Part shown: positions 1-64,000 of the stretch, piece by piece
How the letters are laid out: each line of letters begins with the position of its first letter
Numbering within the stretch: position 1 is the stretch's first letter
DNA from: Candidatus Woesearchaeota archaeon CG10_big_fil_rev_8_21_14_0_10_45_16
GTDB taxonomy: Archaea; Nanobdellota; Nanobdellia; Woesearchaeales; GW2011-AR9
Length of the DNA stretch: 64,000 nucleotides
Assembly (NCBI GenBank): GCA_002762785.1
Contig: PCXY01000004.1
Coordinates: 62,001 to 126,000, forward strand
Direction: 5' to 3'
Program-made: the position numbers and the translations under genes
The notes under the pieces: model-generated
Told to the model about the DNA's origin: nothing
The model's input: only the letters and a program-made list of their open reading frames with translations
The model's database searches: none

Positions 1-3000
1 GAACGTGAATTCAACGCCAGCCAGTACAACCGCGGCGAGTTCATCTATGTTTACAGTCATCTGCAGAACAATCCTGAGGATGATATGGTTACAGCAAACT
101 GTATCCTGAACAGGACGAATCAACGGCAGGATGTTTCCGGTACGTATAATGATTCCAACAACCGGATCAGATGTTCGTACCAATGGCAGTTGAACGATTA
201 TGCAAATAGGACTGGTGTTAATTGGACAGCCCGTGTCAATGCTACAGTTAACATGGAAAATTCGTTTACGAGCGATGCTGATTCGGTGGAAGACACTACT
301 CTCCTATTATACAATGTTATCAAGTTATTTGATTACATTGTTGATGATAATGGAACATTGAAATCAGATATTTTGAGTTTTAATACCGGTAATGAGCCAG
401 ACATCATGTTTACTTTAGCACGATTACAGAACATCCGCGGTGAATTTACGAATCTATTCGATAATGTTTCTACTAATGTAACGTTAAGGAACCCGAATAA
501 TTTCGCTTTCAACACTTCGTTCTTCTACAACGTCACTCCTCCTAACGAGTGGGGTAACTATACTGGGAATAGGTCGCTAGTCGACCAGCGTTGGAACACA
601 GAGAACGCAACCATTGAACTTGTTTCCAGCGACAGTAATAACAATACCTTCATCCAGCAAGACTTTAGTAGGAACAAATCTGGAAAACTGCATTTCCTGG
701 CGGTCAATCTGACCTTTGACGACCCGGCTAATTTTGGCAACCATACCCTCCGGACACAGACTAACAACATTACACTAGAAGCATATGATACTTTTGAGGA
801 CTTGAAGGATAACAATGCGCTGGACGCTTCTTCCGGATTTGTCACCGCCAGCGTTGATTGGATCATGCGAATCTATCTGGATTCTGACCATAGTACCGCA
901 GAATTTACCAACCAATCTACTACTACAATAGGTAGAACCATCTATAACAACACGTTCAACAGATCTGCTTCTATCGGTTGGCGGGATGTTCTGGTCAACA
1001 GTACTGCTGCAGAACTTGATCTTGACGGCTACACCTGGAACAAAATAACTATCCGCGATGAGCCGGGAGAAGATGACAAAGCAGGTATTTTCTTCGTCGA
1101 TGATCTTAAGGTAGTTAATGTTACTGTCAACCAGTCAATATATGATCCGCCGGCCAATGCTCTCTTTGTTATTGATCTGAACTTTTCACAGTTATTTACA
1201 AACCTTGACCCTGCCGATGAACCGTATGATTTTATCAATCTGACCATCTATGAAACAGATAGTGAACTGGCAAGTGTACACGATTATGTCAATGACAGCA
1301 ATCCTGTATTTTTCATTACTAATAATACTGGATTTATCAGGGGAATATTTAACTTATCAACGATCGCTGAAGCAGGTGCTAATTGGACCTTACGGGCGCA
1401 GACCTATAATAATTCTCTCACAACGGCGTTCGATGTCAATGTTGTCTTTAATGCTACTACCTGGTATGCTTATCTGAACAGCAATTCTTCTAAAGCACAG
1501 GTGCAGAGCAGCCTTCATAATAGGGGTGAACAGGTCAATGTTTCTTTTACTATTGCCAACAATCCTGAACAGGATGCGGTTTCAGCAGCACAATTGAATG
1601 ATGACCTTGGTGGAGAAGTTCTTGATCCACAAGGGACGATCTCCGGTGATAACCTGAAGTTTAATTTCACTTGGAAGATTGGTGATGAAGCGAATAGTAC
1701 TGGTATTAACCATACCCCTGTCGCTAATATTACCTTGAACAATCTTAATGCTTCACAAGCGGCAACTGTTGCAGCTGTTTTGTACGATCTCTATAACATT
1801 ACAGTAACCTTTGGCGCGAATGAATATATCGTGACCGATTTTTTCGGAACGACCACTACCATTAAGAATATCAGGCAGGAAGGTCTTTCGGCCCGGAATT
1901 TCACATTGAATTTCACAGATTCAGCAGGTGCTGTACGGTACAACAGAACTCCTCGTACTGATTCCAGCGGAACCTATACCAATGACGGGGAATTGTTAGT
2001 AGTACGGCCATTAGGTGCGTGGGTAACTTTAGCGACTGTTATCTCTGAATTAAATTTTAACAACAGCGGTTCTGATGACGACACAGTCAACGTAATCCTG
2101 CCCGGTCAGGACCCGCTCTTCGGCTATGCACAAGGCCCTTATATCAGAGGCGAAGATTACAGTTATATCTCGGTAAAAGCGATCACTACATCGGGAGAAT
2201 TAGTCTATAACAACTCGGTCTGTCCAGATGCCACCACTTGTATCGCTGATGGAGACATGAAGATCTACGTCTATTATCCCAATAGCAGTTTCTTAATCCA
2301 TGGACATAATCTTACTTTCCAGAATCCGAGTGACTGGATCTATAATTTCAACATGACCAACCTGACGACTATTCCTATCGGCACCTATCGGTTCTACGTT
2401 AATGCTACGACAAACCAGGGAGACCTCTGGGCGGCTGACGGTGTTTTCCAGATATGGGAATGCCGGCCTGGACAAGATGGAACTGATTGCGCTAGTGGAG
2501 GAGGCAGCAGCAGCGGGCTTACTCCCGGTCAGGATGTGATCTTGAATCAGACCAAAAATTTGACTGAACAGCTTCATTACAGGCTGGATACTTCCGGCAC
2601 CTGGTTCCAGGCAAGTGATATTCTTTTGGTTGACGTGTTATTCTTGTCAGATGCAGGAGCAGGAGCAATATCTGGTGCTACCTGTAACCTCTCGCTGATC
2701 GCCTCCAACAGATCATTGATACTGAATAATACCGGGATGGAGGAGGTCTTGATAGCAGGAACATCTCATTACATCTATAATGTTACAAATGTTTCCACAT
2801 TATCGTCCTCAGGGCCACAATCTGGTAAATTTACCGGTCATGTGCGTTGTACCGATAACCAGCTTGTTCCGACGATCCGTTTTGCGCAGGTAGATTTTGA
2901 AGTGCATGACCTGAAAAGAGATATTATTGACGAAATTCAAGCTACGAAAGCAGCATTGGAGAAACTTCTTGACCGGCAGTATGATTTTTCACAGGAAGAA

Positions 3001-3462
3001 ATTTTCTTGATAACGGATGCTATAAACTCGATTGCAAAGATTTCAACAAGGCTTGATTCAGGCGAATTATCTCCTGAAGGAGCAGAGTTAGAATTAGCCA
3101 AGATACGGGATGAGATTGATCCGTATGCGCTGAAAGCTGAGATCATGGATGAATTAGAGGTGACTTTAGAACTATTTGATTCCTTGCCATTGGATGAGTT
3201 GACACTTGAGGAACGGTTGTTGGTCGAAGATTCAAAGAAACAAGTTCAGCGTATCCTGGGATTATTACGGTCAGGGGAAGTTTCGGCTGCTGACGCTCAA
3301 GAACAGTTACGGGTAGTGAAAGAAGCGCTTGGTTCATTGACCGGGCAGGTAACTGGTCCTGCTCCGACATCTTTCCTTAGACCAGCACATTATATTGCTA
3401 TCAGTGTAGTTGCAATCGTGGTAACATCTATTGCAGTATGGAGAAGACGGCGCTATGACTGA
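1..3462 (+). CDS. Large sequon-rich surface protein, 5' end outside window
   Basis: The reading frame is open from base 1, so the ATG at 85 in the ORF track is internal and the gene begins upstream; 1,153 residues are visible. The body is beta-rich and unusually dense in N-x-S/T sequons, suggesting a heavily N-glycosylated exported protein. A short Gly/Ser linker (GGGSSSG) precedes a last Ig-like segment, then a charged helical stalk of about 150 residues, and a C-terminal membrane helix ending in RRRRYD, giving a type I topology with the bulk outside. It is followed by two similar type I proteins and a cytosolic coiled-coil protein, probably one operon. No enzymatic motif was seen. A cell-surface or adhesion role is inferred. 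Confidence 0.75.
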   Translation, partial: EREFNASQYNRGEFIYVYSHLQNNPEDDMVTANCILNRTNQRQDVSGTYNDSNNRIRCSYQWQLNDYANRTGVNWTARVNATVNMENSFTSDADSVEDTTLLLYNVIKLFDYIVDDNGTLKSDILSFNTGNEPDIMFTLARLQNIRGEFTNLFDNVSTNVTLRNPNNFAFNTSFFYNVTPPNEWGNYTGNRSLVDQRWNTENATIELVSSDSNNNTFIQQDFSRNKSGKLHFLAVNLTFDDPANFGNHTLRTQTNNITLEAYDTFEDLKDNNALDASSGFVTASVDWIMRIYLDSDHSTAEFTNQSTTTIGRTIYNNTFNRSASIGWRDVLVNSTAAELDLDGYTWNKITIRDEPGEDDKAGIFFVDDLKVVNVTVNQSIYDPPANALFVIDLNFSQLFTNLDPADEPYDFINLTIYETDSELASVHDYVNDSNPVFFITNNTGFIRGIFNLSTIAEAGANWTLRAQTYNNSLTTAFDVNVVFNATTWYAYLNSNSSKAQVQSSLHNRGEQVNVSFTIANNPEQDAVSAAQLNDDLGGEVLDPQGTISGDNLKFNFTWKIGDEANSTGINHTPVANITLNNLNASQAATVAAVLYDLYNITVTFGANEYIVTDFFGTTTTIKNIRQEGLSARNFTLNFTDSAGAVRYNRTPRTDSSGTYTNDGELLVVRPLGAWVTLATVISELNFNNSGSDDDTVNVILPGQDPLFGYAQGPYIRGEDYSYISVKAITTSGELVYNNSVCPDATTCIADGDMKIYVYYPNSSFLIHGHNLTFQNPSDWIYNFNMTNLTTIPIGTYRFYVNATTNQGDLWAADGVFQIWECRPGQDGTDCASGGGSSSGLTPGQDVILNQTKNLTEQLHYRLDTSGTWFQASDILLVDVLFLSDAGAGAISGATCNLSLIASNRSLILNNTGMEEVLIAGTSHYIYNVTNVSTLSSSGPQSGKFTGHVRCTDNQLVPTIRFAQVDFEVHDLKRDIIDEIQATKAALEKLLDRQYDFSQEEIFLITDAINSIAKISTRLDSGELSPEGAELELAKIRDEIDPYALKAEIMDELEVTLELFDSLPLDELTLEERLLVEDSKKQVQRILGLLRSGEVSAADAQEQLRVVKEALGSLTGQVTGPAPTSFLRPAHYIAISVVAIVVTSIAVWRRRRYD

Positions 3463-3516
3463 TCTGTCATGATAAAAATAGTAAAAGAAAATGATAATGA
3501 GGAATAATAAGAAAGA

Positions 3517-5427
3517 ATGAAGATGAAGATAATGAAGATGAAATTGGTAGTGCTTATACTTGTAGTACTAGTTATAGTTACACAGGTGTATGCAGCCTCT
3601 ACAGCCAGAGCTGATAAGATTAATTACTATCAGACTGCAGAGAATCACACTATTACAATAACTAATGATGAAGGATCTACCACCAGTTATAACTTTACCC
3701 TCCCAACTGGCTGGGCTGCCTTTGCTTCATCAACTTGTTCTGTAAATGCCACAGGAGTCAATTGTAATGGGATTGCGAACGGGGGAACTGCATTAGTCAA
3801 TCTTACTAATCCTACTTCTGATTTCGAATATACGGTAACTACTGTTGACATCCATGGCGGCTCGACAAACGACGTCAAGTTCCTGATGATAAATCCTTCT
3901 GAAATATTTCACACCCTGGTGGAGTACGGTCGCGGTAGAGGCAACTATTTCTTTGATAGTGCTACCAGCGGAAATACATCCGGTTCTGGTGCAACTGGAA
4001 CTGGGACGACGTATCTTCCGAACGGAACAGATTTCGAACTGAACTATCTCCATAAAGTGTTAAATATACGACAGTATTATGGTTTCTCTTCTAGTTTAGG
4101 AGAAAATGCTACCTGGACGTGCGTCTATCCAAATCAAACATCAGTGCGGCAGCATCAGGCGATCAACATCTCCCGAGGGCTCAACTGGACTGTGACATAT
4201 CAGATCGATGAAATAGGTGGTTCCTGGGAGAGAATGGGCTATTTTGGTCAACGATTCGGGAGATCAGAATATCCTACCGGCCAGAATATTACGGTAAATT
4301 GTACAGATCTGAAATATACGCTTACTGCCGCAGGAGGTAATGTGAGTGTTGGTGAAGGTTCGTTTATCCTGCAATTCCGTAGCAGAACTCCTTTTACCGT
4401 CTTTGCTTCCAGCAGTTCCACCATCAACAACGGGACCCAGGAGGTAGAGATAACCTATAATATCAATAATACGGAAATTTATACTGCGGATTCACCGTTC
4501 ATAGAGATACAATCTCCAAAATATGCTACTTTTATCGGCACACGTGGTGAACTTTGGGGTTCCAGCAGGGATCGTTACGTCCTTGAGAGTACTGAAATGT
4601 CTAGCGGAGGGTCGGAGCAGATAACGTTGGTCGCTCGGTTTGATACTTCCACTGTTCCAAGTACAGTCTCCGCTGTTAATCTCTCAAGGGGTGTGAACAT
4701 ACGATTCATCGCTCCGTGGGAAGCTAACGCCTATAACCCGCAGGAATACATCCAGGAAATCCCAGAGGGGAATATAGGCACTACATCATTTAACCTTGGT
4801 GTCCAAACTTCCATCGTGGCAGTGCAGTCGTTATTATCGACGATAAATGAAACCTCCTTTTTCATCAATACGACATCTAATACCCTCGAGAATATCATAA
4901 GATACGTCAATGAAACACGTTGGAATCAGACTACTGCCCAGGACATAATTGATGCTATCATCTCTAATACTTCTTCTATCACCACCAATAATTCTGAGAT
5001 CATGACCCAATTGGAACGTATGCGGGAGTTTGATGAAGAATTGGTATTTTTAGTTACAGACAGTTTCGGGTTACAGGAACAGGCCCGAGAACAGGCTCGT
5101 GCGGGAGATCGTGACGGTGCTCTTGACAGTTTACGCCAGGCTAATGAGAAATTGCGAGAAGCTGCTGACAGGCTGGAGAACTTGGATGCCGGTACTGATC
5201 ATCTCAACTCAGGGTTACTTGGCGTTTCATCTGAGGGAGAGGATGGTGTATTCTGGTTTTGGTTTATGTTTTTCATCATTGTCAGTTGTGTTGTCATCTA
5301 TCTCCTGGTTCTCAAGAGATCTCATCGCAAGCAGCATGAAAATGTTTTTAAGGATTACCAGGAACCAGATACCAAAGTGGAGATGAAACCAAAAAAAAGT
5401 AATTCCTTCCGGGGACCGTTACCATGA
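3517..5427 (+). CDS. Type I surface protein, paralogue of the next gene
   Basis: 636 aa. It has an N-terminal Sec signal (hydrophobic VVLILVVLVIVTQVYA, cleavage near Ala-Ala-Ser), a beta-rich ectodomain with many N-x-S/T sequons, a helical stalk near residues 510-560, one C-terminal membrane helix and a short basic/charged tail. Segments such as VEYGRGRGNY and NCTDLKYTL match LEYGHGDANY and SCNDLTYNF in the downstream protein, so the two are tandem paralogues. Several in-frame Met codons crowd the start (MKMKIMKMK), so the exact initiation codon is uncertain. Its stop overlaps the next start (ATGA), indicating translational coupling. Function is unknown; a surface structural role is inferred. 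Confidence 0.75.
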   Translation: MKMKIMKMKLVVLILVVLVIVTQVYAASTARADKINYYQTAENHTITITNDEGSTTSYNFTLPTGWAAFASSTCSVNATGVNCNGIANGGTALVNLTNPTSDFEYTVTTVDIHGGSTNDVKFLMINPSEIFHTLVEYGRGRGNYFFDSATSGNTSGSGATGTGTTYLPNGTDFELNYLHKVLNIRQYYGFSSSLGENATWTCVYPNQTSVRQHQAINISRGLNWTVTYQIDEIGGSWERMGYFGQRFGRSEYPTGQNITVNCTDLKYTLTAAGGNVSVGEGSFILQFRSRTPFTVFASSSSTINNGTQEVEITYNINNTEIYTADSPFIEIQSPKYATFIGTRGELWGSSRDRYVLESTEMSSGGSEQITLVARFDTSTVPSTVSAVNLSRGVNIRFIAPWEANAYNPQEYIQEIPEGNIGTTSFNLGVQTSIVAVQSLLSTINETSFFINTTSNTLENIIRYVNETRWNQTTAQDIIDAIISNTSSITTNNSEIMTQLERMREFDEELVFLVTDSFGLQEQAREQARAGDRDGALDSLRQANEKLREAADRLENLDAGTDHLNSGLLGVSSEGEDGVFWFWFMFFIIVSCVVIYLLVLKRSHRKQHENVFKDYQEPDTKVEMKPKKSNSFRGPLP

Positions 5428-7904
5428 AGACGGAGACTGTAAAAAAAAGTGTACGATGGAGCATCATTCTATTTTATGTTCTCTTATTTTCTTCTTCTGT
5501 CCTGGCAATCACGTATTATACAGACCAGATGAACTTCCAGCCGGGAGAAGCGCGGAACCATACACAATATATCACGTATACAGGTGATAATCTTACGGTG
5601 GTCGTTCCAGCGCAATTTACAATCATCTCTAACAGTTCGGGATCAACAATCTCAGGTAATAACATCACCTGGGGTTCTGGAGTAAGCAGGGATGTTGACT
5701 ATACTATTGAAAGTCCTGATAATTGTACTGAAAATACTTTCTTCGATTCACAAATCTACCGCAATGATGTTCTGAATGCTTCATTTAGATATGTCTGCAT
5801 TCCCGACTCTAAGATCGTCGATTATAAATTAGAGTACGGGCACGGCGATGCCAATTACCTTTCTGAAGACTACATCTCAAACGAGTCGGTCACCCTCTTC
5901 AACTTAATTCGGGTCTTTAACATAGGGCATTACTTGGATCCAGATGAGAATCCAGTGAATGCAAAGATAAACTGCACTTTCGAAAACCTGCCGGTACGGA
6001 CATTCGGCCGGGTTGACCTGAACCACCATGATGATGTTATAAATGGTGTTTTTACCTGGAGTTCCATCCAGTCTGGATATTGGTTCCGTATTGGAGTTGT
6101 AAGCCAGGATCTTTCAGGAAAAGTTCTCGGCGATTATTATAACGTTTCCTGTAATGACTTAACATATAATTTTACAAATCATCAAGTAAAAGCTTCGTAT
6201 ACCAATAAGACTATCCAAGTCCGTAACACCGCCCCGTTCACCATCTCTGTCACTGAGTTCTCAGACCGTCTGCGTTACGTAATCAATCATACTGAGTTAT
6301 ACTCCCTGGAAGATGTTGACTTCAGATGGAGTGTTGCTGGAACTCATAAGTCTGAATCATACAGAAAGGTTCTTCCTGATGATAGTTTACAGTTTGATGT
6401 CTATCTCAGCGGGAACGATTCTGTTGACTTGGAGATCAATTATGTTCCTAGTTGGTATGCTAACAGCCGAAATCCAATGGTGTATACACAGACGCGAAAT
6501 CAAGGCTATAACATAAGTTCAGCAGCGGCGGCAATCTCTGGGGTAGATGGTTCCTTGATCCGGTCTATCAATAACACGGTCAGCCTTATCAGAAATTCTC
6601 AGACAGCAAACTTTCGGATAGAGATGAGTGATTTTGATGAACTTAACTCTAATAATCTTTACAGAGCTCGTCTCTTGGTGTTTGACTATGAAGGCAAACC
6701 GCAGAATGCAGATTCCTTACCTAACATTACATTATATGATCCGGTGCGTTCAGTGATTGCCAATACGACTATGTCTTTAGATGAGACCGGTGTCTATACA
6801 TATACTAACAACATCACCAACGGTAACACTACGGGCGTTTGGGAGACAATAGTTTCAGCTGTGATTGACGGGACGACGGTCAAGCCGAACGATTACTGGG
6901 AACTGGAAGGCAGTCCCGCAGAAGTAAAGATAAATTCTATCACTGATAATGTTATCACAACCATTATTGCTGATGCAACCATAACTAATGAGGGACAATC
7001 AGGCCAGGAGTATCAATATGAGTATTGCATCGTCGCTGAGCAGGCCAACCAATGCGGCGGTGACGATGATCTGGGCTATGCCTCTGCGGCTAAGTTCATA
7101 AGTCCCGGCGATAGCTTTAACACTGCACTTACTCTGAATGGGATAACGCAGACAGGTCCTCTTTATTTCAAGCTTGTGGTTTACTTCGGCACGGAGAAAA
7201 GCGGTGCCAGTTTATTGTTTACTGCTGTTGCTGCTTCTCCGGCTCCTGCAGCTCCCGGTGCTGGCGGTGGCGGCGGCGGAGGCGGCGGGGCTGCGGCTCC
7301 AAGAGTGATTACCCCTGAAGAGATTCCAGAAGAAGTTATTGAAGTTATTGAGAGGGAAGGAACCCTTGATCTTACTGGTTATCCCATTGCCATCACTGTC
7401 TTCAAACCAGACTTGATGAGGAAAACGTTTCAGATTTCTAATGTAGGTGAAGGTGATTTGACCAACGTGAGGATGAGGATTGAGGGTCTGCCGTCAGGCT
7501 CATATGAAATTGTCAAGGATTATTACTCTTCAGTTCCTCCAAGCGAAAAGAGACCATTCTCAATAGATTTTAGTAATGATTATTTTGATATCGGCACTTA
7601 TGACCTTAAGCTGATTGTCTCCTCGGATCAAGGAACGAAAGAGATAGACGGTGTGTTGATCGTCAGGGAAGAGATTACAGAAAACCCTACGATACAAGAG
7701 CCAGGCCCCGGATCATATCCGCCATACCTTTGGTATCTTCTGATCCCTATGATACTATTTATAATGATCTTTATCATCATAATACATTGTAAGGCCCATT
7801 TGTTCAAGAAGAGACCGACTGATTCCAGAAAGAAATCTCAAAGACCCAGCACAAAAAAAGACTACTGGGAAGAGATTGAAGAGAAAGTAAAAAACATAAA
7901 ATAA
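5424..7904 (+). CDS. Type I surface protein with Gly-rich linker and NEW3-like domain
   Basis: 826 aa, translationally coupled to the previous gene by an ATGA overlap. It has a signal peptide (about residues 1-28), a sequon-rich ectodomain homologous to the upstream protein, Ig-like segments, then a poly-Gly linker encoded by GGC/GGT repeats near 7260-7290. After the linker comes a roughly 100-residue beta domain resembling the NEW3/CARDB type of carbohydrate-associated Ig fold, a membrane helix, and a Lys/Arg-rich cytoplasmic tail. The following gene encodes a Lys-rich coiled coil that could contact these tails from inside, but this is inference. No catalytic motif was seen. Confidence 0.75.
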   Translation: MKTETVKKSVRWSIILFYVLLFSSSVLAITYYTDQMNFQPGEARNHTQYITYTGDNLTVVVPAQFTIISNSSGSTISGNNITWGSGVSRDVDYTIESPDNCTENTFFDSQIYRNDVLNASFRYVCIPDSKIVDYKLEYGHGDANYLSEDYISNESVTLFNLIRVFNIGHYLDPDENPVNAKINCTFENLPVRTFGRVDLNHHDDVINGVFTWSSIQSGYWFRIGVVSQDLSGKVLGDYYNVSCNDLTYNFTNHQVKASYTNKTIQVRNTAPFTISVTEFSDRLRYVINHTELYSLEDVDFRWSVAGTHKSESYRKVLPDDSLQFDVYLSGNDSVDLEINYVPSWYANSRNPMVYTQTRNQGYNISSAAAAISGVDGSLIRSINNTVSLIRNSQTANFRIEMSDFDELNSNNLYRARLLVFDYEGKPQNADSLPNITLYDPVRSVIANTTMSLDETGVYTYTNNITNGNTTGVWETIVSAVIDGTTVKPNDYWELEGSPAEVKINSITDNVITTIIADATITNEGQSGQEYQYEYCIVAEQANQCGGDDDLGYASAAKFISPGDSFNTALTLNGITQTGPLYFKLVVYFGTEKSGASLLFTAVAASPAPAAPGAGGGGGGGGGAAAPRVITPEEIPEEVIEVIEREGTLDLTGYPIAITVFKPDLMRKTFQISNVGEGDLTNVRMRIEGLPSGSYEIVKDYYSSVPPSEKRPFSIDFSNDYFDIGTYDLKLIVSSDQGTKEIDGVLIVREEITENPTIQEPGPGSYPPYLWYLLIPMILFIMIFIIIIHCKAHLFKKRPTDSRKKSQRPSTKKDYWEEIEEKVKNIK

Positions 7905-7914
7905 GGTGATTCAG

Positions 7915-8712
7915 ATGAAAAAGAAACAGAAAAAGACAGTACCAAAATCTCGTCGCAATGAACCGACAGATACTTCATTCAAAAAACTGCTCAAAGGGAT
8001 CGAAAACGAGCTGGTCAATGAGAAAAAACGCATTGACAAGACAGTGTTGAAAGCGAGACAATCTAAGCTCACCGATTCCCTGGAACTGGTCGAAAACCGC
8101 CGCAAGGAGATATCATTCCTTGTCGGAAAATTGCGGAAACTGCATAACAAGATTATGGCCAATGTCCACGCGGCAGAACAACAGATCGCCGTTCTTCATC
8201 CAAAACTAGAAAAAAGCAAGTCAGCGCTTCAAGAGATAGCATCATTAGCAAAAGAAGTTGGGTCGCTTGACAGCTCTGCCCGTGAGATTGATAAAGCCCG
8301 AAAGGAACTTCTCAAGAAAGAGAAAGTCTTACTGTCAAAGATAACCCGTTCATTAAAGAATAACAAGAAGACTCTGAAATCACATGGCATGTCGAGTTTT
8401 ATCTCCTTACAGAAGGTTCTTAATGATAAAGTGGGCAGTTTGCGGAGATCAATGGACGCTTTACGGAATCATCAGCAATCGATATTTAAAGACAAAGCGA
8501 TTCTTCTTGATATCAGGAAGAGACGAGAGAAAGTGGTCAAAGATATCGAAGCCAAGATAAAAGCTCTAGCCATGTCTAAAAAGAAGCTTCTGAAGAAGAA
8601 GAGTATTGTCGACACACAGGTTGAGAAGTTCGAAAAAGAAGCCAGATATCTTGAAAAGAAAAAGTCACAACTTCTCAAAAAGATGAAAAACATCAAAGTG
8701 AAAGCAAACTAA
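7915..8712 (+). CDS. Lys-rich cytosolic coiled-coil protein
   Basis: 265 aa from the ATG at 7915. The ORF track starts at a GTG three codons earlier, but AGGTGAT lies about 5 nt before 7915 and overlaps that GTG, so it is the ribosome-binding site. The protein is almost entirely amphipathic helix with heptad patterns and very rich in Lys, with no signal peptide or membrane segment. It follows the surface-protein gene by a few bases and is probably the last gene of that operon. It may act as a cytoplasmic scaffold under the membrane or bind nucleic acid through its charge; neither can be decided from sequence. Confidence 0.7.
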   Translation: MKKKQKKTVPKSRRNEPTDTSFKKLLKGIENELVNEKKRIDKTVLKARQSKLTDSLELVENRRKEISFLVGKLRKLHNKIMANVHAAEQQIAVLHPKLEKSKSALQEIASLAKEVGSLDSSAREIDKARKELLKKEKVLLSKITRSLKNNKKTLKSHGMSSFISLQKVLNDKVGSLRRSMDALRNHQQSIFKDKAILLDIRKRREKVVKDIEAKIKALAMSKKKLLKKKSIVDTQVEKFEKEARYLEKKKSQLLKKMKNIKVKAN

Positions 8713-8719
8713 TTTAAAA
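8712..8719 (+). promoter_or_regulatory. TATA box for the m5C methyltransferase gene
   Basis: ATTTAAAA is centred 26.5 nt before the ATG at 8742, so the transcript should start at or next to the start codon (leaderless). The same geometry recurs before 12009 (minus), 12604, 41026, 44230, 45693 and 46642. Confidence 0.55.
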
Positions 8720-8741
8720 CAGCTTCTTTTTTCTTCTTTAT

Positions 8742-9686
8742 ATGACAGAACTGGAACCTATACCCACGGAAGTAGAATTCAAGAAGGGGTTTATTGAACG
8801 ATACTCTAGATTAACTGACTGGGAACAGTTTAGGAAATATTCATTATCGTATCTTAGAAGATGTATTCGGATAAACACGATCCGTGGTTCTGTTGCAGAT
8901 GTGAAGAAAAGTATCGAAGCTAAAGGCTGGAAGCTGGTACCCATACCTTGGTGCAAGGAAGGGTTCTGGATCTCCAATCCTGAGAGGAAAGATGTTGGTA
9001 ACCTCTTAGAACATCATCTTGGAAAAGTCTACGTCCAGGAAGCCGCGTCGATGATCCCGCCTTTAGTATTGCAGCCAAAACCGGGTGAAGTCGTCTTGGA
9101 CATGTGCGCGTCTCCCGGCAGCAAGACTACTCAGATGGCGGCGATGATGAACAATGAAGGGCTGCTGGTAGCTAACGATTACAAAGGATTGCGTCTGCAA
9201 TCTTTAGGCATAAATATCCAGAGAAGCGGCATCACCAACTGTATCCTGACCTTGATGCATGGCAAAGGTTTCAAAAACTTTGAGTTTGACAAGATCTTGG
9301 TAGATGCTCCTTGCTCCGGCACGGGAACGATCAGGAAGAGCCTCAAGACCTGCACCATCTGGAATCCCAACATGATCACCAAACTGGCTGGTCAGCAGAA
9401 AGGCCTGCTGGAAAATGCTTTTTTAAATCTTAAGAAAGGCGGTGAATTGGTCTACTCCACCTGTTCGGTCGAACCGGAGGAAGATGAAGGTGTCGTCAGC
9501 ACTTTACTGGAGAAATATGAAAATGCCGACGTGGTGAAAGTCACTCTCCCTGGATTGAAATTGAGTCCGCCGATACTGGAATTCAACGGCAAGAAGTATG
9601 ATCCACGGCTGAAAGATTCGATACGCATCTGGCCGCAGGACAACGATACGGAAGGATTCTTTGTCTGCAAGATCAGGAAGGCTTGA
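8742..9686 (+). CDS. tRNA/rRNA cytosine-C5 methyltransferase, NOL1/NOP2/Sun family
   Basis: 314 aa. SAM-dependent RNA m5C methyltransferase. The SAM motif DMCASPGSKT lies at residues 120-129. Both cysteines of the family are present: the PCSGTG Cys at 191 and the TCS Cys at 241 in TCSVEPEED. The N-terminal part is short and there is no PUA domain, so it resembles the compact archaeal members rather than NSUN6-like proteins. The substrate (tRNA or 23S rRNA) cannot be told from sequence. Expression looks leaderless. The 3' end overlaps a possible antisense 33-codon ORF by 14 nt. Confidence 0.92.
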   Translation: MTELEPIPTEVEFKKGFIERYSRLTDWEQFRKYSLSYLRRCIRINTIRGSVADVKKSIEAKGWKLVPIPWCKEGFWISNPERKDVGNLLEHHLGKVYVQEAASMIPPLVLQPKPGEVVLDMCASPGSKTTQMAAMMNNEGLLVANDYKGLRLQSLGINIQRSGITNCILTLMHGKGFKNFEFDKILVDAPCSGTGTIRKSLKTCTIWNPNMITKLAGQQKGLLENAFLNLKKGGELVYSTCSVEPEEDEGVVSTLLEKYENADVVKVTLPGLKLSPPILEFNGKKYDPRLKDSIRIWPQDNDTEGFFVCKIRKA

Positions 9687-9774
9687 GGATCTCTACTAGG
9701 TGTTTTACCCGCGCGATGTAGACATAGACCAGGAGAAGATAAGCTCCATATATTGCCATAGCAGTATCGATCAT
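9673..9774 (-). CDS. Possible 33-aa single-span membrane micro-protein
   Basis: Reverse-strand ORF too short for the track, coding MIDTAMAIYGAYLL...EILKPS. One hydrophobic helix (about residues 5-20) is followed by a basic, amphipathic tail. It fills almost the whole space between the methyltransferase and the M29-like gene. The near-symmetric TATA CTTTTTAAG (9800-9808), which serves the plus-strand gene, lies about 30 nt upstream in the minus orientation, so a leaderless minus transcript is plausible. There is no known family. Chance cannot be excluded at this length. Confidence 0.35.
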   Translation of the reverse strand: MIDTAMAIYGAYLLLVYVYIARVKHLVEILKPS

Positions 9775-9830
9775 GAACAGTAGTCTCCACCAGCAAAACC
9801 TTTTTAAGAGAGCTTGGTTCTGGAATGATC

Positions 9831-10877
9831 ATGTTCGGGCTTTCTGAAGATATCACCAAGATTGTAGAGAAGAATGTTCCCCGCTTCGTCAAGGTGCTGA
9901 AAAATTCGCTGAAGATGAAAGAGGAGGAGATCCTCATAATCAGCGACCATGGCCTGGAAGGCAAAAAAGTGGCCAGCATGCTCGGTTACGGCTATTATCT
10001 GGCCGCTAAGAAGAAGAAGCTGCCTACCGCTCTGCTGTTCCAGGATGTCAAGAAAGGGTTCATGTTTGCAGATGAGCACGTCGTGAAAGCGATGGAAAAT
10101 CTTCCACAGAATAGTATCATCATCGTCGCGGTATCTAATAAGTTGGGCCGTTTCGGCGAAAACAAAAGTTTCCGCATCTTCTGCCATGAACAGAAGCATC
10201 GCTTTCTTTCTGCTACTGGTCTGGCTGATGTTTCTGCATCTCATTTCGACGTTTTCCTGGAAGCCATGTGTGTCAATTATAGAAGGATGAAGAAGAAAGG
10301 GACGGCGATAAAGAAACTCTGGGACAAAGCCTCTGAGATCAGGGTCAAGACGGAAGCTGGCACCGATGTCGTGTTCAACGTGAAAGGGATGCAGGCCATC
10401 GCTAACATCGGCGAATATCACCAGCCTGGTATCGGCGGCAACATGCCGGCCGGCGAAGTGTACATCCCGCCTTCAGGGATCGATGGCGTCAACGGAAAAG
10501 TGGTCATCGATGGCAGCATGAAGACTGATTTTGGAGCCGTTCTTCTAGATGAGCCGGTGACGATCACTATCGTCGACGGTAGGGTGGAAAAAGTGGAAGG
10601 AAAACACGCCCTTTTGCTGGAAGAGACTTTCCAACGTTTTGAAGACCGGGCCAAATACCCGGAACGGGTGCGCTTAGTCTGTGAACTAGGCGTCGGCATC
10701 AATCCTGGAGCAGTATTGATCGGTTCCATGATCATGGATGAGAAAGTTCTCGGAACGGCTCACGTGGCCATGGGCAGCAACTACTGGTTCGGCGGCGAGA
10801 TCAGGACCGTCTTCCACGGCGATCAGGTCTTCAAGAATCCGACGTTCTATGTGGACGGCAAGAAGATGGAGATGTAA
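9831..10877 (+). CDS. M29-like aminopeptidase family protein
   Basis: About 348 aa. The C-terminal half carries motifs of the thermophilic aminopeptidase M29 (AmpS/AmpT) fold: NMPAGEVYIPP, a CELGVGINPGA segment supplying a metal-binding Glu, GTAHVAMGSNYWFGG with His and Tyr, and a final HGD that fits the HxD ligand pair. Metal-dependent peptide hydrolysis is the expected activity, although this fold also includes ring-cleaving dioxygenases (NicX). The TATA TTTTTAAG is centred 26.5 nt before the ATG at 9831, favouring that codon over the ATG at 9825. The N-terminal half has little recognisable beyond an alpha/beta pattern. Confidence 0.7.
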   Translation: MFGLSEDITKIVEKNVPRFVKVLKNSLKMKEEEILIISDHGLEGKKVASMLGYGYYLAAKKKKLPTALLFQDVKKGFMFADEHVVKAMENLPQNSIIIVAVSNKLGRFGENKSFRIFCHEQKHRFLSATGLADVSASHFDVFLEAMCVNYRRMKKKGTAIKKLWDKASEIRVKTEAGTDVVFNVKGMQAIANIGEYHQPGIGGNMPAGEVYIPPSGIDGVNGKVVIDGSMKTDFGAVLLDEPVTITIVDGRVEKVEGKHALLLEETFQRFEDRAKYPERVRLVCELGVGINPGAVLIGSMIMDEKVLGTAHVAMGSNYWFGGEIRTVFHGDQVFKNPTFYVDGKKMEM

Positions 10878-11059
10878 TATTCTCTGGTTACACTATCTAT
10901 TTAAAACTGCTGTTACTGAAGCTTTTATGGTCTCTGTTTATCATGGTGTTGATACGTCTTTAGGCGGTGACCCATTGAAGAGATTTTTTACAGAGCCACC
11001 CAGATAGAAATATTTATATTCTTTTAAAAAAGCAGTCGTTACAAAAGAGGTGATATTCA

Positions 11060-11446
11060 ATGGTAAATTATGTAGCGATATTGGTGGCTGCTCTAGCTTA
11101 TTTTGTGTTGGGATGGCTGTGGTATGGTCCATTGTTTGGAAAATTGTGGATGAAGCTGCAGGGCATGAATCCGAAGAAGATGGATAATAAAGGCATGGCC
11201 GGTAAGCTGGCGATCCACTTTGTGGCCAACGTAGTGATGGCATTTGTCTTAGCTCGTCTGGTGACTGTCGGCAACCTGACCGTAAGTTTGATCATGGGTG
11301 TCTGGATCTGGCTGGGATTCATGGCGACGATGTCATTAGGAAAAGTGTTGTGGGAAAAGAAACCTTTCTCATTATATGCGCTTGACAATGCTCACAATCT
11401 TCTAGGTGTGTTGATCATGAGCGGCATCTTAGCTTGGTGGGCTTAA
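11060..11446 (+). CDS. DUF1761-type small membrane protein
   Basis: 128 aa with four predicted membrane helices. The N-terminal motif GWLWYGPLFGKLWM and the later ALDNAHNLLGVLIM region are typical of the DUF1761 family, whose function is not known. AGAGGTGAT lies just before the ATG, and an AT-rich TATA-like stretch at about 11012-11019 would give a short leader. Its 3' end overlaps the convergent Sua5 gene by 4 nt. Confidence 0.8.
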   Translation: MVNYVAILVAALAYFVLGWLWYGPLFGKLWMKLQGMNPKKMDNKGMAGKLAIHFVANVVMAFVLARLVTVGNLTVSLIMGVWIWLGFMATMSLGKVLWEKKPFSLYALDNAHNLLGVLIMSGILAWWA

Positions 11447-12009
11447 CGTTCCACCATTTTTTCTTCTTCTATCTTTATTATCTTTGACGGACGTCCTTGC
11501 TTCGGTCCTTCGTAGATGATGAAATCTACCTGAAACTTTACTTCCTCTTGAAGGTCTTCCAGCGAGGTCATGAACGGCTGGCCGGAGACATTGGCGGAAG
11601 TGGTGACGATAGGAATGGCGGCTTTTTCTACAATAACATGGAACCAATGGTCTGGCATCCTGATGCCGATCGTTTTAGCGCCAGGGTTCACCTCTGTTAC
11701 AACAGCGTTCTTGTCTTTAAGAGACATGATCAACGTATAATGGCCAGGCAATTTTTCTATCCATCCTTTGGCTTTGCTGGTGAGGGAGCAATGCTTATTG
11801 ATCCATCCTTTTGAAGGCGCCCAGATAGAGAACGGTGAGTCAGGCCTTTGTTTGATCCGGCGTATCTTTTGCACTGATCTTCCATTTTGGGCAGAACAGC
11901 CGATCCCGTAGATGGTGTCTGTCGGATAGATGAAGACAGCTCCGTTTTTGATCCTGGCGATAATCTCTTCTTTTCTTAACATCACTTCATCTTTAGTAAG
12001 GATCTCCAT
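11443..12009 (-). CDS. Threonylcarbamoyl-AMP synthase, Sua5/YrdC/TsaC family
   Basis: 188 aa. Makes threonylcarbamoyl-AMP from Thr, bicarbonate and ATP for the t6A37 modification of ANN-decoding tRNAs. The YrdC signature is clear: YPTDTIYGIGCSA, then KIRRIKQRP-type basic substrate-binding residues, and TTSANVSGQP near the C-terminus. It is the short form without the C-terminal Sua5 domain. ATTTAAAT (12032-12039) is centred 26.5 nt upstream of the start, so the mRNA should be leaderless. That TATA sits in the loop of the inverted repeat at 12021-12076. Confidence 0.9.
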   Translation of the reverse strand: MEILTKDEVMLRKEEIIARIKNGAVFIYPTDTIYGIGCSAQNGRSVQKIRRIKQRPDSPFSIWAPSKGWINKHCSLTSKAKGWIEKLPGHYTLIMSLKDKNAVVTEVNPGAKTIGIRMPDHWFHVIVEKAAIPIVTTSANVSGQPFMTSLEDLQEEVKFQVDFIIYEGPKQGRPSKIIKIEEEKMVER

Positions 12010-12012
12010 AAA

Positions 12013-12076
12013 GAAAAAAAGAACGGGACGGATTTAAATATGTTGTGGAGGCAGGTGAGAGATGGCCGTCCCGTTC
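12013..12076 (-). terminator. Inverted repeat plus T-tract behind the micro-protein operon
   Basis: Reading the minus strand, GAACGGGACGG is followed 34 nt later by its exact complement CCGTCCCGTTC and then a run of seven T. This looks like an intrinsic-type terminator for the two micro-protein genes. The loop contains the ATTTAAAT TATA of the downstream Sua5 gene, so the element may separate the two units or act as an operator. Confidence 0.45.
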
Positions 12077-12090
12077 AGAGAGGTGGTGTC

Positions 12091-12204
12091 TTAGGTGCAC
12101 ACTTGATGGTATTCATCGATATAGGTTTGTTTTGCAGTATGGTTCCAAAAAGGACCTTCATCATAGCGTTCTAGCAATTCTTGGATACGTTGTTTCATGT
12201 TCAT
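12091..12204 (-). CDS. 37-aa micro-protein, second gene of a coupled pair
   Basis: Starts MNMKQRIQELLERYDEG and ends HQVCT; a short amphipathic helix with an aromatic-rich C-terminal half and a single Cys. Its ATG overlaps the stop of the upstream 42-codon gene (ATGA), and a GGGGTGG site precedes it, so coupled translation is likely. No family is recognised. The terminator-like hairpin follows within about 15 nt. The combination of promoter, two ribosome sites, coupling and terminator supports a real operon. Confidence 0.6.
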   Translation of the reverse strand: MNMKQRIQELLERYDEGPFWNHTAKQTYIDEYHQVCT

Positions 12205-12329
12205 GATAACCACCCCCCGCTGAGCTGGAAGTCAAATGAGTCTTCTTTAGACATCATGGTCCGTTCCGTCAAATCCCGGATCTGTTGTTCAAACAGTCGT
12301 TTTATGGTTTTGGTGCTCAAGTCAATCAT
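12201..12329 (-). CDS. 42-aa micro-protein, first gene of a coupled pair
   Basis: Starts MIDLSTKTIKRLFEQQ; the N-terminal 25 residues form a basic amphipathic helix and the C-terminal part ends in SGGWLS. GAGGTGAT sits about 5 nt before the ATG, a good archaeal ribosome-binding site, and TATATATA (12369-12376) gives a leader of about 18 nt. It overlaps the 37-aa gene by ATGA. No family is recognised. A regulator or toxin-antitoxin-like pair is possible but unsupported. Confidence 0.6.
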   Translation of the reverse strand: MIDLSTKTIKRLFEQQIRDLTERTMMSKEDSFDFQLSGGWLS

Positions 12330-12368
12330 GGATATCACCTCGATATGAGATATTACTGTGGTTGGGGT

Positions 12369-12376
12369 TATATATA
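12369..12376 (-). promoter_or_regulatory. TATA box of the micro-protein operon
   Basis: TATATATA, fully palindromic, about 43 nt upstream of the first micro-protein start. Allowing about 25 nt to the transcription start leaves a short leader holding the GAGGTGAT site. Being symmetric, it could also fire rightwards into the structured spacer at 12385-12560. Confidence 0.5.
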
Positions 12377-12384
12377 CCTTAACC

Positions 12385-12560
12385 GGACTTGACCAGTGCG
12401 TCCAGTGGCCTTCTTCACTGCCTGAAACCCCAAAATTTTACGCTCTCAGAAGCTCTAACACTGGTCACTGGGGGCTGTCCAGTGCAGGGGGCTGCCATAA
12501 AAGAGTTGTCATGAGGGGCTGCCACGTATAGCCGGTGGCCATTCATTTTTGACAGAGCCG
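12385..12560. other. Repeat-rich, foldable spacer with no ORF
   Basis: This spacer lies between the micro-protein operon and the 121-aa membrane protein gene. It contains an 8-bp inverted pair (GACCAGTG at 12391, CACTGGTC at 12459), several further CCAGTG/CACTGG copies, three GGGGCTGYC copies, two CGTATAGCCG copies, and a small hairpin GCCAC...GTGGC. It is GC-richer than usual spacers here. It may be an untranslated RNA or an operator array; I recognise no known RNA family. Confidence 0.4.
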
Positions 12561-12603
12561 TATAGCCGATAACCTTTAAATAGCTCAAAGCTTTCCTTTT
12601 ATC

Positions 12604-12969
12604 ATGGCAGATGCATTCGAGAAACTACAAAAGACGGTGGAGAAGCATGAGAAGAAGGGTATCTCTAACATTCTTCCTCCATCCCGTTCGTATGAAGAGC
12701 AGTTTCATTCAGAATTGTCTATGCTTTCGCTGATCCTCGGTGTTTTCGGCTTGATCCTGCCGTTGTTTAATGTTCTAGCGGTCTTGTTCGGGATGGCCGG
12801 CTTGATGCAGGTCAACAGAGAGAAGATGAAAGGAAGATGGATGGCTATTACTGGTATATCTCTGGGATTTTTAGGGATATTTATCTTGGTAGCAGCGATC
12901 ATTCTTGGGGTCAGTTTCTTTCAGGGTGTTTTGACCCAGTTTGCTGGTATAGAAGCGATCGTGAAATAG
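12604..12969 (+). CDS. DUF4190-like two-helix membrane protein
   Basis: 121 aa. A charged N-terminal segment (about 40 residues) precedes two membrane helices separated by a basic loop (MQVNREKMKGRWMAITG), the pattern seen in DUF4190-type proteins. Function is unknown. CTTTAAAT is centred 26.5 nt before the ATG, implying a leaderless mRNA. The repeat-rich spacer lies directly upstream and could carry regulatory sites for it. Confidence 0.7.
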   Translation: MADAFEKLQKTVEKHEKKGISNILPPSRSYEEQFHSELSMLSLILGVFGLILPLFNVLAVLFGMAGLMQVNREKMKGRWMAITGISLGFLGIFILVAAIILGVSFFQGVLTQFAGIEAIVK

Positions 12970-12985
12970 AAACGTAAGAAAAAAT

Positions 12986-13363
12986 CTAAACTAAAACAGC
13001 GTTGACGCCGCCTTCTTGTCCAGGTCGGCTGGTGATCCTGGCCCGTCCCAGTTTTGTCTCGACGATAGCCCCTTTGGTAAGGACGTTACGTCTTACTAAG
13101 TTTGGGTTAGCGACGTTTTCGACGACGTTGATGATCTCGGTCTTGGTGGCCTTGCCTTTCTTGTCAAGGACATTGACTTCCTTAACTTGTAGAAGGGAGG
13201 TCTTGACGTTGCTGCCGAGGACGCGTTTTACTCTTTTGCGTTTCTCATCAGCCAGCTTAGTCGTTGCCGGAAAACCAGATAGTTCGTACTTTTTCTTGCC
13301 TCTTGACGGCCGGTAACGGCCTCCTGAGACTTTTAGTTTTGATCGTGTTTGAGCTCTTGCCAT
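12986..13363 (-). CDS. rps8e: 30S ribosomal protein S8e
   Basis: 125 aa, the full archaeal length. The N-terminus SGGRYRPSRGKKKYELSG and the C-terminal TKGAIVETKLGRARITSRPGQ are characteristic of S8e, an archaeal/eukaryotic small-subunit protein. It lies downstream of lonB and rdgB on the same strand with a 27-nt gap, so it may be co-transcribed with them. Confidence 0.96.
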   Translation of the reverse strand: MARAQTRSKLKVSGGRYRPSRGKKKYELSGFPATTKLADEKRKRVKRVLGSNVKTSLLQVKEVNVLDKKGKATKTEIINVVENVANPNLVRRNVLTKGAIVETKLGRARITSRPGQEGGVNAVLV

Positions 13364-13390
13364 GTTTATGCTTGATTATAGGGGTAGTTT

Positions 13391-13945
13391 TTAAAGATTG
13401 TGGTTGCTTTGCAGATACTCAGCCAGTTTCCGGAAAGCCCGGGCCCGATGGTTCTGAGTATTCTTCTTCTCTAAGGGCATCTCAGCGAAGGTCTTTTTAG
13501 AATTTTCCGGGATGAAGATCGGGTCGAAACCAAAACCTAATCTCCCTTTTATCTCTGAAGCGACCTGGCCTTTCACTTCTCCTACAAAGACGACCGGTTC
13601 ATGTCCCGGTTCACAATAAGCAGCCCGGCAGACCATGCTTGCCGAACGGTCTTCAAAATCAGCCAGCATCTTTAAAGTTCTTTCATTCCCGACAATTTTC
13701 ACATAATCAGCAGCATATGGTCCTGGAAAACCGTTAAATGCATCAATGTGGACTGACGTGTCGTCAACCAAAACCGGTTCACCACACAACTTGACGGCTT
13801 CTTTTACTTTTGCCAGAACTATCTCTTCAGGTTTTCCTTGGATTTCCACCAGATCTAGTTTCCTGCCGATGATCTCAAACTGAGGCAGAGCCTGCTGGAC
13901 TTCCTGGACTTTATGCTGGTTTCCTGTAGCAAAAATAATTCTCAT
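13391..13945 (-). CDS. XTP/dITP pyrophosphatase, RdgB/HAM1 family
   Basis: 184 aa. Hydrolyses non-canonical purine triphosphates (dITP, XTP) to monophosphates and so keeps them out of DNA and RNA. The family signatures are the N-terminal [32 protein letters not shown] in the middle, and [11 protein letters not shown] with a later NHRARAF. Its ATG overlaps the lonB stop (ATGA), so translation is coupled to the protease gene. Confidence 0.94.
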
Positions 13946-15843
13946 CTTTTCTTGAACAATTTCTCTTTCAGCTTGCTGTTGCCGTTCCAGTCAAGGGCGT
14001 GTTCCAGAACTTCTTCGATAGAACTTACAGCGATAATTTTAACTTTACTTAGTTGAGATTTGTCGAGAACGATATCCTGCAGGTTTGATTTAGGGACGAT
14101 GACTGTACTGATACCTGCTTCGATAGCAGCTTCTACTTTTGAAGAGACGCCGCCCACAGGCAGAACTTCTCCTCGAACAGATAATGAACCAGTCATTGCT
14201 ACATCTTGTTTGATAGGAATATTCTTCAAAGCAGAGATGATGGCGGTAGCGACGGCTACTGATGCTGAATCGCCCTCTACACCTTCATAGGTCTGTAGGA
14301 ACTGAACATAGATATCGCGGGTTTCTTTGATATCTTCGCCGAAATAGTGCATGATGATAGCAGAAACGTTCTTGACAGCTTCTTTGGCAATCTCTCCTAG
14401 TTTACCGGTGGCGATGATCTCAGCTTTTTTGCCGCCGGCAGTTACCTCTGCTTCGATAGGTAATAAGATTCCCGAATGTGCGGAACCGGCGCCGATGACG
14501 GCCAGACCGTTGACCCGGCCGACTCTCTTACCAGTGGTCATAATAACCTCATATTGTTTCTTGCGTTCGATGTACTTGTCGGCGATCTGCTGTTCCAGCG
14601 GTCTGGCTAGTTTCTTGGCATCTTTCACATGCTTGGCAGTGACAAAGTCTGCGTTCTCTTCCTTGGCCAGGTCGCCGGCTGCTCGTACCAGTCCGCCAAG
14701 ACCTCTCAGATGCAAGGTAAGGTGTCCCTTACGGTTAGCTCTTCTCTTCGCTTCTTCGATGATAACATTGATCGCTGTAAGATCGAAATGAGGGATCTTG
14801 TTTTTCTCTTTCTTGACTTCCTGAGCCACGAAACGAGCGATCTTCAGCCGGTTCTCTTTGGTGTCCAGCATGGTCTCGTTCATGTGGATCTCATAGCCGT
14901 ATCCTCTGATCCTTGACCGAAGAGCTGGATGCATGTTCTTGATTGTTTCAAGGTTCCCGGCTGCTACGAGGATGAAATCACACGGCACTGGTTCTGTACG
15001 CACCATCGCGCCTGCCGACCTTTCCGATTGGCCGGTGATCGGAAATTTCTTTTCCTGCAATGCTGATAACAGTTCTTGTTGTGTTCTTGGATGAAGGGTA
15101 GCGATCTCGTCGATAAACAAGACGCCGAGATGGGCTTTATGAATCATACCTGCAACAACTCTTTGGTTGGCTGGTGTTCCTAAGCCACCTGATTGGAACG
15201 GATCGTGAAGTACATCACCTAGCAAGGCGCCAGCATGAGCTCCGGTAGCATCAAAGAAAGGCGCTTGTTTCTTGTCAAAATTGTCAACGATAAGTTTAGG
15301 CGCGATGGTCTTGCCTGCTTTGAACATCTTTGGCCCCATGCTGAGCATCATGGAGACGCCGACGATAGCGATCATGCCGGCCAGGACGCTGACGCTGGTC
15401 ATGATGGACGCTTCGATAGTGCCGAACTGGCTGTAATAGCTCCAGATCCACCACGGCGCGATGATGGCTAGGATCAGGACTACAAATAAGATGAAGTTAT
15501 TATTCTTGGACATCTGACGACCGTCAAGGTTGTAGCGACTTACTTCTTCCCGGCCTTTGCCACCGGGACGCTCTTCGATGATCGGATTGTTCTCATCATT
15601 AAGATTAGGTATGGCTAACGTGTCTTTAAGATCTGATTTAGGAAGAAGTTCGGCCAATCCCATACCTAACATGCTTTTTCCAGTGCCTGGTTCACCGATC
15701 AGCAGGACATGTCTCCTCTGCTGGGCAGCTTTCTTGATGATGTTGACGGCCTCTTCCTGGCCTAGGACTTGGTCTATAAGTTTCTCTGGGACAGTGATAT
15801 TTTTTGTTGATTTCATCGCAAAGTTGTCAGAAACATCTATCAT
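13942..15843 (-). CDS. Membrane-anchored ATP-dependent protease LonB
   Basis: 633 aa with the start chosen here. The AAA+ domain has Walker A GEPGTGKS (about residues 50-57), and two membrane helices (about 115-170) inserted between Walker A and Walker B, the hallmark of archaeal LonB. The C-terminal peptidase domain shows the Ser-Lys dyad (EGDSAS, Ser near 526; VSSKVEAA, Lys near 569). It degrades damaged or regulatory proteins at the membrane. The ORF-track start at 15864 overlaps the TATA ATTTAAAA (15863-15870); the ATG at 15843 fits the leaderless spacing. Confidence 0.93.
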
Positions 15844-15922
15844 GCTACAATTTACCGTCGTCATTTAAAAAGATTATGGTAGAAAAGTCTGCTCTTTCCA
15901 TTGGTTGTCAGATAAGACTGTT

Positions 15923-16660
15923 TTACGCATTTTTATGATCTTTACGCAGCAACCTGACGTTGATCTCAGAAAAAGCTTCCGGTTGCTGCATGTTTATCCT
16001 CTTCTGGTTTTCCAGATGCAGCAATGGCAGGAAGGTATAGACTTTCTCCTGTCTTCCGGCTCGGGGCGGCAGTAATCTGGTGAAAGTGATATTATCGGTC
16101 TTGTCTTTATCCGAGTAATACTGGATCTTGTGATAGACGTCGCGGATGACTTCCATGATGTCGATCTTCCGCTCCGGCATGTTGAAATGGACCGGCTTGA
16201 TCTTCTCCAGGACTCTTTTCTTAGTGATCAAAGCATGCTGTAAAGCATTCACGAGGTCATGGATGGAGACTTTCCTGTTCCTAGGCTGTGGATTCCTGGG
16301 AATAAGCTTGTATTGTTCTTTATCGCCTCTGGGATGTCCTTCCACGCCCAGGAACATCTCATCTTCAAGATCTTCCAGGTCTTCCGCAGGGTTCATCAAT
16401 GCATCCAGCCGGCTGATATCTTTATCGAGAAGATGGTTGCATTTCAGTTTCAGCAGCACAGCGGCAGCCAATATGATCTTTCCGGATACTCTAAGATCAT
16501 GTACCTGCATCTCTTTGATGACTTCGATATATTTCTGGGTAAGGAGAGTTATATTGATATCCCAGGGATCCATCTGCTCACTCTTCACTAGGTCATAGAG
16601 GATGTTCTTCCAACTGATCTCTTCCTCTTCCAGGAGCATGTCAAAGATTTTCTGCTGCAT
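15923..16660 (-). CDS. scpA: Segregation and condensation protein ScpA
   Basis: 245 aa. Kleisin subunit bridging SMC heads in the chromosome condensation complex. The N-terminal ScpA region is well kept (DPWDINITLLTQKYIEVI, then LRVSGKIILAAAVLLKLKC), and the C-terminal winged-helix-like part ends normally. SMC and ScpB are not in this window. TTTATAAA centred 27.5 nt upstream predicts a leaderless transcript. Confidence 0.9.
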   Translation of the reverse strand: MQQKIFDMLLEEEEISWKNILYDLVKSEQMDPWDINITLLTQKYIEVIKEMQVHDLRVSGKIILAAAVLLKLKCNHLLDKDISRLDALMNPAEDLEDLEDEMFLGVEGHPRGDKEQYKLIPRNPQPRNRKVSIHDLVNALQHALITKKRVLEKIKPVHFNMPERKIDIMEVIRDVYHKIQYYSDKDKTDNITFTRLLPPRAGRQEKVYTFLPLLHLENQKRINMQQPEAFSEINVRLLRKDHKNA

Positions 16661-16798
16661 CTCTTTGGAAGAATAGATTTTGCTTTATAAAAGATGTGGT
16701 TTCAAAAGACAAAAATGAACACAAAGATTTATAAATACTCCCTCTAATTACAGGGTAGGATTTAGTTGTTTGATCAGCTATTTCTCGTTGTTTGCATA

Positions 16799-16921
16799 AT
16801 GGACTACCAAATCGTAAAATATTGTATAATGTGCCGGAAACGGTTTCTCGTAGAGAAAGGCCAGCGGCGTACGATTTATTGTCCAGAATGTCAAAAGAAA
16901 GTAGATAAATCAAGTAGATAA
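16799..16921 (+). CDS. 40-aa zinc-ribbon micro-protein
   Basis: Too short for the ORF track. Sequence starts MDYQIVKYCIMCRKRF and carries two CxxC knuckles (CIMC and CPEC) with a basic linker, enough for one zinc ribbon. It lies 11 nt before the cold-shock gene on the same strand, so the two are probably co-transcribed. ATTTATAAAT at 16727-16736 would give a leader of about 40 nt. Nucleic-acid binding is inferred from the fold and partner. Confidence 0.65.
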   Translation: MDYQIVKYCIMCRKRFLVEKGQRRTIYCPECQKKVDKSSR

Positions 16922-16932
16922 GAGGGAATACC

Positions 16933-17127
16933 ATGAACGGAAAAGTAAAGTTTTTCAACGAAGGGAAAGGGTTCGGCTTTGTCGTAGCCGATGACGGAAA
17001 AGAGTACTTTGTACACATCTCTGGCCTGACTGAAGGCACCAGATTACGTGAAAACGACGAAGTCACTTTTGACGTTGCTCAAGGAGACCGCGGACCTAAA
17101 GCTATAAACGTAGCTCTTGCAAATTAA
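16933..17127 (+). CDS. Cold-shock domain protein
   Basis: 64 aa, a single cold-shock domain close to the length of bacterial CspA. Both RNA-binding motifs are present: RNP1 as KGFGFV and RNP2 as YFVHIS. It binds single-stranded RNA/DNA, probably as an RNA chaperone. AGAGGGA precedes the ATG. Cold-shock domains are patchy in archaea and this one looks bacterial in origin (inference). The FKBP gene follows with a 1-nt gap. Confidence 0.93.
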   Translation: MNGKVKFFNEGKGFGFVVADDGKEYFVHISGLTEGTRLRENDEVTFDVAQGDRGPKAINVALAN

Positions 17128-17128
17128 G

Positions 17129-17557
17129 ATGACTATCGTTAAAGGAAAAAAAGTCAAGATTCAATACGTCGGCACATTTGACGACGGTTCTGAGTTCGAC
17201 AGTTCTGAGAAACACGGCCAGCCTCTCGAGTTTGAAGTAGGGGAAGGGCAGGTGATTCCGGGATTTGAGAACGCCGTGATCGGTATGGAAGCTGGTCAGG
17301 AGAAGGAGGTTGTCATAAAGCCCGCTGAGGCTTACGGTGAACATAATCCTGAATTTCTGAAGAAGGTTCCACGATCACAGCTTCCTGCTGAACAGGAGCC
17401 GCAAGCCGGCATGATGCTTGGTGTGGGCTTGCCTAACGGCCAGCAGATACCGGCAGTCATCGCTGAAGTCTCAGACGACGACGTGACCCTTGACCTGAAC
17501 CATCCTTTAGCTGGAAAGACATTGCATTTCAAGATCAAAGTTGTAGAAGTGAATTGA
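17129..17557 (+). CDS. FKBP-type peptidyl-prolyl isomerase, SlyD-like
   Basis: 142 aa from the ATG at 17129; the ORF-track TTG start overlaps the cold-shock gene. The FKBP core is split by an IF (insert-in-flap) chaperone domain as in SlyD: YVGTFDDGSEFDSS, GQVIPGFENAVIGM, then the IF insert, and DLNHPLAGKTLHF returning to the FKBP fold. It lacks the His-rich SlyD tail. It accelerates prolyl isomerisation and holds unfolded chains in the cytosol. A T-rich terminator follows. Confidence 0.92.
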   Translation: MTIVKGKKVKIQYVGTFDDGSEFDSSEKHGQPLEFEVGEGQVIPGFENAVIGMEAGQEKEVVIKPAEAYGEHNPEFLKKVPRSQLPAEQEPQAGMMLGVGLPNGQQIPAVIAEVSDDDVTLDLNHPLAGKTLHFKIKVVEVN

Positions 17558-17580
17558 TTTTTTTATTTTTACTATTTTTT
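17558..17580 (+). terminator. T-rich terminator after the FKBP gene
   Basis: Three T-tracts (T7, T5, T6) follow the stop codon without a strong hairpin, the usual archaeal termination signal. It sits just before the 3' end of the convergent 73-codon ORF. Confidence 0.4.
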
Positions 17581-17588
17581 CTGAGATT

Positions 17589-17810
17589 CTAATCGTGTAA
17601 TTTCATCGTTTCCACATAGATCAATCTTGATCCGTCGTGGTAGTATGTGACCATCTGTCCTTCTCTTCCAAGAAATTTATAGATCTCATAGCCTTCCTCA
17701 TCGGTATCGCCGCAGGGATTGATTCCCGCTTGTTCTCCTTCCTTTAAAGAGAAGTTTCTTTCATAGCCTCTTATCGATGGAAGAAAATTCAATAAAGTAG
17801 TAATGTCCAT
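17589..17810 (-). CDS. 73-aa protein of unknown function, downstream of tRNA-Val
   Basis: The ORF track begins inside the tRNA; the ATG at 17810 (MDITTLLNFLPSIRG) lies 12 nt beyond the tRNA-Val 3' end, leaving no room for a separate promoter. The mRNA is therefore probably made by 3' processing of a tRNA-mRNA precursor. The protein is small, soluble and mixed alpha/beta with two short Tyr/Gly-rich strands near the C-terminus. No family was recognised. Confidence 0.55.
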   Translation of the reverse strand: MDITTLLNFLPSIRGYERNFSLKEGEQAGINPCGDTDEEGYEIYKFLGREGQMVTYYHDGSRLIYVETMKLHD

Positions 17811-17835
17811 AGTAAAATGAGTGGGCCCAGCCGGA

Positions 17836-17877
17836 CTTTCGTGAGCCTGCGAACAAAGGAACGAACGCAGTGAACTT
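17836..17877 (-). other. tRNA-Val intron 2, T-loop site 59/60
   Basis: 42 nt. T stem GCCGG/CCGGC, central helix TTCG/CGAA and 3-nt bulges AGA and AGT form a slightly relaxed bulge-helix-bulge, with an inner stem CTGCG/CGCAG. Removing it gives a standard 7-nt T loop, TTCGAGT. Confidence 0.82.
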
Positions 17878-17899
17878 CTCGAACCGGCGATCAACGCCT

Positions 17900-17971
17900 A
17901 GCTTATCCTTACAGGCTCAATCTGAGCAAGCTCATCTGAGCCGGAAAATGGATCTCTCCTTTTTCTCGGAA
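17900..17971 (-). other. tRNA-Val intron 1, canonical 37/38 site
   Basis: 72 nt. The junctions form a textbook bulge-helix-bulge: GCGCC then CTTA, bulge CAT, TCC on the 5' side; GGA, TAAG, bulge CTA, GGCGT on the 3' side. Cutting after the second bulge base on each side restores a 7-nt anticodon loop. Confidence 0.88.
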
Positions 17972-18119
17972 TGTAAGGGCGCTGTCATAGCCACTAGACC
18001 ATGGGCCCAACTAAATCCTATTTTGAGAGTTTGTTTATTAAGTTTTTGGTATGGTTGAATGATCTTGCGACAGTAACCTATATAAACCATCATAATATAA
18101 TAATCCAAAAAGAGGGACC

Positions 18120-19595
18120 ATGAAATTCAAAGTTAAAGATATGGATATTGCTACCGGCGGGATTATGGTAGCCATCCTTAACCAGAAAGACGCCAAAAAG
18201 CTTGACCTTCGCTCCGGCGACAGGGTTTTCCTCAAAAATTCTCATGGCGGGGTCACTTGTATCTTAGATATTTCTGAAAGCCGAAAAGCTGTTCCTGAAG
18301 GAAGGATCGGCCTCTTTGAAGAGGTTCTTGATAAGCTGCGGGTTCGTGAAGGTCATATGGTCAGTATCAGATACACTGGGAAACCGGAATCCGTAGTGCA
18401 TATCCGCGACAAGCTTTTCGGCAAGAAACTTTCCAAGAAAGAGCTTCTTCACATCATGGACGACATCACCAATGACCGTCTTACTGACATCGAGAAGACT
18501 TATTTCGTCTCCGCTGGTTTTGTCAACGGCTGGTCGACATCTGAGATTGTCGACATGACCAAAGCCATGGTCGAGACCGGAACAAGATTAAAATTTAGAG
18601 GGATCACTCTCGATAAGCATTGCATCGGTGGTGTTCCCGGCAACCGGACCACGATGCTGGCCGTGCCGATCGTCGCCGCCGCCGGCTTTACGTTTCCTAA
18701 GACCAGTTCAAGAGCTATTACTTCTCCGGCTGGTACAGCCGACACCATGGAATGCCTGGCTAATGTTGAGTTAAATGAAAAGAAGATCATGAACGTGGTC
18801 AAGAAAGTCGGGGCCTGCATCGTCCACGGCGGCGCTGTCAACCTCGCTCCTGCCGATGACAAGATCATCGAAGTTGAACATCCGCTGTCGATCGATCCCG
18901 ACGGCCAGCTGCTGGCATCGGTGATGGCTAAGAAATATTCTGTCTCTGCTAATCACGTCCTGATCGATATCCCCATGGGTCCCAGCACCAAAGCTAACAA
19001 CTGGAGACAAGCCCGGAAACTGCGGAAGATGTTCAAGCTTATCGGCCGTAGATTAGGCATGAACGTGAAGGTGGTCATCACCGACGGTTCACAGCCCATC
19101 GGCAACGGTATCGGCCCTTTACTAGAAGCAGAGGATGTCATGGCGGTCTTGCGCAACGACCCATTGGCGCCGCAGGATCTTAGGAAAAAAGCATTGTTGT
19201 TGTCTGCCAAACTGCTGGAGATGACTCGTTATTGCAGCCACGGTTGCGGCATGAAGAAAGCTAAAGCTATCTTGGAAAGCGGTCTGGCCTTGAAGAAGAT
19301 GAACGAGATCATCAAAGCTCAGGGCGGCCGCAAGAATTATTCTATGGGTTCTCACCGTTACCAGATCAAAGCTTCCAAAAGAGGAAAAGTGCGTTCTATC
19401 GACAACGAAGTTATTGCCAAGATCGCTCGTCTGGCCGGCGCCCCTGAAGATAAAGGATCAGGCTTGTATCTTAACCACAAGGTCGGCGATCGCGTCAACA
19501 AAGGCGACGTGTTATACTCTATCTATGCTGAGAACAAGCAGAAGTTTGATTTCGCAATAGATTTTGCCCGGAAGAATAAAGGGTATAAGGTTTGA
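18120..19595 (+). CDS. AMP phosphorylase, archaeal DeoA family
   Basis: 491 aa. Converts AMP and phosphate to adenine and ribose 1,5-bisphosphate, the first step of the archaeal nucleotide-degradation route that can feed type III RuBisCO. The N-terminal archaeal extension (about 80 residues) precedes the pyrimidine-phosphorylase fold: KHCIGGVPGNRTTM for phosphate binding, SSRAITSPAGTADTME, and the Lys-rich C-terminal domain. R15P isomerase and RuBisCO are not in this window. The TATA TATATAAA at about 18078-18085 and an AGAGGGA site precede the ATG. Confidence 0.93.
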   Translation: MKFKVKDMDIATGGIMVAILNQKDAKKLDLRSGDRVFLKNSHGGVTCILDISESRKAVPEGRIGLFEEVLDKLRVREGHMVSIRYTGKPESVVHIRDKLFGKKLSKKELLHIMDDITNDRLTDIEKTYFVSAGFVNGWSTSEIVDMTKAMVETGTRLKFRGITLDKHCIGGVPGNRTTMLAVPIVAAAGFTFPKTSSRAITSPAGTADTMECLANVELNEKKIMNVVKKVGACIVHGGAVNLAPADDKIIEVEHPLSIDPDGQLLASVMAKKYSVSANHVLIDIPMGPSTKANNWRQARKLRKMFKLIGRRLGMNVKVVITDGSQPIGNGIGPLLEAEDVMAVLRNDPLAPQDLRKKALLLSAKLLEMTRYCSHGCGMKKAKAILESGLALKKMNEIIKAQGGRKNYSMGSHRYQIKASKRGKVRSIDNEVIAKIARLAGAPEDKGSGLYLNHKVGDRVNKGDVLYSIYAENKQKFDFAIDFARKNKGYKV

Positions 19596-19636
19596 TGGAT
19601 TTTTGTTGTCGAACATTGAAGAAAGTTAGCTGATTA

Positions 19637-19679
19637 ATTATTATCATCATTATTATGATTATTATTGTTGTTGTTGTTG
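19637..19679. repeat. ATT/GTT trinucleotide-rich low-complexity tract
   Basis: An imperfect run of ATT, ATC and GTT triplets in the 160-bp spacer between AMP phosphorylase and the ABC exporter. It has no ORF. It may help transcript ending through its T-rich strand. Confidence 0.5.
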
Positions 19680-19757
19680 ATTTTAAAAATTCATAAATTA
19701 AAACCTGTTTAAAAATCTAATCTAGACATAGTAATTAAAAATTTTAGATGAAGTCAA

Positions 19758-21686
19758 TCAATTCCCGCCAACATTCTCCTGTAAGACTGCCACCAGCTGG
19801 CTCTTGTCGACAGCTTTCCGTATCCGCTTGGCCAGTTTCTTCTCTTTGAACGTGTCTTTGATCCAGAGAGCGAACTCGTTGCTCTTTTCGCTGACATATT
19901 TCATGTATTCACTATCAGGCATCTTTCGTAAAGCGTTAAGCAGTTCTTTTTTGTTGCGGACCATGGCACCGCTTTCCAGCAGGAGGTAATTCTCTCTGGT
20001 AAGGTGGGGCATACTGAGGATCTTACGGCTGCCGAAGCTGGCGAAGAATCTTCTTGCTGACAACTTCTGAGCCAATATCAACAATACCACGGCAACGATA
20101 ACATAACCGCCCAGCACCAGCAGATCCAACTGCAGGCTTTTGATGGGCGTGTTGAAGATGATCGCTTTTCGCAATAGTTCCGAACAAAGCATGTATGGAT
20201 TATATTGGAGGACTTGTCGTATCGCCTGCGGGAAGCTTTCGATAGGCAGGATGACATTAGAGAGGAACAGGAACAGGCTGCCTAAAGAGATCGAAGCGAT
20301 GGTAGTGCCTTCCTGTGTCCTGAAGACGTAACCGATGATCGCTCCCAGGAAGATGAAGAACGACAAGCTGAGGAATAGGATCAGCACAGTTGCGCCGATG
20401 TTCTCAAGCAGCGGCAGTTTCAGATAGAAATACGCTGCGACAAAGATCAATCCCAGCTGGCCTACTTGCACCAGGATGTTCGTCAGATAATTAGCGACGA
20501 TATGGAGGATCTCGCTCGTCGGGGTGGTGAAATTCCTAAAGAAAGCTCGTGATTTCTTCTCCATGACCACTAGAGTGCTGCTAAGCATGATGCCGACAAA
20601 CAATATGATCAGCATGATAAAATAAGGGAACATGAACGATGTCTGGGAACCGGCGGCGATAGGACTGATCTTAGTGATGAATGGGTTGACGATATTCTCG
20701 GCAGAAGTGATCTGCACCCCTGCTAGTTGTGTGCCTACTTTCTCCTGGCTTGCTCCCAGTTCTGTCAGTTGATTGTTGCTCTGCTGAGCCGCCGTTGCAA
20801 TCTTACCTGAATCGGCGCCAACTTTATCGGAAGAGGATTTCACAGTGCTTTTAGCTGTGTTCAAAGCTTCTAAAGCGCCAGTCAAAGCTTCGTCGATATC
20901 AGTGCTCTTGTCGGTAAAATTAGGGCTGAGAGCATCATATGATTTTTGAGTATCGGCCGGGTTGACTGGATCATTGGCCTGATCGATGTCTTTCAAGAGG
21001 TCTTTGACATCCACCAAAAGATCGCTAGTCTTCGGCTGGATTTCATCCCAGCCTTCCTGTACGGTCTCTACGTTATCTTTAGTATTGTCAAGTTTCGTAT
21101 TGGCTCCTTGCAGGCTGTCTTTCTCTTTCTGCAGGCTGCCGGCACTGACGGTTATAACTGCAATCTGGTTCTTCAGGTCAGCCGTGGATGTCTTCTGTTT
21201 GACCAGCTCTTCCGAAGCAGTATCGACAGCATTGACCAATTTCTGAGTAAGATCTAATGAAATCTCATCTGATTTGACGATGATGGTCGATTTTACAGAA
21301 GAGATGATCGATTCCACTAGATTGGTCCTGGACTGATCCACGAAAAATTCAACTTCACTCACTTCCTCGTTATCAAGGACGAAATTAGCCGGGAACTTGA
21401 TGCAGACATTAGTGGTCTGAAGCTTGATGTTCTCGACACATTTTTCTATGTCATCATAATGTTGGATGCTATACTGTCCACTCTCTAGCTGGGCGATGAA
21501 TTGGGCAGTAAGCCCTTCTTGATCGGGGTTTACTATTCCCACGGAGATAGAATAGCCCTGGGCGTTGGAGAAGGCGAGAGCGATCAGCGCGACCAACAAT
21601 AAGGGTCCGACGATGACGGCAAAAGCCGATGCTCTTGACCTGATAAGGATCTTGAAGTTCTTCTTTATGATCTCTAGGAATTTCAT
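19758..21686 (-). CDS. ABC-2 type permease with large extracellular loop
   Basis: 642 aa. The first membrane helix (about residues 17-38) is followed by about 290 residues outside the membrane, partly predicted coiled coil and rich in Gln/Thr/Asp. Then come five or six helices (about 345-570) typical of ABC-2 exporters, and a basic cytoplasmic tail. This resembles YhgE/Pip-like or YhaP-like exporters; the substrate is unknown. The partner ATPase gene lies upstream and overlaps it by ATGA. Confidence 0.85.
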   Translation of the reverse strand: MKFLEIIKKNFKILIRSRASAFAVIVGPLLLVALIALAFSNAQGYSISVGIVNPDQEGLTAQFIAQLESGQYSIQHYDDIEKCVENIKLQTTNVCIKFPANFVLDNEEVSEVEFFVDQSRTNLVESIISSVKSTIIVKSDEISLDLTQKLVNAVDTASEELVKQKTSTADLKNQIAVITVSAGSLQKEKDSLQGANTKLDNTKDNVETVQEGWDEIQPKTSDLLVDVKDLLKDIDQANDPVNPADTQKSYDALSPNFTDKSTDIDEALTGALEALNTAKSTVKSSSDKVGADSGKIATAAQQSNNQLTELGASQEKVGTQLAGVQITSAENIVNPFITKISPIAAGSQTSFMFPYFIMLIILFVGIMLSSTLVVMEKKSRAFFRNFTTPTSEILHIVANYLTNILVQVGQLGLIFVAAYFYLKLPLLENIGATVLILFLSLSFFIFLGAIIGYVFRTQEGTTIASISLGSLFLFLSNVILPIESFPQAIRQVLQYNPYMLCSELLRKAIIFNTPIKSLQLDLLVLGGYVIVAVVLLILAQKLSARRFFASFGSRKILSMPHLTRENYLLLESGAMVRNKKELLNALRKMPDSEYMKYVSEKSNEFALWIKDTFKEKKLAKRIRKAVDKSQLVAVLQENVGGN

Positions 21687-22852
21687 CTGCGGTTGTTCCT
21701 CGCTAGTTTTGCTTCGATCATCTCGATCTGTTGTTTGGTCATCTTGCCCGATTTCTTAAACCGAGCTTTCTCCTTCCGGCGCTTCTTGGCTGATTGTGAT
21801 TTATCCTTGTTAGAACTTTTGCTCTGAGATTTATCCTTGCTTATAGTCTCATCTTTGATCATCACCGTATCTAGGTTCATGCTGACAAAGATCTTGTCCA
21901 GGGTCGGTTTCATGAATTCGATATTTAAGACACGTTCACCGCTGTTTTCAGCGATATGGACCAGCTGTGACATGATGTCTTCCGCTTCTTTTGTGTAAAG
22001 GACCAGCTTGTCGCTCTGGATCTCATAATGGTGCAGTTTCTTGCCGACCACTTTCTTGATCTCAGCTAGATAGCCTTTGTAATTGCCGGGCTTGGTCTGG
22101 ATATGGATCTCCTGCCAGGCTGATTTCATGGCTTTGATCTCTTCTGGCTTTCCCAGAACTGGAATCTTGGCATTTCTGATGATGGCTACTCTGGTGCAGA
22201 GCTGTTCCAGGTCGAGGATATCATGACTGGCTAGGATGACGGTCGTTCCTCGCTGGTTGATGATCTTCAGTAAGTTCCAGATATTGTTGCTTAATACCGG
22301 GTCCAGGTCTGACGTCGGCTCGTCCAAGATCAAGATCTTAGGATCATGGATCAGAGCGCAGGCGATGTCTAATCTTCTTTGCATACCGCCAGATAATTTC
22401 TTGGCCAACGTATGCTGGAAATGGGCCAGACCGATAAGTTTCAGCAAGTTGGTGGCGTTATGCTCCGTAGCCGCTTTAGAAAGGTTATATAATGAGCCAA
22501 AGTAAAGAAGATTCTCTTTTACAGTCATGTTGGGGTAGAAACTCGGTTCCTGCGACGCGAAACCGTATAATCTCTTAAGATCTTTCTGAGCTTTGAACAC
22601 GGAACGGAATGATTCCTCGCTGTCTTTATCGAACAGATAAACATCTCTAAACTTGACGTCACCTTTCTCCGGCTCGACGAAACCGATCAGCGTCTGTAGT
22701 AAAGTTGATTTCCCGCTCCCCGAGGTACCGATAATACCAAATATCTCTCCTTGATATATCTTGAAGCTAAGATCATTCAGGACATATCGGTCTCCATAGA
22801 TCTTAGAGATACCTTCGATACGGTAGAGTTCCTTGCCTTTAGGGGAAGCCAT
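21683..22852 (-). CDS. ABC transporter ATP-binding protein
   Basis: 389 aa. Walker A is GTSGSGKST, the signature is LSGGMQRRLDIA, Walker B is ILILDEPTSDLDP, with an H-loop ASHD. After the NBD comes a regulatory domain and an unusual Lys/Ser-rich tail of about 65 residues (KDKSQSKSSN-like repeats) absent from ordinary exporters. It drives the ABC-2 permease encoded downstream. A TTTTAAAA-type TATA about 28 nt upstream suggests a leaderless start. Confidence 0.92.
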   Translation of the reverse strand: MASPKGKELYRIEGISKIYGDRYVLNDLSFKIYQGEIFGIIGTSGSGKSTLLQTLIGFVEPEKGDVKFRDVYLFDKDSEESFRSVFKAQKDLKRLYGFASQEPSFYPNMTVKENLLYFGSLYNLSKAATEHNATNLLKLIGLAHFQHTLAKKLSGGMQRRLDIACALIHDPKILILDEPTSDLDPVLSNNIWNLLKIINQRGTTVILASHDILDLEQLCTRVAIIRNAKIPVLGKPEEIKAMKSAWQEIHIQTKPGNYKGYLAEIKKVVGKKLHHYEIQSDKLVLYTKEAEDIMSQLVHIAENSGERVLNIEFMKPTLDKIFVSMNLDTVMIKDETISKDKSQSKSSNKDKSQSAKKRRKEKARFKKSGKMTKQQIEMIEAKLARNNRR

Positions 22853-22910
22853 GTAGCAGTTATAACATAATTTCCCTTTTTAAAATGATTTAACTCTTTA
22901 GAAGTAGAGA

Positions 22911-23330
22911 CTACAATCCAGTACTGCCGAATCCGCCGTCTCCCCGCTGTGTCTCTTCCAGTAAATCAACTTCAACGATAGCTCTTTGTTCTACCGGCTG
23001 GATCAGCATCTGCGCTACTTTTTTCCCTTTTTCAACGAGGTACGATTCTTGCGAAAGGTTATGGACGATGATCTTTACCTCTCCCCGATAACTGGAATCG
23101 ACAACTCCGCCCATCGTCTTCAAACCGGTTTTAGCAGCGATTCCTGATTTGTCCCAGATCAAACCAACATAACCGTGAGGGATAGCCATAGAAATACCGG
23201 TGCTGACTAAATATCTTTGTTGTGGTTTAACTTCAACAGTTTCATTAGCGTAAAGATCCATGCCTGCATCACCTGGATTGGCATAGGCAGGAAGGACCGC
23301 ATCAGGATGGAGTTTCTTTATCTTTAACAT
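22911..23330 (-). CDS. dut: dUTP diphosphatase
   Basis: 139 aa, the trimeric dUTPase type. All five motifs are present: GDAGMDLYA, DKSGIAAKTGL, GGVVDSSYRGE with the catalytic Asp, the AQMLIQPV strand, and the C-terminal RGDGGFGSTGL that closes over the active site. It hydrolyses dUTP to dUMP, keeping uracil out of DNA. A TATA about 26 nt upstream fits leaderless expression. Confidence 0.96.
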   Translation of the reverse strand: MLKIKKLHPDAVLPAYANPGDAGMDLYANETVEVKPQQRYLVSTGISMAIPHGYVGLIWDKSGIAAKTGLKTMGGVVDSSYRGEVKIIVHNLSQESYLVEKGKKVAQMLIQPVEQRAIVEVDLLEETQRGDGGFGSTGL

Positions 23331-23401
23331 ACGTGTTCAGAAAAAATGATCGTATTTAAGCATTATTGTGCCTGGGGCTAGTGTTGTCTGCCCGTTTAAA
23401 C

Positions 23402-23743
23402 CTAGAGGTACACGATATCCAACGCAAGAAGGAAGGATACCAAAGCATGGAACACTATCAGGACGATTATGGTTCCTAGGATCCATAACACGGCCGTCTT
23501 CCAGGAGACACTTTCTTTTCCGATCCTTTGCCACCATTGTTTGTTTTTTATAGTAAAGTTTCGATAAAGGAGGAAGTCGCCGATGGCCATGATCAGTATA
23601 CTTAGCAGGATGAGGAACGGCAGGCTCCAGCTCTGAAGAAGTCCTTTGAAGACATAGTAACGATAGCCATAATATGTTAATAATGGCAGTAAAACTAGAT
23701 TGACAAACACCCAGATCTTGATGTAAAGTGTTTTTTTATTCAT
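23402..23743 (-). CDS. Three-helix membrane protein, unknown function
   Basis: 113 aa with three membrane helices (about residues 9-30, 38-58, 80-105) and a basic loop containing KNKQWWQRIGKE between helices 2 and 3. An AGGTGCAAG ribosome site lies just before the ATG, and a GATATAAAAAT TATA upstream leaves a short leader. No family was recognised. Confidence 0.6.
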   Translation of the reverse strand: MNKKTLYIKIWVFVNLVLLPLLTYYGYRYYVFKGLLQSWSLPFLILLSILIMAIGDFLLYRNFTIKNKQWWQRIGKESVSWKTAVLWILGTIIVLIVFHALVSFLLALDIVYL

Positions 23744-23774
23744 CTTGCACCTATTGTTTGATCTATTTTTATAT

Positions 23775-24455
23775 CTATTGGAAATTGAAAAGCTTTAGGA
23801 AGGTGTTTATGATACCGTTAGTGCCGTCGACGGCTTCCCTGACTTCTTCTTGAGGCTGGTCTTGGTACGTCTTGACGGTATAAACTCCCAGGCTGAAAGG
23901 GTTCTGGACAGCATCGGCAGCTAGGTCGACATCTTCCTGAAGTTCCGACCCTTCGCTGGTGGTGAGCGCGCCGACCACTTTCACGACTCCCGCGACGAAG
24001 GCGGTTACTCCTACAATTACCAACCCTACGGCTACTGCCGGAGCGGCTGCCGCTGCGCCGAAGATGGAGACGCCGCCAATGGCAGCCAATGATAGCCCTT
24101 GGTCAAACATTCCCCAGGAAAAATCTTTTTGATCTTCTTCTTCGTCTTCTTCTATCTGCTGGACAGCCTGTCCTACGATGACTTGGTCTCGAGTATCGGA
24201 ATCCTGAACGACTGCTGCTGCCTGAGGAACAACATTCTGGGAGACACAACGGTCAGCCGTGAAATCATACCTCGAATCGATCGGACAGCATTTGGTCATC
24301 ACGAACGAACCCTGCGGCCCGGAACAGTAATGGTTCGGTTCGCAATCACTGGAACTATGGCAATATTCGCTGGGGGCGCTGCCATCAGCGACGGTAAATG
24401 GCAGCAACAACAGAAGTATCGTGATGAGATAAGCGCGACATTGTCTTGGCCTCAT
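23775..24455 (-). CDS. Secreted or membrane protein with N-terminal Cys-rich domain
   Basis: 226 aa. A Sec signal (about residues 1-24) is followed by a disulfide-rich segment with six Cys (CHSSSDCEPNHYCSG to CCP), resembling small extracellular knottin-like domains. An acidic linker (EEDEEEDQKD), an Ala/Gly/Val-rich hydrophobic region of one or two membrane spans, and a polar C-terminus complete it. The Cys-rich part resembles that of the 88-aa lipoprotein at 42313. Role unknown. Confidence 0.6.
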   Translation of the reverse strand: MRPRQCRAYLITILLLLLPFTVADGSAPSEYCHSSSDCEPNHYCSGPQGSFVMTKCCPIDSRYDFTADRCVSQNVVPQAAAVVQDSDTRDQVIVGQAVQQIEEDEEEDQKDFSWGMFDQGLSLAAIGGVSIFGAAAAAPAVAVGLVIVGVTAFVAGVVKVVGALTTSEGSELQEDVDLAADAVQNPFSLGVYTVKTYQDQPQEEVREAVDGTNGIINTFLKLFNFQ

Positions 24456-24623
24456 CTTGAGAAGGATATCTCTTTTTCTTTTAAATGTTACTGGTGAAGT
24501 TTGTTCTTATCAGGAAAAAATGAAGCCCTTGTTCCTATAAACTTCCTGATGGCAGGACTGCTGTGGTTCAGATCCATAACAATAAAAATGGAGGGGGGTT
24601 TCTCTCTAAACTACGTCTCTAAA

Positions 24624-25352
24624 CTACAGCTTCCTGCAGAACGTCAGAAACCCGGTGTGTCCCAGCATCTGGAACTCCGGCCGCATGATGTTGTCTTCGA
24701 TCTTCCACTTCCGTTCGATCAATTCAACCGTCTCTAAGACAGTTATCCCTGTCCTTCTGGTAGAATCAAGAAAGAGCTTGACCTGTCCCAGGTTCGGCAG
24801 GTAGACAACTAGAAAACCGCCTTCTTTCAGAGCCTTTTCGGCATGCTCCGTCACCTGCCATGGTTCCGGCAGGTCTAACGTAATAAGGTCTAATTCTTTT
24901 TCTGCGATGCCGTTATAGATATTATCTTGCTTCAAGATCAGATTCTTAAAACCGATGTTCTTGACGTTCTTCTGGATGATATCATAATGCTCTGGATGGA
25001 TCTCATAGACAGTAACTTCCTTGCAGACATTGGCTAAAGAGAGACACAATGACCCGGAACCGCCGCCGGCATCAACTATTTTCGATCCAGAGTTGACACC
25101 AGTTCTTGCTAAGATCAGACCGATGTCTTTCTGGATCATCACCTGCGGACCTCTTTGCAAGTTTTCCCAGAAGTCGACGAACGTCGGTGTCAGGATGGTG
25201 AAATGTTTTCCTTTGCTGGAGACGGCCTTATTCTTCTTAAGATCATTCTTGGAGATGATCCCGGCGGAGGTATGAAAATCCTCGGCAAGGTCCTTGACGT
25301 AATACTTCTTGCCTGTCCTTTCTTCGATAAGTATCTTCTTGATGTTTCGCAT
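24624..25352 (-). CDS. trmI: tRNA (adenine-N1)-methyltransferase TrmI
   Basis: 242 aa. SAM-dependent m1A methylation of the T loop (A58, and A57 in archaea), stabilising tRNA. It has the N-terminal beta domain of TrmI, the SAM motif VDAGGGSGSLCLSLA, VYEIHPEHYDIIQKN and the active-site LDLPEPW (usually DLPDPW). Archaeal enzymes carry similar variants. It is expressed divergently from taw3 through a shared palindromic TATA. Confidence 0.9.
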   Translation of the reverse strand: MRNIKKILIEERTGKKYYVKDLAEDFHTSAGIISKNDLKKNKAVSSKGKHFTILTPTFVDFWENLQRGPQVMIQKDIGLILARTGVNSGSKIVDAGGGSGSLCLSLANVCKEVTVYEIHPEHYDIIQKNVKNIGFKNLILKQDNIYNGIAEKELDLITLDLPEPWQVTEHAEKALKEGGFLVVYLPNLGQVKLFLDSTRRTGITVLETVELIERKWKIEDNIMRPEFQMLGHTGFLTFCRKL

Positions 25353-25375
25353 CTGTCGTTTTCCAGAGGTAAACT

Positions 25376-25383
25376 ATTTAAAT
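25376..25383. promoter_or_regulatory. Shared palindromic TATA for trmI and taw3
   Basis: ATTTAAAT, centred 27.5 nt from the trmI ATG on the minus strand and 24.5 nt from the taw3 ATG on the plus strand. It is the only TATA-like element in the 51-bp spacer, so one symmetric box probably serves both genes. Confidence 0.6.
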
Positions 25384-25403
25384 GTTGCTTCTTCCGAGAG
25401 CAG

Positions 25404-25949
25404 ATGACTTTTTCCAACGACAAGAAGACCTTCCTGGCCAAAGAAGACCATAGCAAGAAAGGCAGTATTGACCAAAAAGTGATCTCTTTGATCGAAGTCA
25501 TCAACAAGAGCCAACATCTCTACACCACTTCCTCCTGTTCCGGGCGGATCTATCTCTGGCGAGGGACGGAGGTGAAGACAGAGATGGAATGGCTGAAAGT
25601 ATCCCATGATCTCATCACGAAAGATTTCTTTGATACGGTTGAAGATGGATTCATCTGGTTACGGCTGGAACCATTTATACTTCATGTCTGCTGTAAGGAT
25701 CTCGAGACTGCCTCTGAATTTGTCGAGGCGGCCAGAACTATCTTCAAGAAAAGCTGCATCCTTACTGTCAGTAAAAGAATCGTCGTCGAGATCCGTGGTT
25801 CTGAATATATCGAGATGCCCTTTCAGCAGGATGGCAAGCTTCTTTACGCCGGCAATCTTTCAGAGCTGCAAAAGATGATCAACGCTAAATTAAAGAAAAA
25901 CTTTGATAATGTAAACAGATTAGAATCTGTGTTAAAGAAAATTATTTAA
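25404..25949 (+). CDS. taw3: tRNA(Phe) wyosine methyltransferase Taw3/TYW3
   Basis: 181 aa from the ATG at 25404. The track extends 83 codons upstream into trmI, but the shared TATA fits only 25404. The TYW3 core is visible: DQKVISLIEVINK, TSSCSGRI with its conserved Ser/Cys, and the later EIRGSEYIEMPF. It methylates the wyosine-type base at G37 of tRNA-Phe using SAM. Its divergent partner is another tRNA methyltransferase. Confidence 0.9.
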   Translation: MTFSNDKKTFLAKEDHSKKGSIDQKVISLIEVINKSQHLYTTSSCSGRIYLWRGTEVKTEMEWLKVSHDLITKDFFDTVEDGFIWLRLEPFILHVCCKDLETASEFVEAARTIFKKSCILTVSKRIVVEIRGSEYIEMPFQQDGKLLYAGNLSELQKMINAKLKKNFDNVNRLESVLKKII

Positions 25950-25972
25950 ATCATTACCCTTACCCTTCTGAC

Positions 25973-26428
25973 ATGAAAAAAGAGAAACATGTCTTTGGGC
26001 ATGAGCTATTGCTCGATTGTTACGACTGCAAGCCAGGTGTCTGCGGCGATCTTGACCACTGCTACAGTTTTCTGGACAAGCTGGTCGATGCTATCGGTAT
26101 GAAGAAACAGGCGCCTCCACAGGTCTTTCGTACGGACTATAAACTGTTTCCTGATAAAGCGGGGTTAAGCGGCTGGGTAGCATTAGTGGAATCGTCGATC
26201 GTCATCCATACTCTTTCCAAAAAGAAATTTATCTCTATTGACATCTACACTTGCGGGAAACTTGATCCTAAAGCGGCAGTAGCTTTCGTCACCAAATACT
26301 TCAAGCCCAAGAAGATCGAGAAGCAGTATGTTGAGAGAGGCATCCATTATTATGCCAAAGATACAAGATCTACCCCCAAAAAATCTACAAAAAAAACAAA
26401 TAAAAAACAAATAAAAAAAAGTAAATAA
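25973..26428 (+). CDS. S-adenosylmethionine decarboxylase (SpeD)-like pyruvoyl enzyme
   Basis: 151 aa. Self-cleaving pyruvoyl family. The Glu73-Ser74 cleavage pair, His79 (IHT) and Cys94 (YTCG), needed for processing and catalysis, are all present. The usual SESH is VESS here and the usual IHTWPE is IHTLSK, so the pocket differs from classic AdoMetDC. Some SpeD homologues have become ornithine or arginine decarboxylases (family knowledge), so the substrate is open. A Lys-rich tail of about 25 residues is added. It follows taw3 by 23 nt. Confidence 0.82.
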   Translation: MKKEKHVFGHELLLDCYDCKPGVCGDLDHCYSFLDKLVDAIGMKKQAPPQVFRTDYKLFPDKAGLSGWVALVESSIVIHTLSKKKFISIDIYTCGKLDPKAAVAFVTKYFKPKKIEKQYVERGIHYYAKDTRSTPKKSTKKTNKKQIKKSK

Positions 26429-26471
26429 AGAGTAAAAATAAGAAGTAAAAAAGTAAAAACTCTCTCTTAAC

Positions 26472-29400
26472 TTATCTCTTAGCTCTTCTTCTGCCTTTCC
26501 TGCTGGTCATGACAGCGATGGATAGGATGAACGCCACCAATCCTAGGAACAGCAGTCCGCCCAAGACAAACAGATAAGTCGTGCTGTCACGGAAAGAAGC
26601 TCTGACGCTGGTCTCCCGCAACGGCTGGTTGTATTGCTGCCGGGCCATGACCTGCCGACTTAGTTCGTTTTGGAATCTCTGTGCATAGTTGTCCAGTCCA
26701 AGCTGTTGCTGCTGGCCTACACTTTGGCTGACACCACAATCGCTTACAGTCAGGGTGATGGTCTGAGAGTCTTCTTTCTTGCTGCCGCGAAGAACTTCCA
26801 CCTCGATCGGGTACGAGCCAGATTTAGCGTCGCCGATGTTGAAGTTGAAGGTTTCGTCCTCTTCATTATTGGAAGCGGTAAACTCATCGATCTCGATCTC
26901 GTCACGGCTAAGGTCCAGGCCAAGAGCCGCGTTGCTTACTCGGACTACTACGTCATCTTCATCACTTCTGCCTAAGTTCTTGACGGTGACATCAAGTCTA
27001 GTGTTGGCAGTGCATTGCAGGCTGTTCGGTGAAAGGACGGCCCTGTCGATGACCAGGTTATGGTTTTCTAAGTCAATCTTGACGGTAAATTCCTCGGAAG
27101 TCTTATGGATGACATCATTGTCGTCTTCGCCTTCTACCTCTACCAGGAAGGTGTACTCTTCTTCATCGATCTCTTCGTTTCCAAGGTCAAATTCTACTTT
27201 GAATTTCTCCTTATCTCCGGCATCGATATCCTGGTCTTCAGCATCTTCATCAAGGTCGTCGCCGTCAACATCAAGAAGAGTTATGGTGACTTCCACATCG
27301 TTCAGGTCGATATCAAGATTGTTGCGGATCTCAACTTCAATCTCGTTGCTCTCTTCGATGGAGAGGTCGTTGCTGCTCTTGCCGTTTATCTCGAAGCTCT
27401 CGATGATGATGAAACTCTTTGGTTTTAGGTAGATGGCCTGGCCCCATTCAAGAGAAGCTCCTTTAGCGGTTCCAGCCAATTTCAGGACGCCGATCTCATG
27501 CTTGCCATCCTCTTCATCTTCAGGGACGGTAGCTTCTAGTTCGAATGCGATCTTCTCGCCGGGAGCAAGCTCAGTAGGCAGGTTTTCAGGCAGTAGGATG
27601 CCGTATCCTGTCTCTGCTACCTTATAGGTGATGTTGCTGATCGTGTCAAGCGATCCAGTGTTCTGAACAGTAACGATGGTGATGCCTGTCTCACCTGGGG
27701 CTACATCATCAAAGAAAATATCGGAGGTGCTGAATGCTGCATTCTTTCTCTCTTCTACTTTATAGGTAGAGAAACTTTCGACAGTGAAAGTCAGAGGGTC
27801 GCTGTTTTCTATCACGCAATTCTCACAAAGCAGAAAACTGCCATGGTTGAAACCTTCTGAGGTGAGAATAGCCGGATCGCTGAACTTCTTGTTTAACGTG
27901 ATCCTAGCTTTTCCAGCAAGCTTAGGAGCATTCTCAGTGTCAACTGCGACGGAATTGCTGGTGATAGTAACATGTTGGCTGATGTCGCCGATCTGTGAAA
28001 GGTCAAGTCCCTGCAGCCATTCGATCTTGCCGTTAGCGTTCTCTAAGACGAGTTCAACATTGTTGATGTTAGCTTCGGCTGCTATATCGGTGGTGCTGCT
28101 TCCGGGAAAATCATCAAAGCCGATAGGTCTATCGACAACAATGACGGTCCAACTTTCGGAGACGGTCTGCAGCTGTCCCTGGGCATTGAAATAGGTGATG
28201 CTAGCTTTGACTTCATACCTTCCTGCGTTGACGGAAGTGGAATCCAGATCAAACTTATCAATGTTAACGTTAAGATTTTCAGCGGATCCGCCTGCCGTAT
28301 TGCGAAGCGTCCAGATATAGGTTATCGGGATCGCATCATCGTTGGTAACATCAACTGAAAAGGTAGTATCCTCATCTTTGTTCTGGTTAAGGACGATCTC
28401 ATCGTCTGGTCCAGGAGTCCGGCTGCTGATCTGGACACCGTCATCAGCTAATTGTTTGATGACATAACGTACTTCTACCCTTGTCGCGGCAGTTCCGTCT
28501 TCAGCGATCAGGGTGAAAGTATCTGTCTCACCAGCTGGTGTAAAGTAATCGCGTATTGGCGTGATGGTGACAGCATCATCACTGACGACAACATTGACAT
28601 TAGCGTTGTCATTCTCAACCCTGAGGCTGAGCGTCTGGCTGTCTTCAACATCCAAGACCATCCCTGCTAGGTTGATCTGGCTGGTGGTGTCTTCATCAAA
28701 TTGGAAAACCTGGCTGCTGAGGCTGTCATCAACCTGCGGTGCGCAGTTTTCCATATCGACCGTGACTTCGGCCATATCAAACGGTGCAGATCCAGGTACA
28801 TCTGAGTCAGATATCTCTACTCTTAGGGTATGTTCACCGGTCAGGTCATGAAGGTCAAGTGGAACAGATACCGGAACGTCGATCATGTTAGCGTTCATGC
28901 GGAACTCTTCTTTTCTTAGGAGTTCTTCTCCTAAAAAGACTTTAGCGACTAGATTCTCATTCTGTTCAAGACCGATATTAGTTGCAGTCAGATGCATCCG
29001 TACATTGTTCTGTTTGGCCAGGCAGCTGAAATCTTCATCATTGAAAGTAGCACTGGTTATCAGGATGGAATGTGGTTCTCTTTGGACATCAACTTTGATA
29101 TCAAAAACATCTCCGTAGAAATGTTGAGGCACATCCCTGTCAGCTCCATTGACAAAGAATTGTATCAGGTGATTTCCGTCATTCCAGCTGAGGGGAATAG
29201 TGTAATCAAACTGCACAGATTTTTCTTCTGAAGGGCCTAGGAACAATAGTTCTCCGTCCTGGCCGCGGTTGAAACGCAGAGGGATGCCTAACTCGCTCGG
29301 GATCTGCGGAACGTTCATGACGATCTGTTCGATGATCGGTTCGACATCCTGTCTGATCAGCGGATGATCATCATCAGTAAACTGGTTATGCAAGGTAACT

Positions 29401-31562
29401 TGGAACTGTAGAGTATCTCCTGGCTGGAAAGATGTTGTGGTTGAGTTCCTGCCGTAAGAAGAGAGCTGTTCTCCTTTGCGGGCAACCTGGACATTGCTCA
29501 CTTCCAAAGTTGAAGCGACGTTAAGGTCATAGGCTTGGGTGTTACGGCCGCCGTTTCCATCAGAGACGACGATACTCACGCGTGATACTCCTGTATTCTG
29601 AGGAATAATCGATACCCTGTTGTCCCGGACACTAACGTAATTTACATCGATAAAACGCTGGCCGTTGATCGTCGATTGTGATATGCTGACGCTGACGTCG
29701 TCTCCATCAGGATCTTCAGCTATGACATCATAGGTGTAGGTGCGGCCTCTTATAGCATCTGCTGGAGGCGTGGAAGTTATGGCCGGCGCGTCATTGTCGT
29801 TATTTACAGTTATCGTAAATGTATCCTGTGTTCTTCCATCGTTGCTGTCGGTGACTGTAAGCGTTATGAGGCTGTCGCCAGACTGGTTTGCCAACGGTTC
29901 ACATTCCAGGATGGTCACACTAAGAGAACAGCTGACGACGGATGGGTTGCTTTGGTCGTCAAGGCTGAAAGTTAGGTCGGTGGTGTCATCTTCTACGTCT
30001 GAAACGAAGTTGGTAAGATCTAAAGACAGCGCTCCAGAATCTTCGCCGACCATCTGATCAGGGACATCAAAGTTCGGAAGGTCGTTGATCTCGTTGACAG
30101 TCAAGATGAATGAACCGGTGGCTGAAAGGCCTTCAGTATCGCTAACAACAATCTCTAAAGTGTTGCTGCCGCTCCGGTCAGGAACAGTAGCACATTCAAG
30201 ATCATGTCCGCTGATACGACAGCTGACTGCGGAAAGGTCTGATTGTGATTGTAACCTTACTCTTAGGTCGGCGGCAGCATCTTCAACATCAGCAATGAAA
30301 GGGTCTAAGTCTATAGCCGTCAATCCTGAATCCTCGTCGACAGAAAGGTCATTTAAGTTGATAGTTGGCTGGTCATTGACGGGGTTCACGATGATCTTAA
30401 AGTCATCGTAATTACTTCCTCCGTCCCTATCGGTTACATTTAATAAAACAAGATTCTTCCCTATTTGGTTAAGTTGCGTCTCACAGACCAAAGTGTGGCC
30501 GTTGTCAAGACTGCAGTCAACTGCGGTCTCATCAAGTTCAGAAATGATGCTGTACTGCAGGTTGTTGGTCCTGTCTTCGATATCTCCAGAATGATCGCGA
30601 AGATCAACGCTGTACGATCCTGAATCTTCGTCAACATAAACGTCGTCTATCCTTAAAGTGGGAAGATCGTTAATAGGGTTGACGTTGATGGTCATTGTAT
30701 ATATCTCTGAATCAAACTGTCCATCCCTTACTTTGAACTTAAATGAATCGTAAGCTGCTCCATTCTGGTCGCGTCCAGGCATGTAGGCAAGCGATCCATC
30801 TTGCAATCCTGCTGCATCATATCTAACTCCTTCTCTCAGAACGCCTCCAGTGAATGTTAAGTCGCCACGGGCTGGAAGATCTGTGATGATGAATGTAGAG
30901 AAGTTATCTCCATCTGGATCGCTGAAATTGAAATCAGCTGCCGAGAAGGCATATTCACTATCTTCATCGGTAGTTATAGTGTTGTCGGCAGATGTAGGGG
31001 GAGCATTGTTGGCTGCTCCAGGAGTTCCGAAGTCGCCTGCACCGAACTGGATGGTCGCTTCTCTCCAGCTGCTTCCTAGATTGTTGTCGAGAGCAGGGTT
31101 GATTAGTTCCATGGATATCCCATCAGAAGGATCAGGGAAAGTGAGACCATCGTTATATTCAACACGGTCAACTTCCAATGAAGAATTGTCCAATAAGATA
31201 ACCTCATCATCAGCGTTGCCTAAGGTGATGCCTGCATATTCATAGTCACAATTAAAACCGCCATTTGTCAGGTTATTTGAATTTCTACAAAGAACGATAA
31301 AACCGTTGGCGGGAACAAGAAGAGGAGCGCCATTGTTGATAATGTGCGAATCAGAACCGTTATCTTTTACAGTCCAACCATCGATATCTACAGCATTATT
31401 CGGATCAGTATTGTACAGTTCTATATACTCACCCATAGATTCGGGACTCGCAGAAGGATTCTGCATGATCTCATTGATGACAACATCAGCCAAAGCAGCC
31501 TGTGCTGTGATCAGGACTAAAAGAATAGCGATAAAAAAAGGTACACCTTTATGTAGTTTCAT
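26472..31562 (-). CDS. Giant surface protein with lamin-tail domain and Ig/cadherin-like repeats
   Basis: About 1,696 aa from the ATG at 31562, which has a GAGGGGGAAAAC site directly before it (the track start is 7 codons earlier). Signal peptide; lamin-tail (LTD) domain, INEIMQNPS to about residue 180; cadherin-like domain; three to four repeats of about 95 aa each with a VDEDSG motif and a Cys pair (SC...LEC), likely disulfides; further Ig-like domains; CARDB-like domains near the C-terminus resembling those of the 478-aa neighbour; one membrane helix and a KGRRRAKR tail. It is an exported cell-wall-type adhesin or S-layer-associated protein by inference. Confidence 0.8.
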   Translation of the reverse strand: MKLHKGVPFFIAILLVLITAQAALADVVINEIMQNPSASPESMGEYIELYNTDPNNAVDIDGWTVKDNGSDSHIINNGAPLLVPANGFIVLCRNSNNLTNGGFNCDYEYAGITLGNADDEVILLDNSSLEVDRVEYNDGLTFPDPSDGISMELINPALDNNLGSSWREATIQFGAGDFGTPGAANNAPPTSADNTITTDEDSEYAFSAADFNFSDPDGDNFSTFIITDLPARGDLTFTGGVLREGVRYDAAGLQDGSLAYMPGRDQNGAAYDSFKFKVRDGQFDSEIYTMTINVNPINDLPTLRIDDVYVDEDSGSYSVDLRDHSGDIEDRTNNLQYSIISELDETAVDCSLDNGHTLVCETQLNQIGKNLVLLNVTDRDGGSNYDDFKIIVNPVNDQPTINLNDLSVDEDSGLTAIDLDPFIADVEDAAADLRVRLQSQSDLSAVSCRISGHDLECATVPDRSGSNTLEIVVSDTEGLSATGSFILTVNEINDLPNFDVPDQMVGEDSGALSLDLTNFVSDVEDDTTDLTFSLDDQSNPSVVSCSLSVTILECEPLANQSGDSLITLTVTDSNDGRTQDTFTITVNNDNDAPAITSTPPADAIRGRTYTYDVIAEDPDGDDVSVSISQSTINGQRFIDVNYVSVRDNRVSIIPQNTGVSRVSIVVSDGNGGRNTQAYDLNVASTLEVSNVQVARKGEQLSSYGRNSTTTSFQPGDTLQFQVTLHNQFTDDDHPLIRQDVEPIIEQIVMNVPQIPSELGIPLRFNRGQDGELLFLGPSEEKSVQFDYTIPLSWNDGNHLIQFFVNGADRDVPQHFYGDVFDIKVDVQREPHSILITSATFNDEDFSCLAKQNNVRMHLTATNIGLEQNENLVAKVFLGEELLRKEEFRMNANMIDVPVSVPLDLHDLTGEHTLRVEISDSDVPGSAPFDMAEVTVDMENCAPQVDDSLSSQVFQFDEDTTSQINLAGMVLDVEDSQTLSLRVENDNANVNVVVSDDAVTITPIRDYFTPAGETDTFTLIAEDGTAATRVEVRYVIKQLADDGVQISSRTPGPDDEIVLNQNKDEDTTFSVDVTNDDAIPITYIWTLRNTAGGSAENLNVNIDKFDLDSTSVNAGRYEVKASITYFNAQGQLQTVSESWTVIVVDRPIGFDDFPGSSTTDIAAEANINNVELVLENANGKIEWLQGLDLSQIGDISQHVTITSNSVAVDTENAPKLAGKARITLNKKFSDPAILTSEGFNHGSFLLCENCVIENSDPLTFTVESFSTYKVEERKNAAFSTSDIFFDDVAPGETGITIVTVQNTGSLDTISNITYKVAETGYGILLPENLPTELAPGEKIAFELEATVPEDEEDGKHEIGVLKLAGTAKGASLEWGQAIYLKPKSFIIIESFEINGKSSNDLSIEESNEIEVEIRNNLDIDLNDVEVTITLLDVDGDDLDEDAEDQDIDAGDKEKFKVEFDLGNEEIDEEEYTFLVEVEGEDDNDVIHKTSEEFTVKIDLENHNLVIDRAVLSPNSLQCTANTRLDVTVKNLGRSDEDDVVVRVSNAALGLDLSRDEIEIDEFTASNNEEDETFNFNIGDAKSGSYPIEVEVLRGSKKEDSQTITLTVSDCGVSQSVGQQQQLGLDNYAQRFQNELSRQVMARQQYNQPLRETSVRASFRDSTTYLFVLGGLLFLGLVAFILSIAVMTSRKGRRRAKR

Positions 31563-31601
31563 GTTTTCCCCCTCTCCTAACATTGTTAAAAATGTTCCTG
31601 C

Positions 31602-33038
31602 TTACCTTTTCTTCAGCAGGATCATGAAAAACAATGCGATTAATGTTACGATCAATACTGCGGCTATGACTACGGCAGCTATGAAAAAGTCTTCGATCGT
31701 GTATGGATCCTCAACAGACGTCACGACACTGCCGCCAGTTACGCTGTCATCAGCAGTTGCAGCTGGTTTTTCAGGCTGCTGCGGCTGTGTGGTAGCTGGC
31801 AAGGTGCTGACGATGACGTTAGGATTGTCTTCTTCGTCATCAGCTGCTGTAGTCGGACATTTGACAACTTCCAGGTTGACAGTTTCAGTGTCGATGGTAT
31901 CATCACGGTTGATGAAAGCCTGGATACTGATCGGGTAGTTCTTGACTTTTACGCCTTTTGGCAAGGTGAACGTAAACGCGTCGCTCCAGGTATCGTCACC
32001 GTCATCGAACTCATCCATCTCGATCTCCATGACATTCTCCAGGATAGCCAGCTCAGAGTTGCTGATCCTTACAGCAGCCTGATCTTGGTTGTCGTTTCCG
32101 TAATTGTAAAGTTGCAGGTCAAGAGTATATTGTCGGCCTTCACAGGCTTCCACAAGATTAGGCGAGACTGTCGCTCTGGTGATGCGGACATCGTCATCTT
32201 GACGCTCCAGTTCCAGGTCGACACTCTTGACGACTTTATACTTGACGCCAGCTTTGTCTTCACCCTCTAAAGTGAACTCGAGGGTGTATTCACCGGCTTC
32301 TACATCTTCAGGGATCTCCCATTCGATGGTCAGCTTGTCTTTGCTGTCTGCTTCTAGATCTGAGAAAGCATAGGTATCATCCAGATCGTCGCCGAAGATA
32401 TCGTCATCATCAGAATCAAGGCTAATTTCGATCTCTTCGATCTCGCTGTCTCTGTAATCTTTATCTGGGAAAAGGTTCTCGACAGTTATATCGAATGTGA
32501 TAGTAGAGCCGACACGAACATGGTCATTCAGAGAGAAATCGTTCTCTTCTCCATCAGTGTCAAACTCATCGTTCTGTTTCTTGTCGTCTTCATCACGGTA
32601 ATCAACTTCAATCTTATTGAAGACAAACATCTCTTTAGTATTCTGCAATAGGTCAACGGTATCTTCTTCTGCACCAGCAGAAACCCGTACGGTTCCGATC
32701 TTTACTTCGCCGGGAGCTTTATCGTGAGGGATGTTGACGCTGATGGTGGCTTTTTCGGTAGCGCCAGCAGCGATGTTCAACTCTACATCTTCTGCTTCAT
32801 AACCTGCCGGCAGGCCTTCGACACTGACGGTCACGACAGCTTCAGCTGCATCATCATTGTTTATGTTGACAGAAGCGTCTACGGTGATGAAATCTTGGTC
32901 TTTGGTATCAAAACCACTGTAATCGGCATCAAGGACGATCTCATCTTCCTGTATTGTAAGGCTGGCAGCAACGCTGACAGATAATAGTAATAGTACGAAT
33001 ATTGGGATAATTAGTGCTTTAATTTTAATCCCCTCCAT
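31602..33038 (-). CDS. Type I surface protein with CARDB-like domains
   Basis: 478 aa. Signal peptide (about residues 1-25), two or three acidic Ig/CARDB-like domains, a Thr/Pro/Gln-rich stalk, and a C-terminal membrane helix. The last domain (ITRATVSPNLVEACEG to VEVVKC) is homologous to one in the giant neighbour (IDRAVLSPNSLQC), so the two share an attachment or assembly module. The sequence GGAGGGG just inside the ATG resembles a ribosome site, but no later start codon exists; the ATATTTAAAG TATA upstream supports the ATG at 33038. Confidence 0.8.
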   Translation of the reverse strand: MEGIKIKALIIPIFVLLLLSVSVAASLTIQEDEIVLDADYSGFDTKDQDFITVDASVNINNDDAAEAVVTVSVEGLPAGYEAEDVELNIAAGATEKATISVNIPHDKAPGEVKIGTVRVSAGAEEDTVDLLQNTKEMFVFNKIEVDYRDEDDKKQNDEFDTDGEENDFSLNDHVRVGSTITFDITVENLFPDKDYRDSEIEEIEISLDSDDDDIFGDDLDDTYAFSDLEADSKDKLTIEWEIPEDVEAGEYTLEFTLEGEDKAGVKYKVVKSVDLELERQDDDVRITRATVSPNLVEACEGRQYTLDLQLYNYGNDNQDQAAVRISNSELAILENVMEIEMDEFDDGDDTWSDAFTFTLPKGVKVKNYPISIQAFINRDDTIDTETVNLEVVKCPTTAADDEEDNPNVIVSTLPATTQPQQPEKPAATADDSVTGGSVVTSVEDPYTIEDFFIAAVVIAAVLIVTLIALFFMILLKKR

Positions 33039-33133
33039 TGTTTTTATTCTCCAGTAGTTATGGTTCTTTAAATATTTTATGGTAGTTTCAGTCCGGATTG
33101 AAGGGAAATAAGAAGAAATAAGATAAAAAACCT

Positions 33134-33655
33134 CTATCGGTTGCCCATATAGAAGAATTTTTCGATAGAAACGTCGTTTTCGTTGTAGCCGCCAGATCGG
33201 GGATGAGATGCTGGTTTTTCAGGCTGTTGTGGCTGTTCTGTCGGCCTCGGTGCAGCTACTGGTTCAGGTACGCTGTTGGTGGTAAGCTCCTTTACTGTTG
33301 GCAGACGGTTATAATTCATCTTAATCTTGAGCGCTTCCATCTCTTTTTCCAATACATTGACCTTTTCGTTGAACTCTTTAAGGGTCTTGACGATGTATTT
33401 GGTGTTCTGTTCCAGGATCTCTTTGATCTTATCCTGGCCGAGTTCTGAATGTCCGCCCATACTGCTGCCTTGAGCTGGTTCTGGCGTGCCGTGGACCTGG
33501 CCCATGGTATTGCGCATCTGGGAATAGCCTCTGCTATCCTGTTCTTTATAGATCTTCTGAGCCTGATTGATAGCATCTTCCCTATCGGTAGCCAGGCCTT
33601 GTTTCATCAGTTCTAAAGCAAGAGAATTGATCTTTTGAATCTGTTCGACATCCAT
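33134..33655 (-). CDS. Helical protein with Pro/Gln-rich linker, unknown
   Basis: 173 aa. N-terminal helices (MDVEQIQKINSLALELMKQ), a Gly/Ser/Gln-rich stretch, a coiled coil of about 50 residues (EILEQNTKYIVKTLKEFNEK), then a Pro/Gln linker and a short conserved-looking tail EKFFYMGNR. There is no signal peptide or membrane span, so it is probably cytosolic. It sits between the 168-aa helical protein and the surface genes, in the same direction. A GAGGTAAAC site precedes it. Confidence 0.6.
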   Translation of the reverse strand: MDVEQIQKINSLALELMKQGLATDREDAINQAQKIYKEQDSRGYSQMRNTMGQVHGTPEPAQGSSMGGHSELGQDKIKEILEQNTKYIVKTLKEFNEKVNVLEKEMEALKIKMNYNRLPTVKELTTNSVPEPVAAPRPTEQPQQPEKPASHPRSGGYNENDVSIEKFFYMGNR

Positions 33656-33733
33656 TTGTGTTTACCTCTTTGTATTTCTATAAGTGATGGATATCTTCTT
33701 CTTAAAATGTTTTCGCTGTTGCGGTGTATATGA

Positions 33734-34240
33734 TCAGAGCTGGTTTAGGATATTTTTGCCTAGAGCCAGAGCTTCCTGGAAGGTTTGATTGCCACTATAT
33801 TCCTCATGCATGATAATCTCTTTGCTTTGTAATAGGGCTTTGATGGTTTCTGCTTTCGATTTCCCATGCTTGGCTAGCCGGACGATGTTTTCAAAAGTGC
33901 GGATGTCGGCTCTCTTCACACCGCTGGCAGCCAATTTAGGCAGGATACTCTGTAACGCTGCCAGAGCTTGCTGCAGTTTGGGAGTCATCTGTTCTTCAGC
34001 TAGACTCTCTAGAAGCAGGTAGCTTAGTTGGATGCCTTTCCTGAGAATATCTTTATCTTTAGGTGTATTTGCTTTCCCTAAGCTGTAGAGAGCCTCGATG
34101 GCACTTTTTATGTGTTCCAGCTGATTATTATCAGCATACTCAAGAATCTTTTGAAATGTACTGTAATCGTTCTTTTCTAAAAACTTCTTATTCTGCTTCA
34201 GAAAGGCTTGCAGGCCGGCTTTAGCTTCAGTTGAGCCCAT
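33734..34240 (-). CDS. All-helical cytosolic protein, unknown
   Basis: 168 aa, composed of regular alpha-helical repeats with Leu/Ala cores (HEAT/TPR-like in look, no exact match claimed). No signal or membrane segment. Its ATG follows the stop of the 48-aa pilin-like gene with no gap, so the two are co-translated. Together with the 173-aa coiled coil it is the cytosolic part of a surface-protein operon. Confidence 0.6.
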   Translation of the reverse strand: MGSTEAKAGLQAFLKQNKKFLEKNDYSTFQKILEYADNNQLEHIKSAIEALYSLGKANTPKDKDILRKGIQLSYLLLESLAEEQMTPKLQQALAALQSILPKLAASGVKRADIRTFENIVRLAKHGKSKAETIKALLQSKEIIMHEEYSGNQTFQEALALGKNILNQL

Positions 34241-34387
34241 CTATCCACAGACCCAGGGAATCTTGAATGGAAGGACGCCTGTTGTACCAAGAAGTACCAA
34301 TACGAAAGCGATGATGATGCCGATAAACAGGCCTGTCATGAAGTACTTAAATTCGATAATGCCTAATTGACCTCGTTTTGAAACCAT
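34241..34387 (-). CDS. 48-aa pilin-like or class III signal membrane protein
   Basis: Too short for the ORF track. The N-terminus KRGQLGIIEFKYF looks like an archaeal class III (type IV pilin) signal, where a basic Gly precedes the cleavage point and a Glu lies five residues on; a hydrophobic helix of about 22 residues follows, then a short tail ending WVCG. AGGTG lies about 5 nt before the ATG and a TTTATAAA box (34430-34437) upstream. It is the first gene of the minus-strand surface operon. Confidence 0.65.
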   Translation of the reverse strand: MVSKRGQLGIIEFKYFMTGLFIGIIIAFVLVLLGTTGVLPFKIPWVCG

Positions 34388-34429
34388 ATGAACACCTGCC
34401 TTTTTGTATCCTAAACCAATTATTTGTAA

Positions 34430-34437
34430 TTTATAAA
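34430..34437 (-). promoter_or_regulatory. TATA box of the minus-strand surface operon
   Basis: TTTATAAA in a plain AT-rich stretch, placing a transcription start near 34407 and a leader of about 20 nt containing the AGGTG site of the 48-aa gene. The divergent TFB gene has its own TTTATAAA at 34475-34482. Confidence 0.5.
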
Positions 34438-34533
34438 TGTTTCTTTTTGCATCTGCTTCAGATCAATCGAAAGTTTTATAAAGGGTCTTGTGAACTCTAT
34501 TTAAAATTAACTATCCATAGGTGGTTCTTTACA

Positions 34534-35466
34534 ATGACAACGATGCGCCGCAAAACTATCAAGGAATGTCCTGAATGCGCTAGCAAGAATATCTATCGTA
34601 ATATGGAGCGCGGTGAGACTATCTGCCGTGACTGTGGACTGGTATTGGAAGACCGGATGGTCGATTTCAGCCAGGAATGGCGCGATTTCGATGACGATTC
34701 CGGTGGTTCTCGAAGAAGGACCGGCGCTCCCACATCTGAGACCCAGTTTGATCAGGGATTAGGCACTGAAGTTGGATCCACCTCAGATTTCTATAAATTA
34801 GGTTCAGACCGTGAACGAGACAGATTTTTCAGGTTACGAAAATGGAACATCCGTATCAGCACTGCTATCGAAAGAAACCTGAAAGTAGCTTTGGCTGAAC
34901 TGAAAAGAGTCAGTTCATTCTTGCGATTACCTCGTTCTGTCGAGGAAGAAGCTGCCCGGATCTATCGTCGGGCGGTCCAGAAAGGCTTGGTCCGTGGGAG
35001 AAGCATGGAGTCGGTCATCGCCGGCGCTTTATACGCTGCCTGCAGAAGGCATGAGATCCCTCGTACTTTAGATGAGATGGGCGAAGCGTCTGGTATCGAG
35101 AAGAAAGAGATCGGACGGACATATCGCTTTGTCACCAGGGAACTGGAGATCAGCATCAAACCCAGTAACCCGGCAGATTATATCCCTCGTTTCGCATCAG
35201 CTTTGAAATTGACGGCTGAGACCCAGTCAAAAGCTGTCGAGATCCTGGAGATGGCTCGTGACATCGAACTGACTTCCGGCAGAGGGCCGACTGGCATCGC
35301 AGCCGCTGCTTTGTACGTCGCTTCCTTGATCCATGGTGAGAAACGGACCCAGAGAGAAGTGGCTGACGTGGCTGGCGTAACTGAAGTGACGATCAGGAAC
35401 AGGTATAAAGAGCTGATCAAGAAGCTGAAGCTGACCAAACAGGTCGATAAGAGCAAGAAGAAGTAG
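34534..35466 (+). CDS. tfb: Transcription initiation factor TFB
   Basis: 310 aa from the ATG at 34534, preceded by an AGGTGG site; the track start 52 codons earlier lies in the promoter region. An N-terminal zinc ribbon (Cys12, 15, 31, 34), the B-finger/linker segment, and two cyclin-like repeats are present, the second ending with a helix-turn-helix (QREVADVAGVTEVTIRNRYKEL) that reads the BRE. It recruits RNA polymerase to TBP-TATA, the promoter type seen throughout this window. Length matches ordinary archaeal TFB. Confidence 0.96.
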   Translation: MTTMRRKTIKECPECASKNIYRNMERGETICRDCGLVLEDRMVDFSQEWRDFDDDSGGSRRRTGAPTSETQFDQGLGTEVGSTSDFYKLGSDRERDRFFRLRKWNIRISTAIERNLKVALAELKRVSSFLRLPRSVEEEAARIYRRAVQKGLVRGRSMESVIAGALYAACRRHEIPRTLDEMGEASGIEKKEIGRTYRFVTRELEISIKPSNPADYIPRFASALKLTAETQSKAVEILEMARDIELTSGRGPTGIAAAALYVASLIHGEKRTQREVADVAGVTEVTIRNRYKELIKKLKLTKQVDKSKKK

Positions 35467-35478
35467 GGGCTCTTTTTT

Positions 35479-35592
35479 ATGGTATCCAATTGTCCAAATT
35501 GTGAAAAAGAACTTAAATGGCACGAAGGTTATACAGCTTTCTTTAATAATAAAAAATATTGTAACCTAAAAGAAAAGCCAATGAAAAGTTAG
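35479..35592 (+). CDS. 37-aa zinc-knuckle micro-protein
   Basis: Too short for the track. It encodes MVSNCPNCEKELKWHEGY and a later YC, giving CxxC, one His and a third Cys: a probable small zinc site. It starts 12 nt after the tfb stop with a possible GGGG ribosome site and is likely co-transcribed. No family was recognised; the Cys-poor second half makes the fold uncertain. Confidence 0.5.
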   Translation: MVSNCPNCEKELKWHEGYTAFFNNKKYCNLKEKPMKS

Positions 35593-35626
35593 CATATACC
35601 CAGAAACTTTAATTCTTAGAAAAATG

Positions 35627-35684
35627 AACCCAACGTGTAACGCCCCTGATCATGGTCATCACAAGGGAAGTGCTACGCTGGGTT
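35627..35684 (-). ncRNA. Candidate K-turn guide RNA (H/ACA-like hairpin)
   Basis: On the minus strand a 10-bp lower stem (AACCCAGCGT with ACGTTGGGTT, one G-U pair) encloses a 7+7-nt internal loop, a CCCT/AGGG upper stem and an apical loop containing GTGATGA and ATGATC, K-turn-like elements bound by L7Ae. The G-U pair would be an A-C mismatch if read from the plus strand, favouring minus transcription. ATTTAAAT (35707-35714) is centred about 26.5 nt before the 5' end, and a T-tract follows the 3' end. A clear ACA box is missing. Confidence 0.5.
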
Positions 35685-35760
35685 GATACTGGTTATATCT
35701 TCTGTTATTTAAATGTTTTTTTGAAAATAATTATAAAAGGGAAGGCGAACCTTCAGCATC

Positions 35761-36762
35761 ATGAATCTTACCCCGGAGATGAAAGCGCAGCTGGCCGAAC
35801 AGAAGAAGCAATGTATCTTCTGCAAGCTGATCGCTGGCGAGATGCCGGCCAAGACGGTTTTTGAGGACGGCAGGACTATCGGCATGTTGGATATCTATCC
35901 AGCGTTGAAAGGGCATACTTTATTCATGCCCAAAGAACATTATCCGATCATGCCTTACCTTCCTGGGGATGAGTTCTCTCATTTTTTCGGGATACTGCCT
36001 AGATTGAGCGCTTCGATCATGAAAGCGATGATCTCCACTGGTGTCAATGTCTTCATCGCCAACGGCGGAGTGGCCGGCCAGCAAGCTTCCCATTTCCTGG
36101 TCCACGTCCTGCCGAGAGAAGCTGGCGATGGTTTCTTTAATTTCTTTTTTGACCAGAGGAAAGCGAAAATAAGTGAAGAAAAGAAGAATATCTTACAGCA
36201 TAATTTTCCGACGATGATGGCCAATCATTTCAGCCGGAACCCAGCGGCCTGGCATCAAGGAGCAGGAGAAAGACCAGCTTTCCTGAAGCCTTCCACAGTC
36301 TTATATGAAGACGAAAAAGTGCTGGTATCACTTCCTGAAAAAGGGGTTGCTGAAGGCCATATCGAGATTTATAGCAAAGAAGAAAAAGATTTCCAGAAAT
36401 TGTCTCCTGAATCTGCTTCTCATCTATTTTTCGTAGCATCTTTTGCCGCTACTGCCGTCTTTGAAGGGCTGGGGGCGCATGGCACCAACATCATCGTCAA
36501 GTCCGGTGTCAGCGACGACAATCCCTCCGGCCGTCTGTCGATGCATATCATCCCCCGGAAGCAGGATGATGGATTGAAACTGCAATGGGAACCGAAACAG
36601 CCGAAGTATAATCTAGACGAAGTGGTTTCCATGATCAAAGATAAGACTTGGGAGATAAATGTCGTGAAGAAGAAAGTTCTAGTCGAAGAACCTCAGAAAG
36701 TTGAGAAAAAGAAGATAGCTCCTCACGACGAGATCAGGAAAGCCATCGAACGTTTACACTAA
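35761..36762 (+). CDS. Tandem HIT-domain protein lacking catalytic histidine
   Basis: 333 aa with two HIT-like domains. The first has CIFCKLIAGEMPAK with the CxxC zinc pair and ends in SHFLVHVLPR where HxHxHxxPR is expected, so the middle (nucleophilic) His is Leu. The second ends in RLSMHIIPR, again with only the last His. The protein probably binds nucleotides without hydrolysing them. TTATAAAA at about 35731-35738 is about 26 nt before the ATG. Its end overlaps the convergent kinase gene by 9 nt. Confidence 0.8.
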   Translation: MNLTPEMKAQLAEQKKQCIFCKLIAGEMPAKTVFEDGRTIGMLDIYPALKGHTLFMPKEHYPIMPYLPGDEFSHFFGILPRLSASIMKAMISTGVNVFIANGGVAGQQASHFLVHVLPREAGDGFFNFFFDQRKAKISEEKKNILQHNFPTMMANHFSRNPAAWHQGAGERPAFLKPSTVLYEDEKVLVSLPEKGVAEGHIEIYSKEEKDFQKLSPESASHLFFVASFAATAVFEGLGAHGTNIIVKSGVSDDNPSGRLSMHIIPRKQDDGLKLQWEPKQPKYNLDEVVSMIKDKTWEINVVKKKVLVEEPQKVEKKKIAPHDEIRKAIERLH

Positions 36763-37725
36763 TTCTTTTAATGTGTCTATCTTGATCTGGTCTAACTTGA
36801 CGCCTTTCTGTTCGATGATCTTTGATGCCAATAATGAACCTAATTTTCCCGACCTTTGGATGTCCCAGCCGTTGCAGTAACCATACAAGAATCCTGCAGC
36901 AAAAGTATCGCCGGCTCCTGTCGTGTCAACAGGGTTAGCCGTGAACGGATCGATCATGCTGATCTCACCCTCATTACTTATGATCGAACCATTTTTCCCG
37001 AGCTTGACGATGGCAATCTTACAATGTTCAGCCAGATCAGTTAGGGCGTCAACCTCATCTTTACCGGTAAATTCTTTCGCTTCCGTCTCGTTGACAAAGA
37101 GGATGTCCACTTTTTTGATAATGCTTAAGAAGAATTCTTTGTTCCGTCTGATGACGCCTGGGTCGGCCAGGTCAAGAGAGATCAGGGTATTATGCTTCTT
37201 CGCCAATTCCATGGCGTGCAGGACGACCTCTTTGGTCTTGCCCTCGAATTGGTAGCCTTCCAGGTGCAGGATCTTGCTGTCTTTGATATCTTCTTCCAAG
37301 ATGTCTTCCTTCTCGATCTCTATGGCTGCTCCCAGATGGACTGAAAAAGTCCTTTCGCTGTCAGGAGTTATGAACGTCAAGGCATGTCCTGTGGTGGCAT
37401 GATATTTCTTTAATCTGGAGGAGACATTATGTTCTTTGATCTTCTCCTCGTACATCTCGCCATGCGGATCGTTTCCGACTTTACCGCAGAGGATGACCTT
37501 GCTTCCTAGAAGACCGAGACCTCTTAGAGTATTGGCGACAGAACCGCCGGGGACGATCTCCATCTTATGCTCCTTGATCTTCTCCAGATACTGTTTGGCC
37601 TCATTTTCTTCAACTAGGTGAAATTCTCCTTTGTTGAGGTTCATCTCCAACAGCTTGTTATCTTCAACTTCAATCAGAAAATCCATCAGTGCATTGCCGA
37701 TGCCGATGACGTCGTTAGTTTTCAT
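36754..37725 (-). CDS. PfkB-family adenosine kinase-like sugar kinase
   Basis: 323 aa. PfkB signatures are complete: [16 protein letters not shown] near the N-terminus and [16 protein letters not shown] with the catalytic Asp near the C-terminus. The length and the [11 protein letters not shown] start match the adenosine kinase branch. Next to ahcY it would remove adenosine made by SAH hydrolysis (making AMP), pulling that reaction forward; the AMP phosphorylase at 18120 could use the product. Substrate assignment is by context. Coupled to msrA by ATGA. Confidence 0.82.
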
Positions 37726-38174
37726 ATTCTCTTCCTTTTCTCTTCGTACTTCTGATGATACTCTTCTGCTTTATAGAATTCTGCTGCCGGGATTATTGTA
37801 GTTGCAACCGGTCTTTTTAATCTTTTCTGAAGTTCTGCTTTCGATCTTTCTGCCGTTTTTTTCTGCTCTTCTGTGTGATAGAAGATAGCTGACCGGTATT
37901 GTTCTCCTACATCTGGACCCTGCCTGTTGATCTGTGTTGGATCATGGATCTTCCAGAAGACGTCCAACAACTGTTCATAAGAAACTTCTTTCGGATCATA
38001 TTCAACATGCACCACTTCGGCATGTCCAGTATTCATGGAACAGACTAACTTGTAAGAAGGATTCTTTACTTCCCCGCCCATGAAACCGACGGCGGTCTTT
38101 TTTACTCCTTTGATCTTGTCAAATTCTGCCTGCGGATGCCAGAAACATCCTGCTGCGAAAGTTGCTTGTTGCAT
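37722..38174 (-). CDS. msrA: Peptide methionine-S-sulfoxide reductase MsrA
   Basis: 150 aa, a short MsrA. The catalytic Cys10 lies in AAGCFW, followed by [20 protein letters not shown] and [21 protein letters not shown], all standard. It reduces methionine-S-oxide with a resolving thiol; no C-terminal Cys pair is visible, so an external reductant is needed. It lies between ahcY and adenosine kinase, linking it to methionine metabolism. Confidence 0.95.
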
Positions 38175-38233
38175 GGTTGTGGATAATCTCCTCTTTTTTT
38201 ATATCTTACTGATCAACGATAAAAAATTAAAAT

Positions 38234-39631
38234 TCAATACCGATAATGATCCGGCTTGAACGGCCCTTCCTTAGGCACATCCAGATAGGCAGCCTGTTCG
38301 GCAGTCATCTCGTCTATCTCGACACCTATTTTAGCTAGATGCAGCCTGGCGACTTCTTCATCAAGCTTCTTCGGCAGCACGTAAACACCGATCTCATGTT
38401 TCTTGCACCATAGTTCGATCTGAGCCAAAGCCTGGTTGGTGAAAGAGCAGCTCATGACGAACGATGGATGTCCGGTTGCGCATCCTAGATTGACCAAGCG
38501 TCCTTCTGCCAGCACATAGATCTCTTTGTCTGGGAAGACATATTTATCATACTGCGGCTTGATCTGTTCTTTCTTGGCACTGGATTTGCTGTTAAGCCAA
38601 TGCATGTCGATCTCGTTATCGAAATGGCCGATGTTGCAGACGATGGCCTGATCTTTCATAGCTTTGAAATGTCTCTCTACCAGGATATTCTTGTTTCCCG
38701 TTGTCGTAACGAAGATGTCACCTTCTTTTACGGCAGAATCCATCTTCTTCACTTCATAGCCTTCCATGGCTGCCTGTAGGGCGTTGATCGGATCGATCTC
38801 GGTGATGATAACCCGGCAGCCGTACCCTTTCAAAGATTGGGCACAACCTTTACCAACATCACCATAACCAGCGACGACAGCTACTTTTCCAGCAAGCATG
38901 ACGTCAGTAGCTCTTTTGATGCCGTCTACTAGAGATTCTCGGCAGCCGTAAAGGTTGTCGAACTTGGATTTGGTGACAGAATCATTGACATTGATAGCTG
39001 GAAACAACAACTTTCCTTCTTTATGCATCTGATATAACCTATGGACGCCCGTAGTCGTCTCTTCAGAAACGCCTTTCACATCTTTAGCGACGGCAGTCCA
39101 TCTCTGTTGGTTCTTTTGATAGGCTTCTTTCAACGCTTTCATCAGTTCCTGGAAATCTTCCCCTTCATCAGAATAATCTTTGTCCAGTATGGATGGGTTC
39201 TTTTCTGCTTCCACCCCTTTGATGATCATCATCGTCGCATCGCCGCCGTCATCCACGATCAGCGTCGGCCCTTTTCCATTGAAATCAAGAGCTTTCTCGG
39301 TGCACCACCAATATTCAGATAATGATTCGCCTTTCCAGGCAAAGACCGGGACGCCAGCTTGAGCGATCGCCGCAGCGGCATGATCTTGGGTCGAGAAGAT
39401 ATTGCAGGAAGCCCATCTGACTTCTGCTCCTAATCTGACTAATGTTTCGATAAGGACAGCTGTCTGGATGGTCATGTGCAATGAACCGGTGATCCTGGCG
39501 CCTTGCAACGGTTTCTGAGAACCGAATTTTTCCCGGAGAGCCATCAAGCCCGGCATCTCTTTCTCTGCGATAGTAATTTCTTTCCTGCCCCAATCGGCTA
39601 ATGACATGTCTTTGACTTTATAATCGTTCAT
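38234..39631 (-). CDS. ahcY: Adenosylhomocysteinase
   Basis: 465 aa. NAD-dependent hydrolysis of S-adenosylhomocysteine to homocysteine and adenosine. Clear motifs: [10 protein letters not shown], the Rossmann loop [38 protein letters not shown], and the C-terminal KPDHYRY that completes the neighbour's NAD site. AGGTGATCC lies before the ATG, with an AT-rich TATA further upstream. It heads the ahcY-msrA-kinase block, serving the many methyltransferases in this window. Confidence 0.96.
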
Positions 39632-39769
39632 AGTGGATCACCTTTGAGGGGCTGGTTTCATTATCATTTATAAGATTTATTGAAATGGATCGCTCCCCAA
39701 TGGTGTAACTACTTGACAATGACTATTTTTTAGAAAGATTTATAAATCCCGCATCTTATAGATCTCTCT

Positions 39770-40960
39770 ATGTCTCGAAGAAAAGCAGGATGGGGAGCAG
39801 CAGTATTGCTAGCTCTTGGCATGTATCATTCCTGTGATGAGCGCGCGAAAACAGATCTTCTTTCGAATACTCCGCAAGAGCATCAAAGTGAAGAGATTAA
39901 ACCAGGATCAGCGGTTAAAGATGTTGATGCTGCAGAAAAGGCGCTTGAGATCCTACTCAGATCGATGTATCACGTGGCTGCCGAATCTACGGAAAAAAGC
40001 CTTTTTGACCAGAAGTTGGAGGGAGTTGAGAATTGTCTTGCCGATCTCGAGCTTGAAGAAACTTGTTTGGTATATACTGTCAGTAAGCTTAATAGTCTTG
40101 AGACTGATTCCTCTCGGATTCTTCGATATGGGATACGTTCTTCTGAAGGTCATGCTGTCATAGCTTCTCAGTATGAAGTGGACTTGTTCTTTAAAGGATT
40201 AGAAAATGAGCGTTCTTGTTCGGTGATGCCTGTCCGTATAACTGATGAAGGCGAACAGCCCTGCATCTCCAATGAGAAATATCGCCACGGCGAAACATTC
40301 CTTACGCTGATGATCCATGCAAGTAAAAGGCCAAATGGCCAGCAGTATCTTCGGGATCTAGGCCTGGATGGACAGATGGCTGAGATTGGAAGCTGTCTAG
40401 AGGAACAGAGCACATCATTTGCATATCGTCTGCAGTTTTTCACGACTGATGTACGTGAGCTGGATATCGACCAAAAGATGGAACGGATCGACATGGCCCG
40501 CGCAGCTCTCTTAGAACTAGGAGTTATGGAGGATGACCTTACATCAAGATATGCAGATCAAAGCTCTTTATCGAGAGATGTCAGCCGGCAGTTTCACAGG
40601 ATTGAGAACCAACGTGCTAAAGTATTGAATAATCTGATCGAGATCGGCAACTATGATGACGCTTTTGATGTGATCCGAGAGTTTGAACCGGAAGAAGGTT
40701 ACTATACTATGGGGTTTTTGGGAACCAATGTTGAAGATCCTTATCGTTTCTCAGAGCTAGTAGATTTTGCGGAAAGAAGACGTGATCATCCGGACCATGT
40801 TCTTCTGAATGCAGGCGGTTACCTTAAAGATGGTCTCAGGGCATTTAGGAGAGATAGCAGCTTGGGCTACGACCCTTTAGACGTTGAACGAGCCCGCAAA
40901 TTGATCCAGGATGTGGAGAGGATAGATACTAGGGGTATGTCTGATGTGTTTGATGATTGA
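39770..40960 (+). CDS. Orphan exported or lipoprotein-like helical protein
   Basis: 396 aa. A basic N-terminus and hydrophobic stretch (GAAVLLALGMYHSC) suggest a signal sequence; a Cys follows, but the lipobox is poor. The rest is charged and helical with Cys residues spread through the middle and no recognised domain. A TTTATAAA box ends about 24 nt before the ATG, a leaderless layout. No neighbour suggests a function. It may be a lineage-specific gene. Confidence 0.6.
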   Translation: MSRRKAGWGAAVLLALGMYHSCDERAKTDLLSNTPQEHQSEEIKPGSAVKDVDAAEKALEILLRSMYHVAAESTEKSLFDQKLEGVENCLADLELEETCLVYTVSKLNSLETDSSRILRYGIRSSEGHAVIASQYEVDLFFKGLENERSCSVMPVRITDEGEQPCISNEKYRHGETFLTLMIHASKRPNGQQYLRDLGLDGQMAEIGSCLEEQSTSFAYRLQFFTTDVRELDIDQKMERIDMARAALLELGVMEDDLTSRYADQSSLSRDVSRQFHRIENQRAKVLNNLIEIGNYDDAFDVIREFEPEEGYYTMGFLGTNVEDPYRFSELVDFAERRRDHPDHVLLNAGGYLKDGLRAFRRDSSLGYDPLDVERARKLIQDVERIDTRGMSDVFDD

Positions 40961-41025
40961 TCTATCTGATCTGCATACCTCACCACATCAAAACCTATAT
41001 AAACAATAATCGATTCTGTCTGGAT

Positions 41026-42309
41026 ATGGCCAATCCGGGAGATTCCGTCATCGTCAAGACCAAGAAGCAGGAAGAAAGAGGTCTGCTTATCCCCAGCCCT
41101 AGTAAAAGCGTTGTTCTGGTCAAGTTGGACAACGGTTATAATGTCGGCTTTCCTAAGAAAGAAGTTACGTCTTTGACGGTCGTAAAGAAAGGGACGGCTG
41201 TCAAACCTAAATCTGCGAAAGTTTCTAAAAATACTAAACTTCCTACTATCTCCATCTTACATACCGGCGGCACCATCGCTTCTAAAGTTGATTATCGTAC
41301 TGGCGGTGTCACTACTGATTTCAAACCTGAAGAATTAATTTCATTATTTCCAGAACTGAAGAAGATCGCTAACATCAACTCAGAACTGGTAGCGCAGATG
41401 TGGAGCGATGATTTAAGATTCGCCCATCTTACTTTATTAGCTAACAAGATCCAGCAGCATATCAAGAAAGGTGTGAAAGGAATTATCGTCGGCATGGGAA
41501 CTGACAACCTGTCGGTTGCGGCTGCGGCGATGTCATTCATGGTAGAACGTTCTCCAGTGCCGATCATCTTTGTCGGCTCGCAGCGGTCTTCTGACAGAGG
41601 CAGTTCTGACGCAGCTATGAACCTCATCTGCGCAGCAGAATTTGTCGTCAAGACTGATTTTGGCGGCGTGGCTATCTGCATGCACAAAAGTTCTGACGAC
41701 ACGGAATGCTGGATATTACCTGCTGTTAAAACTGCTAAATTGCATTCTTCACGAAGAGATGCTTTCAAAGCTGTCAATGACAGACCATTAGCGACTGTCA
41801 ACTATAAGAACGGCGTCATCACTTATCTTAAGCGTGATTATCAGCTTCGTTCTGATGCTACTATCATCAAGCCGCGTCTGGAAGAGAAAGTCGGCCTGTT
41901 GAAGATCCACATTAACATGTTTCCTGAACAGTTTGAATTCTTTAAAGGGTATAAAGGGCTGGTCATCGAAGGAACTGGCATGGGCCACACCCCTGGACAG
42001 TCTCCTAACAAAGAGACGGAGATCCATAAGAAGATGTACCCGGCGATCAAGAAAGTCATCGATTCTGGCTGCGTGGTAGTGATGACGACGCAATGTTTGT
42101 TCGGTCCTGTCAACCTCAACGTTTACAGTAAAGGGAGAGACTTGCAGGAGATTGGTGTGCTTTCAGGAAAAGACATGCTGGCTAATACTGCTTTGGTAAA
42201 ATTGTCCTGGCTGTTGGGAAATTATCCTAAGAAAGTCAAAGAGATGTTCAGCGAGAATCTCCGTGGCGAGATCAATGAACGATTACAATATGAAAAAGAG
42301 TTTATCTAG
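41026..42309 (+). CDS. gatD: Glutamyl-tRNA(Gln) amidotransferase subunit D
   Basis: 427 aa from the ATG at 41026, fixed by TATATAAA centred 26.5 nt upstream; the track start is 23 codons too early. An N-terminal beta-barrel (about 70 residues) precedes an asparaginase fold with HTGGTIAS, VGMGTDNLS and GSQRSSDRGSSDAAMN, the GatD signatures. It releases ammonia from amide donors for GatE to convert Glu-tRNA(Gln) to Gln-tRNA(Gln), the archaeal route to glutaminyl-tRNA. gatE is not in this window. Confidence 0.94.
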   Translation: MANPGDSVIVKTKKQEERGLLIPSPSKSVVLVKLDNGYNVGFPKKEVTSLTVVKKGTAVKPKSAKVSKNTKLPTISILHTGGTIASKVDYRTGGVTTDFKPEELISLFPELKKIANINSELVAQMWSDDLRFAHLTLLANKIQQHIKKGVKGIIVGMGTDNLSVAAAAMSFMVERSPVPIIFVGSQRSSDRGSSDAAMNLICAAEFVVKTDFGGVAICMHKSSDDTECWILPAVKTAKLHSSRRDAFKAVNDRPLATVNYKNGVITYLKRDYQLRSDATIIKPRLEEKVGLLKIHINMFPEQFEFFKGYKGLVIEGTGMGHTPGQSPNKETEIHKKMYPAIKKVIDSGCVVVMTTQCLFGPVNLNVYSKGRDLQEIGVLSGKDMLANTALVKLSWLLGNYPKKVKEMFSENLRGEINERLQYEKEFI

Positions 42310-42312
42310 ACT

Positions 42313-42579
42313 ATGGTCCTGAAAATGGTGATGATGATGTTTGCATGTCTAGCTTTAGTCTCTTGTACTTCTAATATTCCTCTTGAGAAACAATGTTCTG
42401 TGGATAGTGACTGCGTTCCTGCTGTCTGCTGTCATGCCGATGATGCGGTAAATGGCCAGTACGCGCCTGATTGTTCCGACGTCTTATGTTCACAGTCCTG
42501 TGAGCCTGATACTCTTGATTGCGGTCAAGGTGAGATAAGGTGTATCGATAATACTTGTACGGCGGTGATCTTGCGATGA
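42313..42579 (+). CDS. Small Cys-rich lipoprotein
   Basis: 88 aa. The N-terminal signal ends in a plausible lipobox (ALVSC, Cys at about residue 18), followed by a disulfide-rich domain of about 12 further Cys (CSVDSDCVPAVCC pattern). It probably stays attached to the outer face of the membrane. The DCxP pattern echoes the 226-aa protein at 23775. It starts 3 nt after gatD and overlaps the VIT1-like gene by ATGA. Confidence 0.65.
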   Translation: MVLKMVMMMFACLALVSCTSNIPLEKQCSVDSDCVPAVCCHADDAVNGQYAPDCSDVLCSQSCEPDTLDCGQGEIRCIDNTCTAVILR

Positions 42580-43256
42580 AGATGAAACTGCGGGACGTCG
42601 TCCGTGATTTTGTCTTCGGCATGGAAGATGGTCTAGTGTCTAATCTTGGCCTGGTCTTAGGCGTCTATATCGGCGGCGGCGGTCCGTATGCTATCCTTTT
42701 AGCCGGGTTGGCTAGCATGTTCGCCGGAGCTTTCTCGATGTCTGCTGGCAGTTATCTCTCAGCCAAATCACAAGCTGAAGTCTATGAGCAGGAGATCTCT
42801 TCTACCAAACGAGATCTTGAAAAGAACCCTAAAAAATGTTTTACCGATATGAAGAAAATATTGGTCGATCAAGGGCTGAACGCCAAAGATGTTGACCGGC
42901 TGTTCAAATCTTCTCCTAAGTATAAGCATTCAGAATTTGTCTGCAATTACATGGTCCAAAAGAAAGTTGGCATCTCCAAAGAGAAGTTCGACCTGCCGCT
43001 GAAAAATGCCGCGATGATGTTCTTCTCATTCTTGGTAGGTTCTTCATTTCCGATCTTTCCTTTCATCTTTCTTGGCGAGAAGAATGCCGCCATCACTGCG
43101 ACTATCCTGACGGTCTGCGCTCTTTTCTTTGTCGGTTGGATTAAAACTATCTTCACCAAACGCAGTTGGTTTAAGTCCGGTCTCGAGATCGTGCTGATCG
43201 GAGTTGGGGCCGGAGTCATCGGCTATATTGTCGGCTGGCTGTTCGGCATGTTTTGA
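42576..43256 (+). CDS. VIT1/CCC1 family iron/manganese transporter
   Basis: 226 aa from the ATG at 42576 (ATGA overlap with the lipoprotein gene). Five membrane helices. The hallmark first helix is DFVFGMEDGLVSNLGLVLGV, where the charged Asp/Glu line the path, then GAFSMSAGSYLSAKSQ, a cytoplasmic Glu/Lys-rich metal-binding region (about 70-140) and three C-terminal helices. It moves Fe2+ or Mn2+ out of the cytosol in exchange for H+. Confidence 0.9.
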   Translation: MKMKLRDVVRDFVFGMEDGLVSNLGLVLGVYIGGGGPYAILLAGLASMFAGAFSMSAGSYLSAKSQAEVYEQEISSTKRDLEKNPKKCFTDMKKILVDQGLNAKDVDRLFKSSPKYKHSEFVCNYMVQKKVGISKEKFDLPLKNAAMMFFSFLVGSSFPIFPFIFLGEKNAAITATILTVCALFFVGWIKTIFTKRSWFKSGLEIVLIGVGAGVIGYIVGWLFGMF

Positions 43257-43300
43257 GAGAAAAAAAGTATTCCTTAGATCTCAAGCCGCTTGTTCTTTAT

Positions 43301-43948
43301 TCAGGTTTCCCTGTAATGCTTCTTAAAGAGTTGATTTAATCTTTTGTGCGCTTCTTTCAATGGGCTGACGTCGATCCCTTCTTCTTTCAGCAAATCTTTC
43401 AAAGTCATGATATAAGCATGTGCTTCGTCCAGCCAGACATCATGATGGTAGCCTTTCGACCTGGCGAAAAAACGGTAGATCTGGACGATACTTTCTCTGG
43501 GCAGCGAGTGGATGACTTTTAACGCTTCCTTTCTATATCTTTTGTTGGTATAGAACAGAGCATGGGCGATCTCGTGGCGTAAGATGTCTTTGGTGTGGTT
43601 GCCATAGGTGCCGATGATGTAATACGGCTGTTTATGTTTCTGAAACTGCTGCAACAACTTTTCTTCGGAGTTGGTAAGTGGGTTGAAGCGTCCTTTATAG
43701 AACGGCTTCAGGACATATGAAGGGATGTTGAAACCGCCCCAATCCTGATAGAACGTGAAGCGGCCGGTCTTCTTCCCTTCTGGTGAATGAGAAGTGTACC
43801 ATTGCCTGAACTGGGCTATGGTGAAGTATCTCCCACGGAAATGGGGGGATTCAAAATGCTCTTGGAAACGGAGGAACGTTTTTCCCAGATCCTCCTGCGA
43901 ACGGAACCGGACGAGATGGATGCTGTCAGCGATCGGGGTGATTTTCAT
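43301..43948 (-). CDS. Putative HEXXH metallopeptidase
   Basis: 215 aa from the ATG at 43948, about 27 nt from a TATATATA box; the track uses a TTG two codons earlier. The core HEIAHALF is a zinc-binding HEXXH, and WLDEAHAYIM about 55 residues later could supply a Glu third ligand, as in gluzincins. Other conserved-looking parts are aromatic (YQDWGGFNIPSYV). No signal peptide, so probably intracellular. I do not recognise the exact family. Confidence 0.65.
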   Translation of the reverse strand: MKITPIADSIHLVRFRSQEDLGKTFLRFQEHFESPHFRGRYFTIAQFRQWYTSHSPEGKKTGRFTFYQDWGGFNIPSYVLKPFYKGRFNPLTNSEEKLLQQFQKHKQPYYIIGTYGNHTKDILRHEIAHALFYTNKRYRKEALKVIHSLPRESIVQIYRFFARSKGYHHDVWLDEAHAYIMTLKDLLKEEGIDVSPLKEAHKRLNQLFKKHYRET

Positions 43949-43995
43949 GGTCAAGGTAAGGAAAGAAGGTTATATATAGTTTATTGTTACAAACC

Positions 43996-44003
43996 TTTTT
44001 AAG
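43996..44003 (+). promoter_or_regulatory. TATA box of tRNA-Leu
   Basis: TTTTTAAG centred about 28 nt before the first base of tRNA-Leu, giving a transcription start at or near the mature 5' end. Confidence 0.5.
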
Positions 44004-44027
44004 TAATCCTAGAAACCAGCATCTTAC

Positions 44028-44154
44028 GCGAGGGTGGGAGAGCGGTCAAATCCGCTGGCTTGAGGCAATGAAAGGTCAACCTTTGTGGTTTGCGCCTGCG
44101 TTACAAACGGCCAGTCCCTTAGTGGGTACGCGTGTTCGAATCACGTCCCTCGCA
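44028..44154 (+). tRNA. tRNA-Leu(GAG) with a 43-nt intron
   Basis: Class II tRNA: acceptor GCGAGGG/CCCTCGC, discriminator A, D-arm GGA/TCC, anticodon stem CTGGC/GCCAG, loop TTGAGGG (anticodon GAG), long variable arm CCC-TTAGT-GGG, T-arm GCGTG-TTCGAAT-CACGT. The intron 44066-44108 lies at the canonical 37/38 site; its bulge-helix-bulge has bulges GGC and ACG and one mismatch in the central helix. CCA is not encoded. Its 3' end is duplicated 1,117 bp downstream. Confidence 0.9.
44066..44108 (+). other. tRNA-Leu intron
   Basis: 43 nt, between positions 37 and 38. Outer stem CTGGC/GCCAG, central TTGA/ACAA, inner AATG/CGTT, with 3-nt bulges on both sides; cutting after the second bulge base restores a 7-nt loop. 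Confidence 0.8.
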
Positions 44155-44162
44155 TCACTTTT
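44146..44162 (+). repeat. Direct repeat, left copy (att site in tRNA-Leu 3' end)
   Basis: TCCCTCGCATCACTTTT, covering the last tRNA bases and 8 nt beyond. It is identical to 45263-45279; the flanking bases differ on both sides. This is the classic trace of site-specific integration at a tRNA 3' end. Confidence 0.75.
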
Positions 44163-44229
44163 CAAATGGCTCCTGTTGTCACTCTAGAGAAACAAAAGAT
44201 TTATAAAGATTTCTCAATCTTGATCTCTA

Positions 44230-45240
44230 ATGTTTGATGAACATATAAATATGCTCTTGTTTGGAAAAACAGGAGAAGATCGTAGTAATGGAAAACTTCT
44301 TGCTAGTATCCTTAGTGTTGGTGCGCAAGTTTCTGGATCATGTACTAATCATGAAGTATTTATCAGTCCTCTTCCAAAGGAAGAACTATTTGCTTTATAT
44401 GAAAGACGAATGGCTTGTTTGCAAGACTATCAGATTGTTCGAGAAGCTTACGAAGACGAGCATCCGAGACCAGAAGTTGGGAGCTACTTGGAGTGGAATC
44501 GCCAAATAGATCAAGCTTTAGATTCTGCTCATGGACACCTGCTTTCTATTGTTCGTAATATTGACCGTGAGATTAATGAAGAAAAAGGAAAAATATTTGA
44601 TGATATCGTTCCACAATTTAGGTCAACAGTAGCTAATATGCGGAAAGTCGTTCTCTTGGATTTGATTGCTGCCAATTGTACTAAGGTCAGAGAATTATCA
44701 TCAGCTAATGCCGGTTTGGATAGAGCTTTAAAAAAATTCTTAACATCATATCAAAAAGCAGTTGCTGGTAGGGCAACGTTAGATGACATTGATGGTGATG
44801 AACTTGAGGTTCTTGAGCGGACCTTTTTCCAAGGGGTAGGCCGTCATTTCAAAAAAGCTGGCGGCAATAGCGATGATTTGGCAAGCGACCTCTTTTTTGG
44901 AAGGATAGGCAGTGATTATTTTAGCGGCCCCAGAGAATTTTTCCATTATTTTGACTGGTCTGCTGCGCGCCGGGGCGAGATTTTGTGTAGTGCATCCGGG
45001 ATGATGAAAGGAGAATATGCTTTTATGAATAATGGTTATGGATTCTCATTTAAAGATTTACCAAGCGACTCAGCTCCTACAGACAACTTATTCGCAGCCC
45101 TTACAGGAAACTTATTCGGGCTTGTTTATTTCAGGATGGAAGTTGCCTCAAGGTATAACTCTTGCGTTGAACCTGTTTTTGGCAGAATAAGAGAGATGTA
45201 TAATGTTGTCCCTGCTGAAGATCTTCGACGTTTGGTCTAA
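44230..45240 (+). CDS. Orphan protein inside the tRNA-Leu insert
   Basis: 336 aa of unknown family. Helical, with a Cys-containing N-terminal third, coiled-coil-like middle and a C-terminal aromatic region; no signal peptide or membrane helix. TTTATAAA centred 26.5 nt before the ATG gives a leaderless promoter within the element, so the cargo can be expressed after insertion. Codon choice looks more AT-rich than in neighbours. Possible roles (defence, immunity, element maintenance) cannot be told from sequence. Confidence 0.6.
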   Translation: MFDEHINMLLFGKTGEDRSNGKLLASILSVGAQVSGSCTNHEVFISPLPKEELFALYERRMACLQDYQIVREAYEDEHPRPEVGSYLEWNRQIDQALDSAHGHLLSIVRNIDREINEEKGKIFDDIVPQFRSTVANMRKVVLLDLIAANCTKVRELSSANAGLDRALKKFLTSYQKAVAGRATLDDIDGDELEVLERTFFQGVGRHFKKAGGNSDDLASDLFFGRIGSDYFSGPREFFHYFDWSAARRGEILCSASGMMKGEYAFMNNGYGFSFKDLPSDSAPTDNLFAALTGNLFGLVYFRMEVASRYNSCVEPVFGRIREMYNVVPAEDLRRLV

Positions 45241-45262
45241 AATGGTTAATTAGTGTTCAGGA

Positions 45263-45279
45263 TCCCTCGCATCACTTTT
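45263..45279 (+). repeat. Direct repeat, right copy
   Basis: Second copy of TCCCTCGCATCACTTTT. It contains the stop codon of the convergent K+ channel gene (45272-45274), as expected if the channel gene originally ended right next to tRNA-Leu. Confidence 0.75.
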
Positions 45280-45601
45280 TCTTTCTTTTGTTCCAGGGTT
45301 CTTCCAACACAGAAACGATATGCTCAAAATATTTCTCTTGTCGCTGTACGTAATGGCCAATGACTGTGCCGATCAGATAGAGCATGATGGCGATGCCGAA
45401 AACAGCATAGAAAGGTGTAATTATCTTGGTACTGGTATGTGTTGGCACCAGATCACCGTAACCGACAGTCGTCAAGGTCATGGAAGAAAAATAGAACGCA
45501 TCTACATAAGACCAATCTTCCAGATGGTGGAAATAGATCGTGCCAAAGCTGAGAAGGATTATTGTTAGGACGAGGGAGTAGGTGATTCTTCTGGCTAGCA
45601 T
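45272..45601 (-). CDS. Two-helix potassium channel
   Basis: 109 aa. First membrane helix (about residues 4-24), pore helix and the selectivity filter TTVGYGD, then the second helix (FYAVFGIAIMLYLIG) and a basic tail NKRKKK. This is a minimal KcsA-type tetrameric K+ channel without a RCK domain or voltage sensor. Its stop codon lies inside the right copy of the tRNA-derived repeat. It is divergent from the PAC2 gene. Confidence 0.9.
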   Translation of the reverse strand: MLARRITYSLVLTIILLSFGTIYFHHLEDWSYVDAFYFSSMTLTTVGYGDLVPTHTSTKIITPFYAVFGIAIMLYLIGTVIGHYVQRQEKYFEHIVSVLEEPWNKRKKK

Positions 45602-45692
45602 GGAATGAAGGATATACTTAATGGTATTTAATGTTTTGGTCTTTCTCCACTTTTCCCAAAAATATATAAACCAGATTCATTTTAATCAGACC

Positions 45693-46502
45693 ATGTCACA
45701 ATGGCAAATAACTCAGGAAGAGAAGAAACTTCCCGTCTTAAAGAATCCTTTGTTCATCGAGGGTCTTCCAGGTATCGCTAACGTCGGCAAGATTGCCACC
45801 GATTTCCTCATAGAAGAATTGAACGCTAAAAGATTATACTCCTTCTTCTCGTACCGTTTCCCGCATTCTGTCTTTGTCGGAGAAAATAACCTTATCGAAA
45901 CTCCAAAGATCGAGATCTATTACAAAGCGTTCGGCAAGAACAGCAAGAAACGTGATCTGCTTATCCTTACTGGCGATATCCAGCCGATCGATGAAGAAAG
46001 CTGCTACACTTTCTGTGAAGAGGTCCTGAAGGTCGCTCTGCAGTTCAGATGCAAAGAGATGATCACCACCGGCGGTATCGGTCTGCAGAACATTCCCGAC
46101 GAGCCCAAGGTGTATTGCACCAGCAATGATGCAGGTCTTTTCAAAGACTACACCAAGAAAGGCTTAGGGGTGGAGAAAAATATCTTCGGTGTCGTCGGCC
46201 CGATCATCGGTGTCTCTGGCGTCTTGTTGGGATTAGGCAAGAAACGCGGTGTCAAGGCCGTCTCTCTGTTGGCGGAAACGTTTGCTCACCCGATGTATCT
46301 TGGGGTGAAAGGCGGCAAGGAAATACTGAGCGTCATCGAGAAAAAATTCAGATATGGTGTTGACCTTAAGAAAGTTTCCCAGGAGATCGTGGAGATCGAA
46401 AAACAGCTGATGAAGAAGACCAAAGAATGGGCCACCGAAGCGGTTTCCCATTCCCGAGCCGGCGCAAAACCGAAAGCGAAAGAAGTCAGCTACATCGGTT
46501 AA
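45693..46502 (+). CDS. PAC2-family proteasome assembly chaperone
   Basis: 269 aa from the ATG at 45693, set by TATATAAA centred 26.5 nt upstream; the track start is 24 codons earlier. PAC2 features include FIEGLPGIANVGKIATDFLIEEL near the N-terminus, LILTGDIQP in the middle and an ITTGGIGLQ strand. Archaeal PbaA/PbaB homologues interact with the proteasome or related gates. A coiled coil (about 225-245) and basic tail follow. A hairpin and T-tract end the unit. Confidence 0.88.
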   Translation: MSQWQITQEEKKLPVLKNPLFIEGLPGIANVGKIATDFLIEELNAKRLYSFFSYRFPHSVFVGENNLIETPKIEIYYKAFGKNSKKRDLLILTGDIQPIDEESCYTFCEEVLKVALQFRCKEMITTGGIGLQNIPDEPKVYCTSNDAGLFKDYTKKGLGVEKNIFGVVGPIIGVSGVLLGLGKKRGVKAVSLLAETFAHPMYLGVKGGKEILSVIEKKFRYGVDLKKVSQEIVEIEKQLMKKTKEWATEAVSHSRAGAKPKAKEVSYIG

Positions 46503-46544
46503 ATGCAATCATTTCGAGGGTTATCTGTCTTTTTTAAACTGATC

Positions 46545-46565
46545 CACAGAAGACCTGTGTTTTTT
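46545..46565 (+). terminator. Hairpin and T-tract after the PAC2 gene
   Basis: CACAG-AAGAC-type loop-CTGTG stem followed by T6, about 45 nt after the stop codon. A simple intrinsic-style terminator separating PAC2 from the pilin-like operon. Confidence 0.5.
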
Positions 46566-46641
46566 CCTTTCTGTTTTTCTTTAATTTTATAGTCGGAGAT
46601 CAAGCACAATCTTTATAAACCATCCAGATATACTTCTAGCG

Positions 46642-48639
46642 ATGCAAAAAAAGAGGTTTGAACTAGGTTTAGGTAGCTTTATTTCTAATTCTAACACTAG
46701 AAAAGGCCAGGTTACAATTTTCATCATTCTAGGCATCGTGATCCTGCTGGTTATCGCCCTTATTATCGCTTTCCAGACTGAGATCATCAAGTTCAAGCCG
46801 GAAGAGATCGTCCCTACCGAACGCGGCCGGGTCGAGAGCGTCATCTCATCCTGTCTGCAGGAGATCGCCGAGGATTCTTTGACTAAGATGGGCCTGCAAG
46901 GCGGTTATGTCACTCTCCCGGATGAGATCCTTAACGATGGCGGTAAACACTTGGCCATCTCTTCATTTGTGGTCGTCCCTTACTGGGCTTATGGTGAGAA
47001 TGTTGCCGTTCCTTCGTTAGAAGATCTTCAGGACCGCTTGGATGAGGCCATCGAATCCCAGATCAGAAGCTGTGTCTTCGATCCGGAGAAGTTCAGCGAG
47101 ACTTATGAGATCAGCGAACGTAGCGGCATCACTTCACAGACTCAGCTTAATGACGCCGGCATCACTTTCAACGTCAATTGGGATATCCAGATCAGGAACA
47201 AGCAAGGGGAAGTGGTGACGGAAGTCAACAATTTCGCCTATGATTCTGACATCAAGCTCAAATCAGCCTACGAAACTGCGAAGAGGATCGTGGAAGTAGA
47301 GATGCAGGACCTTAAGTTGGAGGATATCACGCAAGACCTGGTCGCTCTTGAACATCCTGACGTGCCGGTGGTCGGCTTTGAAGTCAGCTGTTCAGAGAAA
47401 CGCTGGGAGATCGCTGAGGTGAAACAGGCCGTCAAGGATCTGCTGCGGGTCAATATCGCCGCTCTGCAAGTACGGGGAACTGATGTTATCGAGTATCCGG
47501 AAGACTTGCCCTATTACCAGAACCATTATCTCTGGGATCTGGGAGAATTCAGCCAGAATGATGTTTCCGTCGATTTTTCATATCAGGACAATTACCCTTT
47601 CACTTTTGACGTTTCTCCGCGAAGCGGCAAGTTCATCAAGACCAGTTCATTCGGCCAGAAGAACAGCTTTCTTTCTTCTGCTTTCTGCCTGCAATCCTGG
47701 AAGTTCACCTATGACGTCAGCTATCCGGTGCAGGTTACCATCACTGACGATACTACTGGTTATGCGTTCAGGATCGCTTTCACCGTCCATCTTGTCAACA
47801 ACATTCCAGACCGGAGCCAGCCGGGAACTTCAGGCGTGACCCAGACTTTCCCTGCTTTCAGCGACGATGATTTCTGCGCCCAGAAAAGCATCCCGATGAC
47901 TGTCCGCAGCTACGAGTTGGTCGACAATCCGCAAACAGGGGTTTATGACCGCATCCCGCTGGACGATGTTGATCTCACTTTTACCTGCCTGAAGTTCCAA
48001 TGCGATATCGGCAGCACCCAATATGATTTCGGCGGCCAGGGCGATGTTTCCGCTGTAAGGACCAATTTCCCCTACTGCGGCGGCGGCATCATCCGCGGAC
48101 AGAAAGTCGGATTCAAAGATGATTGGGTGCGGGTCATTCCGGCTGCTGACAAAGTTTCCGAGCTGAACCTTATCCCTGAATTTGCTGTCTCAGCCGGCAG
48201 TATCAATATCCTGGCTCATGAGCTTCGTGCTGACGGCACCATCGGTCCCGGCCGTGAACTTCCTGAAGATGTGACTTCCCTGATCTCTATCTATTTCGAC
48301 AAAGACGGCACGTTCCTGGACCAGTCGCAGCAGCATTTCCATGAATCCAGCGTCGTGATGTCGCCAGGCATGGAAGAACGAGCTATCAATAATCAGAATC
48401 TTCGGTTTTTAGCGAAAGCCGATTTCACGTATCCTCTTGAGATTACCATCATCAAAGAAGGCGAATACGCTGGCGGATACAAAGGCAACTGGACTGTCCA
48501 CTGGAATGACATCTCTAATGTTAAAGAGTTGACGTTCCATGTCTTGAATGCGCCAGGCGGTTCGGATGAGAACCTTTACGAATTTATCTTGGGATTAGAT
48601 CAAAACAGCAGGCTGCTGCCGCTGCCGGAGTTAGGTTAG
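46642..48639 (+). CDS. Pilin-like anchored surface protein, first gene of the lysin operon
   Basis: 665 aa. After a short leader, TRKGQVTIFIILGIV resembles a class III (type IV pilin-like) signal: a basic-Gly junction followed by a helix of about 25 residues. The remainder is extracellular beta-rich sequence with scattered Cys pairs and no enzymatic motif. TTTATAAA centred 26.5 nt before the ATG marks the operon promoter. The next gene starts 5 nt after the stop. I infer a structural, filament- or anchor-type subunit. Confidence 0.7.
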   Translation: MQKKRFELGLGSFISNSNTRKGQVTIFIILGIVILLVIALIIAFQTEIIKFKPEEIVPTERGRVESVISSCLQEIAEDSLTKMGLQGGYVTLPDEILNDGGKHLAISSFVVVPYWAYGENVAVPSLEDLQDRLDEAIESQIRSCVFDPEKFSETYEISERSGITSQTQLNDAGITFNVNWDIQIRNKQGEVVTEVNNFAYDSDIKLKSAYETAKRIVEVEMQDLKLEDITQDLVALEHPDVPVVGFEVSCSEKRWEIAEVKQAVKDLLRVNIAALQVRGTDVIEYPEDLPYYQNHYLWDLGEFSQNDVSVDFSYQDNYPFTFDVSPRSGKFIKTSSFGQKNSFLSSAFCLQSWKFTYDVSYPVQVTITDDTTGYAFRIAFTVHLVNNIPDRSQPGTSGVTQTFPAFSDDDFCAQKSIPMTVRSYELVDNPQTGVYDRIPLDDVDLTFTCLKFQCDIGSTQYDFGGQGDVSAVRTNFPYCGGGIIRGQKVGFKDDWVRVIPAADKVSELNLIPEFAVSAGSINILAHELRADGTIGPGRELPEDVTSLISIYFDKDGTFLDQSQQHFHESSVVMSPGMEERAINNQNLRFLAKADFTYPLEITIIKEGEYAGGYKGNWTVHWNDISNVKELTFHVLNAPGGSDENLYEFILGLDQNSRLLPLPELG

Positions 48640-48643
48640 ATAG

Positions 48644-51600
48644 ATGGTTAGACAGATGAAAACGAACAGAAAGATGCAATTGGCGACTGTACTTGTGCTT
48701 TTGCTGATCGTAAACCTGCCTATCGTCACTGCCTTGGAGATCTCTAACATACAGGTTCAGGATATTACAGATGATTCTGCCGTCGTCACCTGGGAAACCG
48801 ATGAACCGGCTGACAGTTTCGTGCGTTTTGGAGAAGATCCGCAAAATCTCATGTCACGAGGAGACGCCAGCAGGGTAACTGATCATAGTGTCGCTCTTGA
48901 CAACCTGCAGCCGTTGACAACGTACCAGTTTGAGGTAGAAAGCAATAAAGTTGTCGATAATGTTGAAGGCGCCTATCATTCCTTCCAAACTTTGGCTGTG
49001 GATATCACGGCGCCAGGGTTGACTATCAGCGCGCCTGAGGCGGTGCAGGGCAGCCGGGTCACGATCAACGGTACGTCTGAGAAAGGCGCAGAACTGCAAT
49101 TGTTTGTCAACGGTATCTTTGCCGCGAAACAGCAGGTGGAATCACAGAGTTCTGCTGAACTGGTGCCGTTTGTCTTTACCGATGTCTTATTGGTCGATAA
49201 TACTTTAAATGAGATCAAAGTTGACTCCAAAGACCGCAGTGGCAACACCAATACTGCTTCTGTCTCTGTGTCGGCTGATGCTAAACGGCCGGTGTTCGAA
49301 TTGACCCCTTTGCCGGCGATCATCGGCGAATTGTCTGTCAAATTACAAGGCAAGATTTCCGAAGAGGTTTCTTACGAAGTTTTTGTCAACAACGGTTCCG
49401 TCGTCCAGAAAGACGGCCTGGAAGTGGATGAAACTCTTAATCTCCAGGAAGGCAACAACACAGTCAGGATCACTGCCGTGGACAAGGCCGGCTGGGATGC
49501 AGAAGAGACTTTCAATGTTCTGGCTGATTCAAGAGTGCCCAGCATCAGGGCCGAATTGGCGAAAGGGTATGAGTATTATGAAGGCCGAGCTGAATCTGAT
49601 ATCACAGGAGAGACAGAAGCAGGAGCGACCGTCTACCTCTATATCTATCGTCCTTTGTCGTATGAGTTCAAGCCAGATTTCAGCAAAGCGGTAGCAAAGA
49701 CCACCGCCGATGTCAACGGTTCGTTCAGCTTTAACGATGTCAAGTTCTCACAGTCTGTCTTCGATGCCTCTTTAGGCGACCTGAAACCGAGAGAGGTGCC
49801 TTCTGACTTACTCCAGGCGACCATCTATCCGATCGAGCAGATCGCTGCTGATCAGGAGAACACTTATTTTGTCTATCTTATCGCTGAAGACCAGACCGGC
49901 AAGACTGCCTATTGGCAGCAGACCGTCAATGTCAACCGATGTTTAAGCACTAATTTCGCATTTGGTGTGGAGACTTTGACCCAGTTTACCGGTCCTTTAA
50001 AGCTGAATCCGATCTTGATGGATGAAGGTCGTCAGGAAGTACAAGCTACGTTCAAGCTGAATTATCTTGGTAAAGGATTACCGGAAGTCGGCCCTTCCGG
50101 TGATGAGATCAGCAAAGGTTTCCGGCTGCAGGGAACACCGCGGATAGAGCCGGCCTGTACGCAAAGCATGCGTGATGATGACAAGTTTGGTGTCGGCTGC
50201 ACTATCTTTCCACGAAGCACCAGGAATATTGTCAAGAGTCCCGATGATTCCGCCATCTTCGGCCTCTGGCAGCTAGGTTCCACGCAGGACATGAGCAAAC
50301 GTGAGGACGATTTCTGGAACGACTTCGAGAAGAGGCAGATCGTCTTCCCATTGAAAGTGCAGATCGAATATCAAGAGAGGACCGGCAAGGATGCTCAAGG
50401 CAACGATCAATGGAGCGAGACCAAAGTACAGACTTCCTGCCAGGACTTAAGTTATTTCGTCGATGTTCCGTTGAAGAGCAATGAGCTATTGCCTGACTTC
50501 ATCGCCGATGAAGGTATCGATGCGTTAGATTTTACTGTCAAGCAGATCCAGAATGCCCGCGAGTATGTGGAAACAGCATATATCATCACCGGTATCAGCT
50601 GCATCAGTTCATTCTTGCTGCGGTTTGTAACCAGAGGCGTCCGTATCGCCACTTCAAGATTGGAAGCGTATTTCAGCGCGGTCAAGACAAAATTGACGCC
50701 GGCGCAGATGGAAGAGCAAGGCGCATGTCCGGTTCCGGGCAAGGGTCAGGAAACATTATATCTGCAATCCACTGTTGAGAATTGGTATAGGATGTTAAGC
50801 GCCGATCAGGCTAAATATGAAGCCAGCATTCCGGCTAAAGTAGTGGAAACCTTCCTTGCCGACGGCGGTTCCATCGGCGATGCTACCAAGAAAATATTAT
50901 TGGATGAACGTTGTCCGCGGACGGCTGGCGCCTGGAAACTGGAAGCAGCGTTGGATACGGCCTATAAGTGGACCTGCGACCGCGCTTTCTGCCGGGCTGT
51001 ACCGGCCGGCTGGACGGCTACCAAGACGGAAGAAGAGATCTCTAAAGTTATTTTAGAAGGACAGCAATGCGCCGTCACCGGTAGAGGCATCCCGCTGCAG
51101 AAAGTGGAAGGGTGTAAAGAGCTGTTGAGGCAGGATGCAACTCCTCTTGATCCGACACTAAAGATCGATGATGTTGGCGGCGTCTGTTGGCGAAGAGGAG
51201 ATGGCAGCGACCAGTTGTATTATTATGATGAACGGAACCAGGATTCGGCTTTAGCTGCAAAAGGTATCTATCGTCTTACGCCGGTGCGAAGAGCTTTAAG
51301 TAATGTCGGAGATCTAAGCGAGCCGCTGGTCGTGACACAGCCGGACGGATCTGATTATTATGTGGCTGGTCAGGACAAGAGCTGTCAGCAAGTCTGCGAT
51401 GACAGAAGGAAGCCTGGATTTGAAGAAGATAATCTGTTGTCTTATGCTAAGTTAGGAGCTCAAGGTCAGGATCCGGGGTTAGTGAACCATAATAGTAATG
51501 TCGGTATCGGCTGTTACAAAGAAGAGTTGGTGGATGGCGTCACCCAGTTATTTGACAAAGATGGAGATCAGCTAGGCACGAAAGATGATAAGGAAAGGTA

Positions 51601-54109
51601 TGCTGCTGGTTACACCAACGATTGTTTCATCAACCAGGAATCGGCAGGAGAAACGTTCTACACGCAGTGTGTCTGCATGGGGAAACAGCCCAACAAGCAG
51701 ACTTATAGCAACACTGATCGGACACTAAGGACGGCAGAACCCAGAGACGAAGAGAATAACGTCGAGGAAGAATGGTCTTACCGCCAGGATCGCATCTTTA
51801 AAGAGACCTCCGGACCAAACCGGAAAGGGACTTATTATCCAGATATTAGATATTATTCCGGCCGTGATCTCTCCGGCGCGTTCGGCGCTAATTATATCTT
51901 TGACTATTTCCGAGATCAGGAGAAAGTTGCTAAAGTTGATCCGCATGCCGGTTTCATCGAGACCGCGCAGACCTTGTGCACATCGGGAATATTAAAGAAT
52001 TTGGTCATGTTAGAGAGCATGCTGACCGGTCTGCGGAACTGTCTGGAAGAAGCGAAGACGACAGAGTTCCATGATGCCGGCATGTGCAAGGCCTGGTTCT
52101 CACAGCAGGTCTGCGGCTTGGTCTATAAAGGGGTTGCTTCCTTGCTGACGAGCTGTACGCCGAGCAACTTTGATGATGTCGGTAAAGATAGTATCTTTGG
52201 TGATGTCGGCGCTTTTGTCTCTGAAGGCACGAGGGCGATGTCTTCTTCGTTACAGTCGTCGATAACTGATCTGAAAGAAGATTATGGCAACGCGCAGTTG
52301 AACCAGTATTTCTCCGGCGGCGCGCAGGGATTCGCCCAATCGTTATGTATGGCTGCGTTCGGTTTTGACTTTCCGCTGTTCAGTGATGAGTTCCTCTTAG
52401 ATGCGGCGTATGCCTTCCCGACCCAGTCCAGCGTGCTGGTCGGTCCAGCCTATCGGGAACTGAGCACTTTTAATCCAGCGAAACAGACAGCCACGTTCAA
52501 TTATGAAGTTGGCGCTGCGATCACACCTGGTTGTCGTATTAGAAGATGGGATGTTTCTTTGAAATGTGTTGGTCCTGAAGACCGAGGACTGAGTGGTGTC
52601 GATCCAACCTGTAACGGTGTGGGCTGTGATTGTCTCAATGCTCAGCCGACCAGCCAGTTTGCCGGTGAGAGAGTCATGTCTTTGAAACAAGGACACAACC
52701 TGCCGTCGGGAAGGTTGTTCTCGGTGCCGATCGAGTCGCCGCAGAGAGTGGATTCACACTTCCGTTACGACCACGTTAAAGTAGAATTGGAACTGGATCC
52801 AGCGGAAGATCCTGAATTCTGCATCGATCCGGAAGTACGCCAAGGCAACAAAGCAGTATATTATTATCCTATCACCGATACCACGCCGGCAGGTTTCGTG
52901 CAGTGTGAAGTAAATGCTGCTACTGGCCAATATTCCTGTCCGGAGTTCGCCAAATTGTTCGGTTTCGGCGGCGCTTACTTGCAGGAACCGTACATGACTT
53001 GTTTTGACAAGAAAACCAGCAATTATGTTGATTGTCAAACGCCAAACCTGTTCCTTGACGGCGATATTATCCAGGTACGGGTCAGTCTTAATACAGACGG
53101 CAAGCCGTACTGTCTGAAACGCACCGTCACTAACGTGGCCGGCATCCCGGATAATGTGATCTACCAAGTTCCTGAACAGCTTAATGGACCGCTGAACATT
53201 GAGCAAAGCCTCGGCACAGTACAGGCTAGCATGTTCCGCGGGGGCGCCAATGTTCTGGAGAAAGTTGCGGCTGCTGACAGGAGCAATAGGCTGGGCTGTA
53301 ACATCGCTTACCCTGGCAGTCCGGCTACGGTGGATGCCACCAAAGAATATGAGTTTAAGTATAAATTTGTAACTGCTGACGCGCTGGAGTTGTCTATTCC
53401 TCCTGGCGTCTCTGTCCTTGGTACATATACTGATAAAGGCGGTCTATTAGCTTTAAGTGAGAGGACGCAGTTGACTCTCGATGAGATCAACCGGGCGCAA
53501 TTTGACGTCCAGGGTTTCGTCGCTTCCAATGTTCTGGGAGGTATCAATCCTGCGGAACAACCCGGACAATGTACTTACCGGATCAGGGCTCAGAGCGCTT
53601 TCTCCCAATCAGATAATGTCCGGAATATCGCTGTCGAGTATGAATTGTTAGATGTCGATGAAGGCGGCAGCTGCTTACTGCCGAAGAACCAGGTCAAAGC
53701 GACGCAAGGCAAGGCCAGACATCCCGGTCAGATAAGGATCCAGCTGCAGGAAACTGCTGTGGCGCAGGCCGGCGGACTGCATGAGTTCTTTATGGCTCAG
53801 AACTACGATCACGTCCATGCTTTAGCTTTAGATATCATGAACCGGCATGAAGGCGACTTCACCAATGCGGTAGCTATATATTATGACGTCGCTTCCTGGA
53901 TCATGAAAGGTAATCGAGAGAAAGATCCGAAGAAATATAGCAACGGCGTGCAGAACGGTCTGAATTATTTCTTCCAGAGAAAATTCGGCGGTGTGGATGC
54001 GCCGGTCTATGGTCCGGATGTCACGTCTAAACCTGAATATGACAAGATCAAGAATTATTTATGTGAAGTGGATAAAGTGTTCGGTGGTGTGAATCAAGGA
54101 AAATGTTAA
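48644..54109 (+). CDS. 1,821-aa multidomain surface protein
   Basis: Signal peptide (about residues 5-31); fibronectin type III domain (about 32-115, VTWETDEPADSFVRFG); two or three Ig-like domains (about 120-300); a beta-rich section; a hydrophobic helix near 640-660 (AYIITGISCISSFLL); a long Cys-rich region (about 680-1650, with CQQVCDD and CDCLNAQP among others) and a helical C-terminus. The internal helix could anchor it so that the Cys-rich part lies on one side. No known full-length family. Overlaps the next gene by 7 nt, so production is coupled. Confidence 0.75.
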   Translation: MVRQMKTNRKMQLATVLVLLLIVNLPIVTALEISNIQVQDITDDSAVVTWETDEPADSFVRFGEDPQNLMSRGDASRVTDHSVALDNLQPLTTYQFEVESNKVVDNVEGAYHSFQTLAVDITAPGLTISAPEAVQGSRVTINGTSEKGAELQLFVNGIFAAKQQVESQSSAELVPFVFTDVLLVDNTLNEIKVDSKDRSGNTNTASVSVSADAKRPVFELTPLPAIIGELSVKLQGKISEEVSYEVFVNNGSVVQKDGLEVDETLNLQEGNNTVRITAVDKAGWDAEETFNVLADSRVPSIRAELAKGYEYYEGRAESDITGETEAGATVYLYIYRPLSYEFKPDFSKAVAKTTADVNGSFSFNDVKFSQSVFDASLGDLKPREVPSDLLQATIYPIEQIAADQENTYFVYLIAEDQTGKTAYWQQTVNVNRCLSTNFAFGVETLTQFTGPLKLNPILMDEGRQEVQATFKLNYLGKGLPEVGPSGDEISKGFRLQGTPRIEPACTQSMRDDDKFGVGCTIFPRSTRNIVKSPDDSAIFGLWQLGSTQDMSKREDDFWNDFEKRQIVFPLKVQIEYQERTGKDAQGNDQWSETKVQTSCQDLSYFVDVPLKSNELLPDFIADEGIDALDFTVKQIQNAREYVETAYIITGISCISSFLLRFVTRGVRIATSRLEAYFSAVKTKLTPAQMEEQGACPVPGKGQETLYLQSTVENWYRMLSADQAKYEASIPAKVVETFLADGGSIGDATKKILLDERCPRTAGAWKLEAALDTAYKWTCDRAFCRAVPAGWTATKTEEEISKVILEGQQCAVTGRGIPLQKVEGCKELLRQDATPLDPTLKIDDVGGVCWRRGDGSDQLYYYDERNQDSALAAKGIYRLTPVRRALSNVGDLSEPLVVTQPDGSDYYVAGQDKSCQQVCDDRRKPGFEEDNLLSYAKLGAQGQDPGLVNHNSNVGIGCYKEELVDGVTQLFDKDGDQLGTKDDKERYAAGYTNDCFINQESAGETFYTQCVCMGKQPNKQTYSNTDRTLRTAEPRDEENNVEEEWSYRQDRIFKETSGPNRKGTYYPDIRYYSGRDLSGAFGANYIFDYFRDQEKVAKVDPHAGFIETAQTLCTSGILKNLVMLESMLTGLRNCLEEAKTTEFHDAGMCKAWFSQQVCGLVYKGVASLLTSCTPSNFDDVGKDSIFGDVGAFVSEGTRAMSSSLQSSITDLKEDYGNAQLNQYFSGGAQGFAQSLCMAAFGFDFPLFSDEFLLDAAYAFPTQSSVLVGPAYRELSTFNPAKQTATFNYEVGAAITPGCRIRRWDVSLKCVGPEDRGLSGVDPTCNGVGCDCLNAQPTSQFAGERVMSLKQGHNLPSGRLFSVPIESPQRVDSHFRYDHVKVELELDPAEDPEFCIDPEVRQGNKAVYYYPITDTTPAGFVQCEVNAATGQYSCPEFAKLFGFGGAYLQEPYMTCFDKKTSNYVDCQTPNLFLDGDIIQVRVSLNTDGKPYCLKRTVTNVAGIPDNVIYQVPEQLNGPLNIEQSLGTVQASMFRGGANVLEKVAAADRSNRLGCNIAYPGSPATVDATKEYEFKYKFVTADALELSIPPGVSVLGTYTDKGGLLALSERTQLTLDEINRAQFDVQGFVASNVLGGINPAEQPGQCTYRIRAQSAFSQSDNVRNIAVEYELLDVDEGGSCLLPKNQVKATQGKARHPGQIRIQLQETAVAQAGGLHEFFMAQNYDHVHALALDIMNRHEGDFTNAVAIYYDVASWIMKGNREKDPKKYSNGVQNGLNYFFQRKFGGVDAPVYGPDVTSKPEYDKIKNYLCEVDKVFGGVNQGKC

Positions 54110-54657
54110 GCAAGAAAGGCGGATTACTGGTACAGGTGTTGGTGGTGCTGATAGTTATCATATTAACCAGCGGCTTGATCTTGTATCTGGTTAGTTCAGG
54201 AGTATTGACCCCTGATCCGGCAAGAGCTGAGGTCGATATCCTGAATGCTGAGTTTATCCCTTTGGAAAGGACCGGGACGTTGACGATAAAAGAGTTTGAT
54301 ATGTGTGAGTTTGTTGACGAGGAATTGAACTGTTTCCACAAGACCAGCGAGTTCCAGCGTGGCACTAATATCTATCTCAGAGCTTTGGTGGAGAGCACTG
54401 TCTTTGGTGGTCAGTTAAGTGTGGGTCGTAATTATCGCGTTGTTGACTCACAGGGGAAAGTGATTTTAGAACTAGAGGACACAAACCAAAGGGATTTTGA
54501 TTATGATCTTGAAGGGACCAAAGAGAACTTGGCTTTTTCGGACACTTTGTTTTTTGAAGACGAAGTTCCTGCTGGAGACTATGAATTACAGCTTATAGTT
54601 GAAAATCAGTTGACGATGAAACAAGCGACATTGACGAGGGGGTTTAGACTAATATGA
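54103..54657 (+). CDS. Small pilin-like membrane protein
   Basis: 184 aa. N-terminal SKKGGLLVQVLVVLIVIILTSG is a short basic leader plus one hydrophobic helix, as in pilin-like proteins; the remaining 150 residues are beta-rich with one Cys pair (CEFVDEELNC). AAGGA precedes the ATG within the upstream gene, and its stop overlaps the lysin gene start (ATGA). Likely a minor anchor or tip subunit by analogy only. Confidence 0.65.
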   Translation: MLSKKGGLLVQVLVVLIVIILTSGLILYLVSSGVLTPDPARAEVDILNAEFIPLERTGTLTIKEFDMCEFVDEELNCFHKTSEFQRGTNIYLRALVESTVFGGQLSVGRNYRVVDSQGKVILELEDTNQRDFDYDLEGTKENLAFSDTLFFEDEVPAGDYELQLIVENQLTMKQATLTRGFRLI

Positions 54658-57600
54658 GGAAGATAATCTTTGTCTTAATGCTCGTACTCTCGCTTCCTCT
54701 TGTTGTTAGTCAAGCTTCTGTAACACCGGGTGCTGCTGCTGTTGGATCTGATTCCCTTTCTCAGGCATCATCTTCAACCCTAAACATTATTCATATTGGT
54801 GATTCTCATGTTGCTGGTTCTTATGGTTATGGTCTTCATCAATTATTGCTGCCAGTTGCAGCCCATAGAGAAACGTATGGTTGTGTTGGGGCTAGTGCCT
54901 CTTGGTATACGGCAGAACATAGTTGTAATCCTAGTCTTGGTTCGAGATCATCTATTGATCAGAAAACCAGTGATCTGATTTCAACCATAAACTTTCCTGA
55001 TTATATTAAAAAAAACAACTTTGACGTTGCTATAATCTCTCTTGGTACTAACTTCAGATCGGGTGATGTTGTTACTGGTAATGAGAGAGAATCTGTTGAA
55101 AAATTGCTGGATGCTGCTACACTGGTTGAGAAATGCTTCTGGGTGGGGGCACCGGTAACCAAAGACCCGAATGTTAATCCAAATACTATCAATACTGCTC
55201 TAAAGACATTAGTTGAGAATAAAGGCTGTAAGTTTATAGACTCAACTGACTTCACCTCTACCCCTAATATTAACGAAGGTTCCGGCTCCACGAAAAACCT
55301 TCTTCACTTTAACTCTGTGGGGGGAAAATCATGGGCGTCTGGCGTTTGTGGATCTATCATAAATGACATCGCTCCAGGAACGACATTAGCTGATTGTATC
55401 GGCGAGCAGACAGAAGATCCAGAACCAGTAAATGTGGAAAGAGACGAGTTTGTGCCAGATTACTCTCAACAGACTGGTCCGACGCCGACGATAACAGAGA
55501 TTGATCAGGTCTGGCAGCAGATCAGTGGTGTCTTGAAGATAAACCATATGTTAGATGTCTGGGTGCCTAAATTAGGGTGGCAATCCGTACAGCCTGTAGT
55601 ACCTAAAGATGCACCTATCACTGCAACTACAGCAGGGATTACAGGTTCTGATAACGATATCCAAGCTCTCGCAAAGATCTACCGAACATATGGTTCTGCT
55701 GTTGAAGCTGCTGCAATATTTCACACAGTTGAGCCATCATTGATAATGGCAATCATCTATAAAGAATCACTGGGGAGAGTAGATGCCGTTTCTTCCTCTG
55801 GGGCAGTTGGTCTTATGCAGTTGGTTGCTGGAACTGCCCGCGACGCTGGTCTTAACGTTCCAGAATATAATAGGATAACCATCACTCTTTCGTCAGGAAG
55901 AGAGATAAATGTTCCTGAACATTGTCGCTCAATAGATGTCACTGGCTGTGATAAAGTTAATGACGAGCGATTTGATCCCACCAAAAATATCCTTGCTGGG
56001 GCTAGAAGCTTGCGTGTGTTCTTTGACAGCAAGACAAGAGGCGGTTCTTGGGAGAAAGCTATCAAAAGATATCGTGGTAGTACAGATGATATACAACAAG
56101 CGTATTATAATAAAGTGGTCCAGTATCAAGCTATTGCCGAACAGATTATCAGGCAGGGCGGTTCGGCAGTTTCACCGGTGTCGACTGATGCTCTCTGCTT
56201 CCCATTGACGCAGGAGAGTTTAAACACTAATAAAGGTAGAAATGGAGATAATGATGATTGGGGTAATTCAAGAAGCGAAGGAGACAGATGCCACGCTGGT
56301 AACGATCTTTTTGAACAAGGACCAGGTGAAGTCATCGCGATTACAGATGGGACTGTTGTGGCTATACAAAAAGGTTGGACGCGATGTGAAGACGGCTGGG
56401 GTGGAACAGCAGGTACTCCGAAAGGTGTTAGTGCGGTTTTAGTCTACCATCCAAGCCTTGGTAAGACTATTAATTATGGAGAAATCGATGATGATAAAGT
56501 TGAAGTAAACGTTGGAGGTCAGATCTCGAAAGGCCAATTTTTAGGTGTTGTCAGTTACTGTGATACTTTCCATCTTGAAGTTTATAACGGTGAGCAGAGG
56601 ACGACGATAAAATGGGAGCCACCAAAAGGCCAAACTGTTTCTGGAGGTAATACTAAAGATTACTGCGAACAGAACTATTTCAACACTAAACCGGCTGCTC
56701 TGGAAGATCCGCAAGTTCTATTGCGTCAGATCAAAGGAAACTTCTGTGAGAAAGATACCGGTAAATTTTTAGTACAGGCTCCTATAGTGCCTACTCCTGA
56801 AGCAACATTGGCTTCTATCCCCACTGGCGCATCTGCCTCTTCTTGTAGCAACGACGAAAATTTCGTTGATCCTTCTAAAAGCACAAGGGCTAATCTTTAC
56901 AAAGATAAATGGGTGAAAGCATTAGGTGATGCAGGTGTCCATGGTACCACTTTTGTCAGTAAATTACAATCCAATGGGCCTGAGGATCAAAATCTTCTCA
57001 ATGAAAAAGGGAGGTTGACGTTGGTCTTCGCTCCTTGTTCTACTGATTTTAACAAACCGATCGAGATGGTCTATTATTTCCACGGCAACAATGGATTCTC
57101 ATATCAGGATGGATCAGGGGCCTATGATGACTTCAATAAGCGCCTTGCTCCTCAGATTAAGAAGATGATGGACGCTGGAAGGAATTTTGTAATTGTGTTT
57201 CCAGAGTTACCTTGGTCAGCTGGTGACAATCCTGGAGTAAGCAAAAAAAATCACGGAAAGGTATGGGCCGACGGTGATTCTAATCTTGTTGCTCTTCATA
57301 ACGATGTCTTAAGATTGTTGAATCTTAGATTTTCTAATGTCGTTGTTGGTTACATCTCTATGACTGGTCACAGCGGTGGCGGTTCACCATTGAAACGAGG
57401 TGTAGAAGTGGGAGCTATCCAAGAATTAAATGTTAATAAGATCACTTTCTCAGATGCTGATTATGGCTGGCAAGGATCTGGTTCTTCATCATTGTATGTC
57501 TACAACAACTACGTGAAAGATCATCCGAATGTGGAACTTAATCTGTTAGTGCAAGCCCCAGCCAATATAGGGGTTCACGAGCCAACTAAGTATTCAGTTG

Positions 57601-57851
57601 ACTTTGTTAAGCAGATTGGTGGTTCTACAGTGTCTGATTGGAGTACTCCGGGAAGCTGTGAAAATAGTAGATGTAAAGACCTGATAAAAACTCCAGGAGT
57701 AGGATCATCGAATGATGGTTCATATGTATTCTTTGTTCCAGGTCACGAGAATATAGCTTATGTTCCTTTAACGCTGGGGCATACGACAATCGGCACCATC
57801 TCACTAGCCTGGCAGAGACCATCGCCTTCAACAACAGTAGCCAGTAACTAA
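54654..57851 (+). CDS. Secreted four-module hydrolase (SGNH + lytic transglycosylase + M23-like + alpha/beta-hydrolase)
   Basis: 1,065 aa with a Sec signal (1-20). (1) SGNH/GDSL hydrolase, about 43-250: GDSH with Ser51, GTN at 131-133, LLHFN with His218. (2) SLT lytic transglycosylase, about 340-500: YKESLGRVDAVSSSGAVGLMQL, catalytic Glu371. (3) M23-like LytM domain, about 515-650: HAGND zinc ligands (His547, Asp551) and His640, but the YGH His is Glu610 and the first His of HxH is Thr, so it may be inactive. (4) alpha/beta-hydrolase-like, about 790-1050: FHGNNG and GHSGGG with Ser907. Modules 2 and 3 belong to murein-cleaving families; the cell that expresses it should lack murein. Confidence 0.85.
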   Translation: MRKIIFVLMLVLSLPLVVSQASVTPGAAAVGSDSLSQASSSTLNIIHIGDSHVAGSYGYGLHQLLLPVAAHRETYGCVGASASWYTAEHSCNPSLGSRSSIDQKTSDLISTINFPDYIKKNNFDVAIISLGTNFRSGDVVTGNERESVEKLLDAATLVEKCFWVGAPVTKDPNVNPNTINTALKTLVENKGCKFIDSTDFTSTPNINEGSGSTKNLLHFNSVGGKSWASGVCGSIINDIAPGTTLADCIGEQTEDPEPVNVERDEFVPDYSQQTGPTPTITEIDQVWQQISGVLKINHMLDVWVPKLGWQSVQPVVPKDAPITATTAGITGSDNDIQALAKIYRTYGSAVEAAAIFHTVEPSLIMAIIYKESLGRVDAVSSSGAVGLMQLVAGTARDAGLNVPEYNRITITLSSGREINVPEHCRSIDVTGCDKVNDERFDPTKNILAGARSLRVFFDSKTRGGSWEKAIKRYRGSTDDIQQAYYNKVVQYQAIAEQIIRQGGSAVSPVSTDALCFPLTQESLNTNKGRNGDNDDWGNSRSEGDRCHAGNDLFEQGPGEVIAITDGTVVAIQKGWTRCEDGWGGTAGTPKGVSAVLVYHPSLGKTINYGEIDDDKVEVNVGGQISKGQFLGVVSYCDTFHLEVYNGEQRTTIKWEPPKGQTVSGGNTKDYCEQNYFNTKPAALEDPQVLLRQIKGNFCEKDTGKFLVQAPIVPTPEATLASIPTGASASSCSNDENFVDPSKSTRANLYKDKWVKALGDAGVHGTTFVSKLQSNGPEDQNLLNEKGRLTLVFAPCSTDFNKPIEMVYYFHGNNGFSYQDGSGAYDDFNKRLAPQIKKMMDAGRNFVIVFPELPWSAGDNPGVSKKNHGKVWADGDSNLVALHNDVLRLLNLRFSNVVVGYISMTGHSGGGSPLKRGVEVGAIQELNVNKITFSDADYGWQGSGSSSLYVYNNYVKDHPNVELNLLVQAPANIGVHEPTKYSVDFVKQIGGSTVSDWSTPGSCENSRCKDLIKTPGVGSSNDGSYVFFVPGHENIAYVPLTLGHTTIGTISLAWQRPSPSTTVASN

Positions 57852-58318
57852 TCTTCTTTGATCTTGTTCATGCCGCCGCGGTTCTGGCCGATCATGTTCT
57901 CGATCATCTCCAGGACTTCATGGGGAGAATTAACATCTTTGATCTCGAAGGTGGTCTCACCACCAGCTTTAAGGTAGACGGAACCGTAATCAAGAATACG
58001 ACCGATACGGCCTTGTTTGATATTAAGATCGGGAACAAAACTTAGAGGGTGATAATACACGTTCTTTTTATCCTGTTTTATGAAGCCATTGATGATCTCC
58101 ATCTTGTCTTCCCGTATCTTGTAACGGGTCGTCAGTCGTGATATTTCAGCTGAAAACAGAGCAACACCAGCCAATCCCAGTACGCCGTACTCGATGGCTT
58201 GTGGAAGAGGGCTGTTTAACCTGGTCACGCCTAACAATCCCAGCAGAAAAGCGGCACAGCCGTATTCTATCAGAAAAGCCTTCCGAGATTTACGTAAAAC
58301 AAGTATGGAATTGCTCAT
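57848..58318 (-). CDS. Membrane protein with bacterial PH-like domain
   Basis: 156 aa from the ATG at 58318; the track start lies beyond the shared TATA. Two membrane helices (about 14-60) are followed by a bPH2-like beta domain with TTRYKIREDKMEIINGFIKQDKKNVYYHPL, the typical start of such domains, and an acidic C-terminal helix. Function unknown; such proteins often organise at the membrane. Convergent with the lysin gene (4-nt overlap) and divergent from fpg. Confidence 0.75.
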   Translation of the reverse strand: MSNSILVLRKSRKAFLIEYGCAAFLLGLLGVTRLNSPLPQAIEYGVLGLAGVALFSAEISRLTTRYKIREDKMEIINGFIKQDKKNVYYHPLSFVPDLNIKQGRIGRILDYGSVYLKAGGETTFEIKDVNSPHEVLEMIENMIGQNRGGMNKIKED

Positions 58319-58337
58319 ATTGGGTATAAATGCTAAA

Positions 58338-58349
58338 ATATTTAAATAT
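58338..58349. promoter_or_regulatory. Shared palindromic TATA for the bPH2 and fpg genes
   Basis: ATATTTAAATAT, a perfect 12-bp palindrome, centred 25.5 nt from the minus-strand ATG at 58318 and 24.5 nt from the plus-strand ATG at 58368. The 49-bp spacer has no other TATA fitting both starts. Confidence 0.65.
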
Positions 58350-58367
58350 CTTCCCTTATGAGAAGTC

Positions 58368-59147
58368 ATGCCAGAACTGCCTGAAGTGGAGACGGTTGCC
58401 AGACAACTGAACGATAAGATCAAAGGCAAGACCGTCAATAGAGTTGAAATATTTGATCAGAAAGTGATTGACAGTAAGCTGAAAGTGGTCCCTTACAAGA
58501 TAAAAAGCATCTACCGTAGAGGAAAATCGATCATCATGGCATTAAACAACGAAAAGTTCATCCTGACCCATCTGCGGATGACCGGCCATTTCTATTATGA
58601 TCCCAAAGAGAAGACGAGATACTGCGCTGCTTTGTTCCATTTCTCTGACAACACGACTTTAAGCCACAACTCTATCCGGCGTTTCGGCCACATGAAACTT
58701 CTAAGCAAGAAGGAATTAGATGCTGAACTTAAGAGGTTAGGTCCTGAACCTTTAGAAATAACTGAGAAAGAGTTTGTCTCTTTATTGGATTCATTCCCGC
58801 AGGCTAATCTCAAGAATAAATTGTTGGATCAGCATTGTATCGTGGGGATAGGCAACATTTATGCGCAGGAAGCGATGTACTCGGCCAGGATCCATCCTGA
58901 AAAGAAGATAGCTGATGTTTCCCCGGCAAAACTGAAACAGCTCCATCATCATGTCCAGCGGATATTGAACCTCTCCATCGTTAACAACGGAACGACGGTC
59001 TATAATTACGCTAATATCGACGGCAAAGGTGATTTCCAGCATCTGCTTTCAGTATATGGGAAAGAGAAGTGTCCTCAAGGACATCAGATCCGAAAGATAC
59101 AAATAGGGGGACGTGGTACCTATTACTGTGATAGGTGTCAACGATGA
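58368..59147 (+). CDS. fpg: Formamidopyrimidine-DNA glycosylase
   Basis: 259 aa. Removes oxidised purines (8-oxoG, FapyG) and cleaves the abasic strand. N-terminal PELPEVE with Pro2/Glu3 catalytic groups; HLRMTGH; the helix-two-turn-helix with GIGNIYAQE (usually ADE); and a C-terminal zinc finger (CPQGH...CDRC). Length is normal. Fpg is typical of bacteria and patchy in archaea, so transfer is likely. Coupled by ATGA to a small zinc protein. Confidence 0.94.
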   Translation: MPELPEVETVARQLNDKIKGKTVNRVEIFDQKVIDSKLKVVPYKIKSIYRRGKSIIMALNNEKFILTHLRMTGHFYYDPKEKTRYCAALFHFSDNTTLSHNSIRRFGHMKLLSKKELDAELKRLGPEPLEITEKEFVSLLDSFPQANLKNKLLDQHCIVGIGNIYAQEAMYSARIHPEKKIADVSPAKLKQLHHHVQRILNLSIVNNGTTVYNYANIDGKGDFQHLLSVYGKEKCPQGHQIRKIQIGGRGTYYCDRCQR

Positions 59148-59374
59148 TCAGAAAACTGCTTAACAGACTAAGGAAACATAAATATCCCAACCGTTTCCTG
59201 AAATTCTACCATCTTAACAAAAAAAGGCTGAACAACGAACGCCGTTCCCTCTACGATGAGAAACGGAAGAAAGGCATCTGCGTCCGCTGCAACGATAAAG
59301 CTGTTTCTGGTATCGTCTTCTGTTCTTATCATCAGAAGAAGCAAAAAAAGTATAATCGGATCGCCAGATCATGA
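59144..59374 (+). CDS. 76-aa basic zinc-binding protein coupled to fpg
   Basis: Starts at the ATG overlapping the fpg stop (ATGA), not at the track start in the fpg frame. Highly basic helix (RKLLNRLRKHKYPN) followed by a CVRC...CSYH zinc site near residues 50-65 and a basic tail. It probably binds nucleic acid. Linkage to fpg suggests DNA repair or RNA contact, but this is context only. Confidence 0.65.
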   Translation: MIRKLLNRLRKHKYPNRFLKFYHLNKKRLNNERRSLYDEKRKKGICVRCNDKAVSGIVFCSYHQKKQKKYNRIARS

Positions 59375-59475
59375 CACAGAAGAAAAAGAAGAAAAAAGAG
59401 GACGAATGGGAGGTCGATGATTCCGATCATCCGGTCCATGAGAAGTACACCAAAGAAGAACCGTATAAAGAGTGA
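59371..59475 (+). CDS. 34-aa charged micro-protein
   Basis: Third member of an ATGA-linked chain after fpg and the 76-aa protein. A Lys run (QKKKKKK) is followed by an acidic half (EDEWEVDDSDHP) and KEEPYKE. Probably disordered. The double overlap supports real translation. Its stop abuts the 3' end of the convergent phosphoesterase gene. Confidence 0.5.
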   Translation: MTQKKKKKKEDEWEVDDSDHPVHEKYTKEEPYKE

Positions 59476-60174
59476 TCACTTCAAGTCTTTGATCCTTCCA
59501 AAATCGTAGGTCTCCTTCTCGCCGACGACATACACCTCAAAGCTATCCAGCTTCTCCAGAAACGGGCTCAACACCTGTCCTTCCAAGACATCTGTCCCTT
59601 CCAGCAGGGGGTTGAAGCTGGGGACAGCGATAACTTCTTTCCGTTTCCACTTCCCTTTCAGGAAGCATTTGAATTTCTCAAACTTGCTGTTCTCTCTGAT
59701 GGTGATGGCCGGATGCTCATGACCGATGATGATGGTCTTGGCATCAGTTTCTACTAATTCATCACCATGGACGATGTGGATATCTCCCACTTTATACTCT
59801 TGAAGGACTTTTATGCCTCGTTTCTGGCTGATGGGCTTGATGACCGGGTCATGATTTCCCTGGATGATGATCACTTCTTTACAATTCTTGAGCAGAAAAT
59901 CTAGAAATTCCAGCACTTCTTTCCACTCTTGTCGTAAGATTTTACCGAACTCGTGCTTAAGATCGCCGTTGATGATGATCTTATCTGGCTGTACTTTCTG
60001 CAAGATCTTTTGGACTATGGAGATGATATTTTTCAGCTGTTGTCTTGGCACCAGGATGCCTTTCTTATGCATGGCTTCCTCATAGCCAATATGCAGATCG
60101 TTCATAATTAGAATTTTCTCCTGCTCCAGCCAGAGGGCTGTTTCTATAGTTTGGATGTTTTTACTGATCTCCAT
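59476..60174 (-). CDS. Metallophosphoesterase
   Basis: 232 aa. Calcineurin-like fold with all metal motifs: NDLHIG, NGDLKHEF, QGNHD, VHGDE and GHEHP, binding two metals. It belongs to the archaeal group of small phosphoesterases (often annotated with DNA-repair or helicase neighbours); substrate unknown. TTTATAAA at 60198-60205 is centred 27.5 nt upstream and is shared with tRNA-Asn. Confidence 0.85.
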   Translation of the reverse strand: MEISKNIQTIETALWLEQEKILIMNDLHIGYEEAMHKKGILVPRQQLKNIISIVQKILQKVQPDKIIINGDLKHEFGKILRQEWKEVLEFLDFLLKNCKEVIIIQGNHDPVIKPISQKRGIKVLQEYKVGDIHIVHGDELVETDAKTIIIGHEHPAITIRENSKFEKFKCFLKGKWKRKEVIAVPSFNPLLEGTDVLEGQVLSPFLEKLDSFEVYVVGEKETYDFGRIKDLK

Positions 60175-60197
60175 AGTGGTGGTTTCAGAAAGAAATC

Positions 60198-60205
60198 TTT
60201 ATAAA
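60198..60205. promoter_or_regulatory. Shared TATA for phosphoesterase and tRNA-Asn
   Basis: TTTATAAA palindrome centred 27.5 nt from the phosphoesterase ATG (minus) and 29.5 nt from the first base of tRNA-Asn (plus); no other candidate lies in the 56-bp spacer. Confidence 0.55.
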
Positions 60206-60230
60206 TGGTTTGCTTCTCTGATTTAGATAT

Positions 60231-60320
60231 GCCCCGGTGGCTTAGCGGTTAGAGCGGATGGCTGTTATCCTTAATTGGGAAGATACCATCAGGTCGTCAG
60301 TTCAAATCTGACCCGGGGCG
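60231..60320 (+). tRNA. tRNA-Asn(GUU) with a 17-nt intron
   Basis: Acceptor GCCCCGG/CCGGGGC, discriminator G73 (as expected for Asn), anticodon stem GATGG/CCATC with spliced loop CTGTTAA (anticodon GUU), T-arm GTCAG-TTCAAAT-CTGAC. The 17-nt insertion at 60268-60284 (37/38 site) has bulges TAT and ATA and a short, imperfect central helix. CCA is not encoded. The convergent small gene starts 2 nt past the 3' end. Confidence 0.9.
60268..60284 (+). other. tRNA-Asn intron, 17 nt
   Basis: Very short archaeal tRNA intron. The bulge-helix-bulge is relaxed: central pairs C-G and T-A plus weaker contacts, with an inner CC/GG pair. Excision restores a normal 7-nt loop. Confidence 0.75.
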
Positions 60321-60321
60321 C

Positions 60322-60582
60322 TCATTTTTCCAACCCAACCTCATACACCTTCCTGGCGATCTTCTCCATCAACTTAATGTCTTGAGAATTCTTGAACAAC
60401 AACTCACCATAGCCGTGGACAATTATCTCCAGGCCTTCTTCTTTGATGACCAGCAGGATAGGTGTGTCTAATAATACTGTAAATTGTTTCTTGATCTTGT
60501 TAAGATCCAGTTTCTGCTTTTTCTTAAGTTTAGCAGAGTACGCTGCTTTGGTCTTGCACTTCTCTACCGAAAACTGAATCAT
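60322..60582 (-). CDS. 86-aa small basic protein, unknown
   Basis: Mixed alpha/beta, Lys-rich, no membrane segment. TTTATAAA-like box about 25 nt upstream implies leaderless expression. The strand pattern (FTVLLDTPILLVIKEEGLEIIVHGYGELLF) looks like a small TBP/PACE-type half fold, but I make no family call. It ends next to tRNA-Asn, so the two transcripts run towards each other. Confidence 0.55.
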   Translation of the reverse strand: MIQFSVEKCKTKAAYSAKLKKKQKLDLNKIKKQFTVLLDTPILLVIKEEGLEIIVHGYGELLFKNSQDIKLMEKIARKVYEVGLEK

Positions 60583-60698
60583 ACAGTAGTATTTTCTTCT
60601 TTTTTTATAAAACTACTCTCCACAACATATATCTTCAAAACGAAGAATTTATAAACTCTAATTATTTATCATGAGATAGAAAAAGAGGTGATTAGTTA

Positions 60699-61076
60699 AT
60701 GGCTCGAAAAAGTTCAAGTTCATCTAAATCAAAAGGATCCATGGAAATTCACAGGGTGGCTCATTATAGTTTTTTTGCTGGTGTAATCTTAGCGATTGTT
60801 GCCGGTCTGTTCCGCACTTTGATCTCGCCTGAAATCCTCGTGACATCGTTAGTAATATTGGGATTCTTTGTCGGTCTGTTCAATCTTACCGCAAAAGAGA
60901 CCCAGCCGTTCTTATTGGCTGCCGTAGCTTTGATGCTGGCAGGCATCGTCAACTTGGGTCTTATTCCAGGAGTCGGCTTATATCTGCGTTCAATCTTAAG
61001 CAACATCGTGGTCTTTGTCGTACCGGGCGCGATCATCGTCGGATTGAAAGCGATCTGGGGCCTTGCTTCCGATTAA
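60699..61076 (+). CDS. Four-helix membrane protein, unknown
   Basis: 125 aa. Ser/Lys-rich cytoplasmic N-terminus (KSSSSSKSKGS) then four membrane helices with small Gly/Ala residues. Similar proteins are common in DPANN genomes without known role (family impression only). GAGGTGAT lies before the ATG and an ATTTATAAA TATA upstream, so it has a short leader rather than a leaderless start. Confidence 0.65.
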   Translation: MARKSSSSSKSKGSMEIHRVAHYSFFAGVILAIVAGLFRTLISPEILVTSLVILGFFVGLFNLTAKETQPFLLAAVALMLAGIVNLGLIPGVGLYLRSILSNIVVFVVPGAIIVGLKAIWGLASD

Positions 61077-61111
61077 ATTTTTTTAATTTAATATATTATC
61101 ATCAGGGGTGA

Positions 61112-61231
61112 ATGATAACGGAACAACGAAAATATACATGTCCAGCGTGCAACAAAACCTTTACTTCTTTAACATTTGGCGGAATCCATTCGGTCTGCTG
61201 CCATTATTGCAACCTGTGTATTCCTGTGTGA
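61112..61231 (+). CDS. 39-aa Cys-rich zinc micro-protein
   Basis: Too short for the track. MITEQRKYTCPACNKTF, later VCCHYCNLC: CxxC, then CC, CxxC, giving six Cys in 39 residues. GGGGTGA directly before the ATG supports translation. It lies between two membrane-protein genes on the same strand, 36 nt after the four-helix protein. A compact zinc ribbon is likely. Confidence 0.6.
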   Translation: MITEQRKYTCPACNKTFTSLTFGGIHSVCCHYCNLCIPV

Positions 61232-61264
61232 AGTTTTAAATACTCTTTTCTTTTCTTTTTCCCA

Positions 61265-62074
61265 ATGTCACCAAAAGAATCTTCCTTCAAAGAAACAGCA
61301 GGTTTCTTCTTCCGCGGCCTGCTGATGGGCGTCGCTGATATCATCCCCGGTGTCTCCGGCGGAACTTTAGCTTTCATCACCGGCATCTACCAGCGGCTGA
61401 TCCATGCTTTAAGCTCTATCAAGCTGCGGAAGATCCATCATCTTGATTATCAATTATTAGCGCCTTTGGGATTGGGCATCGTCACTTCTATCTTATTGTT
61501 ATCAAAGTTGATGTCCTATCTCTTGCTTACCTATCCGGCCGTAACTTTTTCGTTCTTTTTCGGTGTGATCGTGGCTTCTGCGGTTTTCTTGATCAAGAAA
61601 GCTGGAAAGTTGAATGTAGAAAAGTCGATCTTTGCCGTCATCGGTTTCCTGGGCGCTTATCTGATGGCCGGAGCTGCTGTCATCTATCTTAGCCACTCTT
61701 TGATAACCATCTTCTTCACAGCCATGCTGGCCATCTGCGCGATGCTGCTGCCTGGTATCTCCGGCGCTTTCCTACTGCTGTTGTTAAATCAGTACCAATA
61801 CATCTTGGAATCGCTGCAAGCCTTGAGGATTTCCGTCATCGCCACTTTCGTAGCTGGCGCTATCACGGGATTATTGTTATTTTCAAAAGTGATCGATTAC
61901 TTGTTGAAACATTTTAAGCATCTGACCATCTCTTTCTTGATCGGCTTGATGCTCGGTTCTTTACGGATACCTTGGCAGCAGATGGCGACATCCTCTGATA
62001 CGCTTACTATTGTTCTTGTAGCGGTAATCGGCTTCCTGCTGGTATCATTCCTGGAATCGCTGTATGATGGTTGA
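61265..62074 (+). CDS. DUF368 polyprenyl-phosphate transporter-like protein
   Basis: 269 aa, about eight membrane helices. The family signature RGLLMGVADIIPGVSGGTLAFITGIY is complete near residues 18-44, and a second LPGISGAFLLLLLNQY occurs near 160, showing the inverted-repeat fold. Bacterial DUF368 (PopT) members recycle the lipid carrier for wall sugars; in archaea the same job would serve dolichol-type carriers for N-glycosylation (inference), fitting the sequon-rich proteins here. TTTTAAAT about 26 nt upstream. Confidence 0.85.
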   Translation: MSPKESSFKETAGFFFRGLLMGVADIIPGVSGGTLAFITGIYQRLIHALSSIKLRKIHHLDYQLLAPLGLGIVTSILLLSKLMSYLLLTYPAVTFSFFFGVIVASAVFLIKKAGKLNVEKSIFAVIGFLGAYLMAGAAVIYLSHSLITIFFTAMLAICAMLLPGISGAFLLLLLNQYQYILESLQALRISVIATFVAGAITGLLLFSKVIDYLLKHFKHLTISFLIGLMLGSLRIPWQQMATSSDTLTIVLVAVIGFLLVSFLESLYDG

Positions 62075-62105
62075 GAATAAAAAGAAAAATTTCTTTAGAT
62101 TAATT

Positions 62106-63206
62106 TCACCCAAACGTAAATGAATGCACCCTGACATCACCATGCATCTTCAGTTCTAATCCTGCCTGCTGATATTCGCCGTCAACCACGTTATACAGTC
62201 TAGCTTCATCGACGACGATATACGATCGTTCACCATCAAAGATGACATCACTGCCGGCTTCTTGCGTAACGTAATGGTCGTCGACCAAGACATCTACCTC
62301 GACCGGATCGTCAGCGTCTGCAACGATATTGACAGAACGGGCCATGAAACCTAATCCTAACGAGCCGTCGCCGAGAGATTCAACATTATCAGCATTGCTC
62401 TGCCAGCGGCCGTCAAGATAGATGACATCTCTCTTTAAAGTTGATGGAAATGAATATTCGACCGCTTCGCCCGGTTTTAATCCGGGATCGCCAACATCCT
62501 GACCGCGCGGCAGGGCAAATTCATACCCCAGGTATAGCTCTGGTGTCGTCGCTACGGCTACCTGTTCTTCAAGCACGGTGATATCTTCTTCCGGCATGTC
62601 AGTTATTTCTGCTAATAATTCCTGGATCTTGCGTTCGGTCTCTTCATAGCCACCTTCACCGATATGGTCATAGCGGATGTATCCTTCAGAATCAATCAGA
62701 TATTTGCGAGGCCAGAAGCGGTTCTGGAACGCTCTCCAGGTCTGCTTGTTGTTGTCCTGCACTACTCTATATTCGATGCCGTACTTCCCCATGGCCATAC
62801 GGACATTGTCAGTATCTTTCTCAAACTCAAACTCCGGGGCATGGACGCCGATGATGACTAGTCCTTTATCTTTATATTTGGCATCCCAGGCCGTCAGGTA
62901 TGGTAACGTCCTGATGCAGTTGATGCAGGAATAGGTCCAGAAATCGACCAACACGACTTTCCCCTGGAAATCACGGATGTGGATCCCTTCATCGGCGTTG
63001 ATATATCCGGTGATGCCTGTCAGTTCCGGTGATAACGGAAAACCATTCTTGACTGGGGCTCGAGTTTCGACGTATTGCTGGGTCTCTGTCACACCATCAA
63101 CTTCATCTACAATCGGTGTGTCGGCAACTCCAACTGTGTCTTTCTGAAGATAATAGATGGAAAAAACGATGGCAACGACCACGACCAGAAGAGCAAGCTT
63201 TTTCAT
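62106..63206 (-). CDS. Extracytoplasmic TlpA/DipZ-like thioredoxin
   Basis: 366 aa from the ATG at 63206 (ATGA overlap with ccdA; the track start is 20 codons early). N-terminal anchor helix, then a thioredoxin domain of the TlpA type with the redox pair Cys94/Cys97 (TYSCINCIRTLP), NRFWPRKYLID and a C-terminal beta-sandwich matching the tail of DipZ. In bacteria DipZ fuses CcdA and this domain; here they are separate coupled genes. It receives electrons from CcdA to reduce or reshuffle disulfides outside the cell. Confidence 0.88.
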   Translation of the reverse strand: MKKLALLVVVVAIVFSIYYLQKDTVGVADTPIVDEVDGVTETQQYVETRAPVKNGFPLSPELTGITGYINADEGIHIRDFQGKVVLVDFWTYSCINCIRTLPYLTAWDAKYKDKGLVIIGVHAPEFEFEKDTDNVRMAMGKYGIEYRVVQDNNKQTWRAFQNRFWPRKYLIDSEGYIRYDHIGEGGYEETERKIQELLAEITDMPEEDITVLEEQVAVATTPELYLGYEFALPRGQDVGDPGLKPGEAVEYSFPSTLKRDVIYLDGRWQSNADNVESLGDGSLGLGFMARSVNIVADADDPVEVDVLVDDHYVTQEAGSDVIFDGERSYIVVDEARLYNVVDGEYQQAGLELKMHGDVRVHSFTFG

Positions 63207-63931
63207 CGTTTCACCCCGACCGATGCCAGATAAGACAAGAACGCTGGTATCAACGGCAGGACGCAAGGACTAAGGAACGAGACGAAACCTGCAAAGAAAG
63301 CGATGCCCAGATTGAGACTGCTCATGCTGGTGCCGACGTTAAGAGCAGTCAGGAAATTGGCGATCAAGGAAAAGTTAGCGATACGGCTAAGCTGATTGGT
63401 GAATACAAAAACACCTAAAGCGATAAGGATGACGCCAAAGACATACTGTAAATACTGTATCCATCGGCCTGCTTTAGAGATCAGTTTCTGGGCCTGGTTG
63501 GTGAACAAACCCACCAATAAGAAAGGAATACCTAGGCCGAGAGAATACGACATCATCAACAGGAAAGCTGTTCCCGGCTGGGTTATAGCTAGAGTAAGGA
63601 TCGCTCCTAGTACTGCGCCGACACAGGGAGTCCAGCCGACAGCAAAGGCCGCGCCAAAGATAAATGAAGCGAGGTACATGGAGTGAAATCTTTTTTTAAC
63701 ATGAAGTTTATGTTCCTGTTGTAAGAACGGGATATTGATCAATCCTAACAGATAGATACCGAACAGGATGATGATTGCTCCGCCGATCCTTCCTAACCAG
63801 ATCTGCACTGGACCTGCCACGTTTGCCAGGACGCTTTGTAATAAAACTCCTACTATTGAGAACACTACTGAAAAACCCAGCACGAAGAAGATGCTGGCTA
63901 TGAATATCCGCCAATTTCGTTTTGTTTCCAT
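63203..63931 (-). CDS. Circularly permuted CcdA/DsbD-type thiol transporter
   Basis: 242 aa from the ATG at 63931, which has AGAGGTGG about 6 nt upstream and a TTTATAAA at 63975-63982; the track start is a GTG three codons earlier. It moves reducing power across the membrane through two Cys. GWTPC (Cys103) lies in the third helix as usual, but the SPCVLPLIP helix (Cys223), normally the first helix of CcdA, is the last one. The order is TM2-3-4-5-6-1. Since six helices put both ends on the same side, the permuted chain can fold normally. Coupled to the thioredoxin gene. Confidence 0.85.
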   Translation of the reverse strand: METKRNWRIFIASIFFVLGFSVVFSIVGVLLQSVLANVAGPVQIWLGRIGGAIIILFGIYLLGLINIPFLQQEHKLHVKKRFHSMYLASFIFGAAFAVGWTPCVGAVLGAILTLAITQPGTAFLLMMSYSLGLGIPFLLVGLFTNQAQKLISKAGRWIQYLQYVFGVILIALGVFVFTNQLSRIANFSLIANFLTALNVGTSMSSLNLGIAFFAGFVSFLSPCVLPLIPAFLSYLASVGVKR

Positions 63932-64000
63932 ACTGTCCACCTCTTTATCTCTTTAGCATAGGTAAACTTTATTCTTTATAAAATTGATGGGGGATGGCAA

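Follow-up and report, generated by a model that had tools for sequence, protein, structure and literature searches.

Four genes in the window, that is, the whole 64,000-nt stretch of DNA analysed here from a Woesearchaeota-type DPANN genome of 1.18 Mb (98% complete), are real, tightly coupled and kept together among the relatives compared, all of which are uncultured, metagenome-type assemblies. The order of genes 1, 2 and 3 is fixed and genes 1 and 3 carry prepilin-type N-termini; at the fourth position (the slot), catalytic domains are swapped between lineages and a small module is retained that is confined to the slot. The cassette as such is well documented, and from it we infer how the enzyme would be docked, what the prey would be and how assembly would proceed. 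We give even chances to a surface complex in which two prepilin-like proteins and a disulphide-rich giant hold one of many interchangeable secreted hydrolases in a docked state. With somewhat less confidence, we read this complex as an archaeal contact weapon or feeding device, whose ~45-residue dock might let lineages swap wall-cutters against bacterial neighbours. For the vast uncultured Woesearchaeota, a conserved cassette with swappable peptidoglycan-cutters points to bacteria as the targets and names proteins that can be tested.

Layout and surroundings of the locus

All four genes lie on the same strand behind a single archaeal TATA box (Table 1). Genes 1 and 2 are separated by a 4-nt gap, and genes 2/3 and 3/4 overlap by 7 and 4 nt, respectively. 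An earlier note on this DNA had described one TATA-led unit encoding proteins of 665, 1,821 and 184 aa together with a hydrolase; the box is visible in the sequence, and the reading frames agree with these lengths. Its spacing figures of −7 and −4 nt also stand, whereas the 5-nt gap that it gave between genes 1 and 2 is 4 nt. A chance operon was ruled out by synteny, gene 2 directly following gene 1 in 79 of the 79 readable loci (the named loci plus the window). The concern that the genes might not be kept together in related genomes was thus answered by one conserved unit.

The flanking genes are constant across the loci of the window's family, while the slot content varies. A PAC2-family gene lies upstream, and bPH_2, MutM/Fpg-like and phosphoesterase genes follow downstream in loci long enough to show them. 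Just 5' of the PAC2 gene, the reverse strand of the window (45272–45601) holds a 109-aa ORF in which two hydrophobic stretches accompany TVGYGD, the filter motif of potassium channels. Elsewhere in the window, the reverse strand (26472–31583) encodes a giant of 1,703 aa that combines a lamin-tail domain with repeated domains of cadherin/Ig-like type.

Table 1. Features of the cassette and its flanks (positions in the window)
Feature	Position	Strand	Basis or remark
PAC2-family gene, conserved 5' flank	45621..46502	+	
Archaeal TATA box TTTATAAA, 5' of cassette	46612..46619	+	~25–30 nt ahead of first ATG
Gene 1, 665-aa prepilin-like surface protein, 8 Cys	46642..48639	+	homologues in relatives
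Gene 1 N-terminal helix, residues 20–49, motif K[GAS]|Q-x-x-x-F, Phe at +5	46699..46788	+	alignment and model
Gene 1 transthyretin/CnaB-like domain, residues 413–515	47878..48186	+	VIA-align
Gene 2, 1,821-aa secreted giant, 40 Cys	48644..54109	+	adjoins gene 1
Gene 2 FnIII/purple-acid-phosphatase-N domain	48740..48952	+	Pfam fn3/PAP-N match
Gene 2 Ig-like (Glucodextran_B) domain	49331..49528	+	Pfam match
Gene 2 Cys-rich helical domain, ~1050–1160, limits approximate	51791..52123	+	hhalign
Gene 3, 184-aa prepilin-like protein, [KQR][GA]|xxxx[E/Q]	54103..54657	+	window's family only
Gene 4, slot hydrolase, 1,065 aa, signal peptide	54654..57851	+	
Gene 4 GDSL/SGNH esterase-like module	54795..55322	+	weak Pfam match; GDS motif intact
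Gene 4 shared ~45-aa module (EIDxVW), residues 279–317, proposed dock	55488..55604	+	iterated profiles
Gene 4 SLT lytic transglycosylase core	55710..55859	+	Pfam 3e-14; catalytic Glu present
Gene 4 M23 peptidase-like module (HAGND)	56292..56555	+	weak Pfam match and 34% identical homologue
Gene 4 alpha/beta-hydrolase-like module (GHSGG)	56910..57614	+	
bPH_2 gene, conserved 3' flank	57848..58438	−	
MutM/Fpg-like gene (name from own sequence), conserved 3' flank	58368..59147	+	

The phylum-wide core of genes 1 and 2

Genes 1 and 2 are an ancient, phylum-wide core to which neither gene 3 nor the enzyme belongs. Of the 145 genomes in the order set, 140 had a relative of gene 1, as did 131 of 147 sampled more widely in the phylum, some from other orders and some as small as ~0.5 Mb. 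The eight cysteines of gene 1 are invariant among 75 aligned sequences, and its prepilin-like motif shows Gln at +1 with Phe at +5 in all 74 rows. The predicted structure (pLDDT 89.4) has a single long helix at the N-terminus plus a large, mixed head, of which residues 413–515 are the only stretch found to match solved folds (VIA-align, Z up to 10.1, rmsd 1.8 over 83 residues; Foldseek of the whole chain was poor); a fold shared by such models, here or in gene 2, does not in itself demonstrate function. Membership of gene 1 in a known family was rejected, with neither a Pfam match nor a PDB sequence match.

In gene 2, 19 cysteines are conserved in >85% of 67 sequences of the order set. The earlier description of this protein as FnIII/Ig/Cys-rich agrees with its fn3/PAP-N and Ig-like matches and its cysteine content. 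The predicted structure of residues 410–1500 (pLDDT 81) gave Ig-like matches only (Z about 6) and no match to a beta-propeller. An identity as PilY1 or a known adhesin gained no support, as neither a sequence match nor, for the modelled residues, a convincing fold match was obtained. A Pfam scan found no SLT domain in gene 2; fam00969 is reported as a giant with a murein transglycosylase domain in Woesearchaeota/Pacearchaeota (PMC8204110).

A second gene-1 paralogue lies with a 1,068-aa partner on another contig of the window's genome (L077), and a Cys-rich helical domain of ~105 residues is common to this partner and gene 2 (hhalign probability 99.5). Because of this pair and the domain shared by both giants, genes 1 and 2 are placed in an anchor-plus-giant superfamily. 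In the order's other families, a larger cluster is frequent, running from a gene-1 paralogue, a ~1,050-aa partner, a variable protein and a ~255-aa membrane protein to gene 1, gene 2 and a ~280-aa membrane protein. The ~280-aa gene 3' of gene 2 was considered as an equivalent of gene 3 and rejected, since its family, akin to the ~255-aa upstream gene, consists of multi-pass membrane proteins. In the window's own genome, three gene-1 paralogues, the L077 one included, were each observed beside large secreted proteins (L077, L078 and L079; 1,068; 704; 309, 1,584 and 2,039 aa). This suggests an expanded anchor-plus-giant superfamily, with paralogue counts in this genome resting on searches.

That genes 1 and 2 span the phylum while gene 3 and the slot do not implies that the lytic part is a family-level addition and that the basic role of genes 1 and 2 is not lysis, a point against the device reading. 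The earlier view of one surface device for cell contact with a wall-degrading enzyme fits the conserved unit, with the lytic part now seen as such an addition. The same breadth of gene-1 relatives, down to the smallest genomes sampled, and the paralogous anchor-plus-giant pairs elsewhere in the window's genome would suit a phylum-universal housekeeping envelope complex for attachment or scaffolding, to which gene 3 and the slot were added for scavenging dead bacterial walls. We consider this explanation improbable, as it does not account for the constancy of module and position next to gene 3 among such varied enzymes.

The exchangeable slot and its shared module

Gene 3 and the enzyme slot were present only in the window's family, in which genes 1 and 2 adjoin the PAC2 gene; gene 3 was detected in 39/140 genomes, every one in this family. 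The slot gene usually starts a few nucleotides from the end of gene 3, in many cases overlapping it by 4 nt, and its product has a signal peptide. It nearly always encodes a secreted multidomain hydrolase with catalytic modules that vary by genus, namely SLT, M15, M23, M74, Amidase_2, cell-wall hydrolase, DUF2272 and phage-lysozyme domains, together with GDSL, metallophosphoesterase, endonuclease/phosphatase, polysaccharide deacetylase and FGE types. The earlier view of four coupled parts needs correction here, in that the hydrolase is not a fixed part: the slot is exchangeable, and catalytic modules are swapped between genera.

Among the slots of 35 genomes scanned, a peptidoglycan-hydrolase domain was found above the Pfam cut-off in 22 and more weakly in 7. 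The others held only DUF2272 (one genome), only esterase, phosphoesterase or FGE-type domains (four) or nothing recognised (one). The roughly five slots without a recognised peptidoglycan hydrolase count against the device reading, as does the AlbA/Schlafen-type ATP-binding gene at the slot position in two genomes (L037:14219-15481 and L094:11677-13020). In one genome (L119/L186), an enolase gene is inserted between gene 3 and the hydrolase.

The active-site motifs of the window's own slot hydrolase, gene 4, are intact (SLT Glu, HxGxD, GDS and GxSxG). Judged from its sequence, gene 4 is a predicted archaeal peptidoglycan hydrolase, combining a signal peptide with a recognised catalytic domain that retains active-site residues. 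The earlier note had called it a four-module hydrolase, which captured its multi-module nature but missed a further small module at residues 279–317.

This small module was the one short segment common to the slot proteins in an all-against-all comparison. Iterated profiles placed it in 22 of the 23 first-slot proteins, at variable positions along the chain, and in four second-slot genes; the M74 slot enzyme that lacks it is a point against the device reading. The consensus is C....RC.EIDEVW..I...........VW......W......Y, and the only invariant residue is the Trp of EIDxVW. In a leave-one-out test of the profile, with near-identical members removed and 5,267 ORFs searched, 24 of the 26 held-out members were recovered at E <= 3e-5 and the other two at 0.004 and 0.055. 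Matches beyond the training set were limited to two truncated slot proteins, and none fell outside slot proteins. A comparison of 25 module members with Pfam returned no dockerin and no consistent family, and the module's identity as a known domain was rejected on these inconsistent matches and the lack of anything convincing in the PDB.

A location-independent test was then made by running the module profile on 140 whole genomes. It returned 38 copies in 34 genomes, all in the window's family; the other 91 genomes yielded neither it nor gene 3. Of the 38 copies, 34 shared contig and strand with gene 3 and lay 85–5,587 nt downstream of it; the remaining four came from a fragmentary genome or were close to contig breaks. 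Both gene 3 and the module were present in 33 genomes, whereas six had gene 3 alone, one (68% complete) had the module alone and 100 had neither. The association was significant (Fisher p = 8e-25; 2e-5 inside the family alone), and these values overstate its strength because related genomes are non-independent.

Small modules common to otherwise different lysins are typically wall-binding domains. The shared module could accordingly bind walls, as in endolysins, and the enzymes could be free secreted lysins that merely share an operon, which would fit their ordinary signal peptides and the lack of any further membrane anchor in the window's enzyme. However, the module is slot-confined, with nearly all copies downstream of gene 3, and other SLT ORFs in the same genomes (e.g., G008:C11, G026:C6, G012:C1 and G014:C3) do not carry it. 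The 4-nt overlaps also imply a tie to gene 3, and wall binding by free lysins is rated rather unlikely. Under the preferred docking reading, gene 3 is the best dock candidate, since it and the module co-occur and do so only in the window's family.

Prepilin signatures, assembly and the proposed device

The motif of gene 3 has G/A in 27/28 sequences, followed at +5 by Glu in 17 and Gln in 7. Prepilin-like N-termini are thus present in both genes 1 and 3, with motifs conserved in the alignments, consistent with the earlier claim that both are pilin-like. For bacterial systems, a much larger subunit with a hydrophobic position 5 has been proposed as the first, tip subunit (PMC5207764). By analogy, the invariant Phe at +5 would mark gene 1 as a pilus-tip subunit.

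An A24 prepilin peptidase is encoded in the window's genome (G000:C6:31321, 1.1e-14). The TadC/GspF platform (T2SSF, PF00482) had no match there, nor in 28 of the 37 members of the window's family searched, and the same search was positive in 13/14 control genomes and in relatives from the order. Assembly by the known route is therefore unlikely and a classical pilus doubtful. A 763-aa FlaI/TadA-like ATPase is encoded ~31 kb past the window's end, unlinked to the cassette; its best match is archaellum FlaI (1.6e-34, below the model's cut-off). The earlier statement that the window lacks a secretion ATPase held for the window proteins scanned, but the genome does contain the A24 peptidase and this ATPase. 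The accompanying remark that the genes do not form a recognised system remains apt, as no library used recognises the cassette.

A FlaI-like ATPase of ~770 aa is near-universal, with tandem membrane proteins of ~190 aa encoded a few kb away at most. In the window's genome, the 763-aa ATPase lies near three such tandem proteins (L080, G000:C4:146000-165999; 10183–12474 and 13683–15396). This pairing, recurrent across the order, may represent an unrecognised secretion or assembly locus. If these membrane proteins were an unrecognised platform, genes 1 and 3 could be minor pilins of a true but reduced type IV pilus driven by this ATPase; the A24 peptidase, the likeness of the ATPase to FlaI and its regular neighbours, and +5 residues suited to a tip subunit plus a Glu5 pilin are all compatible with this. 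Nevertheless, the missing T2SSF match, the lack of an identified major pilin and the distance of the ATPase locus from the cassette make such a pilus unlikely.

In the device that we favour, genes 1 and 3 would hold the complex at the cell surface, with the large gene 1 product at the outer end, like GspK-type tip subunits, and gene 3, bearing Glu/Gln at +5, beneath it. Gene 2 might serve as an adhesive shaft reaching outward, and the module would dock the enzyme, most likely onto gene 3. Held at a bacterial surface, the enzyme could cut peptidoglycan and further wall polymers, whether to feed, to enter or to kill. To our knowledge, these archaea are not expected to have peptidoglycan of their own, so the target is most likely another cell.

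The cassette resembles GspK-type tip subunits and minor-pilin/PilY1 tip complexes in having a large prepilin with a hydrophobic position 5 beside a smaller Glu5 one (PMC5207764) and in encoding them with a giant adhesin-like protein. It differs in its far larger head, the lytic enzyme within the operon, the lack of a beta-propeller match in the gene 2 model and the lack of a TadC/GspF match in the genome. Previous reports describe peptidoglycan hydrolases of Woesearchaeota/Nanoarchaeota, with bacterial targets proposed in predation or episymbiosis (PMC8204110, PMC9723730, PMC12352652). The slot enzymes are likewise secreted and of the same catalytic families as the archaeal peptidoglycan hydrolases (PMC12352652) and the Woesearchaeota murein transglycosylases (PMC8204110, PMC9723730), whereas those reports, in their accessible parts, treat the enzymes singly and mention no fixed surface cassette, swappable slot or shared module. 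The joining of a constant small module to varied catalytic domains recalls cellulosome dockerins as well as polymorphic-toxin and secretion-adaptor modules, but the present module is archaeal, lies beside prepilin-like genes and has no consistent Pfam family.

A search of the main texts of published papers found no description of the cassette, the exchangeable slot or the shared module. The type IV filament platform was not detected in the window's genome, and no library used names genes 1–3 or the module; should the ATPase locus prove to assemble the cassette, it would count as a type IV filament variant. If the device reading is correct, bacterial toxins and cellulosomes, with their constant module and variable warhead, would gain an archaeal counterpart, and prepilin-like proteins would probably be in use here with no pilus platform.

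As a separate observation, an SLT gene lies ~3–9 kb from the A24 prepilin peptidase gene in four genomes of the window's family (G023:C2, G026:C6, G032:C78 and G033:C127).
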